A stretch of DNA of 52,513 bases from Clostridia bacterium (GTDB taxonomy: Bacteria; Bacillota; Clostridia; Christensenellales; Aristaeellaceae). The translations under genes and the position numbers were made by a program. The notes beneath the pieces are model-generated. The model saw nothing but the letters and a program-made list of their open reading frames with translations. It did not search any database and had not been told where the DNA came from. Each line of letters starts with the position of its first letter. The first letter of the stretch is position 1. Where the stretch lies: contig JAFWEJ010000013.1 of assembly GCA_017512985.1 (NCBI GenBank), forward strand, positions 95,695 through 148,207, in the 5' to 3' direction. This document shows, piece by piece, positions 1 to 52,513 of this stretch.

Positions 1-584
1 AGGAGTTCTTCACCCTGCCCGAGCTCGTGGAAACCTTTGATATCCACCGCATCAACAACTCCCCCGGCATCTTCGACGTCAACAAGCTGGAGTGGATGAA
101 CAGCCAGTATGTTGCGAAGATGGACCCGGAGAAATACCTCGAAACGGCCGCCCCGTGGTTCGACAAAGTCCTTGCCGGAAAGAACATGGACTACCGCCGC
201 CTGGCGGAGCTCATGCAGAGCCGCACGGACATCTTCTCCCGCATTCCGGAAAAGATCGCCTTCCTGGCGGAAATGCCGGACTATGACACCGCCATCTTCT
301 TCAACAAGAAGCAAAAGAGCGACGAGACCGTCGCGAAGGAAGTCCTGCCCCTGCTGATTCCCGTCCTGGAAAGCATTGACCCCTGGACCGAGCAGAACAT
401 CCACGACGTCGTCATGGAAAAGATCCAGGCCTGGGAGCGCAAGACCGGCTCCGTCCTCTGGCCCATGCGCATCGCCATCTCCGGCCAGGAATCCACTCCC
501 GGCGGCGCCTTCGAGATCGCCTATCTCCTCGGCAGGGACGAAACCATCCGCCGCATGAAGGCCAGCCTCGAAAAGCTCGGATAA
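1..584 (+). CDS. gltX: Glutamate--tRNA ligase, C-terminal part (5' end outside window)
   Basis: The frame is open from the window edge (codons from base 3) to a TAA at 582-584, so only the last ~193 residues are present. GluRS charges tRNA-Glu with glutamate in the cytoplasm. The visible part is the end of the catalytic region plus the helical anticodon-binding domain. It contains the segment INNSPGIFDVNKLEWMN, typical of GluRS just after the KMSKS region, and the ending GxxFEIAYLLGRDETIRRM that closes bacterial GluRS proteins. A GTG at 27 is only an internal codon. A rho-independent terminator follows at 634-672. A tRNA-Glu gene lies 280 bp downstream, which is a sensible neighbour but has its own promoter. 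Confidence 0.93.
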   Translation, partial: EFFTLPELVETFDIHRINNSPGIFDVNKLEWMNSQYVAKMDPEKYLETAAPWFDKVLAGKNMDYRRLAELMQSRTDIFSRIPEKIAFLAEMPDYDTAIFFNKKQKSDETVAKEVLPLLIPVLESIDPWTEQNIHDVVMEKIQAWERKTGSVLWPMRIAISGQESTPGGAFEIAYLLGRDETIRRMKASLEKLG

Positions 585-633
585 GCATAGGATATCATCC
601 CGGACAGCGTCAAAGGATCCCATGCCGTTTATT

Positions 634-672
634 CCCGGAAACGCCTTGCGTGTTTCCGGGATTTCCTTTTTA
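634..672 (+). terminator. Rho-independent terminator of gltX
   Basis: A 9-bp stem (CCCGGAAAC / GTTTCCGGG, 634-642 with 652-660) is followed by a T-rich tract. It lies 50 bp after the gltX stop. Confidence 0.8.
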
Positions 673-683
673 TCCTCATGTGT

Positions 684-727
684 CCGAAGGGGTTTTAGGG
701 GGCGATCGGAAAGCCCCCTATTTTTTT
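684..727 (+). repeat. 37-nt dispersed hairpin repeat, copy 1 (acts as a terminator)
   Basis: Bases 684-720 match 33080-33116 on the same strand at about 35 of 37 positions by eye. The core is an AGGGGGC / GCCCCCT stem (697-703, 713-719) with the loop GATCGGAAA. Here it runs into seven T residues (721-727), so it should terminate transcription just before the tRNA promoter. Confidence 0.6.
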
Positions 728-728
728 G

Positions 729-757
729 TTGACATCCATTTCCCTCTCTGTTATAAT
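729..757 (+). promoter_or_regulatory. Consensus sigma-A promoter of the tRNA operon
   Basis: TTGACA (729-734), 17-nt spacer, TATAAT (752-757): a perfect match to the housekeeping consensus. It ends 21 bp before tRNA-Gln, as expected for strongly expressed stable RNA. Confidence 0.92.
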
Positions 758-778
758 ACCGCTTGCGGCTAACGCCGA

Positions 779-849
779 TGGGGAATGGTGTAACGGCAGC
801 ACCTACGACTCTGACTCGTATTGTCTAGGTTCGAATCCTAGTTCCCCAG
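779..849 (+). tRNA. tRNA-Gln (anticodon CTG)
   Basis: The acceptor stem TGGGGAA (779-785) pairs with TTCCCCA (842-848), and the discriminator is G849. The anticodon stem TACGA/TCGTA encloses the loop CTCTGAC, giving anticodon CTG. The T arm GGTTCGAATCC is canonical. The CCA end is not encoded (the bases after 849 are CTTTT) and must be added by CCA transferase. Confidence 0.93.
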
Positions 850-862
850 CTTTTCTTTTTCT

Positions 863-935
863 GGCTCCGTTGTCTAGAGGCCTAGGACGCGGCCCTCTCA
901 AGGCTGAAACACGGGTTCGAATCCCGTCGGAGCTG
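863..935 (+). tRNA. tRNA-Glu (anticodon CTC)
   Basis: The acceptor stem GGCTCCG (863-869) pairs with CGGAGCT (928-934, one G-U pair); the discriminator is G935. The anticodon stem CGGCC/GGCTG encloses the loop CTCTCAA, giving CTC. The T arm GGGTTCGAATCCC is canonical. CCA is not encoded. It is cotranscribed with tRNA-Gln, 13 nt upstream. Confidence 0.93.
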
Positions 936-939
936 CTCA

Positions 940-972
940 CCTTGTGAATCAGGTTCACAGGGTTTTTCTTTT
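940..972 (+). terminator. Terminator of the tRNA operon
   Basis: The stem CCTTGTGAA / TTCACAGGG is followed by TTTTTCTTTT, starting 5 nt after tRNA-Glu. Confidence 0.75.
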
Positions 973-973
973 G

Positions 974-1006
974 CAAAAAAACTGCCGTCTGACAAACTGC
1001 AGTTTA
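974..1006 (-). terminator. Terminator of the CDF transporter gene
   Basis: On the minus strand, AAACTGC / GCAGTTT (arms 999-1005 and 979-985) is followed by a run of T residues, right after the stop at 1013. Confidence 0.6.
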
Positions 1007-1012
1007 TGTTTT

Positions 1013-2134
1013 TTATTCCTCACTGAAATCGGTATCCATTGTAATCTGCAGCCTGTAATCCGGGAATGCCTCCTGCACCTGTTCGCAAACCTTCTGATAA
1101 ACTGCATGGCGGTCTTTTGCGTCAAAGCTGATCACGATATCAAAACGGATCGTTTTTTCGTTCTGGTCTGTATAGAATCCGTGCATCTGCAGGATTTCAG
1201 GGAAGCTGGAAACAATCTCCCGGATCCGTTCCCTTGCAGCCGCGGCTTCCGGGTCTCTGGTATTCATGGAATACACGCCGATTGCCGACAGGATTACGCC
1301 GTTTTTCCGGTATACCTCCTCCGTCACTTTCCGGATCAGCTGGTCAATCCCGTCTGCCGTCATCGTATCCGCCACTTCGATATGGACAGATCCGTTCCAG
1401 GCGTCCGGGCCGTAATCGTTCAGGATCAGGTCGTATACGCCGCTGATCTCCGGATGCTGCCCGATTGTGCTTTTGATATCCCTGGCCAACTGCGCGTCGG
1501 CCCGCTGGCCCAGGATCTGGGACAGCGCATCCCGGAGCATTCCGATACCGGACTTGATGATCACCAGCGCAATGATTGCGCCAAGCCATGCTTCCAGTGA
1601 CACATGGAAAAGGAGATAAACAGCAGCCGCGACCAGCGTGGAAGCAGAAATAACGGAGTCCAGCGTTGCGTCCTCTCCGGAATTGATCAGGGAATCGGAA
1701 TGGACCTTCTCCCCGGTATGCTTGACATACCGGCCTAAAATAATCTTCACAATGACTGCGACCGCTACAATAATCAGCGTAACGGCGCTGTAATCCGGCG
1801 TATCCGGCCGGATGATTTTCCGGACAGATTCCACAAAAGCCGTGATACCTGCGTAAAGAACCAGCAGTGAAATGATCACCGCGCTCAGGTATTCAATCCT
1901 GCCGTATCCGAATGGATGCTTCCTGTCCGGTTCTTTGCCGGCCAGCCTGGCGCCGATGATGGTAATCACCGAGCTGGCGGCGTCGGATATGTTGTTGACC
2001 GCGTCCATGACAATGGCGATGGAATTTGCCGTCAGGCCGACTACCGCTTTAAAGGCTGCCAGAAAAACGTTCGCCAGGATCCCGATGACGCTGGTCCGGA
2101 TAATGATCCGGTTACGGTTGTTTTGTTCGCTCAT
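1013..2134 (-). CDS. Cation diffusion facilitator (CDF) transporter, probably Mn-type
   Basis: A 373-residue inner-membrane metal/proton antiporter that exports divalent cations. The start is ATG 2134, with GGGGGA 8 nt upstream; a longer frame to 2194 lacks a binding site. The N-terminal ~210 residues form six membrane segments and the rest is the cytoplasmic CDF dimerisation domain. TM2 carries N47-x3-D51 (DAVNNISDA) and TM5 D155-x3-D159 (GEDATLDSVIS) in place of the HxxxD pairs of zinc CDFs. The N/D plus D/D quartet is the pattern reported for manganese exporters such as MntE. HPFGYGRIEYLS is a family signature. A -10 box TATAAT lies at 2222-2217. It is closely similar to the CDF gene at 38356-39507. 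Metal choice is inferred from the quartet only. Confidence 0.85.
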   Translation of the reverse strand: MSEQNNRNRIIIRTSVIGILANVFLAAFKAVVGLTANSIAIVMDAVNNISDAASSVITIIGARLAGKEPDRKHPFGYGRIEYLSAVIISLLVLYAGITAFVESVRKIIRPDTPDYSAVTLIIVAVAVIVKIILGRYVKHTGEKVHSDSLINSGEDATLDSVISASTLVAAAVYLLFHVSLEAWLGAIIALVIIKSGIGMLRDALSQILGQRADAQLARDIKSTIGQHPEISGVYDLILNDYGPDAWNGSVHIEVADTMTADGIDQLIRKVTEEVYRKNGVILSAIGVYSMNTRDPEAAAARERIREIVSSFPEILQMHGFYTDQNEKTIRFDIVISFDAKDRHAVYQKVCEQVQEAFPDYRLQITMDTDFSEE

Positions 2135-2423
2135 GCGCTGTTCCCCCGGTTCATTTATGTATATGACTGTATGTTCAATTCTCACAACAGGCACTTCCGG
2201 ATAGTTTCCGGTACAGATTATATCATGAAAACAGGGTGAAGTGGAGATAAAAACCCGGATAAACCGAACTTCGCTTTTTGTGTGATAAAAGACAGCCGGA
2301 ACTTATAAACATATCGGAGTGTATATTGGCTTTCGGGCACCCGGCGGAACAAAACTGTTCCGGCTGTCGTATAATACCAGGTGCGGAAACGCAAAAAGAC
2401 TGTCCGCGCCTGAAGGAGACAAT

Positions 2424-2912
2424 ATGAACAACCTGAAAAACTTCCTGAAAAACAAATACACAAAGATTGGCGTGCTGGCTGCGGCGGTGATCCTGATCAT
2501 CTGCATCCTGTCGTTTGCCGTCCCGTCCGGCAACAATGCCGAGTTTCGCTCTCCCATTCCCACAGAAACCGAGGCCTTCCTGGGCCGGTGGCAGTGCGAC
2601 AGGGCCGGCCTGACAGTATCCTGGACTCCGGATGATGATTTTACGGTCAGTGTTGTCTGGAGCAGCAGCGCCTGGGAAAACACGGAATGGAGATATCACT
2701 GCACATACGACGCGGAAAACTGCACGCTGGTCTCCCTGCCTGACGGCACCCGCACGGAATACGCGCACAACGAGGACGGCGAACTGGCCTCCTCAGCGCT
2801 CGTATACAGCGACGGAACGGCGTCCTTCCTTCTGAACCGGGACGGATACCTGATCTGGCAGGATAATAAGGAATACGCCGGAAAAGGCATGCGTTTCGAA
2901 CGCCTTCCCTGA
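2424..2912 (+). CDS. Small membrane-anchored protein, unknown function
   Basis: A 162-residue protein starting at ATG 2424, with GAAGGAG 6 nt upstream and a TATAAT-like box at 2370-2375. Residues ~10-33 (IGVLAAAVILIICILSFAV) form one membrane or signal-anchor segment preceded by Lys residues, so the rest is probably outside the membrane. The exported part is rich in Trp, Thr and Tyr with alternating hydrophobic strands (LGRWQCDRAGLTVSW, FLLNRDGYLIWQDN), suggesting a small beta-sandwich or lipocalin-like fold. It contains two Cys residues that could pair. No family was recognised. It is monocistronic, with a terminator at 2927-2963. Confidence 0.7.
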   Translation: MNNLKNFLKNKYTKIGVLAAAVILIICILSFAVPSGNNAEFRSPIPTETEAFLGRWQCDRAGLTVSWTPDDDFTVSVVWSSSAWENTEWRYHCTYDAENCTLVSLPDGTRTEYAHNEDGELASSALVYSDGTASFLLNRDGYLIWQDNKEYAGKGMRFERLP

Positions 2913-2926
2913 CCATGCGGATCTCT

Positions 2927-2963
2927 CTCCGGGGCACGCTTTGCGTTTCCCCGGATATTTTTT
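2927..2963 (+). terminator. Rho-independent terminator
   Basis: CCGGGG (2929 on) and ACGC pair with GCGT and CCCCGG (to 2954), followed by ATATTTTTT. It ends the gene at 2424-2912. Confidence 0.8.
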
Positions 2964-3013
2964 GAAATAAATGGAAAAAACAAATGGCTTTAGATTCAGT
3001 TAAGGAAGCCGGG

Positions 3014-3184
3014 TTATGATACAGCTGTCAACGGGGGAAACGGCCGTCCCCCATCGAGACGATCCCCGTCCCTGCCGATTTCACTCCTCCAATCTTTTCC
3101 GGCAGAGATGTTCCGATATCTGTTTCTTCATACTACTCTCCCCCTTTTTCAAGAGAAGCGGCGCCTGCCAGGACGCCGCTTTTC
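3014..3184 (+). other. Gene-free 318-bp gap with hairpins; possible structured RNA
   Basis: The gap 2913-3230 holds no convincing protein gene. On the plus strand a TATGAT box (3014-3019, poor -35) is followed by successive small stems: GGGGGA/TCCCCC, ATCG/CGAT, TGCCG/CGGCA and CAGA/TCTG. A strong hairpin with TTTT (AGCGGCG/CGCCGCT, 3157-3183) closes the run. This would suit a ~165-nt noncoding transcript, but no known RNA family was recognised. Confidence 0.25.
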
Positions 3185-3187
3185 CTG

Positions 3188-3211
3188 TAAAAAAACCGGT
3201 CACTGACCGGC
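3188..3211 (-). terminator. Terminator of the OB-fold protein gene
   Basis: On the minus strand, CCGGTCA-G-TGACCGG is followed by seven T residues, 20 nt after the stop at 3231. Confidence 0.85.
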
Positions 3212-3230
3212 TTTGGGCAGGCTGCGGGAA

Positions 3231-3593
3231 TCAGATCGGCAGGATCCGCAGGATCGTCCATTCCGCCATCTCAACGGTGCCCTCGAATTCGTTGTATCGG
3301 GGATTGGCGATCACCAGGATCGCGCCATCCCGGGGACATTCATCGCTCATGAAGTTGATGATCATGGAGTCTTCGCCGTTTCCGGAGAACAGGTTGATGG
3401 AGCCGGTTTCGTCCTCCGCGACGGCCAGGACCGGATTGAGGATCTGCGTGATTCTCAGCACCAGCATGCAGTCGCCGCAGTCGCCGCCGGCCTCCAGCCA
3501 TTCACGGATGGTGACGAATTTCGCCTCGCCCAGCGCGGTGGCGGCCATGAAAAACAATACGCATACCAGCAGTAACGCTACAATCTTCTTCAT
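3231..3593 (-). CDS. Secreted small OB-fold-like protein
   Basis: A 120-residue protein with a clear signal peptide: MKK, then a hydrophobic core to about residue 19, then ATALGEA with a likely signal-peptidase site. Start ATG 3593 has AAAGGAGAG 6 nt upstream; the longer frame to 3746 is not supported. The mature part reads like a one-domain OB-fold of the type seen in Clostridial exported proteins (TIREWLEA, then DETGSINLFSG and GAILVIANPRYNEF), a five-strand pattern with a glycine-rich turn. Two Cys (GGDCGDC) may bind metal or pair. Single gene with its own promoter (3635-3664) and terminator. Ligand and role unknown. Confidence 0.65.
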   Translation of the reverse strand: MKKIVALLLVCVLFFMAATALGEAKFVTIREWLEAGGDCGDCMLVLRITQILNPVLAVAEDETGSINLFSGNGEDSMIINFMSDECPRDGAILVIANPRYNEFEGTVEMAEWTILRILPI

Positions 3594-3634
3594 GGGATTC
3601 TCTCCTTTGTATGTTTTCGCCTTTTCTTTCCCTG

Positions 3635-3664
3635 ATTGTAGCATTTTACCGGACGGTTTGGCAA
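3635..3664 (-). promoter_or_regulatory. Promoter of the OB-fold protein gene
   Basis: Minus strand TTGCCA (3664-3659), 18-nt spacer, TACAAT (3640-3635); about 42 bp before the start codon. Confidence 0.65.
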
Positions 3665-3692
3665 TAAAAGAAAGCAGGCGTTTCCGCCTGCC
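3665..3692 (-). terminator. Terminator of the HD-GYP gene
   Basis: GCAGGCGGAAACGCCTGC (minus strand, 3691-3674) followed by TTTCTTTT, 10 nt after the stop. Confidence 0.85.
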
Positions 3693-3702
3693 GTCTTCCG
3701 GG

Positions 3703-5418
3703 TCATTCCAGCGAGCTGTAATAGGCTTCCAGCTTCGGGCGGGCACGGCAGTATACGTCCTTCATTTCCGGCGCGAACTGGGATCCCATGCCTTCCATCA
3801 TAATCCGGTCCGCCTTTTCAAAGGACATGCTCTCTTTGTACACACGCTTGGAAACCAGCGCGTCGTAAACATCTGCGACTGCCATGATCCGGGCCTCCAG
3901 CGGGATCTCCTCCCCTTTCAGGCCGTCCGGATAGCCGGAACCGTCCCAGCGCTCATGATGGAACTGGGCCACGCTCTCCGCGATTACATGGAACTCGTCG
4001 TCGTCTGTATCCTTCAGGATCTCATGCACGATGCGGGAACCTGCCGCGGCGTGCTCCTTCATTTTCTCAAACTCCTCCGGCGTAAACCGGCCGGGTTTGC
4101 GCAGGATCTCGTCGTCCACGGCGATTTTGCCCAGGTCGTGCATGGGCGCGGCCTTGATCAGCTTCTCCCGGAAGGCTTTGGTCAGTTCCGGGAATTCCTC
4201 CTGGGACATCTCGCTCAGCAGGATCTTCACGCCTTCACTGGTCCGGCGGATATGCCCGCCGGTGGAGTTGTCCCGGCTTTCAACCATGGTGGCCATGCCG
4301 AGGATCAGCCGGTTGTGCATTTCCCGGATATGAGCCGTCTGCTTTTCCACCTCGGCCGTCAGCCGGTCGTTGTAGCCCTTGATGAACCGGATATACTGCT
4401 GGTCCTTTGTGTTGTCCGTAATCGTCAGCTGGTAGCCTTTTTCCTTCCTGCCGTTATACAGCGGGGAAATAACGATCCGGTAGATCCTGTCGTCTTTTTC
4501 GTAATCCGCGGTGTTCCTGCTCCTGTCCTGCCGGTAGTTTTCCAGCCAGGGCGTCACCAGCTCGCCGAAGGATTTCCGCCGCCTGACAGAGAAGTCCACC
4601 GTCAGTTTCCTGAGAATCGGGAAAATCTCCTTCGCGGTGTCGTTGCTCCCCAGGTAATGGTACCCGTAGTCAACGGAAATGAAACCTGTTTCCCCTTTTT
4701 TCACCAGGGAATCGACCGCCGTGTCCGTAATGTCGTACAGGGCGATCCGGGCGACAATGATCAGGTAGTTGACCTGGGCGATCACATACACCAGGGGCAG
4801 CAGCTCAATCTTCCAGGACGTCCGGCCGCCGATAAAAAAGGCGATGACCGCCAGGCTCTCCGGGAAAAAGAGCAGCCCCAGGACCTTCCGGGAGATCTGG
4901 TTTTTCCGGACCAGGCTGTATACAATGATTCCGATGCTCACAGCATAATAGAAAACGACCATCGTCTGGAACACGGTGTGCATCCATCCGTATTCCTTGT
5001 GCAGCAGCGCCAGGCCGTTCCGGATCTCCAGTTCCGTATGCGTATAGAAATCCCCGGACTGCATCGGATTGAGTACAAATACGAACACCGCTGTGCTGGC
5101 CGTGAACGCCAGGGCCTTGAGGATACGCCCCGCCCATCCCAGCCGGATATCGCACAGGGCAAGAATCGCCAGCAGGATGATCAGCTGCAGGTAACAGGCG
5201 CCCAGGTAAATGATCTTGTTTGCCATGAGCGCTTCAGCCAGTACGGTGGAATGGCCCCGCAGCACATAGCCCAGGCAGATGACCGGGATCATCGTGAAGA
5301 TCAGGGTAATGCGCACGTCAAAATGCCTGCGCCACATAAACAGGTAAGCGCCGGAGAGCAGCACGGAAATGATCAGGAGTATATCGTAATACAGCATAGC
5401 GGGATTGACGCTGTCCAT
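3703..5418 (-). CDS. 7TM sensor protein with HD-GYP domain (putative cyclic-di-GMP phosphodiesterase)
   Basis: 571 residues. The N-terminal ~220 residues hold seven hydrophobic segments arranged like the 7TM sensor module found before histidine kinases. A PAS-like linker follows (residues ~225-350) and then an HD-GYP domain. The HD pair is H427-D428 in HDLGKIAVDD. The second His cluster is HHERWDGSGYPDGL at 487-500, with GYP intact, and ADVYDAL completes the metal site. HD-GYP enzymes hydrolyse cyclic di-GMP, so this is probably a membrane receptor lowering that messenger; the ligand is unknown. Start ATG 5418 has GGAGGTG 5 nt upstream, and a promoter lies at 5458-5486. Monocistronic. The family assignment is firm; activity is inferred from the intact motifs. 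Confidence 0.88.
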   Translation of the reverse strand: MDSVNPAMLYYDILLIISVLLSGAYLFMWRRHFDVRITLIFTMIPVICLGYVLRGHSTVLAEALMANKIIYLGACYLQLIILLAILALCDIRLGWAGRILKALAFTASTAVFVFVLNPMQSGDFYTHTELEIRNGLALLHKEYGWMHTVFQTMVVFYYAVSIGIIVYSLVRKNQISRKVLGLLFFPESLAVIAFFIGGRTSWKIELLPLVYVIAQVNYLIIVARIALYDITDTAVDSLVKKGETGFISVDYGYHYLGSNDTAKEIFPILRKLTVDFSVRRRKSFGELVTPWLENYRQDRSRNTADYEKDDRIYRIVISPLYNGRKEKGYQLTITDNTKDQQYIRFIKGYNDRLTAEVEKQTAHIREMHNRLILGMATMVESRDNSTGGHIRRTSEGVKILLSEMSQEEFPELTKAFREKLIKAAPMHDLGKIAVDDEILRKPGRFTPEEFEKMKEHAAAGSRIVHEILKDTDDDEFHVIAESVAQFHHERWDGSGYPDGLKGEEIPLEARIMAVADVYDALVSKRVYKESMSFEKADRIMMEGMGSQFAPEMKDVYCRARPKLEAYYSSLE

Positions 5419-5457
5419 CTTCCACCTCCGCCCGTTTTCCTTTTTCCGGGCGTTTCC

Positions 5458-5486
5458 ATTTTATTCCATATCCTGACGTGTGGCAA
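5458..5486 (-). promoter_or_regulatory. Promoter of the HD-GYP gene
   Basis: Minus strand TTGCCA (5486-5481), 17-nt spacer, TAAAAT (5463-5458), 40 bp before the ATG. Confidence 0.65.
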
Positions 5487-5536
5487 GTATACATGGTTCC
5501 GTGCCCATTGTTCACAGCAAGTTCACAAAGCGCTCG

Positions 5537-5565
5537 TTGAACCGGCGGGGCATTTTGTGTATAAT
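5537..5565 (+). promoter_or_regulatory. Promoter of the parvulin lipoprotein gene
   Basis: TTGAAC (5537-5542), 17-nt spacer, TATAAT (5560-5565), 40 bp before the ATG. Confidence 0.8.
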
Positions 5566-5605
5566 AAGCGCGTTGATTTGTATCCATGACAAGGAGGAAC
5601 CTGAT

Positions 5606-7357
5606 ATGTCCAACCATTCCAGGAGTACCCTGATCCGGGTTGCGCTGCTGGTCGTGCTGGCACTGCTTGTGTGCCTGGTCTCCGGCTGCACCCAGAATAA
5701 TGAGCCCGCGGCCACGGCAACGCCCGAAGTGACCGAGGCGCCCACCGAAGCCCCGACGGAAGAAGTGACCGAAGCCCCCACCGAGGCGCCCACCGAAGCA
5801 CCCACTGAGGAAGCAACCGAGGCACCCACGGAAGCGCCGACTGAAGCGCCCACCGAAGCCCCCGCGGCAGAAGTGACCGAAGCGCCTGCGGAAGAAGCCG
5901 CCGCAACGGAAGCGCCCGCAGAAGAAGCCGCCGCTGAGGAGCAGGCTCCCGTCCTGCTGGCCACAGTTGACGGAGAAGAGATCCTGTCAGACAATGCCGA
6001 TTTGATGAATGAGTACCAGTATTACCTGGAACTGGCTGAATCATACGGTATGGATACCTCTTCCGAGGATGTGCTGGCCATGGTTCGCCAGTATGCCATG
6101 CAGGGTGCGATCGGTACGGTCCTGATCAGAAACAAGGGGACCGAACTCGGCCTGAATCAGATTTCGGAAGAAGAGACCGCGCAGATCAGGGACGACTCCA
6201 GGGCGGAATGGGAAGAAGCCGTTCAGTACTTCATCGACGCGATGGGAAACGTGACCGAAACCTCCACGGATGATGAAAAGGCTGCGGCCCGTGCGGACGC
6301 GCTGGCTTATATCAGGGATAACTACGGTTACGATGAGGAATCATACGTCCGGGCAAGCCTGGACGCCAAGGTCTTCAATACAGTCATGAAGCGTGTACAG
6401 GCACATGTCGTAGGCGACCGGAAAGTTACGGATGAAGATGTTCAGGAATACTTTGACGCGCTGGTGAAGGAAGACCAGGAAACCTACCAGGACGATGTCG
6501 CCGCCTATGAGTTCTACACCCAGTATTACGGACAGTCTTCCTACTATACGCCCGAAGGCTACCGCGGGATCGTCCACATCCTGCTGAAAGTGGACGACGA
6601 ACTGCTGGAAACCTGGAAAGACCTGTCTGCCCGGCTGGAAGAGCAGCAATCTAACGAGCAGGCGGAATCCACGGAAGAAACAGCAGTTCCCGATGGCGAA
6701 GAATCTTCTCCTGCTGCGGAAGAAACCCCCGCCCCGGATGCCGAGCCCACTGAAGAGCCCACCGCCACGCCCGAACCCGTAACCCAGGAAATGGTCGACG
6801 CCGCGGAAAAGGCCATCATGGACAGCGTGAAGAATACTGTGGATGAAATCAAAGCCAAGCTCGACAGCGGAGTATCCTTTGATGACCTGATCAAGGAATA
6901 CGGCACTGATTCCGGCATGAAGGAGGATGCCAGCCGCGCTGAAGGCTATCATGTGCACAAGGACAGCATCCTCTTTGATTCCGCTTTCCAGAAAGCCGCC
7001 ATGGAACTGGAAAAGATCGGCGATATCAGCGAACCCGTCCTCAGTCAGTTCGGCGTCCATATCCTGCAGTACCTGAAGGACATCCCCGGCGGTGCTGTCG
7101 AACTGACCGATGAAATGAAGGAAGAATTCCGGACCACCCTGCAGGGCGAACTGGAGAACGATCTGTTCCAGACCGCCATAGACAAGTGGATGGACGCGGC
7201 AGCGATCGAGTATACAGAAGCGGGCGAAGCCTGGAAGCTGGTTGAAGAAGAATCCGAAGAAGAACCCGAACCGGCTGAAGAAACTCCCGCTCCTGAAGAA
7301 ACTCCCGCTCCTGAAGAAACTCCCGCTCCTGAAACCCCTGAAGCCCCTGTTGAATAA
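5606..7357 (+). CDS. Lipoprotein with parvulin-type peptidyl-prolyl isomerase domain (PrsA/SurA-like)
   Basis: 583 residues. Start ATG 5606 has AAGGAGG 8 nt upstream; the frame to 5480 is spurious. A lipoprotein signal ends in LVSG-C28, so the protein should be lipid-anchored outside the membrane. Residues ~30-115 are a disordered Thr-Glu-Ala-Pro repeat. Next come a SurA-N/trigger-like helical region (~115-310) and a parvulin domain beginning YRGIVHILLKV and ending FGVHILQYL. An acidic Pro/Glu insert of about 55 residues (positions ~350-400) lies inside the domain after the first strand. The C-terminus ends in EETPAP repeats. PrsA-like proteins fold exported proteins. It has its own promoter (5537-5565) and a bidirectional terminator at 7369-7405. 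Confidence 0.85.
   Translation: MSNHSRSTLIRVALLVVLALLVCLVSGCTQNNEPAATATPEVTEAPTEAPTEEVTEAPTEAPTEAPTEEATEAPTEAPTEAPTEAPAAEVTEAPAEEAAATEAPAEEAAAEEQAPVLLATVDGEEILSDNADLMNEYQYYLELAESYGMDTSSEDVLAMVRQYAMQGAIGTVLIRNKGTELGLNQISEEETAQIRDDSRAEWEEAVQYFIDAMGNVTETSTDDEKAAARADALAYIRDNYGYDEESYVRASLDAKVFNTVMKRVQAHVVGDRKVTDEDVQEYFDALVKEDQETYQDDVAAYEFYTQYYGQSSYYTPEGYRGIVHILLKVDDELLETWKDLSARLEEQQSNEQAESTEETAVPDGEESSPAAEETPAPDAEPTEEPTATPEPVTQEMVDAAEKAIMDSVKNTVDEIKAKLDSGVSFDDLIKEYGTDSGMKEDASRAEGYHVHKDSILFDSAFQKAAMELEKIGDISEPVLSQFGVHILQYLKDIPGGAVELTDEMKEEFRTTLQGELENDLFQTAIDKWMDAAAIEYTEAGEAWKLVEEESEEEPEPAEETPAPEETPAPEETPAPETPEAPVE
5728..5945 (+). repeat. In-gene low-complexity repeat encoding Thr-Glu-Ala-Pro
   Basis: Imperfect 12-bp units (ACCGAAGCGCCC-like) repeat through the 5' part of the lipoprotein gene and encode TEAP, AEVTEAP and EEAAATEAP runs. 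They probably form a flexible acidic spacer between lipid anchor and folded domain. Such repeats can vary in length by slippage. Confidence 0.8.
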
Positions 7358-7368
7358 ATGATCCATTG

Positions 7369-7405
7369 AAAAATCCCCGCCGATCATGATCGGCGGGGAT
7401 TTTTG
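7369..7405. terminator. Bidirectional terminator between the lipoprotein gene and typA
   Basis: A perfect 28-bp palindrome (7373-7400, ATCCCCGCCG / CGGCGGGGAT) flanked by A residues on the left and T residues on the right. It serves the converging genes ending at 7357 (+) and 7410 (-). Confidence 0.92.
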
Positions 7406-7409
7406 AATG

Positions 7410-9236
7410 TCAGGCTTCTTCGCCCCGGCTGCGCGCCTTTGCCCGCAGGGAGTGGTCCAGCTGGCGTTTCCGCATCCGCAGGTTCTTCGGGGTAATCTCC
7501 AGCAGTTCGTCGTCGTCGATAAACTCCAGGCACTCCTCCAGGGTCAGCGGATGCACGGAAATGAGCCGCATTGCGTCCTCGGAGGCGGACGCGTTCCGCA
7601 TGTTGGTCACGTGCTTCTGCTTGCAGACGTTGACCACCAGGTCGCCCGGGCGGGCGTTCTGGCCGCAGATCTGACCCATGTAGACGTCTTCGCCCGCGCC
7701 GATGAACAGCGTGCCGCGCTCCTGGGAATAGAACAGGCCGTAGCTGGTGGTAACGCCCGTCTCAAAGCAGATCAGGGTGCCGGCGTTCCGGTGCGGGATA
7801 TCGCCCTTCACGGGCTCGTACCGCTCAAAAACGGAGGACATGATTCCCTCACCCCGGGTGTCCGTCATAAACTCGCTGCGGTAGCCGAACAGGCCGCGGG
7901 AAGGCACCAGGAATTCCAGGCGGACCCGGTCTATGCCGCTCATGTGCTCCAGTGTGCCGCGGCGGCGGCCGATCTTCTCAATCACGGCGCCGGCGGAAGC
8001 CTGCGGCGTGTCGACGATCAGGCGCTCAACGGGCTCGCACTTGACCCCGTCGATCTCCTTGTAGATGACCCGCGGCTTGCTGACCGCGAACTCATAGCCC
8101 TGGCGGCGCATGTTCTCGATCAGGATGGACAGGTGAAGCTCACCCCGGCCGCACACCTCAAAAGCGTCGGTCGTATCGGTATCGTTCACCCGGAGGCTCA
8201 CGTCCGTCTGAAGCTCTTTCATCAGGCGGGCCCGCAGGTGGCGGCTGGTCACATACTGGCCTTCCCTGCCGGCGAACGGGCTGTCGTTCACGGAGAAGGT
8301 CATGGTCACTGTCGGCTCTGAGATCTTCACGAAGGGCAGGCCTTCCACCTGCGCCGGATCGCAGACCGTATCGCCGATGGAAATGTCCTCCGCGCCGTAG
8401 AGCGCGACAATGTCGCCCATGCCGACCTCGGAGGCGTTCACGCGTTTCAGGCCGTCGTACTGGAACAGGCCGCCCAGGCGCCAGACAGGGCTGGTCACGC
8501 CGGTCTCCAGGTTCGTGTGAACGACGTTCATGCCCTCGGTGAACTTGCCGCGGACAATGCGTCCCACGCCGATGCGGCCCACATACTCGCTGTAGTCGAT
8601 CGTGGAGATCAGCACCTGCGCCGGGCCTTCCGCGTCGCCTTCCGGAGCGGGGATATACTGCAGGATCGCGTCAAAGAGCGGCTGCAGGTCCGTGCCGGGC
8701 TGTTCCAGGTCCAGCGTCGCCGTTCCCTTCCGGGCGGAAACGTACAGGATCGGGTTCTCAATGGTGCTCTCGTCCGCTTCCAGGTCGATCAGCAGGTCCA
8801 GGATCTCGTTGACTACTTCTTCGCAGCGGGCGTCCGGCCGGTCGATCTTGTTGATGACGATCAGGACCTTCAGTTTCAGCTCCAGCGCCTTCTTCAGCAC
8901 AAAGCGGGTCTGGGGCATCGGGCCTTCAAAGCTGTCGATCAGCAGCAGCACGCCGTCCACCATCTTCAGGACGCGTTCCACCTCGCCGCCGAAGTCGGCG
9001 TGCCCGGGAGTGTCCACAATATTGATCTTGTGCCCGCGGTAATGCACCGCGGTATTCTTGCTCAGGATGGTAATGCCGCGTTCCCGTTCCAGGTCGTTCG
9101 AGTCCATAACCCGGTCCACGGTCTGCTGGTTTTCGCGGTATACGCCGCCCTGCTTGAGCATCTGGTCCACGAGCGTCGTCTTGCCGTGGTCCACGTGCGC
9201 GATAATCGCTATATTCCTTATATCTTCCCGAACCAT
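7410..9236 (-). CDS. typA: Translational GTPase TypA/BipA
   Basis: 608 residues, the usual TypA length. It is a ribosome-associated GTPase that helps 50S assembly and adaptation to stress. The G domain has AHVDHGKT (residues ~13-20, P-loop), RGITILSKNTAV (switch I), DTPGHADF (G3) and NKIDR (G4), followed by the beta-barrel, EF-G domain III/V-like regions and the BipA C-terminal domain ending near LRMRKRQL. Start ATG 9236 has GAGGAG 7 nt upstream; the upstream extension to 9293 is not supported. It lies 70 bp downstream of prfC on the same strand without a visible terminator, so it is probably cotranscribed with it. Confidence 0.96.
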   Translation of the reverse strand: MVREDIRNIAIIAHVDHGKTTLVDQMLKQGGVYRENQQTVDRVMDSNDLERERGITILSKNTAVHYRGHKINIVDTPGHADFGGEVERVLKMVDGVLLLIDSFEGPMPQTRFVLKKALELKLKVLIVINKIDRPDARCEEVVNEILDLLIDLEADESTIENPILYVSARKGTATLDLEQPGTDLQPLFDAILQYIPAPEGDAEGPAQVLISTIDYSEYVGRIGVGRIVRGKFTEGMNVVHTNLETGVTSPVWRLGGLFQYDGLKRVNASEVGMGDIVALYGAEDISIGDTVCDPAQVEGLPFVKISEPTVTMTFSVNDSPFAGREGQYVTSRHLRARLMKELQTDVSLRVNDTDTTDAFEVCGRGELHLSILIENMRRQGYEFAVSKPRVIYKEIDGVKCEPVERLIVDTPQASAGAVIEKIGRRRGTLEHMSGIDRVRLEFLVPSRGLFGYRSEFMTDTRGEGIMSSVFERYEPVKGDIPHRNAGTLICFETGVTTSYGLFYSQERGTLFIGAGEDVYMGQICGQNARPGDLVVNVCKQKHVTNMRNASASEDAMRLISVHPLTLEECLEFIDDDELLEITPKNLRMRKRQLDHSLRAKARSRGEEA

Positions 9237-9306
9237 TGATGATCTCCTCAAATTCCGTACACCAATGAACAACGGCTGTTGTTTATTGTCCATTATTCAT
9301 TGCGCG

Positions 9307-10923
9307 TCAGCGCTCCGCCGTCTCTTTCAGTTCCAGTCCTTCATTGTTCTCACATGCCAGGCGGATGCTCCACTCGTTCTCAAACAGCAGCACGTCGCGT
9401 CCGTGGCTGTCCTTTGCCCGGCCGGAGGTCGAAGTCAGTTTCAGGTCCTCCACGGGCTTCGGGGTTTTGATGACCCACCGGACAAAGCGGAAGGGCATGC
9501 CTTCCATCACGATCTCCGTCTGGTACTCGGTTCGCAGCCGGTGCTCCAGCACTTCAAACTGCAGCACGCCGACCACGCCGACCATGAACTCCTCCATGCC
9601 CGTTTCCGTGCGGGTGAAGGTCTGGATCGCGCCTTCTTCCGCCAGCTGGCTGATGCCCTTCTGGAACTGCTTGCGCTTCATGCTGTCCATGGGCCGCACG
9701 CGGTTGAAGAATTCCGGCGCGAACACGGGGATGTTGGCATAGTGTATCTTCGGTCCGGTGGAAAGCGTGTCTCCCAGCCGGTATATCCCGGGGTCAAACA
9801 GGCCGATGATATCGCCGGCCCAGGCCTCCTCCACGGCTTCCCGCTCGTCCGCCATGAACTGCTGCGGCTGCTTGAGCGCCACGGGTTTGTTCGTGCCGGA
9901 ATGCCAGACTTCCATTCCCTTTTCAAAGGCGCCGGATACGATCCGCATGAAAGCGAGCCGGTCGCGGTGCGCCGGGTTCATGTTCGCCTGGATCTTGAAA
10001 ATGAAGCCGGAGAAATACGGTTCCTCAGGTTGGATCATGCCCGCGTCGCTCTCCCGGGGAAGGGGCGGCGGCGTAAAGGACAGGAAGCGGTCCAGGAACG
10101 GTTCAACGCCGAAGTTGGTGACCGCGGAGCCGAAGAACATGGGCGTCAGTTCGCCCGCCCGGACCTTCTCCAGGTCAAAGGCGTCCCCCGCCTCGTCCAG
10201 CAGCTCGATCTCCTCGTTCAGCCGGTCGCGGTAATGCTTCTCCAGCGCCTTTTCCAGCGCCGGATCGTCAATGGCGATGTCAGTCTTCTCGACCATCTTT
10301 TTGCCGTGGTCCCCGCCGGTATAGAGCTCCACGGTCTTTGTGTCCCGGTGATAAACGCCCTGGAAATCGCCGTCCACGCCGATGGGCCAGTTGATCGGGC
10401 AGGAACGGATGCCAAGCACCTGCTCCAGCTCTTCCATCAGGGAGAAGGGATCCTTCGCCGCGCGGTCCATCTTGTTCACAAAGGTGAAGATCGGGATATT
10501 CCGCATGCGGCAGACCTTGAACAGCTTGATCGTCTGGGCCTCGACGCCCTTCGCGGCGTCCAGCAGCATGACCGCGGCGTCCGCCGCGACCAGCACCCGG
10601 TAGGTGTCCTCCGAGAAGTCCTGGTGGCCGGGGGTATCCAGGATATTGATCCGGTAGCCGTCGTACACAAACTGCATCGCGGAGCTCGTGACGGAGATGC
10701 CGCGCTGCTTTTCGATCTCCATCCAGTCGGAGGTCGCGTGCTTATCGGTCTTCCGGGCCTTGACGCTGCCCGCGCTGCGGATCGCTCCGCCGTAGAGCAG
10801 CAGCTTTTCTGTCAGGGTGGTTTTGCCCGCGTCAGGATGGGAAATGATCGCAAAGGTACGCCGCTTCTCCACCTCTTCGTGCAGAAGCGTCCGGAACTCC
10901 TGTGAGTCTCTCTCCGGCAGCAT
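9307..10923 (-). CDS. prfC: Peptide chain release factor 3
   Basis: 538 residues. RF3 is a GTPase that removes RF1/RF2 from the ribosome after termination. Motifs: SHPDAGKT (P-loop, residues ~28-35), QRGISVTSSAM (switch I), DTPGHQDF and NKMDR. The region after the G domain (LGIRSCPINWPIGV) is typical of RF3 rather than EF-G. Start ATG 10923 has GGAGG 8 nt upstream. A strong promoter lies at 10973-11002. With typA downstream it forms a two-gene operon of ribosome-acting GTPases. Confidence 0.95.
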   Translation of the reverse strand: MLPERDSQEFRTLLHEEVEKRRTFAIISHPDAGKTTLTEKLLLYGGAIRSAGSVKARKTDKHATSDWMEIEKQRGISVTSSAMQFVYDGYRINILDTPGHQDFSEDTYRVLVAADAAVMLLDAAKGVEAQTIKLFKVCRMRNIPIFTFVNKMDRAAKDPFSLMEELEQVLGIRSCPINWPIGVDGDFQGVYHRDTKTVELYTGGDHGKKMVEKTDIAIDDPALEKALEKHYRDRLNEEIELLDEAGDAFDLEKVRAGELTPMFFGSAVTNFGVEPFLDRFLSFTPPPLPRESDAGMIQPEEPYFSGFIFKIQANMNPAHRDRLAFMRIVSGAFEKGMEVWHSGTNKPVALKQPQQFMADEREAVEEAWAGDIIGLFDPGIYRLGDTLSTGPKIHYANIPVFAPEFFNRVRPMDSMKRKQFQKGISQLAEEGAIQTFTRTETGMEEFMVGVVGVLQFEVLEHRLRTEYQTEIVMEGMPFRFVRWVIKTPKPVEDLKLTSTSGRAKDSHGRDVLLFENEWSIRLACENNEGLELKETAER

Positions 10924-10972
10924 TTCATTCCCTCCTTCCCGGCTGATGCGCTCCGTGCGCACAAAACAATGT

Positions 10973-11002
10973 ATTTTATATCGCAAACGCTTTGATTGTC
11001 AA
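10973..11002 (-). promoter_or_regulatory. Promoter of prfC-typA
   Basis: Minus strand TTGACA (11002-10997), 18-nt spacer, TAAAAT (10978-10973), 50 bp before the start codon. Confidence 0.75.
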
Positions 11003-11099
11003 GGATTTCCTGCTCCGGAGCGCGCCTGTCCGATTTGTCTCTTTTCCGGCCATCCGAAACGTGGTATACTTGAAAAAACGATCCCGCAAGGAGGATGTT

Positions 11100-11810
11100 A
11101 TGGCAGTTTATAAGCGGATCCTGCTGAAGCTGAGCGGTGAAGCACTCAAGTCCGGAAACGATCTGTTTGATTTTGACAAGGTGAACGGGGTCGCGTCGGT
11201 CATCCGCCGCATGCACGACATGGGCGTGCAGATCGGCATCGTGATCGGCGCAGGCAACATCTGGCGCGGCCGCCAGGGCCCCTCCGCCAACATGGACGCG
11301 GTCACCGCGGACCAGATGGGCATGCTGGGCACGGTCATCAACTGCCTGTGCGTCGCGGACGCGCTGCGCAGGGCCGGCCTGGACGCCGTAGTGCAGAGCG
11401 CGGTGGACATGAACCGCTTCGCGGAACCGTTCAACGCCATGGCCGCCCGCCGGCATCTGGATGAAGGCCGGGTGGTGCTCTTCGCCTGCGGCACGGGCAA
11501 CCCCTTCTTCTCCACCGACTCGGGCGTCGCCCTGCGCGCGGTCGAGATGGAAGTGGACGCGATCCTGATGGCCAAGAACATCGACGGCGTCTATACCGCC
11601 GATCCCCTGAAGGATCCCTCCGCCACCCTGATCAGGGACATCACTTACAGGGAAGCCCTGGAAAAGGGCCTGAAAGTCATGGATGCCTCCGCCTTTGCCC
11701 TGTGCGCGGAAAACAAGGTCCCCATGCTCCGGGTCTTCGGCCTGGACGATCCGGAAAACCTGATCCGCGTGCTCGAGGGCAGCGACATCGGCACCTTCGT
11801 CCACCCGTAA
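11100..11810 (+). CDS. pyrH: UMP kinase
   Basis: 236 residues, normal for bacterial PyrH, an amino-acid-kinase-fold hexamer making UDP from UMP and ATP. Motifs: RILLKLSGEAL (ATP site), GAGNIWRGRQG (phosphate-binding loop), CGTGNPFFSTDS and KNIDGVYTADP. Start ATG 11100 has AAGGAGG 7 nt upstream, and a TATACT -10 box lies at 11064-11069. It is divergent from prfC. The common rpsB-tsf-pyrH-frr order is not kept: frr is not downstream, and a terminator closes the gene at 11829. Confidence 0.96.
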   Translation: MAVYKRILLKLSGEALKSGNDLFDFDKVNGVASVIRRMHDMGVQIGIVIGAGNIWRGRQGPSANMDAVTADQMGMLGTVINCLCVADALRRAGLDAVVQSAVDMNRFAEPFNAMAARRHLDEGRVVLFACGTGNPFFSTDSGVALRAVEMEVDAILMAKNIDGVYTADPLKDPSATLIRDITYREALEKGLKVMDASAFALCAENKVPMLRVFGLDDPENLIRVLEGSDIGTFVHP

Positions 11811-11828
11811 GTTTCATTCCGCAAAAGG

Positions 11829-11857
11829 AGTCCGGGACCCGGTCCCGGACTTTTCAT
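11829..11857 (+). terminator. Terminator of pyrH
   Basis: GTCCGGGAC-CC-GGTCCCGGAC hairpin followed by TTTT, 20 nt after the stop. Confidence 0.8.
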
Positions 11858-11988
11858 GACTTTGTGATAACGACTGTTCTCCGGAATACGCGCTGTAAAT
11901 GATCATGCAGCTGTACCCCAAACGCCTGATCAGGCAACAGTGTGTCAATGAAACGATTCCGCCTGGCGCATATGGGAGGGTGCCTGAG

Positions 11989-12657
11989 ATGAAATACGGC
12001 AACGTCTGCCGGGCAGTATTCCTGGAACGGCTGAACCGGTTCGTCGCCCGGGTTGATCTGGAGGGCCGGGCTGAAACCGTCCATGTGAAGAACACCGGAC
12101 GGCTCCGGGAACTGCTGGTTCCCGGAAGCGAGGTCTGGCTCACCCGGTCCGGAAACCCGGAACGGAAAACGAAATACGACCTGATCGCCGTCCGGAAACA
12201 GAACGGTGTCCTGTTCAATATTGACAGCCAGGCAGCGAACACGGTCACCCTGGAATGGCTGCGGCAGCAGGACTGGGATGAAATCCGTCCGGAATACACC
12301 TACGGTGCTTCCCGGGTGGATTTTTTCATGCGGAAAGATACAAAAAAATACCTGATGGAGGTCAAGGGCTGTACCCTTGAACGGAACGGAACCGGCTTCT
12401 TTCCGGACGCCCCGACCGAACGGGGATCGAAGCACCTCCGGGAACTGATCCGGGCCGCGTCGGAAGGATACCGCGCCTCCATTGCTTTTGTGATCCAGAT
12501 GGACGGCGTGTCAGAAGTCCGGCCGAACCGGGAAACGGATCCGGCTTTTGCGGATGCCATGGAAGAGGCGGTCTGCAGCGGTGTGGGCGTCCGGTTCCTC
12601 ACATGTCATGTTGAGCCGGATTCATTGATTGTCACATCACAGGAGGATATTGATTGA
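11989..12657 (+). CDS. sfsA: DNA/RNA nuclease SfsA family protein
   Basis: 222 residues, close to the usual ~230. Start ATG 11989 has GGGAGGG 8 nt upstream; the longer frame from 11899 adds 30 residues without similarity. An N-terminal OB-like region (VHVKNTGRLRELLVPGSEVWL) is followed by a PD-(D/E)xK-type nuclease core: ASRVDFF then LMEVKGCTL, with Asp, Glu and Lys as the expected metal and catalytic residues, then FPDAPTERGSKHL. The family is named after sugar fermentation stimulation in E. coli; its cellular role is not settled. The stop overlaps the start of the dus gene, so the two are translationally coupled. Confidence 0.93.
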   Translation: MKYGNVCRAVFLERLNRFVARVDLEGRAETVHVKNTGRLRELLVPGSEVWLTRSGNPERKTKYDLIAVRKQNGVLFNIDSQAANTVTLEWLRQQDWDEIRPEYTYGASRVDFFMRKDTKKYLMEVKGCTLERNGTGFFPDAPTERGSKHLRELIRAASEGYRASIAFVIQMDGVSEVRPNRETDPAFADAMEEAVCSGVGVRFLTCHVEPDSLIVTSQEDID

Positions 12658-13556
12658 AGATCTATTTCGCGCCGATGGAAGGCATGACCGACGGAATCCT
12701 GCGTCAGACGCACAACCGGATCTTTGGCGGCGTGGACGTCTACTGCCTTCCGTTTCACAAACTGACCCAGTCCCTGTCGCTGCTGACCCGGGAAATCCGG
12801 GATGTCTCGCCGGAGGAGAACGAGGGGCTGTCAGTACTGCCCCAGGCGCTGACGCGGGATCACGGGCAGCTGGCCGCCTGGCTTGACTTCATCAGCGAAT
12901 GCGGCTATGCCGCGGCGGACCTGAACCTCGGCTGCCCGTCCCCGACTGTTACAAAGCGGGGCAGGGGCAGCGGCCTGCTGCAGGATCCCGTTTATCTGAA
13001 ATTTTTCCTTGACCGCGTATTCTCAAATACGCTTCCCGTATCGCTCTCCGTCAAAACCAGGATCGGGTACGAAAGCGCGGAAGAATGGCCGCGGATCCTG
13101 GACCTGCTGGCGGATTACCCCTTCGTCCATGTGGCGATTCACGCCCGGACAACAAAGGAGCAGTATACCGGGAGCACCCATCCGGAAGCGTTTGAACTTG
13201 CTTTGAAAAAGCTTCCCCATCCGGTATTCAACGGTGATCTGCGCACCGTGGAGGATGTGAACGTTCTCCTCAGGCGATGCCCCGCCGCGGAAGCTGTGAT
13301 GATCGGCCGGGGCCTGCTTGCGGATCCTGCCCTTGCAAGAAGGATCCGGGGCGGCGCGCCGGCAGGCCGGGAAGAACTGCAGGAATGGTATGCCGCGCTG
13401 TATGAAGGCTGGAACAGGCGGTTCGGCGGAACAGTCGCCCTCGGCAGGATCAAGAAACTGATGGAATATCCTGCTGAAGGTGATATCCGGAAGAAAAGGC
13501 TGCTGCGCCGCGCAGCGGATATTGACGGTTGTATATCCGCAGTCCTGGACGCATAA
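12654..13556 (+). CDS. tRNA-dihydrouridine synthase family protein
   Basis: 300 residues. Dus enzymes are FMN-dependent TIM-barrel reductases making dihydrouridine in tRNA D-loops. Visible motifs: YFAPMEGMTD (FMN site), DLNLGCPSPTVTKRGRGSGL (catalytic Cys in the NxGCP loop), VSVKTRIGY, IHARTTKEQYTG (His/Arg of the phosphate site) and VMIGRGLLADP. The start is TTG 12654, with AGGAGG 7 nt upstream. It overlaps the sfsA stop as TTGA, giving close coupling. The subfamily (A, B, C or other) was not resolved. Confidence 0.92.
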   Translation: MKIYFAPMEGMTDGILRQTHNRIFGGVDVYCLPFHKLTQSLSLLTREIRDVSPEENEGLSVLPQALTRDHGQLAAWLDFISECGYAAADLNLGCPSPTVTKRGRGSGLLQDPVYLKFFLDRVFSNTLPVSLSVKTRIGYESAEEWPRILDLLADYPFVHVAIHARTTKEQYTGSTHPEAFELALKKLPHPVFNGDLRTVEDVNVLLRRCPAAEAVMIGRGLLADPALARRIRGGAPAGREELQEWYAALYEGWNRRFGGTVALGRIKKLMEYPAEGDIRKKRLLRRAADIDGCISAVLDA

Positions 13557-13591
13557 AAAGGCGGGACGCGATTCGCCGCGTTCCGCCTTTT
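13554..13591. terminator. Bidirectional terminator between dus and the GH27 gene
   Basis: AAAAAGGCGGGACGCG / CGCGTTCCGCCTTTT stem (13556-13591), flanked by A and T tracts. It separates converging genes. Confidence 0.85.
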
Positions 13592-13635
13592 CTCCGCCTT
13601 TTTTCATTTAATCTTCACGTCATCCCCGGCGGATA

Positions 13636-14886
13636 TCACATATTTACATACCATATCGCCGCGTCGTGCGGGGCAAGGGCCGCACGGAGCTGTTTCGCCT
13701 TCCGGGCGGTTTTCCCGGTCCAGAGCTCCCGTCCGGACAGGAAAGGCAGTTCCGCGTCTTCCGCGCTCACGGTAACGGCGCGCTTTTTATCCGCCAGGTT
13801 GAACAGCGCCAGGTACAGTCCCTGCCCGTCCTTCCGCGGCGCGATCCAGACGCTCTCCTCCTCCGTCGTGCGCAGGGGATGCGCGCAGCTGGTCACCTTT
13901 TCAATCTCCAGCACATCCTGCTTTGTCAGCAGGTCCAGGGTAAATTCGTCGTTCTTCGTCATCTCTCCGCCGATCATCAGCGGGGAACGCATCATGCACC
14001 ACAGAGACATCATCGTCCGCTGCTCTGCCTTCGTAAAGCGGGTCCGGCCGTCCGGGCTGTCGCACTGGCGCAGGGCGCCCACGGGAAGCATGTCCGCGTC
14101 CGGCCAGTGGCCCGGCGCGGCGTGGATACACCATTTCTCCGCGCGCTCAAACATGGCTTTGAGCAGCCTCCAGTCGTCCCAGAAGTCGTCCGTGATGCGC
14201 CACATGTTCGCGTACTTTTTCAGGTGCTCCGCCTGTTCCAGCGGCGCGGGGCCCGGGGAAAGGGACAGGACCATGTCCCGTCCGCAGTTCCGGCAGGATT
14301 CCGAGATCAGTTCAATCTCCCTTCTGCAGTGCGGATACTCCCGCGCGATGTCGTCGCACTTTATAAAATCCACGCCCCAGGAGGCATAGAGGCGGAAGAT
14401 GCTGTCATAATATGCCTTTGCTTCCGGCCGTTCGCAGCGAAGGCCGTACATGTCCGGGTTCCACATGCAGATGGAGTGCGGGTCCGCCGCCGTGTCGCAG
14501 GTGTATCCGCTTCCCTCAACCGGCAGCCGCCGGTGGGCAGCCATGCGGGGCATGCCGCGCATGATATGGATCCCGAACTTCAGTCCAAGGGAATGGACGT
14601 AATCCGCCAGCGGCCGGAAGCCTTTTCCGTCCGCCGCGCTCGGAAACCGGTTCAGCGCGGGCGTCAGGCGGCCGTATCCGTCCATCGTCAGTTCTGCGAA
14701 GGGATCGTAGGCGTGGCCGGACGAGGTCCCGCAGGCCCACTGGATGTCCACCACAATATATTCCCATCCGTACTGTTTCAGGTGCTCCGCCATATAAGCG
14801 GCGTTTTTGCGGACGGTATCCTCCGTCACGGCAGCACCGTAGCAGTCCCAGCTGTTCCAGCCCATGGGCGGCGTATTCGCAATCAT
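13636..14886 (-). CDS. Glycoside hydrolase family 27, probable alpha-galactosidase
   Basis: 416 residues. It opens with TPPMGWNSWDCYG, the GH27 hallmark. The catalytic (beta/alpha)8 barrel spans residues ~1-320, followed by a C-terminal beta-sandwich. The nucleophile is Asp178 in DFIKCDD; the acid/base is Asp233 or 234 in WRITDDFWDDW. There is no signal peptide, so it acts on imported oligosaccharides. GH27 enzymes mostly remove alpha-1,6-galactose (galactomannan, raffinose sugars), which would fit the mannan operon 6.5 kb away, though the two are not adjacent; other GH27 activities exist. Start ATG 14886 has AGAGGG 8 nt upstream, with a promoter at 14921-14950. Confidence 0.88.
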   Translation of the reverse strand: MIANTPPMGWNSWDCYGAAVTEDTVRKNAAYMAEHLKQYGWEYIVVDIQWACGTSSGHAYDPFAELTMDGYGRLTPALNRFPSAADGKGFRPLADYVHSLGLKFGIHIMRGMPRMAAHRRLPVEGSGYTCDTAADPHSICMWNPDMYGLRCERPEAKAYYDSIFRLYASWGVDFIKCDDIAREYPHCRREIELISESCRNCGRDMVLSLSPGPAPLEQAEHLKKYANMWRITDDFWDDWRLLKAMFERAEKWCIHAAPGHWPDADMLPVGALRQCDSPDGRTRFTKAEQRTMMSLWCMMRSPLMIGGEMTKNDEFTLDLLTKQDVLEIEKVTSCAHPLRTTEEESVWIAPRKDGQGLYLALFNLADKKRAVTVSAEDAELPFLSGRELWTGKTARKAKQLRAALAPHDAAIWYVNM

Positions 14887-14920
14887 GCCTGTGCCCTCTC
14901 ATTTCTTTTTCGATAATCCT

Positions 14921-14950
14921 ATTATACGGGCAGCCGGAGCGAAAAATCAA
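14921..14950 (-). promoter_or_regulatory. Promoter of the GH27 gene
   Basis: Minus strand TTGATT (14950-14945), 18-nt spacer, TATAAT (14926-14921), 35 bp before the start. Confidence 0.7.
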
Positions 14951-15071
14951 GGGAAGACCTTCTCCCATTAATCCTTGACAATCCCATGGATTTAGGGCAC
15001 ATTTTTAAAGAGAATCCGGAGAACACCCTGCGGAAAGCAGTGAATGAAGCAATTCACAGGAGGTTGTATAT

Positions 15072-15677
15072 ATGAAAAAAATCTTTTCATTTCTGATGGC
15101 GCTTTCGATGATTCTCTCCTGCGGGTTAGCCGCAGCAGAGAACGAAACCGGCAGTTTCGCCTATATCCATGATCCCCGGGAAAATCCCGAAGCCATGAAG
15201 GACATCATTGAGAACCCCGACGCAGTCTACGGTTTTTCTCCGGATCCGGAGTCCGGCCGCCTGGGAGGTTACGCGGACTACGATTGGACCGATCCCGTGT
15301 TCGTGGCAAAGGCCCGGGAAGACCGCCGTGCTTATCACGAATCGCTGGAATCCATGACAGAAATCCTGTACCGGATGAGGGAGGAAGGCGCCTCTATCGA
15401 AGAGATGGCGAGAGCCGTTTCCGCGGAGCGGAACCGCCTGCGCCTGGCTGCTTATGAGGGCGACCCGGAAGGCCTGGCTGCCACCAAAGAAAGCAACCTG
15501 AAAACCTACGGGCATGAAGACGGGCCGACGCCGGATGAACTGTATGAAAAATACGGATCCTGGACAGGCGTCATACAGAAGGCCTTCAGCGCCAATATGG
15601 GCATGGACGCCTGCTGCGGGCTGTACGATGAATATTTCGAACTGTATATCGAACTCGGGTATATGAAAAACGAATAA
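15072..15677 (+). CDS. Secreted protein of unknown function
   Basis: 201 residues. Start ATG 15072 has AGGAGG 9 nt upstream. The signal peptide MKKIFSFLMALSMILSCGLAAAEN has a signal-peptidase-I-like AAA site near residue 22; the LSCG could also be read as a weak lipobox. The mature part is acidic and mostly helical, with charged heptad-like stretches (EILYRMREEGASIEEMARAV, ARAVSAERNRLRLAA), then EYFELYIELGY. It contains a CC pair (MDACCGLYDEY). No family was recognised. Upstream there is a TTGACA (14968-14973 area) without a good -10. A bidirectional terminator follows. Confidence 0.6.
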   Translation: MKKIFSFLMALSMILSCGLAAAENETGSFAYIHDPRENPEAMKDIIENPDAVYGFSPDPESGRLGGYADYDWTDPVFVAKAREDRRAYHESLESMTEILYRMREEGASIEEMARAVSAERNRLRLAAYEGDPEGLAATKESNLKTYGHEDGPTPDELYEKYGSWTGVIQKAFSANMGMDACCGLYDEYFELYIELGYMKNE

Positions 15678-15681
15678 GAAA

Positions 15682-15716
15682 ACGGAGCGCGGAAATCCGC
15701 GCCCCGTTCCTTTTTC
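15682..15716. terminator. Bidirectional terminator
   Basis: ACGG-A-GCGCGGA / TCCGCGC-C-CCGT stem followed by TCCTTTTT (plus) and TTTTCTTATT (minus). It serves the genes ending at 15677 (+) and 15731 (-). Confidence 0.85.
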
Positions 15717-15730
15717 CGGTCCGTTCTTTC

Positions 15731-16900
15731 TTACTCCAGTGTCAGCCCCAGGTCGTCCCCGTTCTTTTCAAGTTCGGAAAACGGGATCATCACCGGACGT
15801 ATTTTTTTCTTTCCTTCCAGGTCGCCGATCAGCACCCAGGCCGATCCGTCCGGAGCGAGGTATATGGACGGCGAATAATCACGGTAGACAGCGTTGAGTT
15901 TGCGCACGTCCAGGTCCACCACATTCAGGTCTTTGTCCAGGGTCATCGCGAAAGCGGTATAGAGGATCCGGGAATTGGCAACCGCCGTTCCATACAGGAC
16001 CGTATTGCCGGTTTCTTTATCAATCCATGTATGCGCTACCCTGACGACGGTTTTTTCCCCCTTCAGTTCCATGGTCCGGTCCCGCTCCCCGTCCGCGTTG
16101 AAATGCGCCAGCCGGACCGCGTCATAGGTACCCGTCAGCCAGCCGATCTGGGCAAAGAAGCCGCCGTTCGCTTCCGGCCATACGGACCAGTCCTCTTTCT
16201 CTGTCAGCCTGACCTCGGACCGCTTTGTTCCGTGATCCATACAGACCACGCGGCGGTTTTCGTCCCCCCTGATCATATAAGTCAGCAGATACATGCTTTC
16301 ACTGACCGGAGTACATTTCAGATAGAATATATCCTCCTTCGGCGCGCCCGGGAAACCTTCCGGCAGAGCCACTTCCCTGCCGTCGATCCGGAGGCGGAAG
16401 GCGCCGTTTTCAAAACTGAATACGCACGGCCCCGGTTCATCCGTATACCAGGTTTCCGGCAGCGGCACCGCGTTCTCCAGGCCGTTCTCCGTCCACTCCG
16501 CCAGGTAGGTCTCATAATTGTCCGGATCGGCGGAATGCAGCCCGTTCCCGTCCACGATTTCCTGATAAGCGCCTTTCCGTACGTTATAGAGTACGGTCAG
16601 GTGTTCTCCGTCCCAGATCACCGGCTGTGCGACGACATGATGTTCCATGTACGGATTCTCAATGATCCAGGTCAGGTCCCTGAACAGTTCACCGTCCCGG
16701 TACCAGCTCACATGCCAGGGTTTGCCGTTGATTGACCACGTGGTAACAACCGCGTTATGCGCGTCCAGCGGGCAGGCAGTCCAGAGCACAAAGGACGCCG
16801 CGTCCCCTGCCACCACCTGCCATTTTCCTTCGTCCGCGCCTGCCGCGGCGGATACTGCAAGCATCATCCCGACCAGCAGGATTAATACGGCCTTTTTCAC
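15731..16900 (-). CDS. Secreted beta-rich protein of unknown function
   Basis: 389 residues starting at GTG 16900 (GGAGG 11 nt upstream; the ATG at 16907 is in another frame). The signal peptide is MKKAVLILLVGMMLAVSAAAGA. The mature part has repeated short strands with Trp/Tyr-rich turns (WDGEHLTVLYNV, FYLKCTPVSESMYLLTYMI, GFFAQIGWLTGTYDAVRL, LAPDGSAWVLIGDLEGKK), a rhythm expected of a beta-propeller of 5-7 blades. No catalytic motif is visible. Proteins of this look are common as multiple paralogues in rumen Clostridia, but I cannot name a family. Confidence 0.6.
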   Translation of the reverse strand: MKKAVLILLVGMMLAVSAAAGADEGKWQVVAGDAASFVLWTACPLDAHNAVVTTWSINGKPWHVSWYRDGELFRDLTWIIENPYMEHHVVAQPVIWDGEHLTVLYNVRKGAYQEIVDGNGLHSADPDNYETYLAEWTENGLENAVPLPETWYTDEPGPCVFSFENGAFRLRIDGREVALPEGFPGAPKEDIFYLKCTPVSESMYLLTYMIRGDENRRVVCMDHGTKRSEVRLTEKEDWSVWPEANGGFFAQIGWLTGTYDAVRLAHFNADGERDRTMELKGEKTVVRVAHTWIDKETGNTVLYGTAVANSRILYTAFAMTLDKDLNVVDLDVRKLNAVYRDYSPSIYLAPDGSAWVLIGDLEGKKKIRPVMIPFSELEKNGDDLGLTLE

Positions 16901-16989
16901 TGTCCATTACACCTCCGCATCATTAAACGAAACAGCAGGCAGGTATCTTTCACCGAATCCGCAGGCCATCATATCACCGGAAAGCCCGA

Positions 16990-17017
16990 TTGACTATCCC
17001 GCCGTTTATGATACAAT
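16990..17017 (+). promoter_or_regulatory. Promoter of the truncated HAD gene
   Basis: TTGACT (16990-16995), 16-nt spacer, TACAAT (17012-17017), 57 bp before the ATG. Confidence 0.65.
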
Positions 17018-17073
17018 GGTTTCAGAAGGAACAACTGCACAGACCGACCGCAAACCATTCTGTGAGGAAAAAA

Positions 17074-17361
17074 ATGGATAAAAAGCTGATCTTTCTCGAC
17101 ATTGACGGTACGCTGACTCCCGCCGGCAGCAACACACCGCCGGAAAGCGCCATGAAAGCCGTGAAACTGGCTCAGGCCAAAGGACATATGATCTTCCTGT
17201 GCACCGGGCGGAATCCCGCCATGCTCGCCCCGGTGCTGGCGCTGGGCTTTGACGGCGCGGTGGCCGGAGCCGGCGGCTATGTCTTCACCAGCGACGAAGT
17301 TCTTTTCGACTGCCCGATGGAAGGGGCGAACCTCTTTCGACCGCCAGTGACGGAAATCTAA
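17074..17361 (+). pseudogene. Truncated Cof-type HAD hydrolase (N-terminal third)
   Basis: The 95-residue frame starts at ATG 17074 (GTGAGGA upstream). It carries HAD motif I, FLDIDGTLT, and motif II at FLCTGRN, followed by LGFDGAVAGAGGYV, the usual opening of the Cof/YidA cap region. Complete members have ~260-280 residues with motifs III (Lys) and IV (DD); both are absent here. Similarity stops near residue 82 (base ~17320), where an unrelated palindrome-rich stretch supplies the last residues and a stop. Its promoter and ribosome binding site are still good, so a short product may be made but should be inactive. Confidence 0.8.
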
Positions 17362-17445
17362 AGAGGTGAGGTCAACCGAAACGAGCGATCTGTCCAGTGG
17401 ACAGTCGCGACGATTGAGGTCGCGGATCGGTTCCGTTTGACACAT
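17320..17445. repeat. Palindromic (MITE-like) element that cuts the HAD gene
   Basis: GTCAACCGAAACGAGCGATC (17371-17390) is an imperfect inverted copy of 17425-17441 (GATCGGTTCCGTTTGAC). Between them lies a perfect 15-bp palindrome, CTGTCCA-G-TGGACAG (17390-17404), and two GGTCGCG/GTCGCGA motifs. The stretch sits exactly where homology to HAD hydrolases ends. It codes for no transposase, so it resembles a non-autonomous element or a deletion scar. Confidence 0.45.
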
Positions 17446-17451
17446 TTTCAA

Positions 17452-17483
17452 AGCGCGCCGGATTTCCGGCGCGCTCTTTTTAT
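17452..17483. terminator. Bidirectional terminator
   Basis: AGCGCGCCGGA-TT-TCCGGCGCGCT followed by TTTTTAT. It overlaps the stop of the NUDIX gene. Confidence 0.85.
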
Positions 17484-17950
17484 ATCTTCAGCTGTTTTCC
17501 GTCCAGCGCGGCGCTCAGCAGCTTCTCCCCGCTGTAGACCAGTTCCAGCTCAAAGAACGGGATTCCCTCGTCCAGCAGGCGGTGGAAGATCCGGTCGCCC
17601 TCCCACTGGGGCAGGGCGTTCATTTCCTTTTTCGGCAGCCAGACCAGCTCGCCCTCGTCGCAGTCGGTCAGCTCCCCCCTCCACTTGTCGCAGGTGAACA
17701 GGTGCATCCGTTCCGTTTCATACTGATCGTTGATGAACGTGACCACCCCGCGGTAGCGCGGAACCAGCATGGTCAGCCCGGTCTCCTCCCGCACTTCGCG
17801 CAAGGCGCACTCCTCCGGGCTCTCCCCCGCCTCAAAGCGGCCGCCCACGGCGATCCACTTGTCGTGGTTCATGTCGTTCTTTTTCCGCGTCCGGTGCATC
17901 ATCAGCACCTCATCGCCGCGGTAAAGATAGCACAGGCTCGAATCAATCAC
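17480..17950 (-). CDS. NUDIX hydrolase (MutT/8-oxo-dGTP-like)
   Basis: 156 residues. The NUDIX box is complete: GGRFEAGESPEECALREV followed by REETGL (residues ~37-60), with the REExEE metal ligands. These enzymes hydrolyse nucleoside diphosphate-X compounds. The combination with MMHRTRKKNDMNHDKW is typical of the 8-oxo-dGTP diphosphatase-like group, but the substrate cannot be told from sequence. The start ATG overlaps the stop of the upstream ligase gene by 4 nt (ATGA), so the two are coupled in one operon under the T-box leader. Confidence 0.9.
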   Translation of the reverse strand: MIDSSLCYLYRGDEVLMMHRTRKKNDMNHDKWIAVGGRFEAGESPEECALREVREETGLTMLVPRYRGVVTFINDQYETERMHLFTCDKWRGELTDCDEGELVWLPKKEMNALPQWEGDRIFHRLLDEGIPFFELELVYSGEKLLSAALDGKQLKI

Positions 17951-20244
17951 AGCAGCGCCCTCTGGATCTTGCCGGATACGGTCTTGGGCAGCTCGTCCCT
18001 GAATACGACGATCCGGGGATACTTATACGGCGCGGTATGCTGCTTGACGTAGTTCTGGATCTCCTTCTTCAGCTCTTCCGTCGGTTCCGTGCCCTTCGTC
18101 AGCACGACGCTGGCCTTGACGACCTGTCCGCGGACCTCGTCCGGCGCGGCGCTGACCCCGCACTCCAGCACGTAGGGCAGTTCCATGATCACGCTCTCGA
18201 TCTCGAACGGCCCGATGCGGTAGCCGCTGGACTTGATCACGTCGTCCGCCCGGCCCACATACCAGTAGAAGCCGTCCTCATCGCACCAGGCCAGGTCGCC
18301 GGTATGGTACCAGCCGTCGTGCATGACTTCGTTCGTCTTTTCCTCGTCCCGGTAATACATCCGGAACAGGCCGATCGGAATGCCTTTGGAGATATCCACG
18401 CAGATCTCGCCCGGCGTACCGGCGGGCACGGGATTGCCTTCCGGATCCAGCAGTTCCACGTTGTAGATCGGGGCGACCTTGCCCATGGAACCCAGCTTGT
18501 GGTCCGCGCCGGCCAGGTTGCCGATGATCATCGTGCTCTCGGTCTGGCCGAAGCCTTCCATCACCTGCAGGCCGGTCTGCAGCTCGATCTGGCGGTAGAC
18601 CTCCGGGTTCAGCGCTTCGCCGGCGCTGGAAGCGTGGGTCACGGAGGACAGGTCGTATTTGCTCAGGTCCTGCTTGATCAGCATCCGCCACATGGTGGGC
18701 GGCGCGCAGAAGGTCGTGATGTTGTATTTCGCGAACAGCGGCAGGATGTCCGCAGCGTCAAAGCGGTCAAAGTCGTACACGAAGATGGCGGCCTCGCACA
18801 GCCACTGGCCGTAAATCTTGCCCCAGCCGGCCTTCGCCCAGCCGGTGTCGGAGATCGTCAGGTGCAGGCCGTTCGGGTTCACGCAGTGCCAGTATTTGGC
18901 GGTATGCAGATGGCCCAGCGGATGCTTGTAGCTGTGGGCGGCGATCTTCGGATAGCCGGTCGTGCCGGAGGTGAAATACATCAGCATCAGGTCGTCGCCG
19001 CAGGGCGTATCGTCCGTGCGGTTGTAATGGGTCGAATACATTTCGTATTCTTCGTCAAAGTTATGCCAGCCTTCCCGCGTACCGTTCACGATCAGCTTCA
19101 GCTCCAGGCTCGGCGCGTTCTTCGCGGCCAGGTCCGCCTGGTGGGCGGTGTCCCCGTCCGCGGTGCAGATGATCGCCTTCACGCCGGCGGCGTTGAATCG
19201 GTATTCAAAATCATGTTCCTGCAGCTGGGCCACGGCCGGGATCGCGATGGCGCCGATCTTCTCCAGGGCCAGGATCGAGAACCAGAACTGATAGTGGCGC
19301 TTGAGCACCAGCATTACGCGGTCGCCCTTTTTGATGCCCAGGGACTTGAAATAGTTCGCGCAGCGGTTGGAAGCGCGCTTCAGGTCGTTGAAGGTGAACC
19401 GGTGCTCGTTCCTGTCCCTGTCCAGGTGGAGCATCGCCAGCTTGTTCGGCACTTCCTCCGCGATCGCGTCAATCACGTCAAAGGCAAAATTGAACTTGTC
19501 GGTGTTCTTGAAGTCGATCTTCACCGGCGTGCCGTTCTCGTCCTTTTCCACGTCCGCGTAGCGGTGCCAGACGCGGGTGCGGCCATTCTCCGCCGGGAAC
19601 TCCTGCAGGGCGGTGCCGGGCATGGCCTTTTCCGGAGTCAGTTCCGGAATCGGCGCGCCGGTCGGGTTCAGGACGATCGCGTAGAACAGGCAGTCCTGGC
19701 CGCCCACGGCGATCATGCCGTGCGGCGTGCCGGAATCGTAATAGATGGAGTCGCCGGGGTTCAGCACGCTGATGTGCTCGCCCACCTGGACCTTCAGCTG
19801 GCCTTCAATGACGATATCGCACTCCTGCCCTTCATGGGTGGTCAGCTTGATATCCTCCTTCTCCGCCTCTGCGCTGTAGGCCGCCTGGACATACAGGGGC
19901 TCCGCGATCCGGTTCCGGAAGGAAGCCGCCATGTTGTAATAGATCATGTCGTGGGCTTCCTCAATGCGCTGGCCCTCGCCCCGCCGGGTCACGGTGAAGG
20001 AGTTCAGGTTCGGGCTGGAACCCTCGATGATGTCCCCGACGTCGACGCCGAAGGCCAGGGCGCAGCGGTACAGGAACGCGAAGTTCAGGTCCGACCGGCC
20101 CATTTCGCAGTCAATGTATTCCTGCTCGGTGACGCCCGTCTTGTTCGCCATCTCAGCGATCGTGAAGTTCTCGATCTCCCGCAGCTCCCGGATCCGGTGA
20201 GCCATCTCCTGGATCTTGTAATTCAGTCCCGTCATCTGCGCCAT
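17947..20244 (-). CDS. XRE-HTH + cupin + AMP-binding acyl-CoA synthetase fusion
   Basis: 765 residues; start ATG 20244 with GGAGG 8 nt upstream. Residues ~12-70 form an XRE-type helix-turn-helix (IRELREIENFTIAEMANKTG). Residues ~115-192 form a cupin barrel (THEGQECDIVIEGQL, then LNPGDSIYYDSGTPHGM). From ~225 an adenylate-forming ligase follows, with YFTSGTTGYPKIAAH (P-loop A3), GFGQTES (A5), YHTGDLAWCDEDGF (A7), GRADDVIKSSGYRIGP (A8) and PKTVSGKIQR (A10, catalytic Lys), so it looks fully active. It resembles medium-chain or acetyl-type acyl-CoA synthetases. The XRE-cupin front is the architecture of stand-alone regulators that sense small ligands, here joined to an enzyme. A T-box leader lies 186 bp upstream; the gap holds a GAGAAAGAGCCA hairpin (20328-20352). 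A NUDIX gene is coupled downstream. Confidence 0.88.
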   Translation of the reverse strand: MAQMTGLNYKIQEMAHRIRELREIENFTIAEMANKTGVTEQEYIDCEMGRSDLNFAFLYRCALAFGVDVGDIIEGSSPNLNSFTVTRRGEGQRIEEAHDMIYYNMAASFRNRIAEPLYVQAAYSAEAEKEDIKLTTHEGQECDIVIEGQLKVQVGEHISVLNPGDSIYYDSGTPHGMIAVGGQDCLFYAIVLNPTGAPIPELTPEKAMPGTALQEFPAENGRTRVWHRYADVEKDENGTPVKIDFKNTDKFNFAFDVIDAIAEEVPNKLAMLHLDRDRNEHRFTFNDLKRASNRCANYFKSLGIKKGDRVMLVLKRHYQFWFSILALEKIGAIAIPAVAQLQEHDFEYRFNAAGVKAIICTADGDTAHQADLAAKNAPSLELKLIVNGTREGWHNFDEEYEMYSTHYNRTDDTPCGDDLMLMYFTSGTTGYPKIAAHSYKHPLGHLHTAKYWHCVNPNGLHLTISDTGWAKAGWGKIYGQWLCEAAIFVYDFDRFDAADILPLFAKYNITTFCAPPTMWRMLIKQDLSKYDLSSVTHASSAGEALNPEVYRQIELQTGLQVMEGFGQTESTMIIGNLAGADHKLGSMGKVAPIYNVELLDPEGNPVPAGTPGEICVDISKGIPIGLFRMYYRDEEKTNEVMHDGWYHTGDLAWCDEDGFYWYVGRADDVIKSSGYRIGPFEIESVIMELPYVLECGVSAAPDEVRGQVVKASVVLTKGTEPTEELKKEIQNYVKQHTAPYKYPRIVVFRDELPKTVSGKIQRALL

Positions 20245-20429
20245 GGTTCTTTCCTCCTTCGAAAAGAAAAAGCTCATCTTAAACCTAAAAGTATCGTGAC
20301 CGAAGGTCCAGGGGTTTGGAGCGCCCGGAGAAAGAGCCAGTGGCTCTTTCTCAGCGGAAAACGGGCGGCAGCCCTGGGCACTCGGAAAGCCCTGGTCGCT
20401 TCCGCAGAAGCGAAATCTCTTGCATGATA

Positions 20430-20700
20430 ACAAAAAGCCCGTCTCAAAACTTTGAGACGAGCTTGATATAGCCCGCGGTACCACTCAAATTGCGGATCAC
20501 TCCGCCACTCATGGACCCCATCAGGTCCGCTGCCCTTACGCGGCTCGTTCGGGAAGGCTCTACTCGCGGTTCGCTTTCTTCCTTCCGGCTCGGGAGCGAC
20601 AGCATCCAGGCTCTTCCCGCGGCTCGCACCGTCCGCCGCGTCTCTGAAAGCCGATACCTGAAGCACTCTCCTTCAAGGCCTTTAACGGGAGTTTACGCTT
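20430..20700 (-). promoter_or_regulatory. T-box leader (tRNA-sensing riboswitch)
   Basis: On the minus strand the leader contains the Stem I pieces CTTTCAGAGA (20650-20641), GGTGCGAGCCGC and CTCCCGAGC, closed by GAAAGC near 20575. The AGTAG segment follows, then the T-box AGTGGTACCGCGGGC (20485-20471), and finally a terminator GCTCGTCTCAAA-G-TTTTGAGACGGGC-TTTTT (20463-20431). The T-box UGGU predicts a tRNA with discriminator A. The specifier is uncertain; by position GUC (20600-20598, Val) is my best reading. The next gene downstream is the XRE-cupin-ligase, not an aminoacyl-tRNA synthetase. Confidence 0.9.
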
Positions 20701-20718
20701 ATCGTTCCTGCTTGTCAA
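20690..20718 (-). promoter_or_regulatory. Promoter of the T-box transcript
   Basis: Minus strand TTGACA (20718-20713), 17-nt spacer, TAAACT (20695-20690). It starts right after the deaminase stop codon. Confidence 0.8.
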
Positions 20719-20725
20719 CAGTTTT

Positions 20726-21265
20726 TCACTGTTTTTTGTTCGTATCAGAACCGGCCGCGGATCCCGCCCTGATCTCCGCCATTTCCGAGATCAGTTCTGC
20801 CAGCGGACGGTATTCGCCGCCCCACCACTCAAAGACGTGCATACCCTCTTCCTCAAGAACCGGGCCGGTCAGTTTCATCCTGATCCCCAGTTGCTGAAGC
20901 AGGCCTTCCCTGTCAAGCGGGACCGCATCGTGAGGCGTCAGCTGCGAAAAAGCCTCATAGGAAACGCCAAAGACGACGTTCTCCACGCCTGATGACGCGA
21001 TCGCGCAAAGGCAGCGCTCACAGGGTGCGCAGCTGGTATACAGCGTGGACGCTTTCAGAACGTGATCCGAAAAACGGCTGGCGCATTTATGAACCAGGTT
21101 GAATTCCGCGTGGCCGAAAATCCCTTTTTCCCAATCCGCCGTATTTTCGGCTTCTTCAAGGATTTTGCCGTCATGGACAAGTACCGCGCCGAAGGTGTCA
21201 AATCCTTTCTTTCCTGCCTGCACGGCAAGCTCATAACAGCGTTTCATGTATTTTTCATGGTCCAT
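20726..21265 (-). CDS. Zinc-dependent nucleoside/base deaminase (CMP/dCMP deaminase fold)
   Basis: 179 residues, ATG 21265, GGAGG 7 nt upstream. The zinc site is GHAEFNLV (His ligand and catalytic Glu) and TLYTSCAPCERC (two Cys ligands, PCxxC). The family includes guanine deaminases, tRNA adenosine deaminases and various nucleoside deaminases. The lack of the usual TadA flanking motifs and the 179-residue length favour a free base or nucleoside substrate. It lies 77 bp after the SGNH esterase on the same strand and may be the last gene of that transcript. The T-box promoter starts directly behind it. Confidence 0.87.
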   Translation of the reverse strand: MDHEKYMKRCYELAVQAGKKGFDTFGAVLVHDGKILEEAENTADWEKGIFGHAEFNLVHKCASRFSDHVLKASTLYTSCAPCERCLCAIASSGVENVVFGVSYEAFSQLTPHDAVPLDREGLLQQLGIRMKLTGPVLEEEGMHVFEWWGGEYRPLAELISEMAEIRAGSAAGSDTNKKQ

Positions 21266-21342
21266 GGTTTGCCTCCGTAACCGTCTGTCAATTCGGGATT
21301 CCTTCCCCCGGCGTTCACCGCTGGCCCGTTCCGGGGTTTCGT

Positions 21343-22845
21343 TCAGATCGCAAAGGGTTCCAGCGGAAGGCCGTTCTCCCCGAAGACATTCACTTTGTCA
21401 GACCAGTCCGTCCAGGCATACCGAGCATAAACCGGACAGCTGACGCCTTCCGCGCTCAGGCGCAGGGTATTGCCCCGGATCTCCGCCTTCGCGGGAACAA
21501 ACTGCCTATCTTCTCCGGCGATCTCCAGCAGTTCCGGCGCTTTTCCGTCCGGCGTCCGCACCGGTGCGGAAAGGCGCACCGTCACGGTGTCCCCTTCCGC
21601 TTCCTTGCCCAGCGCCCGCGGGGAGATCTCCCCGCCGCCGTAGATCATCGCGCCGGCCAGTTCCGCCAGGCGCTCCCCGACCGGCCGCTTCGCCGTGGGA
21701 TGGATATTCCCGTATTCTCCCTGGTCCAGCAGGCAGATCATGCCTGCGTTTTCCGCTTCGTCCCTTGCCTTTGCCTGGGCCAGGCGCAGCTTCGCCCAGC
21801 TGCGCATATCCTCCGCGTACCAGTTCAGCCACATCGGCAGCTGAACGAACAGGAACGGCAGATCATCGTCCCGGAACAGCTTCCGCCAGGCGCCGATCAG
21901 CAGTTTCATCAGCACGTCGTACTGATCCGTTGCCTCCGCGTCCTGCTCTCCCTGGTAATACAGGATGCCGGTCAGGGCGACAGGAACTACCTCCCGGACC
22001 ATGGTCACCGCCAGCCCCGCGGGGCGGAAGGGCGATCCCGGACCGGGCGGCGGGTTCCAGGGCGCCGGTCCGCAGGCAGCCTCGACGTTTTTCCATTCCG
22101 CGCCGGGATGGGCCTGCTGGTATCCCGCGACCGCCTTTTCCCAGGCGTGGAGCGTCTCCCAGAAAACCCTGTCCTTTTCCAGCCAGGCTTCCATGGTGAT
22201 GCCGGCGCACTGCGCGTCGTACTCCTCCAGGTAACGGATGCCCTCCGCGGAGGTCCGGAGCGTCTCCTCCTCCATCCAGCAGGTGACGGACGTACCGCCC
22301 CAGTAGCAGCCGATGATTCCGACGGGCACCTCCGGCATCCTCTCCCGCAGCTTCGCGGCAAAGAAGTATGCCACCGCGCTGTTCTCCCCGCCCTGTCCCG
22401 GGGCAACCGCGTGCCAGCGGGTCTCTTCGTTGGCTTTCCGCTGTTCCGGGCCCGCGATGGCAATCTTCGGCACATTAAAGAACCGCAGCAGCGGATCATT
22501 GTAATCCTTTATGATGTCCGGCCCCTCGTCCGCATTGCGCAACTCCAGCTCCATATTGCTCTGGCCGCCGGCCAGGAACACTTCCCCAATGGCAACGTCC
22601 GCGGCTTCCGCCCGCTCTTCTCCCGCGCGGATGACCAGCCGGCAGCCGGTCTGCGCCTCCTGCGGGCGGAGCGAAGCCAGGAAGCGTCCGCCGCTCCGGC
22701 ACGCCGCTTCCGCCAGTGTGTTTCCGTTCCGGTCCAGCAGGGTCACCCGGACCTCCGCCCCGCTGTCCGCTTCCCCGAACACACGGATCTCCCTGTTCCT
22801 GCACAGCACCGCCCCGTCCGTGAACAAAGCCGCCGGTTTCAGCAT
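21343..22845 (-). CDS. SGNH-type carbohydrate esterase (sialate O-acetylesterase-like)
   Basis: 500 residues, ATG 22845 with AAGAGGGA upstream. The N-terminal ~85 residues form a beta-sandwich. The SGNH/SASA hydrolase core follows: FLAGGQSNMELEL (catalytic Ser96), GCYWGGTSVTCW (oxyanion Gly), YYQGEQDA (Gln/Glu block) and NIHPTAK (Asp/His block). A C-terminal beta domain closes the protein. No signal peptide was seen. The family is annotated as sialate O-acetylesterase, but in the last position of a mannan operon deacetylation of acetyl-mannooligosaccharides is the better guess, as inference only. Confidence 0.85.
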   Translation of the reverse strand: MLKPAALFTDGAVLCRNREIRVFGEADSGAEVRVTLLDRNGNTLAEAACRSGGRFLASLRPQEAQTGCRLVIRAGEERAEAADVAIGEVFLAGGQSNMELELRNADEGPDIIKDYNDPLLRFFNVPKIAIAGPEQRKANEETRWHAVAPGQGGENSAVAYFFAAKLRERMPEVPVGIIGCYWGGTSVTCWMEEETLRTSAEGIRYLEEYDAQCAGITMEAWLEKDRVFWETLHAWEKAVAGYQQAHPGAEWKNVEAACGPAPWNPPPGPGSPFRPAGLAVTMVREVVPVALTGILYYQGEQDAEATDQYDVLMKLLIGAWRKLFRDDDLPFLFVQLPMWLNWYAEDMRSWAKLRLAQAKARDEAENAGMICLLDQGEYGNIHPTAKRPVGERLAELAGAMIYGGGEISPRALGKEAEGDTVTVRLSAPVRTPDGKAPELLEIAGEDRQFVPAKAEIRGNTLRLSAEGVSCPVYARYAWTDWSDKVNVFGENGLPLEPFAI

Positions 22846-22915
22846 TTCTCATTCCCTCTTCTCTGACCATCACGGGATTACATTCTATCCTGATGTATCA
22901 TTCCATAATTATGAA

Positions 22916-24097
22916 TTATGAATTATGAATTTTCAAATACTCCAGGTTCTTCCGGATCAGCTCCGCCCGCTGCCGCACGCAGTCCGGGCTGCGCAGCGGA
23001 TCCTCCGGCGTGCTGAACACATAATCCTTCAGCCGTTCAATGTCCGTTTCCGCCACATGCATCCGCGTATCGGAAGACGCGTAATAGATATAGACTTTTC
23101 CGTCTTCGTCCGCAATCGTGCCGTTGGTGAACACCACGTTGCTCACATCGCCGGTCCTCTCCCGGCCCAGCGGCCCCAGCAGCATGCCGGACGGCTCCGC
23201 GATCAGTTTCGCCGGATCCTCCAGGTCCGTGGCGAACGCATACAGCACATAGCGCAGGCCTGCCGCGGTGTTCCGTACGCCGTGGGCGATATGGATCCAG
23301 CCCCGGTCGGTCCGGATCGGCACCGCGCCAGCGCCGTTCTTCGCTTCGGTCAGGGTATGGTACTTCCGGCGGGAGATAATCCGCTCCTCCCCGACCACCG
23401 GATGCGTGATATCCTCGCACAGGCCGAAGCCGATGCCGCCGCCTGATCCGGTTTCAATAAAGTCGTCCATCGGGCGGGTATAGAAAGCGTATTTCCCGTC
23501 CACAAACTCCGGATGCAGCACCACGTTCCGCTGCTGCGGTGAATTCAGGGTCACCAGGTTCGGCAGCCGCTCCCAGGTCTCCAGGTCCTTCGTCCGCACA
23601 ATACCTGCCGCCGCCACCGCCGCGGAAAGGTCCGCGCTGGTTTCGTCCTTGCTCTCGGAACAGAACACGCCGTAGATCCAGCCGTCCTCATGGACGGTCA
23701 GGCGCATATCGTACACATTGGTCTCCAGCTTTTCCGTGTCCGGCAGGATCACCGGATAATCCCGGAAGCGGAAACCTTCCGTCGGCCGGTCGCTCTCTGC
23801 CACGGCGAAGAAGCTTTTCCGGTCCATGCCTTCCACCCGGACCACCAGGCAGTATTTCCCGTTCAGTTTGATGGCGCCGCTGTTCATCGTCGCGTTGACG
23901 CCCAGCCGCTGCATCATGAAAGGGTTGGCATTGGGATCCGCGTCGTACATCCAGAAGGGCGGAATATGCTCCCGGGTCAGCACCGGGTTCCGGTACCGCA
24001 CAAACAGTCCGTTATAGAAATGCTCATCCGCCGGATTCGGCCTTCCCAGCAGCCGCTCGTATTCCTCCATCAGGGACTCAAAACTTCTTTTTCTCAT
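22916..24097 (-). CDS. GH130 4-O-beta-D-mannosyl-D-glucose phosphorylase
   Basis: 393 residues, five-bladed propeller of the GH130_1 type. It phosphorolyses mannosyl-beta-1,4-glucose to alpha-mannose-1-phosphate and glucose. Conserved stretches: [39 protein letters not shown] (Asp130, the expected proton donor), [13 protein letters not shown] and [18 protein letters not shown]. These recall the Ruminococcus albus enzyme RaMP1. No signal peptide: it acts in the cytoplasm on the epimerase product. It is followed by the esterase 70 bp downstream, across an AT-rich ATTATGAATT repeat. Confidence 0.92.
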
Positions 24098-24141
24098 ACA
24101 GTCACCCTGTTATCCGTATTCAATTCATTATGGATTATGAA

Positions 24142-25173
24142 TCAATAGTTCTGCACTGCCTCGTCGTCTCCGTAATGCAGCACGCTGTGTTCCTTGATGT
24201 AATTCACCACGCTGTCCACCGTCGTGAACGCCAGCCCGACATGCGTGTCCGCCGCGCCGTAATAAATCGCGATGCGGCCCGTGTCCGCGTCCTGCAGCGT
24301 CGCGCAGGGGAAGATCACGTTCGGCACAAAGCCGGAAACCTCATAGGGTTCCTCCGGCGCCAGCAGGTGGTTCGCGCAGCGGTACAGCACCTTGCTCGGC
24401 TCGTTGATATCCAGGATCGCGCCGCCCATGGAATAGACAAAGCCGTTGCAGGTGGTGGCCACGCCGTGATAGAACATCAGCCATCCCTCGCTGGTCTCAA
24501 TCGGAGCCGCGCCGGCGCCGATCTTCACGCTCTCCCACCATTCCCCGCCGCTGCCCATTACATGGCGGTGTCTGCCCCAGAAGGTCATATCCGGGCTCTC
24601 GCTGATAAAGATATCGCCGAAGGGCGTATGCCCGCTGTCAGAGGGCCGGGACAGCAGGCGGTAGGTTCCGCCGATCTTCCGGGGGAACAGCACCGCGTTC
24701 CGGTTGAACGGGATAAAGGGGTTCTCAATCCGGGTGAAGGTTTTGAAATCCTTCGTCTTCGCCATGCCGATGGATGCCCCGAAGAAATCCCCGCACCAGA
24801 TGATGTAATATGTATCCTCCACCTTCACCAGGCGGGGATCATAGGCATAGTTCGGCATTTTCGGATTGCCGGCGTCGTCGGTAAAGGGCACCTTCTGCCG
24901 TTCCACGTCCCAGTGGATGCCGTCCTTCGAGTGTCCGAGATAGACGTAAGGAATCCCGTTGACCTGCTCCCCGCGCAGCACCGCGATGAAGCCGTCTTCC
25001 CACGGAACCACCGCGCTGTTGAAGATCCGCGCGATTTCCGGCGTGGGGTTCCTTCCCATGACCGGGTTTTCGGAATACCGCCATACCGGGGATTCCGTTT
25101 TCAGGCCTTCCGGCCGTTCCTGCCAGGGAATGTTCGGCAGTGAATCCACATTGATCATCTTTACTTTAGACAT
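24142..25173 (-). CDS. GH130 beta-1,4-mannooligosaccharide phosphorylase
   Basis: 343 residues. GH130_2-type features: ENPVMGRNPTPEIARIFNSA, MPNYAYDPRLVKVED (Asp112 as donor), WGRHRHVM, WESVKIGAGAAPIETSEGWL and IYYGAADTHVGLAF. It removes mannose as mannose-1-phosphate from the non-reducing end of mannooligosaccharides, as shown for R. albus RaMP2. ATG 25173 has AGGAGAT upstream. It lies 44 bp before the GH130_1 gene. The two together make the phosphorolytic core of the operon. Confidence 0.92.
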   Translation of the reverse strand: MSKVKMINVDSLPNIPWQERPEGLKTESPVWRYSENPVMGRNPTPEIARIFNSAVVPWEDGFIAVLRGEQVNGIPYVYLGHSKDGIHWDVERQKVPFTDDAGNPKMPNYAYDPRLVKVEDTYYIIWCGDFFGASIGMAKTKDFKTFTRIENPFIPFNRNAVLFPRKIGGTYRLLSRPSDSGHTPFGDIFISESPDMTFWGRHRHVMGSGGEWWESVKIGAGAAPIETSEGWLMFYHGVATTCNGFVYSMGGAILDINEPSKVLYRCANHLLAPEEPYEVSGFVPNVIFPCATLQDADTGRIAIYYGAADTHVGLAFTTVDSVVNYIKEHSVLHYGDDEAVQNY

Positions 25174-25224
25174 TTTCTTATCTCCTTTTCCCTCTCGTTC
25201 GGTCTTTCAATTATGAATTGTTGA

Positions 25225-25294
25225 GGAGTTATCCGCGCTTCAGCGCGGCGAATAACTCCCATGCTGCAGCTGTCAAAGTTTCAGGGAAACTTTG
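25225..25294. repeat. Intercistronic hairpins between lacI-type gene and GH130_2
   Basis: GGAGTTAT-C-CGCGC-TTCA-GCGCG-GCG-ATAACTCC (25225-25259) and CAAAGTTTC-AGG-GAAACTTTG (25274-25294). Neither is followed by a T tract, so they are more likely RNA-stability or processing elements inside the operon than terminators. Confidence 0.5.
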
Positions 25295-25323
25295 GTAACA
25301 GCGATCGCAGAATCATGAATTGA

Positions 25324-26334
25324 TCAGGAATGCTGAATCTCAGATTCAGAATTCCTGTATACCGGCTGCCCGCCGACCACCAGCCTGCCGAATGGTTTCT
25401 TCTCTCCCGCGCAGCGCTCCAGCAGCGTTTTCACCGCCAGTTCGATCATTCCTTCCGTATCGATCCGGAAGGTACTCAGCGGAAGGTCTCCCTCACCGCC
25501 TGGCGGATAATCGTCAAATCCCGTCACGGAAACGTCTTCCGGCACCCGGTACCCCTTTTCCCGGAGCAGGTCGATCATCATCCGGGCGGTCGTGTCGCAG
25601 TTGCAGACCAGCGCGGTAGGCATCTCCGCCGGCAGTTCCGGCCGTTTCAGCCCGCCGGCTGCCTCCCGGTCCGCAATGATCCACTCCTCCCGCACCTGCA
25701 GGTCGTTCACCAGCATTGCCCGGTAATATCCGAGATACCGGTCCATAATGCTGCTCGTGGCCCGGATATTTCCCACAAATCCGATCTTCCGGTGGCCGCG
25801 GCGAATCAGGTGGCTGGTCAGGCGGTAGGCGCCGTAGCCGTTGTCCCCCGTCACCGCGTCCGCGTTTGCCTGCTCGTCATAGAAATCCAGGAACACGACC
25901 GGCAGCCCCGCCCGTGCGATCTTCCGGTAATACTCCTTGGACGGTTCTCCCAGCAGGATCAGGCCGTCCGCGTGGCCTGCTGCCAGCAGCTTGGGCAGCA
26001 CCAGTTCCCGCTCGTCCTCCGGGCTCAGGATCTCCAGCAGGCCGAAATGCCCCTGATCCGACAGTTTCCGGATCAGCCGTTTGCACAACTCCGCGTAATA
26101 GGAATCCGGCCCGAAATAGCTGTCCGGAATCAGGATGCCGATATCCAGGTGGCCGCCGTGCGGATCCCGTCCGCTCCGTGGAAGCTCATATCCCATCTCA
26201 GCGGCTTTTTTCAGGATCTTTGCCCGCAGCCTGTCGCTCATGCCCGGCTTCCCCGCAACGGCTTTGGACACCGTCACAGCGCTGGTCCCGACCGCCCTGG
26301 CAATATCCCGCATGGATGGCTTTTTCGCCGACAT
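25324..26334 (-). CDS. LacI-family transcriptional regulator of the mannan operon
   Basis: 336 residues. Start ATG 26334 has AAAGGA 8 nt upstream; a frame to 26493 overlaps GH113. The N-terminal HTH reads MRDIARAVGTSAVTVSKAVAG, followed by the hinge helix region and a periplasmic-binding-protein-like sugar sensor (residues ~60-336: DIGILIPDSYFGP, LVCNCDTTARMM, VTGFDDYPPGG). It lies inside the operon, 20 bp after GH113, so it is autoregulated. GTTAAC palindromes at 28520-28549 and 28669-28688 around the operon promoter are the likely operators. The inducer is unknown, probably a mannooligosaccharide. Confidence 0.92.
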   Translation of the reverse strand: MSAKKPSMRDIARAVGTSAVTVSKAVAGKPGMSDRLRAKILKKAAEMGYELPRSGRDPHGGHLDIGILIPDSYFGPDSYYAELCKRLIRKLSDQGHFGLLEILSPEDERELVLPKLLAAGHADGLILLGEPSKEYYRKIARAGLPVVFLDFYDEQANADAVTGDNGYGAYRLTSHLIRRGHRKIGFVGNIRATSSIMDRYLGYYRAMLVNDLQVREEWIIADREAAGGLKRPELPAEMPTALVCNCDTTARMMIDLLREKGYRVPEDVSVTGFDDYPPGGEGDLPLSTFRIDTEGMIELAVKTLLERCAGEKKPFGRLVVGGQPVYRNSESEIQHS

Positions 26335-26354
26335 ATCGCTGTCCTTTCCTTTCG

Positions 26355-27311
26355 TCAACGCTTTCCGTACCAGGCTTTCACGACTTCCTCCGTCTGCTTT
26401 CCGACAATTGAGAAACCCGTTTCCGGTTTTTTCTCCGGCAGTTTCGTGTACCAGTCCCACCAGAACATACCGCCGAACCAGGGTTCCTCCCATACGGACC
26501 GGAAACAGGATTCATAGAAGTTCGCCTGCTCCTCCTCGCTGTAAGGAAACTCCCTGTGGGTGAAATCCCAGGGCATCGCTGCGCAGCCGAGCGCGCTCCG
26601 GCAGCCGATCTCCATAAAGATAACCTGCTTGCCGCCGTTCATCCGGGAAACCTCTGCGAGTTCCTCCCTGTACCCGTCCCATTTTTCCTTCATGCTTTCC
26701 ACGGACTCGCCGGGTGCGGACGCCACCCGGAAATAGGCGGATGTCCCGATATAGTCCACCGCGTCCCACCAGCGGACGTCCTTCTCCTTGCCGTGGTTGG
26801 TGTTGTAAACCAGCGGACCGTGATAAACCCCGCGGACCGCGGCGATTGCCTGCCGCCAGAGGTCTTCCTTCTTCTCCGAGCCGAGCATCTCGCACCCGAC
26901 GCAGAACATTTCGCATCCGGTTTCCTCCGCGATCTCCGCGTAATGCCGGAGGAATGCCGTGTAGGAGGAGAACCATTCCTTCCAGTAGTCTCCGCTGCCC
27001 CATTCCCGCTCCGGGAAGTCAATGTTGGCGCGCCACACGCCGTCCAGGCAGTTCACGATCGGCTTCATGCAAACCTTCAGCCCGCGTTCATGCAGGCGCT
27101 CCACCGCCGTGGCAATGTCCCGGTCTGTGGCTGTGAACCGGTAATCCGGCCGGATCTGTGTGGAATGGTACGTGTCCTGGCAGACCGTGAACGCCAGCGC
27201 CGCCCAGTCTCCCCCGAGCGCGGCCAGCCGGTCCATGGAAAGCGCCGCCTCCGGCGTCCGGTAGTCGCCGCGCTTTCCGTCATATCCATAGGTAAATCCT
27301 TTGATCTTCAT
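26355..27311 (-). CDS. GH113 beta-1,4-mannanase-like hydrolase
   Basis: 318 residues, a (beta/alpha)8 barrel of clan GH-A. It opens with KGFTYGYDGKRGDYRTP. The acid/base is Glu141 in FCVGCEM and the nucleophile Glu234 in VIFMEIGCRS; the spacing matches Alicyclobacillus AaManA. The end motif is GMFWWDWY. No signal peptide, so it should cut imported mannooligosaccharides rather than polymer. Located 18 bp after the epimerase and 20 bp before lacI. GH113 members include endo-mannanases and exo-acting enzymes; which one this is cannot be told. Confidence 0.88.
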   Translation of the reverse strand: MKIKGFTYGYDGKRGDYRTPEAALSMDRLAALGGDWAALAFTVCQDTYHSTQIRPDYRFTATDRDIATAVERLHERGLKVCMKPIVNCLDGVWRANIDFPEREWGSGDYWKEWFSSYTAFLRHYAEIAEETGCEMFCVGCEMLGSEKKEDLWRQAIAAVRGVYHGPLVYNTNHGKEKDVRWWDAVDYIGTSAYFRVASAPGESVESMKEKWDGYREELAEVSRMNGGKQVIFMEIGCRSALGCAAMPWDFTHREFPYSEEEQANFYESCFRSVWEEPWFGGMFWWDWYTKLPEKKPETGFSIVGKQTEEVVKAWYGKR

Positions 27312-27329
27312 CTTTCATCCCCGCCGCCG

Positions 27330-28502
27330 TCACAGGTCTTCCGGCAGCCCTGCCTCCATCAGCCTCAGGCACATCCGTCCGTTATGATAGGGACACTTCC
27401 ATTCCTCCACCAGCGGCTTTTCACCGATCAGCGTTCCGTCTTCCCGCAGTTCGTTGAACCACTCGCTTCCCTCCCGCGCGTCCACGACGGTCCGCCGGAT
27501 ATAGTCCCACTGGATCCGCATCCGCTTCAGCCACGCCGGATCCTTGGTCATCCGCCAGCCGAACTCAAACCCGAGCATTGCCTCCGCCTGGGGCCACCAT
27601 GCGCGGGTGGTGTTTACAATCCCGTCCACCACCTCATAGTGGAGCCCGTGATCGGTAAAAGCCCGCTCCGTCGCGCTTTCCAGCAGGTCCATGCACATCT
27701 TCCGCCATGCTTCCCGGCCGTCCTCCCGCAGGAAATACTCCGCGGCGTCCCAGATCAGCCAGCTGCCCTCGATATCATGGCCGTAGCTCTGCATATCCAG
27801 GATCGGGCGGAAATCCTCGTCAAAGAACACTTCCATCCGTCGCCTGGCCGGATTGTAGATCCGGTCCAGCAGCTGGTTCAGCCCTTCAACCGCCGCGATC
27901 ATCACCTGTCCGTCCGGGCAGGCGCGGTGCAGCTCGGTATAGGCTTCCACCACATGCAGCAGCGTGTTCATCGTCCGGGAGGCCATGATGCCGTTTTCGC
28001 TCAGCTTTTCATTGCTTTCCGGGGAGAAGTCCGCCTTCAGCGCTTCCAGGTATCCGGCCTCGTCCTTGCACCGGCTCTCCATAATCCGGAACAGCTCCAT
28101 CGCCTTGTCCAGCGCTTCCTGTCTGCCTGTCAGGCGGTAATAGGCCGCCAGCCCGTAGATCGCGAAAGCCTGGCAGTAGGTATGTTTGGTGGTGTCCGCC
28201 GGGCGGCCGTCGTATGTCACGGACCAGTACACGCCGCCGTTCACCGGATCCTCAAACTTTCGGAAAAAGTCCATGGCGCGGTCCGCGTATTCCCGGTATT
28301 CCGCGCTGTCCGTCTGCCTGGCCGCCGTGGAGAAGGTCCACAGGATCCGGCTGTTCAGGATACAGCCCTTGTCCGCCATGCGGTTCACGATCAGGTTGTT
28401 GTCCATGCCGCCGTAAAAACCGCCGTATTCATCGTCTTTCATGTTCTCCCAGAAGGGCAGGATTTTCCGCTCCAGCTGCTGCCTGATTTCTGTCCTGATC
28501 AT
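27330..28502 (-). CDS. Cellobiose 2-epimerase (mannobiose epimerase)
   Basis: 390 residues, (alpha/alpha)6 barrel of the AGE superfamily. It epimerises the reducing-end sugar of beta-1,4 disaccharides: mannobiose to mannosyl-glucose, cellobiose to glucosyl-mannose. Catalytic residues known from the R. albus enzyme are all present with an offset of about one: Arg52, His242 and Glu245 (GHDIEGSW), Trp248, Trp303 and Glu307 (AWWPQAEAM), His373 (CPYHNGRM). It is the first gene of the mannan operon, with a strong promoter at 28553-28581 and AAGGAG upstream of ATG 28502. It feeds the GH130_1 enzyme. Confidence 0.93.
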   Translation of the reverse strand: MIRTEIRQQLERKILPFWENMKDDEYGGFYGGMDNNLIVNRMADKGCILNSRILWTFSTAARQTDSAEYREYADRAMDFFRKFEDPVNGGVYWSVTYDGRPADTTKHTYCQAFAIYGLAAYYRLTGRQEALDKAMELFRIMESRCKDEAGYLEALKADFSPESNEKLSENGIMASRTMNTLLHVVEAYTELHRACPDGQVMIAAVEGLNQLLDRIYNPARRRMEVFFDEDFRPILDMQSYGHDIEGSWLIWDAAEYFLREDGREAWRKMCMDLLESATERAFTDHGLHYEVVDGIVNTTRAWWPQAEAMLGFEFGWRMTKDPAWLKRMRIQWDYIRRTVVDAREGSEWFNELREDGTLIGEKPLVEEWKCPYHNGRMCLRLMEAGLPEDL

Positions 28503-28519
28503 CTTGTTCTCCTTCGCAT

Positions 28520-28581
28520 TGTTAAGTTAACAATTTAACAAATGTTAAGTTTATTCTACCCCGCATGCCGATTCCTGTCAA
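28520..28581 (-). promoter_or_regulatory. Promoter and downstream operator cluster of the mannan operon
   Basis: Minus strand TTGACA (28581-28576), 17-nt spacer, TAGAAT (28558-28553). Directly after the -10 box lie overlapping half-sites TTAACA/TGTTAA/GTTAAC (28549-28520), covering the expected start of transcription. They are suited to binding of a repressor, probably the LacI protein of the operon. Confidence 0.75.
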
Positions 28582-28668
28582 TCCCGTAATTTCTCTTATG
28601 TTCAATGGATTCAGTTTCCTTCCCGGTTGCTCTTCTTCCCGCGCTCCGCATGGCCCAGAGCGTGTTTA

Positions 28669-28688
28669 TGTTAACGATTTGGTTAACA
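28669..28688. promoter_or_regulatory. Upstream GTTAAC operator in the divergent region
   Basis: TGTTAAC-N6-GTTAACA, perfect 7-bp arms, lies ~90 bp upstream of the mannan promoter and ~70 bp upstream of the guaA promoter. It repeats the GTTAAC core of the promoter-proximal cluster, so DNA looping is possible. Confidence 0.55.
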
Positions 28689-28757
28689 ATTTTGGCCCCC
28701 GGCCCAAAAATTTGTTTTTCTGAAAGAAAGGGTTCATACATTTGTCATCATTTCAGA

Positions 28758-28786
28758 TTGACACTTTTCTTCTCTTTTTCTATTCT
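28758..28786 (+). promoter_or_regulatory. Promoter of the GMP synthase gene
   Basis: TTGACA (28758-28763), 17-nt spacer, TATTCT (28781-28786), 50 bp before the ATG. Confidence 0.7.
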
Positions 28787-28836
28787 TGTGCTTGTATTAT
28801 TTTACAAATTACTGCGGAATGAACGGAGGATAAAAG

Positions 28837-29823
28837 ATGGACAGCAACAAACGGCCCGAAAGCATGCAGCGCATCACTACCCCGGAACTCGCCAATGCAT
28901 TCATTGAAGAACAGGTCAAAGCAATCAGGGAACAGGTCGGGGACAAAAAGGTCCTGCTCGCCCTGTCCGGGGGCGTGGACAGCTCTGTTGTCGCCGCCCT
29001 GCTGATCAGGGCGATCGGACAGCAGCTCGTCTGTGTCCACGTCAACCACGGTCTCCTGCGCAAAGGCGAACCGGAGCAGGTCATCGAAGTTTTCCGGAAC
29101 CAGATGAACGCCAACCTGGTCTATGTGGACGCGGTCGACCGTTTCCTGGACAAGCTGGCCGGCGTCAGTGATCCGGAACAGAAGCGCAAGATCATCGGTG
29201 CCGAGTTCATCCGCGTGTTTGAGGAAGAAGCCCGCAAGCAGGACGGCATTGCCTTCCTGGCCCAGGGAACCATCTATCCCGATATTACCGAGAGCGTGGG
29301 CGTCAAAGCCCATCACAACGTCGGCGGCCTGCCGGACGACCTGCAGTTTGAACTGGTCGAGCCCGTAAAGCTCCTCTACAAGGACGAAGTGCGCGTGGTC
29401 GGCAAAACGCTGGGCCTGCCGGACGGCATGGTCTACCGCCAGCCCTTCCCCGGCCCCGGCCTGGGCGTCCGCTGCGTCGGCGCCATCACCCGTGACCGCC
29501 TCGAAGCGCTCCGTGAAGCCGACGCCATCGTCCGCGAAGAAATCGGCAAGCTTCCCGAAGTGCCGTGGCAGTACTTCTGCGTCATCCCGCCCTTCCAGTC
29601 CACCGGCATCCGCTATGTGGACGGCAAGGGAGAACGCTATATGGGCTGGGCCGTGATCATCCGCGCCGTCAATACCGTGGACGCCGTGACCGCCACCATC
29701 CCGGAGATTCCCTTCTCCGTGCTCTGCACCATGCGCGACCGGATCATCAGCACCGTCCCCGGCGTAAACCGCGTCCTCTGGGACATCAGTGAAAAGCCCG
29801 TCGCCACCATCGAGTTCGAATAA
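28837..29823 (+). CDS. guaA: GMP synthase, ATP-pyrophosphatase subunit without glutaminase domain
   Basis: 328 residues, ATG 28837 with GGAGG 8 nt upstream. It holds the ATP-pyrophosphatase domain (ALSGGVDSSVVAALL P-loop, VHVNHGLLRKGE, AQGTIYPDITES) and the C-terminal dimerisation domain (PFPGPGLGVRCVG to the end KPVATIEFE). The step is XMP to GMP. Usual bacterial GuaA has ~510-525 residues with an N-terminal class I glutamine amidotransferase; here translation starts right before the ATPase domain and the upstream DNA is promoter, so the domain is really absent. Archaea use such a split enzyme (GuaAa + GuaAb). A separate glutaminase would have to be encoded elsewhere, or free ammonia is used. 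Terminator at 29857. Confidence 0.92.
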   Translation: MDSNKRPESMQRITTPELANAFIEEQVKAIREQVGDKKVLLALSGGVDSSVVAALLIRAIGQQLVCVHVNHGLLRKGEPEQVIEVFRNQMNANLVYVDAVDRFLDKLAGVSDPEQKRKIIGAEFIRVFEEEARKQDGIAFLAQGTIYPDITESVGVKAHHNVGGLPDDLQFELVEPVKLLYKDEVRVVGKTLGLPDGMVYRQPFPGPGLGVRCVGAITRDRLEALREADAIVREEIGKLPEVPWQYFCVIPPFQSTGIRYVDGKGERYMGWAVIIRAVNTVDAVTATIPEIPFSVLCTMRDRIISTVPGVNRVLWDISEKPVATIEFE

Positions 29824-29856
29824 GCTGCTATAGCAATCGCAGCGAGTAAACGCACA

Positions 29857-29900
29857 AACCCGGGCGCCTGATTTTTCAACGGCGCCCGGGTTTTCTTTTT
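29857..29900 (+). terminator. Terminator of guaA
   Basis: AACCCGGGCGCC / GGCGCCCGGGTT, a 12-bp stem followed by TTCTTTTT. Confidence 0.9.
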
Positions 29901-30146
29901 GCCTCGTATCCGGCTTTTGACCTGTTTTTTCGGGTCCTGTATTTTCATTTTCCATATTCACAAAACACGTCTTCGTTTCACACGGTTTTTTTGTGCAAAT
30001 ATCCTGCTGACCAGTGAAACGGTTCCACACAGCTCATAATTATTACTGTCAGTATAGAATTTAATATTCTGTTAGTATCATCAGTGTGTTCATTTTTCTG
30101 TTTTGTTCTGATACAATACAACCGGAACAACAATGGAGGTGGCGTT

Positions 30147-30257
30147 ATGGAAATAGCACTTTCCGATAACATCCGTGCATTCAGGAAGCAAAGATGTCTT
30201 TCAATGACTGGTATTCATATCCCAGCCTTAAGAACTGAATGGTTGCAGGGATCTTAA
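30147..30257 (+). pseudogene. 5' stub of an XRE-family regulator gene
   Basis: ATG 30147 has GGAGGTG 7 nt upstream and encodes MEIALSDNIRAFRKQR, the usual start of XRE-type HTH regulators in Firmicutes. After residue ~16-19 similarity ends and the frame runs on to a TAA at 30255 for 36 residues in all. The HTH is missing, so the product cannot bind DNA. It joins tail-to-tail with the hsdR stub. Confidence 0.6.
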
Positions 30258-30285
30258 CCCGGGTATCCTCATTAAAAACTGCCAT
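30181..30285 (-). pseudogene. 5' stub of a type I restriction subunit R gene (hsdR)
   Basis: Minus strand ATG 30285, preceded by AAGGAGTAAGAA, encodes MAVFNEDTRVKIPATIQFLR and then LGYEYQSLKD. This is the typical N-terminus of HsdR, normally ~1000 residues. The frame hits TGA at 30183 after 34 codons, where it meets the XRE stub. All nuclease and helicase motifs are gone. No hsdM or hsdS is present in the window. Confidence 0.65.
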
Positions 30286-30583
30286 TTCTTACTCCTTCAT
30301 ATACAAGCAAGCATAGTACATATATTTACTGTATTTATTATACCACATAAATAATGAAACGTATTTACGTTTTTGTTTTTTTCTTTTTTCCCGTCCTAAT
30401 ATCAAGTATGATTGAGCATTTTTATAACAACCCGATGGCTTTATTATAAAGAATATTTGTTATACAAACAATAATATTATTTAGTTTATGAATATCATCA
30501 CAGAAGCCAGAGCCACAAAATTAAATTTATAAACGCTCACCCCCAAGAAAACGAGAGTGAGCGTTACTATTAGTGATTAGAAA

Positions 30584-30712
30584 TTCCCCATAATTTTACG
30601 AAGAAAGTGCGATTTGGAATATACTTGCTAGAAAAGTTTTCCCCATAATATTGCGAAGAAACTCCAAAATGGGATTTTCATACTTTGGTCAATTCCCTAC
30701 GATATTACGAAA
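30584..30712. repeat. Degenerate ~55-bp tandem repeat, three units
   Basis: The motif TTCCCCATAATTTTACGAAG begins at 30584; close variants begin at 30639 (ATAATATTGCGAAG) and 30693 (TTCCCTACGATATTACGAA). Spacing is 55 and 54 bp. The intervening stretches also resemble each other weakly (TGGAAT/TGGGAT then TACTT), so this is a decayed tandem repeat rather than repeat-spacer DNA. It ends 19 bp before the stop of the ABC permease gene. Confidence 0.6.
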
Positions 30713-30730
30713 TGCCCCGGGTCCGGTTTG

Positions 30731-33025
30731 TCATTCCGCAGTCTTCAGCGCCGCCACCATATCGATATGCCGGTTCTTCCGCGCAACCATCAGGCCAACG
30801 ATCAGCGACACGCCGAAAGTCAGCAGGATGCTGACCAGCCAGGTAGGCAGGCCAAGCACCAGCTTCAGCTCATATTCGGAAGCCAGCGCGGTCAGCAGGT
30901 ACTGCAGCACGCCGACGCCCACAGGTACGCCGATCAGGATACCGAGCACTGTCAGCCACAGGTTCTGGCTGATCAGCAGCCGGCCGATCTTGGAATCCTT
31001 AAACCCGACCACTTTCAGCGTAGCCATCTCCCGGTACCGTTCCGTATAGCTCATCACGCCCAGGTTGTACAGCACCACGATGCCCAGGATCACGGCCGCT
31101 ATCACCAGCAGCCAGATCATCTTGTTCATCAGGTCCATGAATACGTCAAACGAATCCATGATCGACTGTTTGCTCTGCTGGTTCAGGATATGTTTGTTCT
31201 CCGGGATCTCCGCAGCGTCCGTGAATACGGAATCCGCTGTATAGGTAATGCCGATACTGTCTGCAAAGGTGTCTGTCATAAAGATTCCTTCCGTCATGGA
31301 ATCCAGCACGCCGGCCACTGGCACGGTATAGTGTTCGCTGCTGTCATAGGGCGAGAAGGACAGTTCGTCACCGGCTTTCAGGCTGTATTTCCGGGAGATC
31401 CGGGAACAGATATACGCCCCTTCGTCCGTCAGCGAAATAATGTTCATATTCTCATCGGCAAAATGGATTTTGTCATGGGTGACGGAATAGATTTCCAGCG
31501 AATATCCCTTGTCCCCGATCTGAATCGCGCGGGAAGCCGCCCAGTCTCCGTCCAGGGACGAGGCAAGCGCTTTCCCTTCTTCCAGGGTCATGTTGTCCGC
31601 GTCCAGGTTCACCCGGGTTTTGTAGTTGATCGACTGATCATAGAAAATATCCAGGAAAGCATCCATTGTGTCTTTCATGCCGAGGCCGCCCACCAGCAGC
31701 ACCATGCACCCGATCACGCCGAACAGGGTCATCAGGCTCCGCGCTTTGTGCCGTACGCAGTCCCGCAGATTCCATTTCGTGCCGAAGCCAAGTCTCTTGA
31801 ACCGTTTTGTTTCCTCAAACCGCAGGTGCTTCATCCGTTTCGGGGAATAAGGCCTCAGCGCGTCCGCCGCCGTGCCCTGCAGCATCTTCCGCACCGACAG
31901 GAAACCAATGAAGGTCAGGAACGCATTGATCGCAATCAGCACATACCAGGTGAAGCGCGGCGCATGCAGCGTCCACGAAGGCATGTCGATATAGGTGGCC
32001 ATCGCGCCGTCCGGATTCATGATGAACCAGCCCAAGCCATAGCCAATGGCAATACCCAGGATCGTTCCCAGCAGGCCGATGATCAGCGCGTAGGCGGAAT
32101 AGTGGACCAGGATCCGCCGGTCCTTGAACCCCAGTGCCTTGAATGTGCCAATCTGTGTCTTCTCGCTGGCACAGATCCGATGCATGGTCGTCACCATCGT
32201 CAGAATCGCAATGGCCAGGAACAGCACCGGCAGGATGGACGCCATCGTCTTACCCTCGTTCACCTCGCCCTGGGCTTCCGCCCAGGAAACCGTCTCGTCC
32301 TTGGAAAGGATCAGGCGGGTGGTCCCCAGGGCTTTATCCGCCGCTTCGACAAACGCCGGTTTGTCCAGGGAGGATTTCACATTGATCTGATGATACAGGG
32401 ATCCGACAAAGGATTTGTACATCGCCGGGATCGCGTTGTCCAGCATTGCCGGGGAGATGTACACGAATCCGTAGGTGGCATAATCCGGCATCATCTGGGT
32501 TGAATCCGGCAGGCAGATCAGGTATTCACTGGCTTTGACCAGGCCCTTGACCGTTCCCTTGACCGTGATCATCTGGTAGGTCAGCGTCAGCGGATCGCCG
32601 AGCCTGATCCCGTTGGCGGCTGCATAGGAATCGGAAAGCCAGAAGCCGTCCGGATCCTCCGCGCTGTAGGGCTCGCCTTCCATCACCAGTACACCGGAAA
32701 CATTACTGTTTTCAGTAACGGTCAGCGCCAGCGTATCCGTATCGTCTTTCACCGAAACGTTCAGGGAAAGGAACCGGGTCGCGTCGTCCACCCCGTCGAT
32801 CCCCTTCACCGCTTCCAGGTCTTCCGGACTGAAACCCTTATCCGAATAGATCCGGAAATCGGCAAACCCGGTTGCCTCATAGATCTCTTTTGTATTGACT
32901 TCCAGGGAGTACCACTCCACATTGAATCCCAGGAACACGCCGATGCCCAGCGCCACCATAATCACCATGGAAATGAACTGGGCCTTGTACTGCCACAGCG
33001 TCCTGAACAGTTTTTTCAAAAGCAT
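30731..33025 (-). CDS. FtsX-like ABC transporter permease (MacB/LolCE superfamily)
   Basis: 764 residues. An N-terminal TM helix (QFISMVIMVALGIGVFLGF) and a large extracytoplasmic domain (~40-250) are followed by an FtsX core with three TMs (~265-390). After a cytoplasmic linker come a second TM, a second extracytoplasmic domain and a second FtsX core (~635-764). This double-FtsX layout occurs in Firmicute mechanotransmission-type exporters and lipoprotein transporters. It pairs with the ATPase gene immediately upstream, 93 bp away. ATG 33025 has GAGGT 6-7 nt upstream. Substrate unknown; regulation is shared with the ATPase through the GTTAG operators. Confidence 0.88.
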   Translation of the reverse strand: MLLKKLFRTLWQYKAQFISMVIMVALGIGVFLGFNVEWYSLEVNTKEIYEATGFADFRIYSDKGFSPEDLEAVKGIDGVDDATRFLSLNVSVKDDTDTLALTVTENSNVSGVLVMEGEPYSAEDPDGFWLSDSYAAANGIRLGDPLTLTYQMITVKGTVKGLVKASEYLICLPDSTQMMPDYATYGFVYISPAMLDNAIPAMYKSFVGSLYHQINVKSSLDKPAFVEAADKALGTTRLILSKDETVSWAEAQGEVNEGKTMASILPVLFLAIAILTMVTTMHRICASEKTQIGTFKALGFKDRRILVHYSAYALIIGLLGTILGIAIGYGLGWFIMNPDGAMATYIDMPSWTLHAPRFTWYVLIAINAFLTFIGFLSVRKMLQGTAADALRPYSPKRMKHLRFEETKRFKRLGFGTKWNLRDCVRHKARSLMTLFGVIGCMVLLVGGLGMKDTMDAFLDIFYDQSINYKTRVNLDADNMTLEEGKALASSLDGDWAASRAIQIGDKGYSLEIYSVTHDKIHFADENMNIISLTDEGAYICSRISRKYSLKAGDELSFSPYDSSEHYTVPVAGVLDSMTEGIFMTDTFADSIGITYTADSVFTDAAEIPENKHILNQQSKQSIMDSFDVFMDLMNKMIWLLVIAAVILGIVVLYNLGVMSYTERYREMATLKVVGFKDSKIGRLLISQNLWLTVLGILIGVPVGVGVLQYLLTALASEYELKLVLGLPTWLVSILLTFGVSLIVGLMVARKNRHIDMVAALKTAE

Positions 33026-33079
33026 AGTTTTACCTCGTCTTCTCTCTTACATGCTCCGAAGGTCTAAAATATATTCGGG

Positions 33080-33117
33080 CCGAAGGGGTTTAATGGGGCG
33101 ATCGGAAAGCCCCCTTA
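33080..33117 (+). repeat. 37-nt dispersed hairpin repeat, copy 2
   Basis: Nearly identical to 684-720 (about 35 of 37 positions). Same GATCGGAAA loop with a GGGGC/GCCCC stem. It sits between the ABC ATPase stop (33118) and the permease start, and no T tract follows here on either strand. Confidence 0.6.
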
Positions 33118-33819
33118 TCACCAGTCCACCTCTTCCACCGACAGCGGATTCTCCTGTTCTTCACAGGATTTGATCTTTCCATTCTTCACCCGGATCACCA
33201 CGTCCGCCATCTTCGCGATGTTCTGGTTGTGCGTTACGATGATGATCGTCTTGCCCATGTCCCTTGCCATGGAAAGCAGGAGCTTGAGCACCATGACGCC
33301 GGTTTCGGAATCCAGCGCGCCGGTGGGCTCGTCGCACAGCAGGATGTGGGGATTCTTTGCCAGCGCCCGGGCAATGGATACGCGCTGCTGTTCGCCGCCG
33401 GACAGTTCAGACGGGAACTGGTGGATATGATCCTCCAGGCCGACAGCCCTGAGCATATCATGGCTGGAGAGCGGATTCGGCGCGATCTCCTTTACCAGCG
33501 CCACATTCTCCACCACCGTCAGGGTCGGGATCAGGTTATAGCTCTGGAAAACAAACCCCACGGAAGCGGCACGGTATTCTGCCAGTTCGTTGGGCGTCAG
33601 GGTGGAGATGTCCCTTCCGTTCACAACGATCGTACCTTCCGTGGGACTGTCCAGGCCGCCGAGCATATTCAGCAGGGTGCTCTTGCCGGCACCGCTGGGG
33701 CCCAGGACCACGATGAACTTCCCTTCCTCCAGGCTCAGGTTCACATGATCCAGTGCCCGCTGTTCATGTTCGCCGTTCTTATAAACTCTTGATACATCCT
33801 TGAATTCCACAATAGCCAT
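33118..33819 (-). CDS. ABC transporter ATP-binding protein (LolD/MacB-type)
   Basis: 233 residues, ATG 33819 with AAGGAG upstream. Walker [11 protein letters not shown]-loop in [11 protein letters not shown], signature [15 protein letters not shown], Walker [13 protein letters not shown] and H-loop VTHN are intact. It drives the FtsX-like permease encoded downstream. The promoter (33955-33983) has two GTTAG-N6-CTAAC palindromes between it and the gene (33933-33948 and 33855-33872), so a TetR-type repressor is the probable controller. Confidence 0.92.
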
Positions 33820-33854
33820 GTTCTTCCTTGCTCCTTCATTCTTGGATTGATATT

Positions 33855-33872
33855 GGTTAGTTATATCTAACC
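33855..33872. promoter_or_regulatory. Putative TetR operator A (GGTTAG-N6-CTAACC)
   Basis: An 18-bp palindrome in the 5' leader of the MacB-like operon, ~36 bp before the ATPase start codon. Same half-sites as at 33933, 37538, 41428 and 46973. Confidence 0.65.
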
Positions 33873-33932
33873 TCTATGTTTAAGAAAAATCGCGCTTATG
33901 ATTCAACGGCTATCAACCGCGCGATTCCTCGT

Positions 33933-33983
33933 GTTAGCTTCTGCTAACGTTTGCATTTTATCATCCTTGTTTGATCTTGTCAA
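33933..33983 (-). promoter_or_regulatory. Promoter plus TetR operator B of the MacB-like operon
   Basis: Minus strand TTGACA (33983-33978), 17-nt spacer, TAAAAT (33960-33955). The palindrome GTTAGC-N4-GCTAAC (33948-33933) follows 6 bp after the -10 box and covers the start site. Confidence 0.75.
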
Positions 33984-34046
33984 CCCTTTCGATTATAGAA
34001 AACGGGATGCCGTTTTCCGGCATCCCGTTCGGGTGTTATACAAGAC

Positions 34047-35777
34047 TTACGCGATCTTCCAGGAAGCGGCTTCTTCTCTGAGCTTTATGAAGCTACTGTA
34101 TCTCTCGCTGCTTCTGAGCAGTTCTTCATGTGTACCGCTGCTGATCATTCCCCCGTCAAGTACCACAATCCGGTCGGCATTCCGGATCGTCTTGAGCCTG
34201 TGGGCGATCATGATTACCGTCTTATTTTCAGTCAGGGCGTCAAAAGCAGCGATCAGTTTATCTTCATTCTCAGGATCCACGTTGGCGGTTGCCTCATCAA
34301 GGATAATGATCGGAGCGTCTTTCAGGATGGCCCTTGCAATGGATATCCTTTGTTTCTCACCTCCCGAAAGCGTCGCTCCGCCTTCACCGATTACGGTGGA
34401 ATATCCCTCCGGGAGCGTCATGATAAAATCATGGCAGCACGCCTTTTTCGCAGCAGCTACAACTGCTTCATGGCTTGCGTTTTTCATTCCGAACTTTATA
34501 TTGTTTTCAATCGTATCCGCAAAGAGATAGACATGCTGGAAAACCACGCTGATCTGTGACATGAGGCTTTCCAGCGTATAGTCCTTTACATCCCTGCCGC
34601 CAATGGAAATGCTTCCTTTGTCCACATCCCAGAAGCGCGCGATCAGCATAGCCAGCGTTGTTTTGCCCGCGCCGGATGAGCCGACAAAGGCAGTCATGGT
34701 ATTTTCCGGGATCTCAAGGCTTATATCTTTTAACACCTCGTTGTCGCCGTAAGAGAATGACACATGATCAACCTTTATCCCGTAATGCTCCGGATCATAC
34801 TCTTTGCCGTTTTCATCCATGACCGGGAGGGTATTGATCTTCTCGGCTTCCTCTATGGAGCTTGTAACCACCCTCAGAACGGTAAGCCCCGCCCCGGTCT
34901 GCTCGATATCGGCGAAAACCTGGAAAGAGATGATCACTGCCATCAGAGCATATGTGATCGTCATGTTCCCGGTGATGAAGAAAGCCACCGCCGCAAGCAG
35001 GAACAAAGCTTTGAACGCGCCCAGGACAATCCCCTGGACCTCCCCGTAAGGGATGAACAGCCTTTCCATCGCCAGATTGCTGTCTCTGTTGCCGTCGATT
35101 GCTTTTTTCAGGGCGTCATCACCTTTACCGGTCAGGTTAAAGGATTTGATCACGCTCATCCCCTGAAGGCTTTCCAGCACCCTGGATACCAAGAAAGCCT
35201 CATTTCTCTGCCTTACCGGAGATAATGCCCGGCTCTTCTTTTCCATGGATGATGTGATCAGTATATAAATGACCATGCCGACCAGATCGATCAGCCCCAG
35301 CCGCCAGTCGAAGAATATGATGCAGATCAGGAATACGACAGCATTCATCAATCCGCTGAGGATCTGCACCAGGACATTCGCACCCTGATTCTCCACAACA
35401 TCCAGCACGGTCGTCGCGATACCGGTTGCCTCATCGAGATTGCTGTCATTGAAATATCCCATCGGGACCTTCTTCAGCCTTTCCGCGATATCGAGCCGCT
35501 TGTAAGCGCTCATATAGTAGCCCGCATGAACAGCCTGAAGATCCGCCGCCTGTTTCAGGATGAACTGTCCTATGATGCTTATGGCCAGGAATACAAGCGC
35601 TGTCCAGGCGGGTTTCATTGTCTGTTCTCCTGCGTCAAACGCCAGAAGAACATAATAGATCGCTGCCATTCTGAACATCGAAAACAGGGACCTGAAAAAA
35701 GAAAGGATGACTGCCCGGTAGATTTTTGTCTTTTCCCGTCCGGAAAAGTCTGTGATTTTTCTGATTGCCTCGATCAT
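34047..35777 (-). CDS. Heterodimeric ABC exporter half, pair 1 subunit B
   Basis: 576 residues: one exporter-type membrane domain of six TMs (~1-310) fused to an ATPase domain. Walker A GSSGAGKTT, signature LSGGEKQRISIARAI, Walker B IIILDEAT with catalytic Glu and H-loop AHRL are present. The start ATG overlaps the stop of the upstream half by 4 nt (ATGA), giving balanced translation of a heterodimer. Similar to the half encoded at 43272-45002. Closest recognisable types are the YbtP/YbtQ-like or multidrug exporters of Clostridia. Substrate unknown. Confidence 0.9.
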   Translation of the reverse strand: MIEAIRKITDFSGREKTKIYRAVILSFFRSLFSMFRMAAIYYVLLAFDAGEQTMKPAWTALVFLAISIIGQFILKQAADLQAVHAGYYMSAYKRLDIAERLKKVPMGYFNDSNLDEATGIATTVLDVVENQGANVLVQILSGLMNAVVFLICIIFFDWRLGLIDLVGMVIYILITSSMEKKSRALSPVRQRNEAFLVSRVLESLQGMSVIKSFNLTGKGDDALKKAIDGNRDSNLAMERLFIPYGEVQGIVLGAFKALFLLAAVAFFITGNMTITYALMAVIISFQVFADIEQTGAGLTVLRVVTSSIEEAEKINTLPVMDENGKEYDPEHYGIKVDHVSFSYGDNEVLKDISLEIPENTMTAFVGSSGAGKTTLAMLIARFWDVDKGSISIGGRDVKDYTLESLMSQISVVFQHVYLFADTIENNIKFGMKNASHEAVVAAAKKACCHDFIMTLPEGYSTVIGEGGATLSGGEKQRISIARAILKDAPIIILDEATANVDPENEDKLIAAFDALTENKTVIMIAHRLKTIRNADRIVVLDGGMISSGTHEELLRSSERYSSFIKLREEAASWKIA

Positions 35778-37519
35778 TACGCTGCACCTCCTTCACTGAT
35801 ATGCGCCTTCCACATTGCCTTATAAAGAGCACTCCCTTTAAGAAGCTCGCCATGGGTTCCCGAGCATTCGACCGTGCCGTTGTTGATCAGCACGATCTGG
35901 TTTGCGTTCGTAACCGTAGAAAGCCTGTGGGCAATGATGATCACCGTTTTATCCCTCATTAATTCAGTAAGCGCCCGCTGTATAACGGCCTCATTTTCCG
36001 GATCAATATAGGCCGTCGCTTCGTCAAGGATCACGACAGGAGCATTCTTCAGCATAGCCCTGGCTATAGCGATCCGCTGACGCTCGCCGCCCGACAGGCG
36101 GGTTCCGCCGCTTCCCACCCTGGTCTCATACCCTTCCGGAAGGGCTGTTATGAATTCATCACAGCCGGACGCTTTGGCTGCTTCTCGAACCATTTCATCA
36201 GAAGCCGATGTCTTTCCCATACGGATATTATTCATGATCGTGTCGTCAAACAACCAGTTGTCCTGCGATACATACGCCACCTGATCATAGAGCTGTTCAA
36301 GCGGGATCGATCTCAGGTCTTTTCCGTCCATCCTTACCGAACCGTCTGACACATCCCAGAATCCGCCGACAAGCTTGGCGATCGTTGATTTCCCGCTTCC
36401 GGAAGGGCCGACAAGCGCGGTAAAGCTTTTCTCCGGAATTGTGAGATTGATATGGTGAAGGACTTCTTCACCTTCGTGATAAGCATAGTTGACGTCGCAA
36501 AACGCTATGTTGTGCGTTGCAAACTGAACCGGGGTTTTCGAATGCTCCTGTTCTTCACCGGCCAGCAGCTTATCCACCGTAGCCACGGTAGTCGCTACTT
36601 TTGCGGATGAATCTGTAAACTGGACGGCGGTGAGGATCGGTCCAACAATGCACATGGAAAGCATGATCGAAGTCATGAAAACCTCTGCGGAAATACTGCC
36701 GGAGATATACATCCACCAGCCGATCGGCAATACCGTGATTAAGGTGCAAGGCGCGATCGTATAGCAAAGTGACTGGTATACTTCTGTTTTCTTCATCCAC
36801 CAGCAATAGAAGGAAGCGTTCGCAAGAACCTTGTCTTTGAATTTCTGGTACGACGATTTACCCTGGCTGTAAGCTTTGATCACTTCGATCCCGTGTACAT
36901 ATTCAACGATGCTTGCGTTCATGTCCTGAGTGATCTCCACGGACTTCCTGTAATCCTCGGAATAGGTGCGGGCGATAAAGCCGAAAAACATCAGGCCGAC
37001 CGGTACTGAAATCAGGCATATGAGTCCCATCCTCCAGTCAACGGCCATCATATAAATCCAGACAGCAACGGCGCCGATGATATTGGAGGTGAGTTCCGGG
37101 ATCATATGGGCTATGGGACGTTCCATCCGCTCAACTTCATCAACAATGATCTGCTTGAGCTTGCCGCTGGAAGTATCGATGATTGTGCCCAGGGGCATTC
37201 TGGGAAGCTTGGCAAGGATCTGCTTGCGTATCTCCCCAAGCAGGGAAAAGGTCGCCTTGTGGCTGACGCTCAGTCCCATTGCATAAAAGAGGCTCTTCAA
37301 AGCAAAACCTGCGAAGGCTGCCGCCACATATACAAGATAGTAACTCCATTCCCTGTTTCCGGATATCATTCCCGAAATAATCCTTGCCGCAGAAACAAAA
37401 GGAACAATCCCGGATACAACGCCTAAAACTGCCAGTATGACAGACAGCAGCAGCCTGCCGTGTTCAGGCTTCGCGATCTCCCAGATTCTAGCCATGGGAT
37501 TTGACTTTTGTTTTTCCAA
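35777..37519 (-). CDS. Heterodimeric ABC exporter half, pair 1 subunit A
   Basis: About 580 residues from TTG 37519 (GGAGG 10 nt upstream; ATG 37495 is an alternative). Six TMs (~15-310) precede an ATPase with Walker A GPSGSGKST, signature LSGGERQRIAIARAM, Walker B VVILDEAT and H-loop AHRL. Both ATP sites of the pair therefore look competent. A GGTTAGC-N4-GCTAACC palindrome (37538-37555) lies directly before the ribosome binding site, where it could act as DNA operator or RNA hairpin. The tetR gene upstream on the same strand ends 83 bp away. Confidence 0.9.
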   Translation of the reverse strand: MEKQKSNPMARIWEIAKPEHGRLLLSVILAVLGVVSGIVPFVSAARIISGMISGNREWSYYLVYVAAAFAGFALKSLFYAMGLSVSHKATFSLLGEIRKQILAKLPRMPLGTIIDTSSGKLKQIIVDEVERMERPIAHMIPELTSNIIGAVAVWIYMMAVDWRMGLICLISVPVGLMFFGFIARTYSEDYRKSVEITQDMNASIVEYVHGIEVIKAYSQGKSSYQKFKDKVLANASFYCWWMKKTEVYQSLCYTIAPCTLITVLPIGWWMYISGSISAEVFMTSIMLSMCIVGPILTAVQFTDSSAKVATTVATVDKLLAGEEQEHSKTPVQFATHNIAFCDVNYAYHEGEEVLHHINLTIPEKSFTALVGPSGSGKSTIAKLVGGFWDVSDGSVRMDGKDLRSIPLEQLYDQVAYVSQDNWLFDDTIMNNIRMGKTSASDEMVREAAKASGCDEFITALPEGYETRVGSGGTRLSGGERQRIAIARAMLKNAPVVILDEATAYIDPENEAVIQRALTELMRDKTVIIIAHRLSTVTNANQIVLINNGTVECSGTHGELLKGSALYKAMWKAHISEGGAA

Positions 37520-37537
37520 AATAAATACGCCTCCTTC

Positions 37538-37555
37538 GGTTAGCAATAGCTAACC
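37538..37555. promoter_or_regulatory. Putative TetR operator C (GGTTAGC-N4-GCTAACC)
   Basis: A perfect 18-bp palindrome just 5' of the AAGGAGG of exporter pair 1. It is the best-conserved copy of the motif in the window. No clear promoter was seen between it and the tetR terminator-like hairpin. Confidence 0.7.
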
Positions 37556-37564
37556 ATCGTTTGA

Positions 37565-37602
37565 TAAAAACCGCCTTCTCTTTCAGTATGTCAGGGAAGG
37601 CG
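37565..37602 (-). terminator. Possible terminator or attenuator after tetR-1
   Basis: Minus strand CGCCTT / AAGGCG stem (loop of ~19 nt) followed by GTTTTTAT, directly after the tetR stop. The stem is short, so readthrough into the exporter genes is likely. Confidence 0.4.
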
Positions 37603-38214
37603 TCAATATCCGAAGAATTCTCCCCAGCCCTTGGAGAAGAAGCGGTCCAGGGTGTCCGCGTAATGCATGGCTTCCTCCCGGGTAAAATCATGCTCTACCG
37701 CCTGGAACACCGCATTAACATTGGCCGTGACCAGTAAATGAAGTTCCCTTTCGCAGAATTCATTGATCTTCATGCCATGCTTTTTAAGCATGTTCATAAA
37801 ATAAAGGGTCGTTTCCTCCCCCAGCGCGGCCAGGTCATGGAGGAAGCTTTCATACTTTGTGCCCTGGGATTTGCAGATGATCAGGCGGAAAGCATCCAGG
37901 TGATCATAAATGTAGGAAATCGCGAGCCTTGCGTCCTGCCCCGCCTCCAAGGCACTTAAATCGCCTGTTCCGACAAACTGCTCCTGGTCATCTGCCTCAT
38001 GCCGATAGATATTGATCAGCCCCTGGTAGGCAGGTTCAACCAGCGCGGCGAACATTTCCTCCTTACTGGGAAAATGCTTATACAGGCCGGAGGCGCTCAT
38101 CCCCGCTGCCGCTGCGATCCGGCGCATAGAGGCGTCCGCGAAGCCATAGGTCATGAACTCCCGCCGGGCTGCTTCGATGATCTGCTCATGATGGGCGTTC
38201 TTATCCCTCGGCAT
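37603..38214 (-). CDS. TetR-family regulator 1
   Basis: 203 residues from ATG 38214, with GGAGG 7 nt upstream; the TTG at 38232 would place the binding site inside the gene. The N-terminal HTH is RRIAAAAGMSASGLYKHFPSKEEMF (residues ~28-53 region), and the C-terminal ligand domain is helical. It shares GTKYESFLHDL and an ending FFSKGWGEFFGY with the second TetR (GTKYENFLHDL, FFLPGWKNLFGF), so the two are paralogues. A different long inverted repeat (38240-38284) overlaps its own promoter, which suggests autorepression. Upstream of exporter pair 1 on the same strand. Confidence 0.9.
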   Translation of the reverse strand: MPRDKNAHHEQIIEAARREFMTYGFADASMRRIAAAAGMSASGLYKHFPSKEEMFAALVEPAYQGLINIYRHEADDQEQFVGTGDLSALEAGQDARLAISYIYDHLDAFRLIICKSQGTKYESFLHDLAALGEETTLYFMNMLKKHGMKINEFCERELHLLVTANVNAVFQAVEHDFTREEAMHYADTLDRFFSKGWGEFFGY

Positions 38215-38239
38215 TTCGCATCCTCCTTCCAATGCATAA

Positions 38240-38295
38240 AAGCGAACACTGTACGCTACGTTCGATAGAATACAGTGTTCGCTTCAGTCTGTCAA
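38240..38295 (-). promoter_or_regulatory. Promoter of tetR-1 with 14-bp inverted repeat operator
   Basis: Minus strand TTGACA (38295-38290), 17-nt spacer, TATTCT (38272-38267). Perfect arms AAGCGAACACTGTA (38240-38253) and TACAGTGTTCGCTT (38271-38284) bracket the -10 box: one lies in the spacer, the other over the start site. Confidence 0.8.
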
Positions 38296-38355
38296 TGCTT
38301 TATGAGGTAGTTTTCCAAACAAGTCAGGATCGGACAAACGTCTTTTCTGAAGATC

Positions 38356-39507
38356 TCACGTTTCCGCAAAATCCATGTCCATGGCGACCTGTAGCTGATA
38401 ATCCGGGAAAACCTGCTGCACGTCGGCAACCACTTCCGTATAGACCTCCCTGCGGTCTCCGGCGATAAAGCTGATGACCACGTCAAAACGCATGGTTTTT
38501 TCATCCTGATCCAGATAGAAACCATGGATCTGCCGTACATGTTCATGGGAAAGGGCGATTTCCCGCACTTTCTCCCGGATCCTGATGTTTTCCTCATCCT
38601 TTGTGTTGACGGAATATACGCCGATTGCCGTCAGGATTACCCGGTGTTCTTTGAACACCTCGCTCTGGATATTCCGAATCAGCCGGTCCAGCTGGTCTGC
38701 CGTATACGTATCCGGAACCTCCACATGGATGGATCCGTTCCAGTTGTCCGGCCCGTAGTTATGGAGGACCAGATCGTAAGCTCCCTGCACTTCCGGGAAT
38801 TGTTTGACAGTCTGCTTTATACGGTTTACCAGATCCGGATCATTCGGTTCCCCGAGGATCTGGGAGATCGTATCGCGCAGCATCTCAACGCCGGACTTGA
38901 TGATAACAATGGAGATAACAGCGCCGAGCCAGGCTTCCAGCGATATATGGAACATCAGGAAGATCCCGGCTGCGACAAGCGTGGATGCGGAGATCACGGA
39001 GTCCAGTATGGCGTCCTTTCCTGAATTGATCAGGGAATCGGAGTTGACTTTTCCCCCTGTTGCTTTTACATAGCGGCCCAGCAGGATTTTAACCACGACT
39101 GCCACGGCAACGATGATCAGGGAAACAGCGCTGTAATCCGGCGTTTCAGGATGAATGATCTGCTTTACGGATTCCACAAAGGAGGTAATACCCGCATACA
39201 GCACGATCACGGAGATGACCATGGTGCTGAGATACTCGATTCTTCCGTATCCGAAGGGATGCTTTTTGTCCGGTTTCCTGGCCGCCAGTTTCGTTCCGAC
39301 AATCGTGATCAGGGAACTGCCCGCGTCGGAGATGTTGTTGACCGCGTCCAGCACGATAGCGATCGAGTTGGACAGCAGGCCGATCACCGCTTTGAACGCG
39401 GCAAGGAACACATTGGCAATAATCCCGATAATACTTGTTCTGACAATCGTTTTCTCACGGGATTGTTCGTTATTTTCTTTCAGCGGTTCTTCCGGAATAC
39501 GGTTCAA
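38356..39507 (-). CDS. Cation diffusion facilitator transporter 2, probably Mn-type
   Basis: About 383 residues. The start is TTG 39507, 7 nt after GAGG; a TTG at 39513 is too close to the binding site. It has the same six-TM plus cytoplasmic domain plan as the CDF gene at 1013-2134 and is strongly similar throughout. TM2 is DAVNNISDA (N57, D61) and TM5 KDAILDSV (DxxxD). The N/D-D/D quartet again points to Mn rather than Zn. It is the last gene of the Gpx-flavodoxin-CDF operon, which makes a role in oxidative stress or Mn balance reasonable. Confidence 0.87.
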   Translation of the reverse strand: MNRIPEEPLKENNEQSREKTIVRTSIIGIIANVFLAAFKAVIGLLSNSIAIVLDAVNNISDAGSSLITIVGTKLAARKPDKKHPFGYGRIEYLSTMVISVIVLYAGITSFVESVKQIIHPETPDYSAVSLIIVAVAVVVKILLGRYVKATGGKVNSDSLINSGKDAILDSVISASTLVAAGIFLMFHISLEAWLGAVISIVIIKSGVEMLRDTISQILGEPNDPDLVNRIKQTVKQFPEVQGAYDLVLHNYGPDNWNGSIHVEVPDTYTADQLDRLIRNIQSEVFKEHRVILTAIGVYSVNTKDEENIRIREKVREIALSHEHVRQIHGFYLDQDEKTMRFDVVISFIAGDRREVYTEVVADVQQVFPDYQLQVAMDMDFAET

Positions 39508-39516
39508 ATGCAAGCC

Positions 39517-39927
39517 TCATTCCATAATCGATTTGGCAAATAGTGCCGCTGCCTTCAGGTCATCCGCATCCGGTTTGCCTTTATGGATGCCTTTGAATTC
39601 ACCTTTGCAGTGGAATTCCCGCTTGTCCATCTGAATTCCTGCCTTATCAGCTTCTGCTTTGACTTTTTTCCAGGTGGAATTCATCATCGCAGCGGAACCG
39701 AAATTCACGATCCGGCTCACCCGTTTCGGATCCAGAGCCCGGATGAAATCCCGGACTTCCGGATCGATGGTGAAGGCGTAATAAGAGTTTCCGAGGAAAA
39801 GGATATCCACAGGCTCGTCAATGGGTATACTGATCGGCAGGGCTTCCGCGCCCACCGCTTCAGCCACCGCCTCCGCAAGACGTTTTGTGTTACCGGTTTT
39901 GGTGTAGTATCTGACTGCGACCTTCAT
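39517..39927 (-). CDS. Flavodoxin-like protein
   Basis: 136 residues, short-chain flavodoxin fold. The FMN phosphate loop is YTKTGNTKRLAEAV (residues ~8-21). A second loop, FLGNSYYAF, lies where flavodoxins contact the isoalloxazine ring. The C-terminal segment FHCKGEFKGIHKGKPD contains one Cys, as in small flavodoxin-family reductases. Located 41 bp after the Gpx gene, with the CDF gene 9 bp downstream, so one transcript. It could donate electrons in peroxide defence; the partner is unknown. Confidence 0.85.
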   Translation of the reverse strand: MKVAVRYYTKTGNTKRLAEAVAEAVGAEALPISIPIDEPVDILFLGNSYYAFTIDPEVRDFIRALDPKRVSRIVNFGSAAMMNSTWKKVKAEADKAGIQMDKREFHCKGEFKGIHKGKPDADDLKAAALFAKSIME

Positions 39928-39968
39928 TTCAGGTATTCTCCCTTCTGCTCATACAGCCTCAGCTGTCC

Positions 39969-40514
39969 TCACAGCGCGGCCGCCACCGCGTCTCTGACTT
40001 CCTTCATGTCCACGGTGGGCTCAAACCGGGCGATCACCTTGCCTTCGCGGTCCACCAGGAATTTGGTGAAGTTCCACTTGATATAGGCTTTCTCACCGAA
40101 CTTTTTATTGTTCATATCCGCGAACTTGCTCAGTGCTGCCATCTTCAGGCCCTTGCCGAAACCTTCAAATGGCTTTTCGGTCGCCAGATATGCAAACAGC
40201 GGATCGGCAGTTTCCCCGTTCACGTCGATCTTGGCAAACTGCGGGAATTCCGTACCGAACTTCAGCGTGCAGAACTGATGGATCTCATCGGCATCTCCCG
40301 GCGCCTGATTGGCAAACTGATTGCAGGGGAAGTCCAGAATTTCCAGTCCCTGATCCTTCATTTCCTTATACATCGCTTCCAGGGGCTCATAGTGAGGCGT
40401 GAATCCGCAGCCGGTGGCCGTGTTGACAATCAGCAGCACCTTTCCCTGGTATTCTGACAGGTTGACCTCCTTCCCCTGTCTGTCTTTTACTGTGAAATCA
40501 TAAACCGTTTTCAT
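39969..40514 (-). CDS. Glutathione peroxidase family protein (Cys type)
   Basis: 181 residues, thioredoxin fold. Peroxidatic Cys36 in NTATGCGFT, then FPCNQFANQ (Gln and a possible resolving Cys64) and IKWNFTKFLVD (Trp/Asn), so the catalytic tetrad is complete. Bacterial Cys-Gpx enzymes usually take electrons from thioredoxin. ATG 40514 has AAAGGAG 9 nt upstream. TTGACA and TATAAT occur upstream with an over-long 21-nt spacing, and an AT-rich near-palindrome overlapping them could bind a peroxide regulator of PerR type, though that is weak. First gene of a three-gene operon. Confidence 0.92.
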   Translation of the reverse strand: MKTVYDFTVKDRQGKEVNLSEYQGKVLLIVNTATGCGFTPHYEPLEAMYKEMKDQGLEILDFPCNQFANQAPGDADEIHQFCTLKFGTEFPQFAKIDVNGETADPLFAYLATEKPFEGFGKGLKMAALSKFADMNNKKFGEKAYIKWNFTKFLVDREGKVIARFEPTVDMKEVRDAVAAAL

Positions 40515-40687
40515 GATCGGTTTCTCCTTTCTGTTTGACGCGATTATATTTCATCAAATATTTAAAGGTTGTCAACCCCTTTCTGAAAAAAATAATGGGA
40601 TGCCGGCTTTTATCGGTATTACTTCATTGGAGAAGGATTTCGGGAGATATGTCCATGATTTTGATATTGACTTTTTAAATCGCTTGA

Positions 40688-40733
40688 TTGACAGATGAAA
40701 AAGAAAGATTTATAGTTTACTCCGTTAGCTAAC
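40688..40733 (+). promoter_or_regulatory. Promoter and compact operator of tetR-2
   Basis: TTGACA (40688-40693), 17-nt spacer, TATAGT (40711-40716). The palindrome GTTAGCTAAC (40724-40733) sits on the expected start site. Its half-sites match the GTTAG-N6-CTAAC family but without the 6-bp centre. Confidence 0.75.
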
Positions 40734-40755
40734 AATGTTTTCTTTTGGAGGATGT

Positions 40756-41364
40756 ATGCCGAAAGATAAAACCGCCAGCCATGTCAGGGTCATTGCCGCG
40801 GCCAGGGAGGAGTTCCTTGAATACGGTTTCGAAAAAGCTTCCATGCGCCGTGTCGGAGAGCGGTGCGGCTTAACTGCCGCAGGACTCTACCGGCACTGCC
40901 GGGACAAGGAGGATCTGTTTGATCAGCTGGCCGCGCCGGCTCTTGAACGGCTGAACGCCTGGATGGATGACCATCTGGCAAAATACCTGAACGCGGTCAG
41001 GGAACAGGAAGATCTCCGGTGGCAGGATTCCTGGATCGATATGATGCGTGAGGTCGTCTATCCCCATGTGGATGATTACCATCTGATCCTGACCTGTGCG
41101 TCCGGGACAAAATACGAAAACTTCCTGCATGACCTGACACAGGCCGCCCAGGAGAAAACGTCCGAATACCTTCCGGTTCTGCGGGAGAAGGGCGCCGCCA
41201 TCCGGGAAATCAGTCCGACGGAGCTCCATCTGCTGTTCAGCGCTTATGTAACAGCTCTGTTTGAACCTGTGATCCACCGTTATCCTCCGGACGAAGCGAT
41301 CCGGTGTCTGGAGACCGTGGAGGCCTTCTTTCTGCCGGGCTGGAAAAACCTCTTCGGTTTCTGA
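40756..41364 (+). CDS. TetR-family regulator 2
   Basis: 202 residues from ATG 40756 (TTGGAGG 6 nt upstream; ATG 40735 would contain the binding site). HTH: MRRVGERCGLTAAGLYRHCR. The helical ligand domain has the paralogue marks GTKYENFLHDL and WKNLFGF. GTTAGCTAAC operators lie on its own promoter and again before the exporter pair downstream, so this is the more likely owner of the GTTAG motif. It is 118 bp upstream of exporter pair 2 in the same direction, mirroring the tetR-1/pair 1 arrangement. Confidence 0.9.
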   Translation: MPKDKTASHVRVIAAAREEFLEYGFEKASMRRVGERCGLTAAGLYRHCRDKEDLFDQLAAPALERLNAWMDDHLAKYLNAVREQEDLRWQDSWIDMMREVVYPHVDDYHLILTCASGTKYENFLHDLTQAAQEKTSEYLPVLREKGAAIREISPTELHLLFSAYVTALFEPVIHRYPPDEAIRCLETVEAFFLPGWKNLFGF

Positions 41365-41419
41365 CCTGGTTCTGATCTGATGATACCGCCTGTTCCTTCA
41401 CCGGGACAGGCGATATGCA

Positions 41420-41462
41420 TACAATATGGTTAGTTAACGCTAACTTCTAGTCGTTAGCTAAC
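41420..41462 (+). promoter_or_regulatory. -10 box and tandem TetR operators E and F of exporter pair 2
   Basis: A TACAAT box (41420-41425, weak -35 TTCACC) is followed by GGTTAG-N6-CTAACT (41428-41445) and GTTAGCTAAC (41453-41462). The two spacing variants of the motif stand side by side. A hairpin CGCCTGT/ACAGGCG at ~41387-41412 may end the tetR-2 message. Confidence 0.7.
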
Positions 41463-41481
41463 AGAAAGTGAGGAGTATCAA

Positions 41482-43275
41482 TTGAAAGAAAAAAAGCAAG
41501 GTAAATCTCCGTCAGGCTTTGCGCGCCTGATGGAATACGCGGGTCGGTTCCGGACGCTGACCTATCTGTCTCTGATCCTGTCCGCCCTGAGCAGCGTGCT
41601 GGCGCTGATGCCTTTTGTCTGTATCTGGCGCATTATCCGGGAAGTGCTGGAAACACGGCCGGATTTCTCCCAGGCAACCGGAATCGTCCGTAACGGATGG
41701 ATGGCAGTGCTGTTCGCCGTCCTGGCTTGGATTGTTTATGTCAGCGCGCTGGTTTGTTCCCATGGCAGCGCCTTCCGGACGGCCGCCAACATGAAAAAGA
41801 CGCTGATGCGGCATATTGCCCGCCTTCCCATCGGTTTCGCGGATGAGATGGGATCCGGCAAAGTCCGCCGGACCGTAACGGAAGTCACCGGGTCCACTGA
41901 GACCCTGCTCGCTCACAACCTGCCGGATATGGCGGGCGCGATCACTATGCCCCTGTGCATGGTCGTGATGCTCTTCCTGTATGACTGGCGCTACGGCGTC
42001 GCCTGCCTGATCCCCGTCGTGCTGAGCTTTGCCGTCATGATGCGTATGGCCGGCCCGGCGATGCAGGAGGATATGCGGCTGTACCAGAATGCTCTGGAGC
42101 GCATGAGCAACGAAGCGGTGGAATATGTGCGGGGCGTACCGGTCGTCAAGACCTTCGGCCAGACCGTCTTCTCCTTTCACCGGTTCAAGGCGTCGATCGA
42201 CGATTACTGTGAATTCTGCATGCATTATACACGGATGATGCGCAAGTCCATGGTCGGATATATCGTGCTGATCAACAGCGCTTTTGTCTTCATCCTGGGT
42301 CTGACGCTGTTCCTGATCCGCGGGGATCACTATCAGATGGATATCCTGCTGAACTTCCTGTTTTATGTGATCTTCACGCCGGCCATCGCCACCACGATGA
42401 GCAAAGTGATGTTCATGAGCGAAAACAATATGAAGATCAATGACGCGGTGGCCAGGATGGACACGATCCTTAGCATTCAGCCCCTGGCGGAACCGGAACA
42501 CGGTCAGGAACCGGAAAGCGCAGCGGTGGAACTGAAGGACGTGACCTACCGGTACACACCGGATGCTTCCCCGGCTGTATCCCATCTTTCCCTGAAAGCG
42601 GAGCGCAATGGGATCGTGGCGATCGTGGGTGCCTCCGGCAGCGGTAAAACCACTGTTGCCGGTCTGATCTCCCGTTTCTTTGATCCACAGGAAGGCCAGG
42701 TACTTATCGGCGGCACGGATGTACGCCAGATCGCCAAGGAAACCCTGATGAAACATGTAGCCTATGTCTTCCAGGACAGCCGCCTGCTCAAGCGTTCCAT
42801 TGCCGACAACCTGCGCATCGCCAAGCCGGAAGCCACCGAAGCTGAAATGCTGGAAGCACTCAAAAAAGCCCAGTGTATGGATATTATCGAGCGGCTGCCG
42901 GAAGGACTCAATACGGTGCTGGGTAGCCGGGGAACCTATCTTTCAGGCGGCGAGCAGCAGCGGATCGCCATTGCCCGCGCCATGCTGAAAAACGCGGATG
43001 TGGTAATCCTGGATGAGGCAAGCGCCTTTGCCGATCCCGAATGCGAAGCGCAGGTCCAGCAGGCCTTCCGGGAAATGGCCAAAGGCCGGACTGTGATCAT
43101 GATCGCCCATCGCCTCTCAACGGTCCGCAATGCCGACTGCATTTATGTCCTGAAGGACGGCAGTCTGGAGGAACAGGGAAAACATGATGATCTGATTCAG
43201 AAAAACGGGCTCTATGCAGCCATGTGGGCGGATTATCAGAAAGCGGTCAGCTGGAAGGTAGGTGAAGAAGCATGA
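41482..43275 (+). CDS. Heterodimeric ABC exporter half, pair 2 subunit A
   Basis: 597 residues from TTG 41482 (GTGAGGAG 7-8 nt upstream). Six TMs (~20-320) plus an ATPase: Walker A GASGSGKTT, signature [15 protein letters not shown], Walker B VVILDEAS and H-loop AHRL. The N-terminus (KEKKQGKSPSGFARLMEYAG) mirrors that of the pair 1 subunit A, including the TTG start. Its stop overlaps the next start by 4 nt. Regulated by the E/F operators just upstream. Substrate unknown. Confidence 0.9.
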   Translation: MKEKKQGKSPSGFARLMEYAGRFRTLTYLSLILSALSSVLALMPFVCIWRIIREVLETRPDFSQATGIVRNGWMAVLFAVLAWIVYVSALVCSHGSAFRTAANMKKTLMRHIARLPIGFADEMGSGKVRRTVTEVTGSTETLLAHNLPDMAGAITMPLCMVVMLFLYDWRYGVACLIPVVLSFAVMMRMAGPAMQEDMRLYQNALERMSNEAVEYVRGVPVVKTFGQTVFSFHRFKASIDDYCEFCMHYTRMMRKSMVGYIVLINSAFVFILGLTLFLIRGDHYQMDILLNFLFYVIFTPAIATTMSKVMFMSENNMKINDAVARMDTILSIQPLAEPEHGQEPESAAVELKDVTYRYTPDASPAVSHLSLKAERNGIVAIVGASGSGKTTVAGLISRFFDPQEGQVLIGGTDVRQIAKETLMKHVAYVFQDSRLLKRSIADNLRIAKPEATEAEMLEALKKAQCMDIIERLPEGLNTVLGSRGTYLSGGEQQRIAIARAMLKNADVVILDEASAFADPECEAQVQQAFREMAKGRTVIMIAHRLSTVRNADCIYVLKDGSLEEQGKHDDLIQKNGLYAAMWADYQKAVSWKVGEEA

Positions 43276-45002
43276 AACGGTATCTGATGAAACGGTTTGC
43301 CCTGACGGAAAAAGGCGCCACGGATATGGCCAAAGCGATCCTTTCCGTAACGCTCTCGAACATTGCCCTGATGACGCCTGTCTGGCTCCTGTTTGTGTTT
43401 GCCGGGGATTACCTGGACAGCACGGCAGCCGGACGCTGGGCACATTATCTGCTGTTCGCAGCTGCCTGCCTGGTTCTGATCTTCCTCCCGAATTACTGGC
43501 AGTATAACGCCACTTTCTTTGCCACCTACATTGAGTCTGGAAAGCGGCGGATATCCCTGGCGGAAAAACTGCGGAAGCTGCCGCTGTCCTTCTTCGGAAA
43601 AAAGGACCTGGCGGACCTGACGAACACCATCATGGCAGACGCTGAAACCCTGGAGCACGCCTCTTCCCACCAGATCCCGCAGTTCTACGGCAGTCTGGCG
43701 TCTACAGTCCTGATCTGCATCGGCCTGTTCTTCTATAAATGGGAAATGGCCCTGGCAGCAGTCTGGCCGATCCCGATCGCCATTTTCATCGTCGCGGCAT
43801 CTCGGAAGGTACAGACGCATTTCATCCGCCGGCAGTCCGAATCCAAAGTCCGGCTGAACGACGCCGTGCAGGAATTTATTGAAACCTCGAGGGATCTGAA
43901 GAGCTGCAACGCGGAGGATGCTTATCTGGCTGAACTGGATGACCGGATCAATGATGTCGAGAAGAAAGCGATCGGTGCGGAACTGGGACAGGCTGCCTTC
44001 ATTGTTTCCGCCCAGCTGATCCTGAAGATCGGGATCGGGACGGTTGCGGTAGCCGGCAGCGCGCTGCTCCTGCAGGGGCGGCTGAATGTGATGGAATTCT
44101 TCTCCTTCCTGCTGGTTGCTTCCCGCCTGTATGAGCCCATGAGCGGCAACCTGATCAACCTGGGGATGCTGAACCTGCTGACTGTTCCGGTGTCCCGGAT
44201 GAATGAGATCACAGCCTGTCCGGAACAGACCGGAACAACAGACTTCCATCCAGACGGATATGATATCTGTTTCGAAAACGTGGCCTTCTCCTATGATCAG
44301 GACAAGACCGTCCTGAAAAATGTATCCTTTACGGCAAAGCAGAACCAGGTGACGGCGCTTGTCGGACCGTCCGGCGGCGGAAAGACCACCGTTTCCCGCC
44401 TTGCCGCGCGGTTCTGGGACGTCAGCAGCGGGCAGATCACCGTCGGCGGTCAGGATATCTCCGGCGTCGATCCGGAAACACTGCTTGGCGTCTATTCCAT
44501 CGTTTTCCAGGATGTCACGCTGTTCAACAACAGCATTCTGGAAAACATCCGTGTCGGTAAAAAAGAAGCAACGGATGACGAAGTACTGGCAGCGGCCCGG
44601 CTGGCCAACTGCGATGAGTTTGCGCTGAAGCTGCCCCAGGGATATGATACGGTCATCGGTGAAAACGGAAGCGAACTGTCCGGCGGTGAGCGCCAGCGCA
44701 TCTCCATCGCCCGGGCCTTCCTGAAAGACGCGCCGATCATCCTGCTGGATGAAGCCAGCGCCAGCCTGGACGTTGAGAATGAAACCGTAATCCAGGAAGC
44801 GCTCTCCCGTCTGATCCGGAATAAAACCGTGATCGTCATCGCCCACCGGATGCGCACGGTCAGCGGCGCGGACAAGATCGTGGTGCTGTCTGACGGAACG
44901 ATTGCCGAAGAAGGCCGTCCTTCCGACCTGTTCGCCCGGGAGGACAGCGCGTTCCGCCGAATGGCGCAGCTGCAGAGCGCCAGCGCCGAATGGAGCATCT
45001 GA
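43272..45002 (+). CDS. Heterodimeric ABC exporter half, pair 2 subunit B
   Basis: 576 residues, exactly the length of pair 1 subunit B. Six TMs, then Walker A GPSGGGKTT, signature LSGGERQRISIARAF, Walker B IILLDEAS and H-loop AHRM. It is coupled to subunit A by an ATGA overlap. A bidirectional terminator at 45015-45042 separates it from the converging ATC-hydrolase operon. Confidence 0.9.
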   Translation: MKRYLMKRFALTEKGATDMAKAILSVTLSNIALMTPVWLLFVFAGDYLDSTAAGRWAHYLLFAAACLVLIFLPNYWQYNATFFATYIESGKRRISLAEKLRKLPLSFFGKKDLADLTNTIMADAETLEHASSHQIPQFYGSLASTVLICIGLFFYKWEMALAAVWPIPIAIFIVAASRKVQTHFIRRQSESKVRLNDAVQEFIETSRDLKSCNAEDAYLAELDDRINDVEKKAIGAELGQAAFIVSAQLILKIGIGTVAVAGSALLLQGRLNVMEFFSFLLVASRLYEPMSGNLINLGMLNLLTVPVSRMNEITACPEQTGTTDFHPDGYDICFENVAFSYDQDKTVLKNVSFTAKQNQVTALVGPSGGGKTTVSRLAARFWDVSSGQITVGGQDISGVDPETLLGVYSIVFQDVTLFNNSILENIRVGKKEATDDEVLAAARLANCDEFALKLPQGYDTVIGENGSELSGGERQRISIARAFLKDAPIILLDEASASLDVENETVIQEALSRLIRNKTVIVIAHRMRTVSGADKIVVLSDGTIAEEGRPSDLFAREDSAFRRMAQLQSASAEWSI

Positions 45003-45014
45003 AAGCAATAAACC

Positions 45015-45042
45015 GCAGCCGGATCCGATTGGATCCGGCTGC
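45015..45042. terminator. Bidirectional terminator
   Basis: GCAGCCGGATCC-GATT... GGATCCGGCTGC, a 12-bp stem with a short loop and a TTATTTG tail, between converging genes. Confidence 0.8.
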
Positions 45043-45059
45043 TTATTTGATTCGTTTTT

Positions 45060-45692
45060 TCAGTTTTTCTTCTTGTACCCGCAGTCACAGTACGGGCCGC
45101 CGGAAGCCAGGGTGTAGGTCCGGATAAAGGTGTCCGCCCCGCCGATCTCGCTCATGGTGTAATCCAGCCGGCACATAGCCGGGGTCAGGTCAAACAGCCC
45201 CAGTTCCTTCATCAGCGTGCAGATGCCGCACTTCGTGAACCGGGCTTCATAGCCGCTGCCGTCGGCATAGGGATGATAAGTCATGTTCCAGGAATAGGGG
45301 TTCCGGTCAGCCGCCCTCAGGGCCGCCGTGGCTTTCATGCCGGCGATATCCTTTTCCGAGAACTTTCGTTTTCCGCCCATCCGGCAGAACTTCTTCATCG
45401 CGCCGGTCAGCATGGACTCCCGGTAATATGCTGTCGCATCCTCTACGGACGGCCTCTCCGGCATATTGAGGAAAAACGCGCACAGCATGGCGCAGCTGAC
45501 GATGTTCATTTTGAAGCGGTCACCCTTCTCAAACTCCGGCAGCTTTTCAATAATCTCCCGGTATCTCCCTTTGGCTTTGGCCGTAATGCTTCCGGCTGTT
45601 TCTGCGTCATACTTCAGAACAGTTGTCAGGTTTCTCCTGAAGGATCCGGCAAACAGCAGCCACATGCCGCCCGGCATACCCACGTATTTCAT
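45060..45692 (-). CDS. L-2-amino-thiazoline-4-carboxylate (ATC) hydrolase-like protein 1
   Basis: 210 residues. It resembles the ATC-hydrolase-like family common in Clostridia: a helical N-terminal half (CAMLCAFFLNMPERPSVEDA) and a C-terminal half with conserved Cys and Asp (FTKCGICTLMKELGLFDLTP, MCRLDYTMSEIGG, GGPYCDCGYKKK). The characterised Pseudomonas enzyme opens a thiazoline ring on the way to L-cysteine; other members have no known substrate. The ATG overlaps the methyltransferase stop by 4 nt. Third gene of the operon starting at 46943. Activity is a family-level inference. Confidence 0.7.
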   Translation of the reverse strand: MKYVGMPGGMWLLFAGSFRRNLTTVLKYDAETAGSITAKAKGRYREIIEKLPEFEKGDRFKMNIVSCAMLCAFFLNMPERPSVEDATAYYRESMLTGAMKKFCRMGGKRKFSEKDIAGMKATAALRAADRNPYSWNMTYHPYADGSGYEARFTKCGICTLMKELGLFDLTPAMCRLDYTMSEIGGADTFIRTYTLASGGPYCDCGYKKKN

Positions 45693-46297
45693 ACATCAAG
45701 CCTCCTCATCACAGCCACGGCGCAGGGAATCCGCCCTTCCGCCAGCGAGATTTTCACATCTGTATATCCGGCGTCGAGGAAAAACTGCTGATAGCTCTCA
45801 ACGGTAAACTGCCGTTTGAAATCAGCGCCCGCTTTCCCGATGACGGAGACAAACCCGCCGGTCTCCCCCTTCCGGTCCTTGTTCATATAGGTGGGGATAA
45901 TCAGCATGCCTCCGGGCCTGCAGACGCGGTTCAGTTCGTTCAGCGCCTTCATCGGCTCGTCCAGCAGGTGGATCACGTTCCCGGCGACCACCTTGTCGAA
46001 ACTGCTGTCCGGAAATTCCAGCGACAGGATATTGGCCTGCCGGAACTGCACATTCCTGTATGCGGCGCAGTTTTTCTCCGCCCGTTTCAGCATCTTCGGC
46101 GCAAAATCCGTTGCGGTAAGATGTTGGCATTTCCCGGCGATCACGGTGCTTAACAGACCGGTTCCTCAGGCGCACTCAAGCACAACGTCATCCGGATCGA
46201 TCAGATCAGCCACAATCCGGCGCAGCGCCTTGTGCGTTTTTCCGTTAACAACATTCACAAATAAATCGTATACTCCGGCAACCCTGTCCCAGAACAT
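45689..46297 (-). pseudogene. SAM-dependent methyltransferase with in-frame TGA in motif I
   Basis: One reading frame from ATG 46297 (GGAGGG 5-6 nt upstream) to TGA 45689 encodes a ~200-residue class I methyltransferase, interrupted only at codon 44 (TGA, 46168-46166). Reading across gives VLECA-stop-GTGLLS, i.e. motif I (ExACGTG) with TGA where relatives have a Cys codon. The rest is intact: LTATDFAPKMLKRAEKN, VVAGNVIHLLDEP, LNRVCRPGGMLIIPTY. A single point mutation is the simplest cause. Selenocysteine insertion is possible in principle, but the hairpin after the TGA starts only ~5-9 nt away, too close for a normal bacterial SECIS. The downstream gene is still coupled to its stop. Confidence 0.75.
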
Positions 46298-46340
46298 TGA
46301 ATCCCTCCGGTTTGCTCCGAAATGTTGGATATCCGCCTGC

Positions 46341-46943
46341 TCATATCTTTTTAAGATAGAAGTCGCAGCATTTGGCCCCTTTTCCGAGCGTTCCGGTCCG
46401 CTCAAATTTCAGGCCCGGCAGATTCCCATACACACGCTCGTCGTTTTCGCAGAAAATCTTTGTCAGTTCCGAACAGCCCAGCTCCGTGAAATGCCGGAAA
46501 TACGGACAGGATGTCACATCCATCCGATAGGCTCCTTTTTCTTTGGGATAAAAAACGTTCTTGAATCCGCTGTTTGATCCGAATATCTTCTTTGTCAGGG
46601 GATTCCAGAGTTTCACAAACAGGCCGCGCATTCCTGGAATCTTCATCGTCTTTTCCAGTTTCTTTGCCGTGCCCGCGCATCCCTTGATCGCCGCATTTTC
46701 GACAACAGCATATGCCTTCTTCTCTCCGAGTTCTTCCTTTACTGTCAGATAAACAGCTGCCGCGGGAAAAATCCTGCTGTCGGTGTGCATTCGTTCGCCC
46801 TTGGAAAGCGAACTGTGTCCGTTCAGAAAGGTTTCCAGCTTCTCAGTCGCCTTCTTCCACAGTTCGTCGCCGTTCCGGGTTTGTTTGTCCAGTTCGGCCC
46901 TCATCAGGCTTTTCTTTTCCATAATCTGTTCCGCCGCTGTCAT
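46341..46943 (-). CDS. ATC-hydrolase-like protein 2
   Basis: 200 residues. Start ATG 46943, 9 nt after GAAGGG. Same family as the protein at 45060: helical N-terminal half, then DVTSCPYFRHFTELGCSELTKIFCENDE and a C-terminal GAKCCDFYLKK with paired Cys. The spacing of Cys and Asp in the C-terminal half parallels protein 1. First gene of the three-gene operon; its promoter carries the GTTAG-N6-CTAAC operator at 46973-46990. Substrate unknown. Confidence 0.75.
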   Translation of the reverse strand: MTAAEQIMEKKSLMRAELDKQTRNGDELWKKATEKLETFLNGHSSLSKGERMHTDSRIFPAAAVYLTVKEELGEKKAYAVVENAAIKGCAGTAKKLEKTMKIPGMRGLFVKLWNPLTKKIFGSNSGFKNVFYPKEKGAYRMDVTSCPYFRHFTELGCSELTKIFCENDERVYGNLPGLKFERTGTLGKGAKCCDFYLKKI

Positions 46944-46972
46944 TTCATTCATCCCTTCACGATGCTTTGTGC

Positions 46973-47001
46973 TGTTAGTTACAACTAACAACCTGATTAT
47001 A
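46973..47001 (-). promoter_or_regulatory. -10 box and TetR operator G of the ATC-hydrolase operon
   Basis: Minus strand TATAAT (47001-46996, weak -35), then TGTTAG-N6-CTAACA (46990-46973), an 18-bp palindrome on the expected start site. Same half-sites and 6-bp centre length as the exporter operators. Confidence 0.7.
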
Positions 47002-47054
47002 CGTCAAACCTGCGCTGAAGAAAAGATCGTATGTTGTTTTTCCTTTCATATCTC

Positions 47055-47675
47055 TCAGATCAGAAACAGCAGTCCCAGGAACATAAAAGCTCCTGCCCAG
47101 TTTCCGGAACCGCCGATGCGTGCTGGAAACAGAATCATCATCAACAGAAACACATTGAAAGCACATGCCCATGCGGGCAGGGAGGTCCATCCGGAAGCAA
47201 CGGCAACAAACATGGATACGCCGAAGAGCAGAAAGCCGAGATAGCACACCGCCAGCGTAATTGATGTTTTCTTAAACAGTTCCGAGATGATCTGTCTCGC
47301 GTCTTCTGTTCTTCCCAGTCTGACATACAACCATTCCGGAACGCCGCATAGAATATGATGAGCCATACCGAAAGTGAAAACCATTCCGCTGCCGATAAGC
47401 ATCAGAACAGCACAGATCTCTGAATACTGTTTCATCCATTGGCACAGTGCAATATATCCAAAGAAAAGCAGGAACATTGCCAGGCATCCCAGCAGCATGG
47501 ACAGCAGTGCATTTTTCAGCGGCATACCTTTGAAGACTGCGGACAGTTTCCCGTTGTCTTTCATATCCTCAAAGCGGAATCTGCCGCTCGGCAGATAGGT
47601 CATCAGGCAATCTGTATATCCGCAGAGCAGATGCCCGGCAACAGCGATCAGAAACATGATTTTCATCGCATTCAT
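47055..47675 (-). CDS. Polytopic membrane protein (DUF6796-like)
   Basis: 206 residues from ATG 47675, 7 nt after GGAGG. About six hydrophobic segments. The N-terminal segment contains GHLLCGYTDCLMTYLP, with Cys and Asp inside or next to the membrane. The centre has FTFGMAHHILCGVPEWLYVRLG (two His and a Cys). It resembles the partial protein at 52119-52513 (FGACGVHVPCLACVFVYRHL), so the cassette carries two members of one family. No function is known for this family. Minus strand, 72 bp after the alpha/beta hydrolase. Confidence 0.65.
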   Translation of the reverse strand: MNAMKIMFLIAVAGHLLCGYTDCLMTYLPSGRFRFEDMKDNGKLSAVFKGMPLKNALLSMLLGCLAMFLLFFGYIALCQWMKQYSEICAVLMLIGSGMVFTFGMAHHILCGVPEWLYVRLGRTEDARQIISELFKKTSITLAVCYLGFLLFGVSMFVAVASGWTSLPAWACAFNVFLLMMILFPARIGGSGNWAGAFMFLGLLFLI

Positions 47676-47753
47676 AATCATTCCTCCATATCAGCCATAT
47701 ATGCCCGCAATTCCGGCCGCGACCGTTCCCCCGGAAGAAACTCTGAACTCCTC

Positions 47754-48662
47754 TTATGTTGAAATATATTCCTTAAAATGCCTGTAGCCGTCCTCTGCAT
47801 CTTTAGCCAGCGGCAGCATTGCATAGCTGTGGTACATTCCTTCGCCGATTTCCATCGTCACATGTACTCCGAACTCTTCCAGACGCTTCCTGATCGACTG
47901 CGCCCCGGCAAGAAACACTTCATCTCCGCCAAAACTGAGATAGACGTCCTTGAGGCCTGTATAATCACCAAGCTGCAGGTATTTCATATAGGCCGGTACT
48001 TCCCGCCCTCCAGTCATGCCGTCCCACACGCTGTCAATGGCTTTTACGCTCATAATCACATCCGTCTTTTCCTGCTTTACGGCAAGTGCTCTTTCTTCTT
48101 CAGTAATCAAAAGCGTACCGGGAGATCCTGCGTAGATTTTTCCGGGTATGGCCAGTCCTTCACCTTTTTCGTTAATGTAGGAGATCAGGCCTATAGCCAG
48201 GTTCCCCCCGGAAGATCCGCCCATAAGGCAGATGTTCTCCGCGGCATAATGATTCAGTGTTTCCTTATACATCCGGTAAAGCATCTCATACACATCCGGA
48301 AGCGTCGCCCCGGTAAAAAGAATCGGATAGTATGGCAAAAGCATATCAAGACCGCATTCTTTCGCAAGCTGCATGACTTCTTTCGCCTGACCGGGCTGGG
48401 GATATTTCAGCATTCCGCCGCCGACCAGATAGATTCCGATCCGGTCGGATGCCTTTTTATGCTTGTAAATCAGAACGGTTGCCCCGTTTACTTTGCGCCG
48501 GCTGATTTCCAACTCCGGATCGGTTAATTCAGGGACGTTTTCTCCCTTGTATGCTCTCCGGAATAATTTCTGCGCTTTTTCCTTCGGCGCTGCCATGATT
48601 CCTTTGGCAGGAAGCAGTCTGAACACTCTTAAAAGAAATCTGTACTTCAGGCTCTTTTTCAT
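47754..48662 (-). CDS. Alpha/beta hydrolase (fold-3/HSL-like esterase)
   Basis: 302 residues, ATG 48662 with GGAG 8 nt upstream. Oxyanion motif YLVGGGML (the HGGG equivalent lacks its His), nucleophile Ser in MGGSSGGNLA, acid Asp in SFGGDEVFLAG and His in GMYHSYAML. The triad is complete. Members hydrolyse esters or lactones of small molecules. The first 30 residues are basic and hydrophobic (KYRFLLRVFRLLPAKG), perhaps a membrane-facing cap. Its place among membrane proteins and methyltransferases suggests work on a lipid-like or secondary metabolite; that is inference. Confidence 0.87.
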   Translation of the reverse strand: MKKSLKYRFLLRVFRLLPAKGIMAAPKEKAQKLFRRAYKGENVPELTDPELEISRRKVNGATVLIYKHKKASDRIGIYLVGGGMLKYPQPGQAKEVMQLAKECGLDMLLPYYPILFTGATLPDVYEMLYRMYKETLNHYAAENICLMGGSSGGNLAIGLISYINEKGEGLAIPGKIYAGSPGTLLITEEERALAVKQEKTDVIMSVKAIDSVWDGMTGGREVPAYMKYLQLGDYTGLKDVYLSFGGDEVFLAGAQSIRKRLEEFGVHVTMEIGEGMYHSYAMLPLAKDAEDGYRHFKEYIST

Positions 48663-48731
48663 GATTCTTCACTCCGCAAATCCGATCAGTGACATGATAC
48701 CGGATAAAAATGCCGCTAACAGGCTTTGAAA

Positions 48732-49229
48732 TCATGACCGTTTCCACGGTATGCATCTGTTCACCCGTTTCTGATATTCCGCATATTCGTCCCCATAGAG
48801 ATCAAGCAGCCACTTCTCCTCTGTTTTTTTCAGGGCAACGGTCATAATAAGCCAGTTGATGAAAGGCGTAATCAGGATCCATCCATTGACCCACATCAGG
48901 CTGATCCCTGTGATGATGAACCACCAGCCGCTGTACATCGGATTCCTGACCCAGGCATAAATGCCGTCTGTTTTCAGTTTGTTCTCTGCGATATGCTCGT
49001 CCATACCGGAACGCAGAGCGCCGATAAACCAGACCGCTGCTCCAAACACAATAAGGATCCCGCCCGAAATCCGAAAAATATAAGTCCATGGAGCGGACAG
49101 CATCCCGATCCTGAATAGATAACTGAACAAAACAATCCCCGCCGCAGTTACTGCTGCCATCCCGTAAACAATGTAGGGACCGACTCCGTATAACGGCAGC
49201 TTCTGCCCATCTTTGACATAGTTTTTCAT
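48732..49229 (-). CDS. Integral membrane methyltransferase (isoprenylcysteine carboxyl methyltransferase-like)
   Basis: 165 residues with 4-5 membrane segments. The C-terminal half has the ICMT/PEMT-like signature GIYAWVRNPMYSGWW and the closing EEKWLLDLYGDEYAEYQKRV, which form the SAM and substrate pocket at the membrane face. Bacterial members methylate lipophilic small molecules rather than prenylated proteins. Located 16 bp after the membrane protein at 49246, so in the same tight operon. Confidence 0.85.
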   Translation of the reverse strand: MKNYVKDGQKLPLYGVGPYIVYGMAAVTAAGIVLFSYLFRIGMLSAPWTYIFRISGGILIVFGAAVWFIGALRSGMDEHIAENKLKTDGIYAWVRNPMYSGWWFIITGISLMWVNGWILITPFINWLIMTVALKKTEEKWLLDLYGDEYAEYQKRVNRCIPWKRS

Positions 49230-49245
49230 GGCTGACCTCCGTTGT

Positions 49246-49743
49246 CTATCCTCCGATCCTCAGGGTAACCCATGCCAGCAGCGCGCTGACAAACGGGAAA
49301 GCAATCAGGCGGATCAGCTGATTCTTTGTATTGAAACTGCGGTTGCTCCAGCTATCGCAGTGTTTTGTTTCCGGGAAAAAACGGACGTAGTATTTCCTGG
49401 TGATCACAATATACTGGTCCTGGATAAGAATATCGAACAGTTTATAACCATACAGGAATAGCATATATCTGCCGAACATAAGCCAGAAGCCGTATCCCCG
49501 GCGGAGACCGTCAGCTCCCAGGAAATACAGCGCGCCCAGATAAATAACTGCTGCCGCAGCCGTCATCAGGTATCCGACAGCCTGTTTCCCGGCCGGCGGA
49601 TCAGGATGATCTCCGGCTGCCTCCCGGATATCTTCCGGCAGAAATTTCATGAATAGTTTTGTCTTTGCAAAGGACGGTATCGTCAGAATAAACGCCAGTG
49701 ACAGCAACCAGATACCGGCCAGGACGATCAGGGTTGTAATCAT
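49246..49743 (-). CDS. Membrane protein of unknown function, tandem paralogue 1
   Basis: 165 residues from ATG 49743 (GAGGAAG 7 nt upstream; the extension to 49887 reads into the neighbour). Four hydrophobic segments. The stretch FMKFLPEDIREAAGDHPDPP corresponds to MFPKEIKKAAAPYVDRKDV in the next gene upstream, and RYMLFLYGYKLFDILIQDQYI to the Asp-rich DFLILDCWLP segment, so the two are paralogues of similar length. No motif of known function. Confidence 0.65.
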   Translation of the reverse strand: MITTLIVLAGIWLLSLAFILTIPSFAKTKLFMKFLPEDIREAAGDHPDPPAGKQAVGYLMTAAAAVIYLGALYFLGADGLRRGYGFWLMFGRYMLFLYGYKLFDILIQDQYIVITRKYYVRFFPETKHCDSWSNRSFNTKNQLIRLIAFPFVSALLAWVTLRIGG

Positions 49744-49757
49744 AGCTCGCTTCCTCT

Positions 49758-50252
49758 TTATCCAAGGATACTCGCGATCCCTGTTACGGCCAGTCCAGCA
49801 ATCGGGCATACCAGGAAGGTCCATACCAGTCCGTGTTCCGGAATCGCCAGGGTTTTCAGCCATTCCCAGCGCTCCCAGGCCTTGCATCCTTCCGCGCCTT
49901 TGATCATGTGTTGAATTCTCTGGGGAAGCCAGCAGTCAAGGATCAGGAAATCAGTGAGGCTTACAAGGGTCATTTCCACATAGCCTGTCCAGAACAGGTT
50001 CCAGAAGCCGGATATACCGGCCAGATGCGAGCTGATCCCCCACCAGACAAACAGCACCAGATACAGCGGATACAGGATCAGGTTCATCGTCCGGACATCT
50101 TTCCTGTCCACATACGGCGCGGCCGCTTTCTTGATTTCCTTCGGAAACATCGTACTGTACGCCTGCGGTACCAGCAGGAACCCCAGGATTGCCACAGCGT
50201 TAAAAAACAAAGACCCCGTCAGTCCGTCCAGGATTAATCTCGGCCAGTTCAC
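49758..50252 (-). CDS. Membrane protein of unknown function, tandem paralogue 2
   Basis: 164 residues, four hydrophobic segments (FFNAVAILGFLLV, LYPLYLVLFVWWGI, MTLVSLTDFLILDCW, VWTFLVCPIAGLAV). Cytoplasmic loop MFPKEIKKAAAPYVDRKDV. Paralogue of the gene 14 bp downstream. Its ATG overlaps the stop of the SRPBCC gene by 4 nt. The pairing may mean a heteromeric membrane complex. Confidence 0.65.
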   Translation of the reverse strand: MNWPRLILDGLTGSLFFNAVAILGFLLVPQAYSTMFPKEIKKAAAPYVDRKDVRTMNLILYPLYLVLFVWWGISSHLAGISGFWNLFWTGYVEMTLVSLTDFLILDCWLPQRIQHMIKGAEGCKAWERWEWLKTLAIPEHGLVWTFLVCPIAGLAVTGIASILG

Positions 50253-50689
50253 TTTTCTTCTCCTTCCAGTAATTTAATCCACTTTCTCTGCCGATGCCGG
50301 TAAAAGGCGTTAGCCCACAGCCAGATAAAGAACGTTTTCCAGCCTGCATGTATCTCCACCCTGTCGGTATACTCTGTATGGCACTCATCTGTCATCACCA
50401 GTGAAATATCATGATTCCATACCGGCACATGCGGATTGCTTTCCCTGCTGCTGATTCCTCCCGGATCAACCCGGACAACCCGGATGGTATGGATTCCGTA
50501 AGGTATGATTCCGAAAAGCCTGAAATAAAACGATGACTCGCTTCCGGCTGCCCAGACAGATCCCACAGCGCCTGCAGGCTCAAATGTTGCATAAGGTCTG
50601 GCAATGTACTGTAATGTTTCCAGTTCCTGCAGCTTTTCAAATACCGTTTCTCTCGAGGCAGGAAATACAGAAGTTTTACGGATGACCAT
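50249..50689 (-). CDS. SRPBCC/START-like small-molecule-binding protein
   Basis: 146 residues. It begins MVIRKTSVFPASRETVFEKLQELETLQYIARP, the typical beta-strand plus alpha-helix opening of polyketide-cyclase/Bet-v1-like proteins, continues with alternating strands (GIHTIRVVRVDPGG, TEYTDRVEIHAG) and ends in a long amphipathic C-terminal helix (FFIWLWANAFYRHRQRKWIKLL). Such folds bind hydrophobic ligands. No catalytic residue is obvious. Translationally coupled to the membrane protein downstream. Confidence 0.75.
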   Translation of the reverse strand: MVIRKTSVFPASRETVFEKLQELETLQYIARPYATFEPAGAVGSVWAAGSESSFYFRLFGIIPYGIHTIRVVRVDPGGISSRESNPHVPVWNHDISLVMTDECHTEYTDRVEIHAGWKTFFIWLWANAFYRHRQRKWIKLLEGEEK

Positions 50690-50731
50690 TTGAACTCCTT
50701 CGATGCAGATACATCGTCTTAAAAGATCGTA

Positions 50732-51715
50732 TTATTTTTTGCCATATTGTTCCCGGATCGCATTCCAGGATGGCATGGTCTTCTTCAGATCATTCCAGTC
50801 GGGCATCGGAAAAGCCGGTGTCTTCGCGATGATCTTCTCAAAAGCCCGGTCCAGCATTTCCATCTCTTCCCAGGCGTTCCGGCAATGGGCGCAGGCGATC
50901 AGATCCCCCATCTGTGTTTTGGACATCAGGAAATAGACGAACTGCATCAGCGCACCCTTGACTCCCGGTTCATAATATTTTTCATCTTCCGCCGGAAGGA
51001 TCGGGATTCCCTGGGATTTCAGCATCCCATAGGCTTCTCTTGACGCCAGCCGCATCTGTTTTCGCTGCTTTCCGTTTGCGGAACGGAGATCGCCGTTGCA
51101 TGCATAGGTGAGATAGCAGATCGGCAGAACTGCGGCAAGATGGCAGATCAGATACGCTTCCATATCAGGCTGCCAGTGAAGCTTATATCCGCTTCCGTTA
51201 AAGACTGCTTCCAGCTGTTTCCGGGTCTTCTCATCCGGTATCGCGTGCAATCCGCCGATATCCATGTTGCCGGTGCCCATCCGCTCGCAGATCAGCACTC
51301 CGCTCTCCTGGTCCCGTTTCCCGGCCGTTGTCTGGAAGGCGAACAGGATTTCCTTCGGACAAACTGTCTTTTCAAGAATGGTTTCCCGCATTTCCGCCGG
51401 GTTCATATTGTTCCCGACCATCACAACCAGAGGAGTATGAACGGCTGCAAGCGGTTCCAGGATCGCGCCGATCCGGTTATAAGGCATAACCGCAAAAACA
51501 ACGTCATAAGCCTGATCGGCGGAGATCTCTTCGATCACAGCCGGATGATCCAGCGTTTCCCTTCGCTGCAGATGATGCCTGATCCGGAGGCCGTTCCGCT
51601 CCAGCTGTTCCTTCCATTTTCCCCGGGCCAGCATCGTCACGTCATTTCCGGCGCTGTAGAGCACATGCGCCAGATAGCTTCCGATCACGCCGGAACCGTA
51701 TACCAGTACTTTCAC
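50732..51715 (-). CDS. Ketopantoate reductase (PanE/ApbA) family oxidoreductase
   Basis: 327 residues. N-terminal Rossmann domain with VLVYGSGVIGSYLAHVL (GxGxxG) and LARG (NADP phosphate site), then AVMPYNRIGAILEPL; the helical C-terminal domain follows. Outside coenzyme A synthesis, this family reduces various 2-keto or beta-keto compounds. Nothing here belongs to pantothenate synthesis, so a different substrate is more likely. It lies 2 bp after the small membrane protein gene and 42 bp before the SRPBCC gene. Confidence 0.82.
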   Translation of the reverse strand: MKVLVYGSGVIGSYLAHVLYSAGNDVTMLARGKWKEQLERNGLRIRHHLQRRETLDHPAVIEEISADQAYDVVFAVMPYNRIGAILEPLAAVHTPLVVMVGNNMNPAEMRETILEKTVCPKEILFAFQTTAGKRDQESGVLICERMGTGNMDIGGLHAIPDEKTRKQLEAVFNGSGYKLHWQPDMEAYLICHLAAVLPICYLTYACNGDLRSANGKQRKQMRLASREAYGMLKSQGIPILPAEDEKYYEPGVKGALMQFVYFLMSKTQMGDLIACAHCRNAWEEMEMLDRAFEKIIAKTPAFPMPDWNDLKKTMPSWNAIREQYGKK

Positions 51716-51717
51716 GA

Positions 51718-52122
51718 TTATTCTTTCCTCCGGAATCCTTTATAGATCAGTCCTGCAAAGAGTGCGCACAGAACAGCCCCGGCCAGCATCCACGGCGGAA
51801 GGCTGCCGTTTAAATTCAGAGCGATCCCGAGCGCCGACACCGGAACGCCCAGGGCGCCGCCTGCGGTTAACGCGCCAAATCCCCGAAGCAGCCTCTTTCT
51901 CGGAAGAACCCGGTCCAGTTTTGCGATCCGTTCGCTGATGATCTCGACAATCCCGATAATCATCATTGCCGCCGGCACCAAAGCCAGGATCGAAAATACA
52001 GAAATTCCCGCCGCGAGGCATTTCCAGGTACAGATCAGCCAGATGATCCAGCCCGCGTTGCCCGGAAGGTCATAAGCCCACCATTGCGCCGTCGGGATCT
52101 TTGTTTCATACAGATCGTTCAT
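51718..52122 (-). CDS. Small membrane protein of unknown function
   Basis: 134 residues from ATG 52122 (GGAGGG ~9-10 nt upstream; the long frame to 52500 overlaps the neighbour). Hydrophobic segments lie at ~25-60 and ~85-128. It has an N-terminal aromatic stretch (TAQWWAYDLPGNAGWIIWLI) and a basic loop, LPRKRLLRGFG. The start overlaps the stop of the upstream gene by 4 nt. No family recognised. Confidence 0.65.
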   Translation of the reverse strand: MNDLYETKIPTAQWWAYDLPGNAGWIIWLICTWKCLAAGISVFSILALVPAAMMIIGIVEIISERIAKLDRVLPRKRLLRGFGALTAGGALGVPVSALGIALNLNGSLPPWMLAGAVLCALFAGLIYKGFRRKE

Positions 52123-52513
52123 TTCCCCGATTCCCTCCTGGCGTATTTCATGGTCAGCAGCAGGCCGCCCATGGTCCAGATATTGGCGATACTCAGCCAT
52201 CCCGCGGTCAGCGCGTTGCGCAGCGTGGTATCCGGAGCGAACTTCAGCAGCATGGTCAGCGCCTGCCCCACCGGCATACAGAAGATCCAGCACCAGCGGG
52301 GATAAGGGGTCAGGCCTTTGGCAAACGCCGCGATCTGGGCATAGGAATGGATTGCCCAGGCGATCAGGAACAGAACGGTTGCCGGAAGCAGGAAATAAAG
52401 GCCGAAGCGGTACGAAAGATCCAGCGCGTTTTCCGGGCTGACCTCCGAAAGATGCCGGTAAACAAACACACAGGCCAGGCAAGGCACATGTACGCCGCAC
52501 GCACCGAAGATCA
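52119..52513 (-). CDS. Polytopic membrane protein, C-terminal part (DUF6796-like; 5' end outside window)
   Basis: The frame is open from the window edge to the TGA at 52119, about 131 residues. No start with a binding site is visible, so the gene begins beyond 52513. The segment FGACGVHVPCLACVFVYRHL matches the layout of FGMAHHILCGVPEWLYVRLG in the protein at 47055, and the following four-TM pattern is alike. The two probably belong to one family flanking the cassette. Confidence 0.6.
   Translation of the reverse strand, partial: IFGACGVHVPCLACVFVYRHLSEVSPENALDLSYRFGLYFLLPATVLFLIAWAIHSYAQIAAFAKGLTPYPRWCWIFCMPVGQALTMLLKFAPDTTLRNALTAGWLSIANIWTMGGLLLTMKYARRESGK

Follow-up and report, generated by a model that had tools for sequence, protein, structure and literature searches.

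In the 52,513-nt stretch of Clostridia bacterium DNA analysed here (the window), the palindrome GTTAG-N6-CTAAC recurs upstream of transport and enzyme genes, raising the question of which regulator reads it and what the genes behind it do. The sequence-only reading had taken it for a TetR operator shared by three ABC exporter systems and an ATC-hydrolase operon. Its five N6 palindromes and two copies of the compact form GTTAGCTAAC were all found where it had placed them, among the following features of the window:

30731..33025, minus strand: FtsX-type permease, 764 aa (Pfam FtsX, 2 stretches)
33118..33819, minus strand: ABC ATPase, LolD/MacB-like (Pfam ABC_tran)
33856..33871: putative iron box GTTAGTTATATCTAAC, the copy nearer the ABC ATPase gene
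33933..33948: putative iron box GTTAGCTTCTGCTAAC, starting 6 nt past the ABC ATPase/FtsX -10
33955..33983, minus strand: sigma-70-like promoter TTGACA-N17-TAAAAT of the ABC ATPase/FtsX operon (11/12 consensus bases)
34047..35777, minus strand: half-size ABC transporter, pair 1 subunit B (closest to YbtQ by a narrow margin)
35777..37519, minus strand: half-size ABC transporter, pair 1 subunit A (IrtA/YbtP-like)
37539..37554: putative iron box GTTAGCAATAGCTAAC in the tetR1/ABC pair 1 gap, immediately next to the ribosome binding site
37603..38214, minus strand: tetR1 (TetR_N)
38242..38282: palindromic element of the tetR1 promoter, GCGAACACTGT ... ACAGTGTTCGC, separate from the box
40724..40733: compact palindrome GTTAGCTAAC, lying 7 nt past the tetR2 -10
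40756..41364, plus strand: tetR2 (TetR_N)
41429..41444: putative iron box GTTAGTTAACGCTAAC, 3 nt after a -10-like TACAAT, before ABC pair 2
41453..41462: compact palindrome GTTAGCTAAC, before ABC pair 2
41482..43275, plus strand: half-size ABC transporter, pair 2 subunit A, YbtP-like (Pfam; 6p6i_A match)
43272..45002, plus strand: half-size ABC transporter, pair 2 subunit B, YbtQ-like (Pfam; YbtQ match)
45060..45692, minus strand: ATC_hydrolase family protein 2 (PF14196)
45689..46297, minus strand: methyltransferase gene in which an in-frame TGA interrupts motif I
46341..46952, minus strand: ATC_hydrolase family protein 1 (PF14196; ATG start)
46974..46989: putative iron box GTTAGTTACAACTAAC upstream of the ATC-hydrolase operon, 6 nt past TATAAT

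With spacers of 0-12 allowed, the window held seven exact matches, where 100 shuffles averaged 0.10, and the whole genome held ten exact N6 sites (five in the window) against one for the reversed pattern; compact sites numbered three genome-wide against one reversed control. No enrichment was seen with mismatches, either in the window (six matches at up to two mismatches, 8.7 expected) or in the genome (17 at up to one mismatch, 35 for the reversed control), and the 8-base core TTAG-N6-CTAA gave no genome-wide excess by raw count (14 against 27). These loose counts, at or below control, and class-wide totals close to control are what favours chance palindromes; the signal therefore lies in the exact form and the location of the copies, not in match number. 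The exact matches in the window, the placement of all 14 core copies upstream of genes at few places, the return of boxes before the same gene families in relatives and the fixed spacer described below leave chance a negligible explanation.

Five of the 14 core copies in the 2.63-Mb genome lie in the window and nine at three places on contig C17, all of them on contigs C7 and C17, together 11.8% of the genome. Of the C17 boxes, two precede a DtxR-family gene (DtxR_a), three lie between FTR1/P19/FtrD/FtsX genes and a divergent AraC gene, two precede a DUF3793 operon with a second such gene (DtxR_b) inside it, one precedes a second ATC-hydrolase operon, with ZIP, and one lies between tetR3 and ABC3. 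The genome-wide scan proposed by the sequence-only reading thus came out largely positive. Outside the window and these places, three one-mismatch copies were found: one 22 bp before feoAB, one 56 bp before the third DtxR gene (DtxR_c), and C4:37924, which was rejected as a regulon site and taken as chance, having no iron gene adjoining and following a tRNA-like stretch (by eye). The iron-uptake genes under boxes are the FTR1/P19 operon (exact) and FeoAB (one mismatch), and exact boxes precede both in relatives. Within the window, boxes start 3-6 nt past a -10-like hexamer at the ABC/FtsX, ABC pair 2 and ATC operons, that of the ATC operon being read by eye and not listed by the promoter scan. 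At pair 1, where the box had been described as abutting the ribosome binding site, this was seen, and subunit A starts with TTG after GGAGG.

Across 24 genomes of the genus, 92 exact sites were found against 28 reversed controls. None of the 65 sites examined was inside a called gene, and 63 had a gene start within 400 bp; FTR1, AraC, ZIP, ABC ATPase, DUF3793 and FeoA/FeoAB genes recurred at the boxes. A promoter was recognisable in 32 of the relatives' 95 site-gene pairs, and 23 of those 32 boxes start 0-9 nt after the -10. The proposed comparison of promoters was made in loci selected for holding boxes, and there a box lay within 250 bp upstream of seven of nine close homologues of the ABC ATPase (82-97% identity), four of five homologues of pair 1A (20 bp before it in loci L065, L093 and L103) and three of five homologues of the ATC hydrolase (at least 66% identity); no close homologue of the first ATC gene of the window was present in the fetched loci. 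Pair 2 did not bear the prediction out, with a box directly upstream of none of the three pair-2A homologues found; the pair 2 homologues in L066 and L093 sit inside a box-headed operon. Genome scan and relatives together support the claim of a regulon shared across the window operons, with a single operator common to the three ABC systems and the ATC-hydrolase operon.

In 16 genomes of the same order the motif was hardly enriched (32 sites, 24 in the control). Class-wide, 148 genomes held 361 sites against 285 controls; 22 genomes had at least five sites and at least twice their control, and seven showed the reverse. Among 30 feoB loci fetched after searching 148 class genomes, an exact upstream box was present at three, and at nine if one mismatch was allowed. 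A universal box for the class was rejected on the class-wide totals and the three exact feoB boxes; the box is therefore a lineage-wise feature. The compact form amounted to five copies in three of 25 genus genomes against 14 reversed controls, with its spacing of 0 not kept, and is set aside as an unexplained variant. The G016 form lies inside a full N6 box, and in G008 neither a box nor a recurrent gene was seen adjoining it.

In this genome the box goes with DtxR-family genes. All three genes of this genome over the PF01325 cut-off are linked to it, by an exact copy (DtxR_a), a one-mismatch copy (DtxR_c) or membership of a box-headed operon (DtxR_b). Around the best 80 DtxR homologue loci, a spacer of 6 gave 61 matches, compared with 0, 0, 1, 1, 0, 1 and 1 for spacers of 3, 4, 5, 7, 8, 9 and 10, and 46 of 64 core sites lay within 1 kb of a dtxR match, a zone covering 26% of bases (p ~1e-14). 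An exact core site was present in 27 of the 80 loci and absent from 53, and 70 had none within 300 bp upstream of the match.

The rival reading as a TetR regulon would instead make the boxes operators of TetR2 and/or TetR1, controlling drug exporters. All three tetR genes (two in the window, tetR3 on C17) do adjoin boxes, and the tetR2 and C17 tetR promoters carry the compact form, but no tetR was recognised next to the boxes before feoAB (one mismatch), FTR1/P19 and the dtxR genes (one mismatch for DtxR_c), the fixed spacer recurs around dtxR genes from many families, and the compact form is rarer in the genus than its reversed control. The tetR1 and tetR3 promoters moreover bear another palindrome, GCGAACASTGT, tetR2 having just the spacer-0 variant. 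This tetR1-type element recurs at L011:14092-14133, in the promoter of the C17 tetR, and a single copy precedes the tetR1 orthologues in L065 and L103 but not in L093; the copy at 38242..38282 is the probable TetR1 operator. A TetR reader of the box is thus not supported and is very improbable, since the box goes with DtxR-family and iron-uptake genes and has IdeR/EqbA geometry; the TetR proteins may be local second inputs with operators of their own. To judge from these sequence patterns, the box is very probably the operator, an iron box, of a short, MntR-sized, EqbA-type DtxR-family repressor of an iron regulon.

The proteins themselves bear on the metal. They have no SH3 domain (119-125 aa in this genome; 79 of the 80 homologues shorter than 135 aa from the match start), and all 83 proteins compared carry Cys at the position of MntR E99 (DtxR C102) together with Glu102, His103 and His77, none having the MntR-type Glu at position 99; in DtxR_b, two ligand positions are occupied by Asn and Lys. 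Their closest solved relative is MntR (E 2e-20), the MntR models are the best NCBIfam ones, below cut-off, and position 8 is an MntR-like Asp. These likenesses could suit a repressor that binds the boxes and answers mainly to Mn(II) or Zn(II), in a manganese or mixed-metal regulon, and the ZIP transporters behind boxes may move other metals. Such sensing is possible because PgMntR of Porphyromonas gingivalis, with the same hybrid ligands, is Mn-responsive, binding DNA better with Mn(II) and being released by high Fe(II), according to the available part of PMC4805248. It is nevertheless unlikely: Cys replaces Glu99 throughout, EqbA, which has this Cys, is less responsive to Mn2+ than to Fe2+ and Zn2+ (PMC3672683, in part), the named targets include the ferrous systems FeoAB and FTR1/P19, and no Mn-specific transporter was recognised at a box, with 18 gene labels unnamed. 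Fur-family genes had no match in 11 of 16 genus genomes, several of them incomplete but G000 (89.67% complete), G001 (99%) and G002 (98%) among them; the other five have one each.

As an iron switch, the box would work by repression. At high intracellular Fe(II), a metal-loaded repressor dimer would sit on it and block transcription, the box mostly covering the presumed transcription start just downstream of the -10 where a promoter is recognisable. When iron is scarce, the repressor would leave and the target operons would be made, including FeoAB, FTR1/P19 uptake, the DUF3793 and ZIP operons and the DtxR proteins, and in the window the two YbtPQ/IrtAB-like ABC pairs, the ABC ATPase/FtsX system and the ATC-hydrolase/methyltransferase operon. 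Because the box is most likely such an iron-repressor switch, the 'drug exporter' genes look like part of an iron-starvation response.

The ABC systems named as exporters were confirmed as ABC systems, whereas the exporter label is doubtful, their nearest solved structures being siderophore importers. YbtP, YbtQ or IrtA is the top half-size PDB match of all four subunits, clearly for 1A, 2A and 2B and narrowly for 1B; pair 2A best matches 6p6i_A (331.7 bits), which we take to be YbtP, with YbtQ as its partner, and pair 2B best matches YbtQ (276.7 bits). Many heterodimeric exporters have one degenerate ATP site, but all four subunits keep the Walker B glutamate. The ABC pairs therefore most likely serve uptake of a ferric siderophore or other iron chelate, as far as sequence likeness indicates transport direction. 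That the boxes are DtxR iron boxes while the pairs are iron-starvation-induced exporters of siderophore, haem or drugs is less probable, though a substantial possibility: the fold is the ABC exporter fold, MsbA, Sav1866 and TM288 also match, the pairs adjoin tetR genes, and EqbKL, a YbtPQ-like pair in the eqb locus, was suggested for efflux in the available text of PMC3672683. Export of this kind is compatible with the iron-box reading of the site. Elsewhere, NCBIfam gave no model above cut-off among the matches listed for the ten proteins scanned; for the ABC ATPase, LolD, DevA and MacB were best, with none of the 25 models listed above cut-off.

The ATC hydrolase family takes its name from an aminothiazoline ring-opening enzyme. 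A speculative and rather improbable extension is iron piracy, in which the ABC pairs would import thiazoline-type siderophores of other rumen microbes, co-regulated ATC-hydrolase-family proteins, methyltransferases and alpha/beta hydrolases would modify or open the ligand intracellularly and free its iron, and the EqbA-type repressor would have taken the place of Fur as global iron regulator of this lineage. Apart from this, the box is a cheap finder of candidate iron-regulated genes in uncultured gut Bacillota, ties families of unclear role (DUF3793, ATC-hydrolase-like, YbtPQ-like pairs) to iron, and would correct a likely naming error, such ABC pairs being readily called multidrug exporters. 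The part of the review PMC10317159 available to us assigns iron in low-GC Gram-positives to Fur and limits their DtxR proteins to manganese; in contrast, this genus of gut Clostridia appears to run an iron regulon through a short EqbA-type DtxR protein.

Several known systems come close. In IdeR/DtxR of Actinobacteria, TTAG-N6-CTAA is likewise a one-dimer site, lying over the start or -10 of iron genes (PMC8464063 and PMC10317159, in part), and the IdeR half-site TTAGGNNNNCCTAA has the same geometry (PMC8464063, in part). Unlike IdeR sites, the boxes here have outer G/C instead of TTAGGNNNNCCTAA, just 3% have G at the spacer position adjoining the core, where the classical box has G/C, and the proteins are short and MntR-like with Asp replacing Met in the primary site. 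The classical 19-bp double box TTAGGTTAGSCTAACCTAA was not matched here; it is of actinobacterial type, and the EqbA palindrome is also without it. Bacillus subtilis MntR shares size and most ligands as the closest solved relative but has Glu99 where Cys stands here, and the targets here are iron transport genes. PgMntR shares the ligand set Asp, Cys, Glu and His; unlike the proteins here it has two FeoA domains, and the DNA binding raised by Mn(II) was not seen at the feoB1 promoter, in the excerpt of PMC4805248 at hand. The ABC pairs resemble YbtPQ/IrtAB in their gene pairing, iron-linked promoter and top matches, but Pfam lists no ferric-reductase domain and a tetR adjoins. The C17 run resembles FTR1/P19 (FtrABCD-like) systems in its FTR1, Fe2+ transport protein, FtrD-like protein and two FtsX permeases; it also holds an ABC ATPase (by eye), with boxes, and sits on another contig, outside the window.

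Titles and abstract openings of the open-licence literature yielded no such regulon in Clostridia, and the portions of PMC9674144 and PMC7762939 seen hold nothing deciding the regulator question. As to the claim that no described system has this composition, EqbA of ICESe2 in Streptococcus equi is a close precedent. As the accessible sections of PMC3672683 describe it, EqbA is a DtxR-family protein without SH3, with the DtxR-type Cys, whose binding is enhanced by Fe2+ or Zn2+; it controls iron acquisition, its locus includes a YbtPQ-like ABC pair, and the eqb cluster is described as similar to a Clostridium kluyveri one. Its operator core, GTTAG-N6-CTAAC, is exactly the box found here, although the operator evidence concerns the required 36-bp palindrome, longer than the core, whose long outer arms are not kept here. 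In the same sections, EqbA regulates a single siderophore operon carried by a mobile element, whereas here the regions read showed no recognisable siderophore NRPS and the box occurs across chromosomal promoters (feoAB, FTR1/P19, ATC operons). The switch would thus be of a known type, here on a genome-wide scale.

The GTTAG-N6-CTAAC palindromes (boxes) that the sequence-only reading placed ahead of the ATC-hydrolase operon and the three ABC systems are present exactly where it had put them. With spacers of 0-12 the half-site pair has seven matches in the window, compared with an average of 0.10 for shuffled sequence. A genome-wide pattern scan (2,626,272 bases in 17 contigs, 89.67% complete) found 10 exact sites vs 1 for the reversed pattern, and 14 copies of the core TTAG-N6-CTAA, five in the window and nine on contig C17. 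Across the whole genome there was no rise in core sites (14 vs 27 reversed) or in loose matches with at most one mismatch (17 vs 35 reversed). Support for the box rests on location, exactness and conservation rather than abundance. The claim of a shared regulon is well supported.

Boxes outside the window (gene starts are predictions of our own gene caller)
C17, two core boxes: before the DtxR-family gene DtxR_a (L011:8151-8522)
C17, one box: between the third tetR gene (tetR3) and a half-size ABC gene
C17, three boxes: between an AraC gene and a divergent FTR1/P19 run
C17, two boxes: upstream of a gene run comprising DUF3793, a protein whose start is signal-like, the second DtxR-family gene and a methyltransferase
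C17, one box: before a run of two ATC-hydrolase genes, a metallo-beta-lactamase-fold protein, a methyltransferase and a ZIP transporter
C1, one-mismatch box: 22 bp before feoAB
C6, one-mismatch box: 56 bp before the third DtxR-family gene

The FTR1 run encodes FTR1, the Fe2+ transport protein P19, an FtrD-like protein, two FtsX permeases and an ABC ATPase, the last identified by eye. Beyond the window and C17 there are three one-mismatch copies, of which the one on C4 has no evident target at its locus. The half-size ABC gene after tetR3 (L011:14852-16393) was called at 513 aa, matches the membrane domain incompletely and is not followed by a partner gene; it is possibly decaying. Similar gene sets lie near a tetR and a box-bearing ABC gene in both regions: a cation efflux protein, flavodoxin and glutathione peroxidase in the window (38356-40514), and MarR with glutathione peroxidase-like and flavodoxin-like proteins, the latter two named by eye, on C17 (L011:16591-18035).

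Exact sites number 92 across 24 same-genus genomes (vs 28 reversed controls) and 32 across 16 same-order genomes (vs 24). In 47 stretches from 15 genomes, covering 65 of the 92 genus sites, no site falls inside a called gene, and for 63 a gene begins no more than 400 bp away. The neighbouring genes were labelled HydA/NuoE-like (9), FTR1 (7), AraC (7), ZIP (6), window-type ABC ATPase (6), DUF3793 (5), MATE (4), ABC pair 1A (3), short FeoA (3), ATC hydrolase (3), FeoAB, flavodoxin, TetR1 and phosphoglycerate mutase (2 each), and DtxR, the protein with the signal-like start, enolase and an XRE-type regulator (1 each), with 18 other genes; the FeoA, flavodoxin, HydA/NuoE, MATE, mutase and enolase labels were read from the sequences by the author. 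MATE, enolase and phosphoglycerate mutase genes carry boxes too. The box of the HydA/NuoE-like gene lies about 90-150 bp upstream (L069, L074, L078, L083, L092, L096, L098, L102 and L110), which suggests iron-dependent control of a hydrogenase-type operon in these nine loci.

The expectation that relatives would keep the sites before the same genes held in part. A box was found within 250 bp upstream of 7/9 close homologues of the window ABC ATPase, 4/5 of pair 1A, 3/3 of tetR1, 2/2 close homologues of ATC-2 and 1/3 of the C17 ATC gene, fractions that are upper values because the loci were selected for holding boxes. It did not hold for pair 2A (0/3 homologues in the fetched loci), although two of the three lie inside box-headed operons. 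Before remote homologues (26-37%) the box is mostly absent.

All four ATC_hydrolase-family matches in the genome fall in box-headed gene runs (L012:11954-16493; window 45060-46952), and an alignment of 10 members shows three conserved cysteines, present in 10, 10 and 9 of them. Motif I of the methyltransferase gene between the two window ATC-hydrolase genes (45689-46297, minus strand) is interrupted by a TGA in frame (ECA*GTG), and the reading frame continues open to either side of it; the TGA is possibly a nonsense change or sequence error, and conceivably a selenocysteine codon.

When ranked against half-size PDB chains only (double-length eukaryotic ABCB proteins have higher total scores), pair 2A matched 6p6i_A (331.7 bits), which we take to be YbtP, the partner of YbtQ, then IrtA (288.6) and YbtQ (277) vs MsbA (240). 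Pair 2B matched YbtQ (276.7 vs TM288 252.9), pair 1A IrtA (287.4) and YbtP (282.7 vs Sav1866 242.9), and pair 1B YbtQ (260.4 vs MsbA 252.5), and the Walker B glutamate is present in all four subunits. Import of a siderophore or chelate is the better guess from these similarities; the pairs are possibly exporters instead, an efflux role having been proposed for the YbtPQ-like pair EqbKL (PMC3672683).

The interpretation of these operons as a TetR regulon is not supported, as the tetR1 and tetR3 promoters carry another palindrome and the box lies next to DtxR-family and iron genes. Both promoters have the form TTGACA...TATTCT with paired GCGAACASTGT-type elements, one copy of which is kept in two of three tetR1 orthologues of relatives (L065, L103), the third (L093) having no exact match. 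In these orthologues iron-type boxes lie upstream as separate sites, and the elements themselves are likely TetR operators. Half-sites at spacer 0 form a compact palindrome at three places.

Window 40724-40733: compact GTTAGCTAAC, 7 nt after the tetR2 -10
L011:14115-14124: compact GTTAGCTAAC, about 7 nt after the tetR3 -10
Window 41453-41462: compact GTTAGCTAAC

The copy over the tetR2 start is the sole such element of that promoter, and in the tetR2 and tetR3 promoters the compact form occupies the position that N6 boxes have elsewhere. It is rare in the genus (3/25 genomes).

Searching 84,980 genomes with DtxR_a gave 255 confirmed relatives, the best 80 of which come from gut and rumen Clostridia, Lachnospiraceae, Erysipelotrichaceae, Oscillospiraceae and others. 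An exact core site is present in 27 of these 80 loci and absent from 53, and lies within 300 bp upstream of the dtxR match in 10. In the 699 kb around them, RTTAG-N-CTAAY has 61 matches at spacer 6 and 0, 0, 1, 1, 0, 1 and 1 at spacers 3, 4, 5, 7, 8, 9 and 10; five scrambled half-sites gave 0-2 each vs 33 for GTTAG. Within 1 kb of the dtxR match, on 26% of bases, lie 46 of 64 core sites (p ~1e-14), and the gene starts beside boxes match FeoAB (26), AraC (13), DtxR (13) and FTR1 (9). Eleven of the 16 genus genomes searched gave no Fur-family match, including the present genome (G000), G001 (99% complete), G002 (98%) and G012 (93%); the other five had one each. Class-wide (148 genomes) the motif is hardly enriched overall (361 vs 285 controls), with some lineages enriched (e.g. 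20 vs 0, 18 vs 3, 16 vs 0). Among nine genomes chosen by eye as named in both lists, a box lies 29-31 bp before the feoB match in G082, G099, G152 and G187, and farther away in the other five.

The DtxR proteins are short (79 of the best 80 homologues below 135 aa) and nearest MntR in sequence. All 83 (the 80 and the three of this genome) have Cys in place of MntR Glu99, the position of DtxR Cys102, which PMC10317159 ties to iron selectivity. Ligand position 8 is Asp in 80 and Asn in 3, and position 11 is Glu in 82 and Lys in one. At two metal-ligand positions where nearly all relatives have Asp and Glu, DtxR_b (L012:10547-10924, C17) carries Asn and Lys; it may be a metal-insensitive paralogue.

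Boxes of three window operons start 3-6 nt after a -10-like hexamer. A promoter could be recognised for 32 of the 95 site-gene pairs of relatives; 23 of these 32 have a box that starts 0-9 nt after the -10, which is a repressing position. The half-site TTAGGNNNNCCTAA, which can be bound by one IdeR dimer (PMC8464063), has the same 4-6-4 geometry as the box. From this geometry, the precedent of EqbA of S. equi and the repressing position, we infer that one or more of the three DtxR proteins would repress through the box in an Fe(II)-dependent manner. The metal is the least certain step because PgMntR, with the same mixed ligand set, responds otherwise: according to PMC4805248, Mn(II) improves its DNA binding, high Fe(II) releases it, and no binding was observed at the feoB1 promoter. 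Zn(II) is also a possible signal, and EqbA binding is strengthened by Fe2+ or Zn2+, to a lesser degree by Mn2+ and not by Fe3+ or Cu2+ (PMC3672683).

In the same paper, EqbA is DtxR-like without an SH3 domain and has the Cys of the DtxR proteins here; its binding requires a 36-bp palindrome with the core GTTAGATGTATCTAAC, and eqbA deletion raises the eqbE transcript 13-fold and increases iron accumulation. By analogy with this published precedent, the type of operator and repressor is already known, so the present system would be of a known type, newly seen chromosomal and genome-wide.
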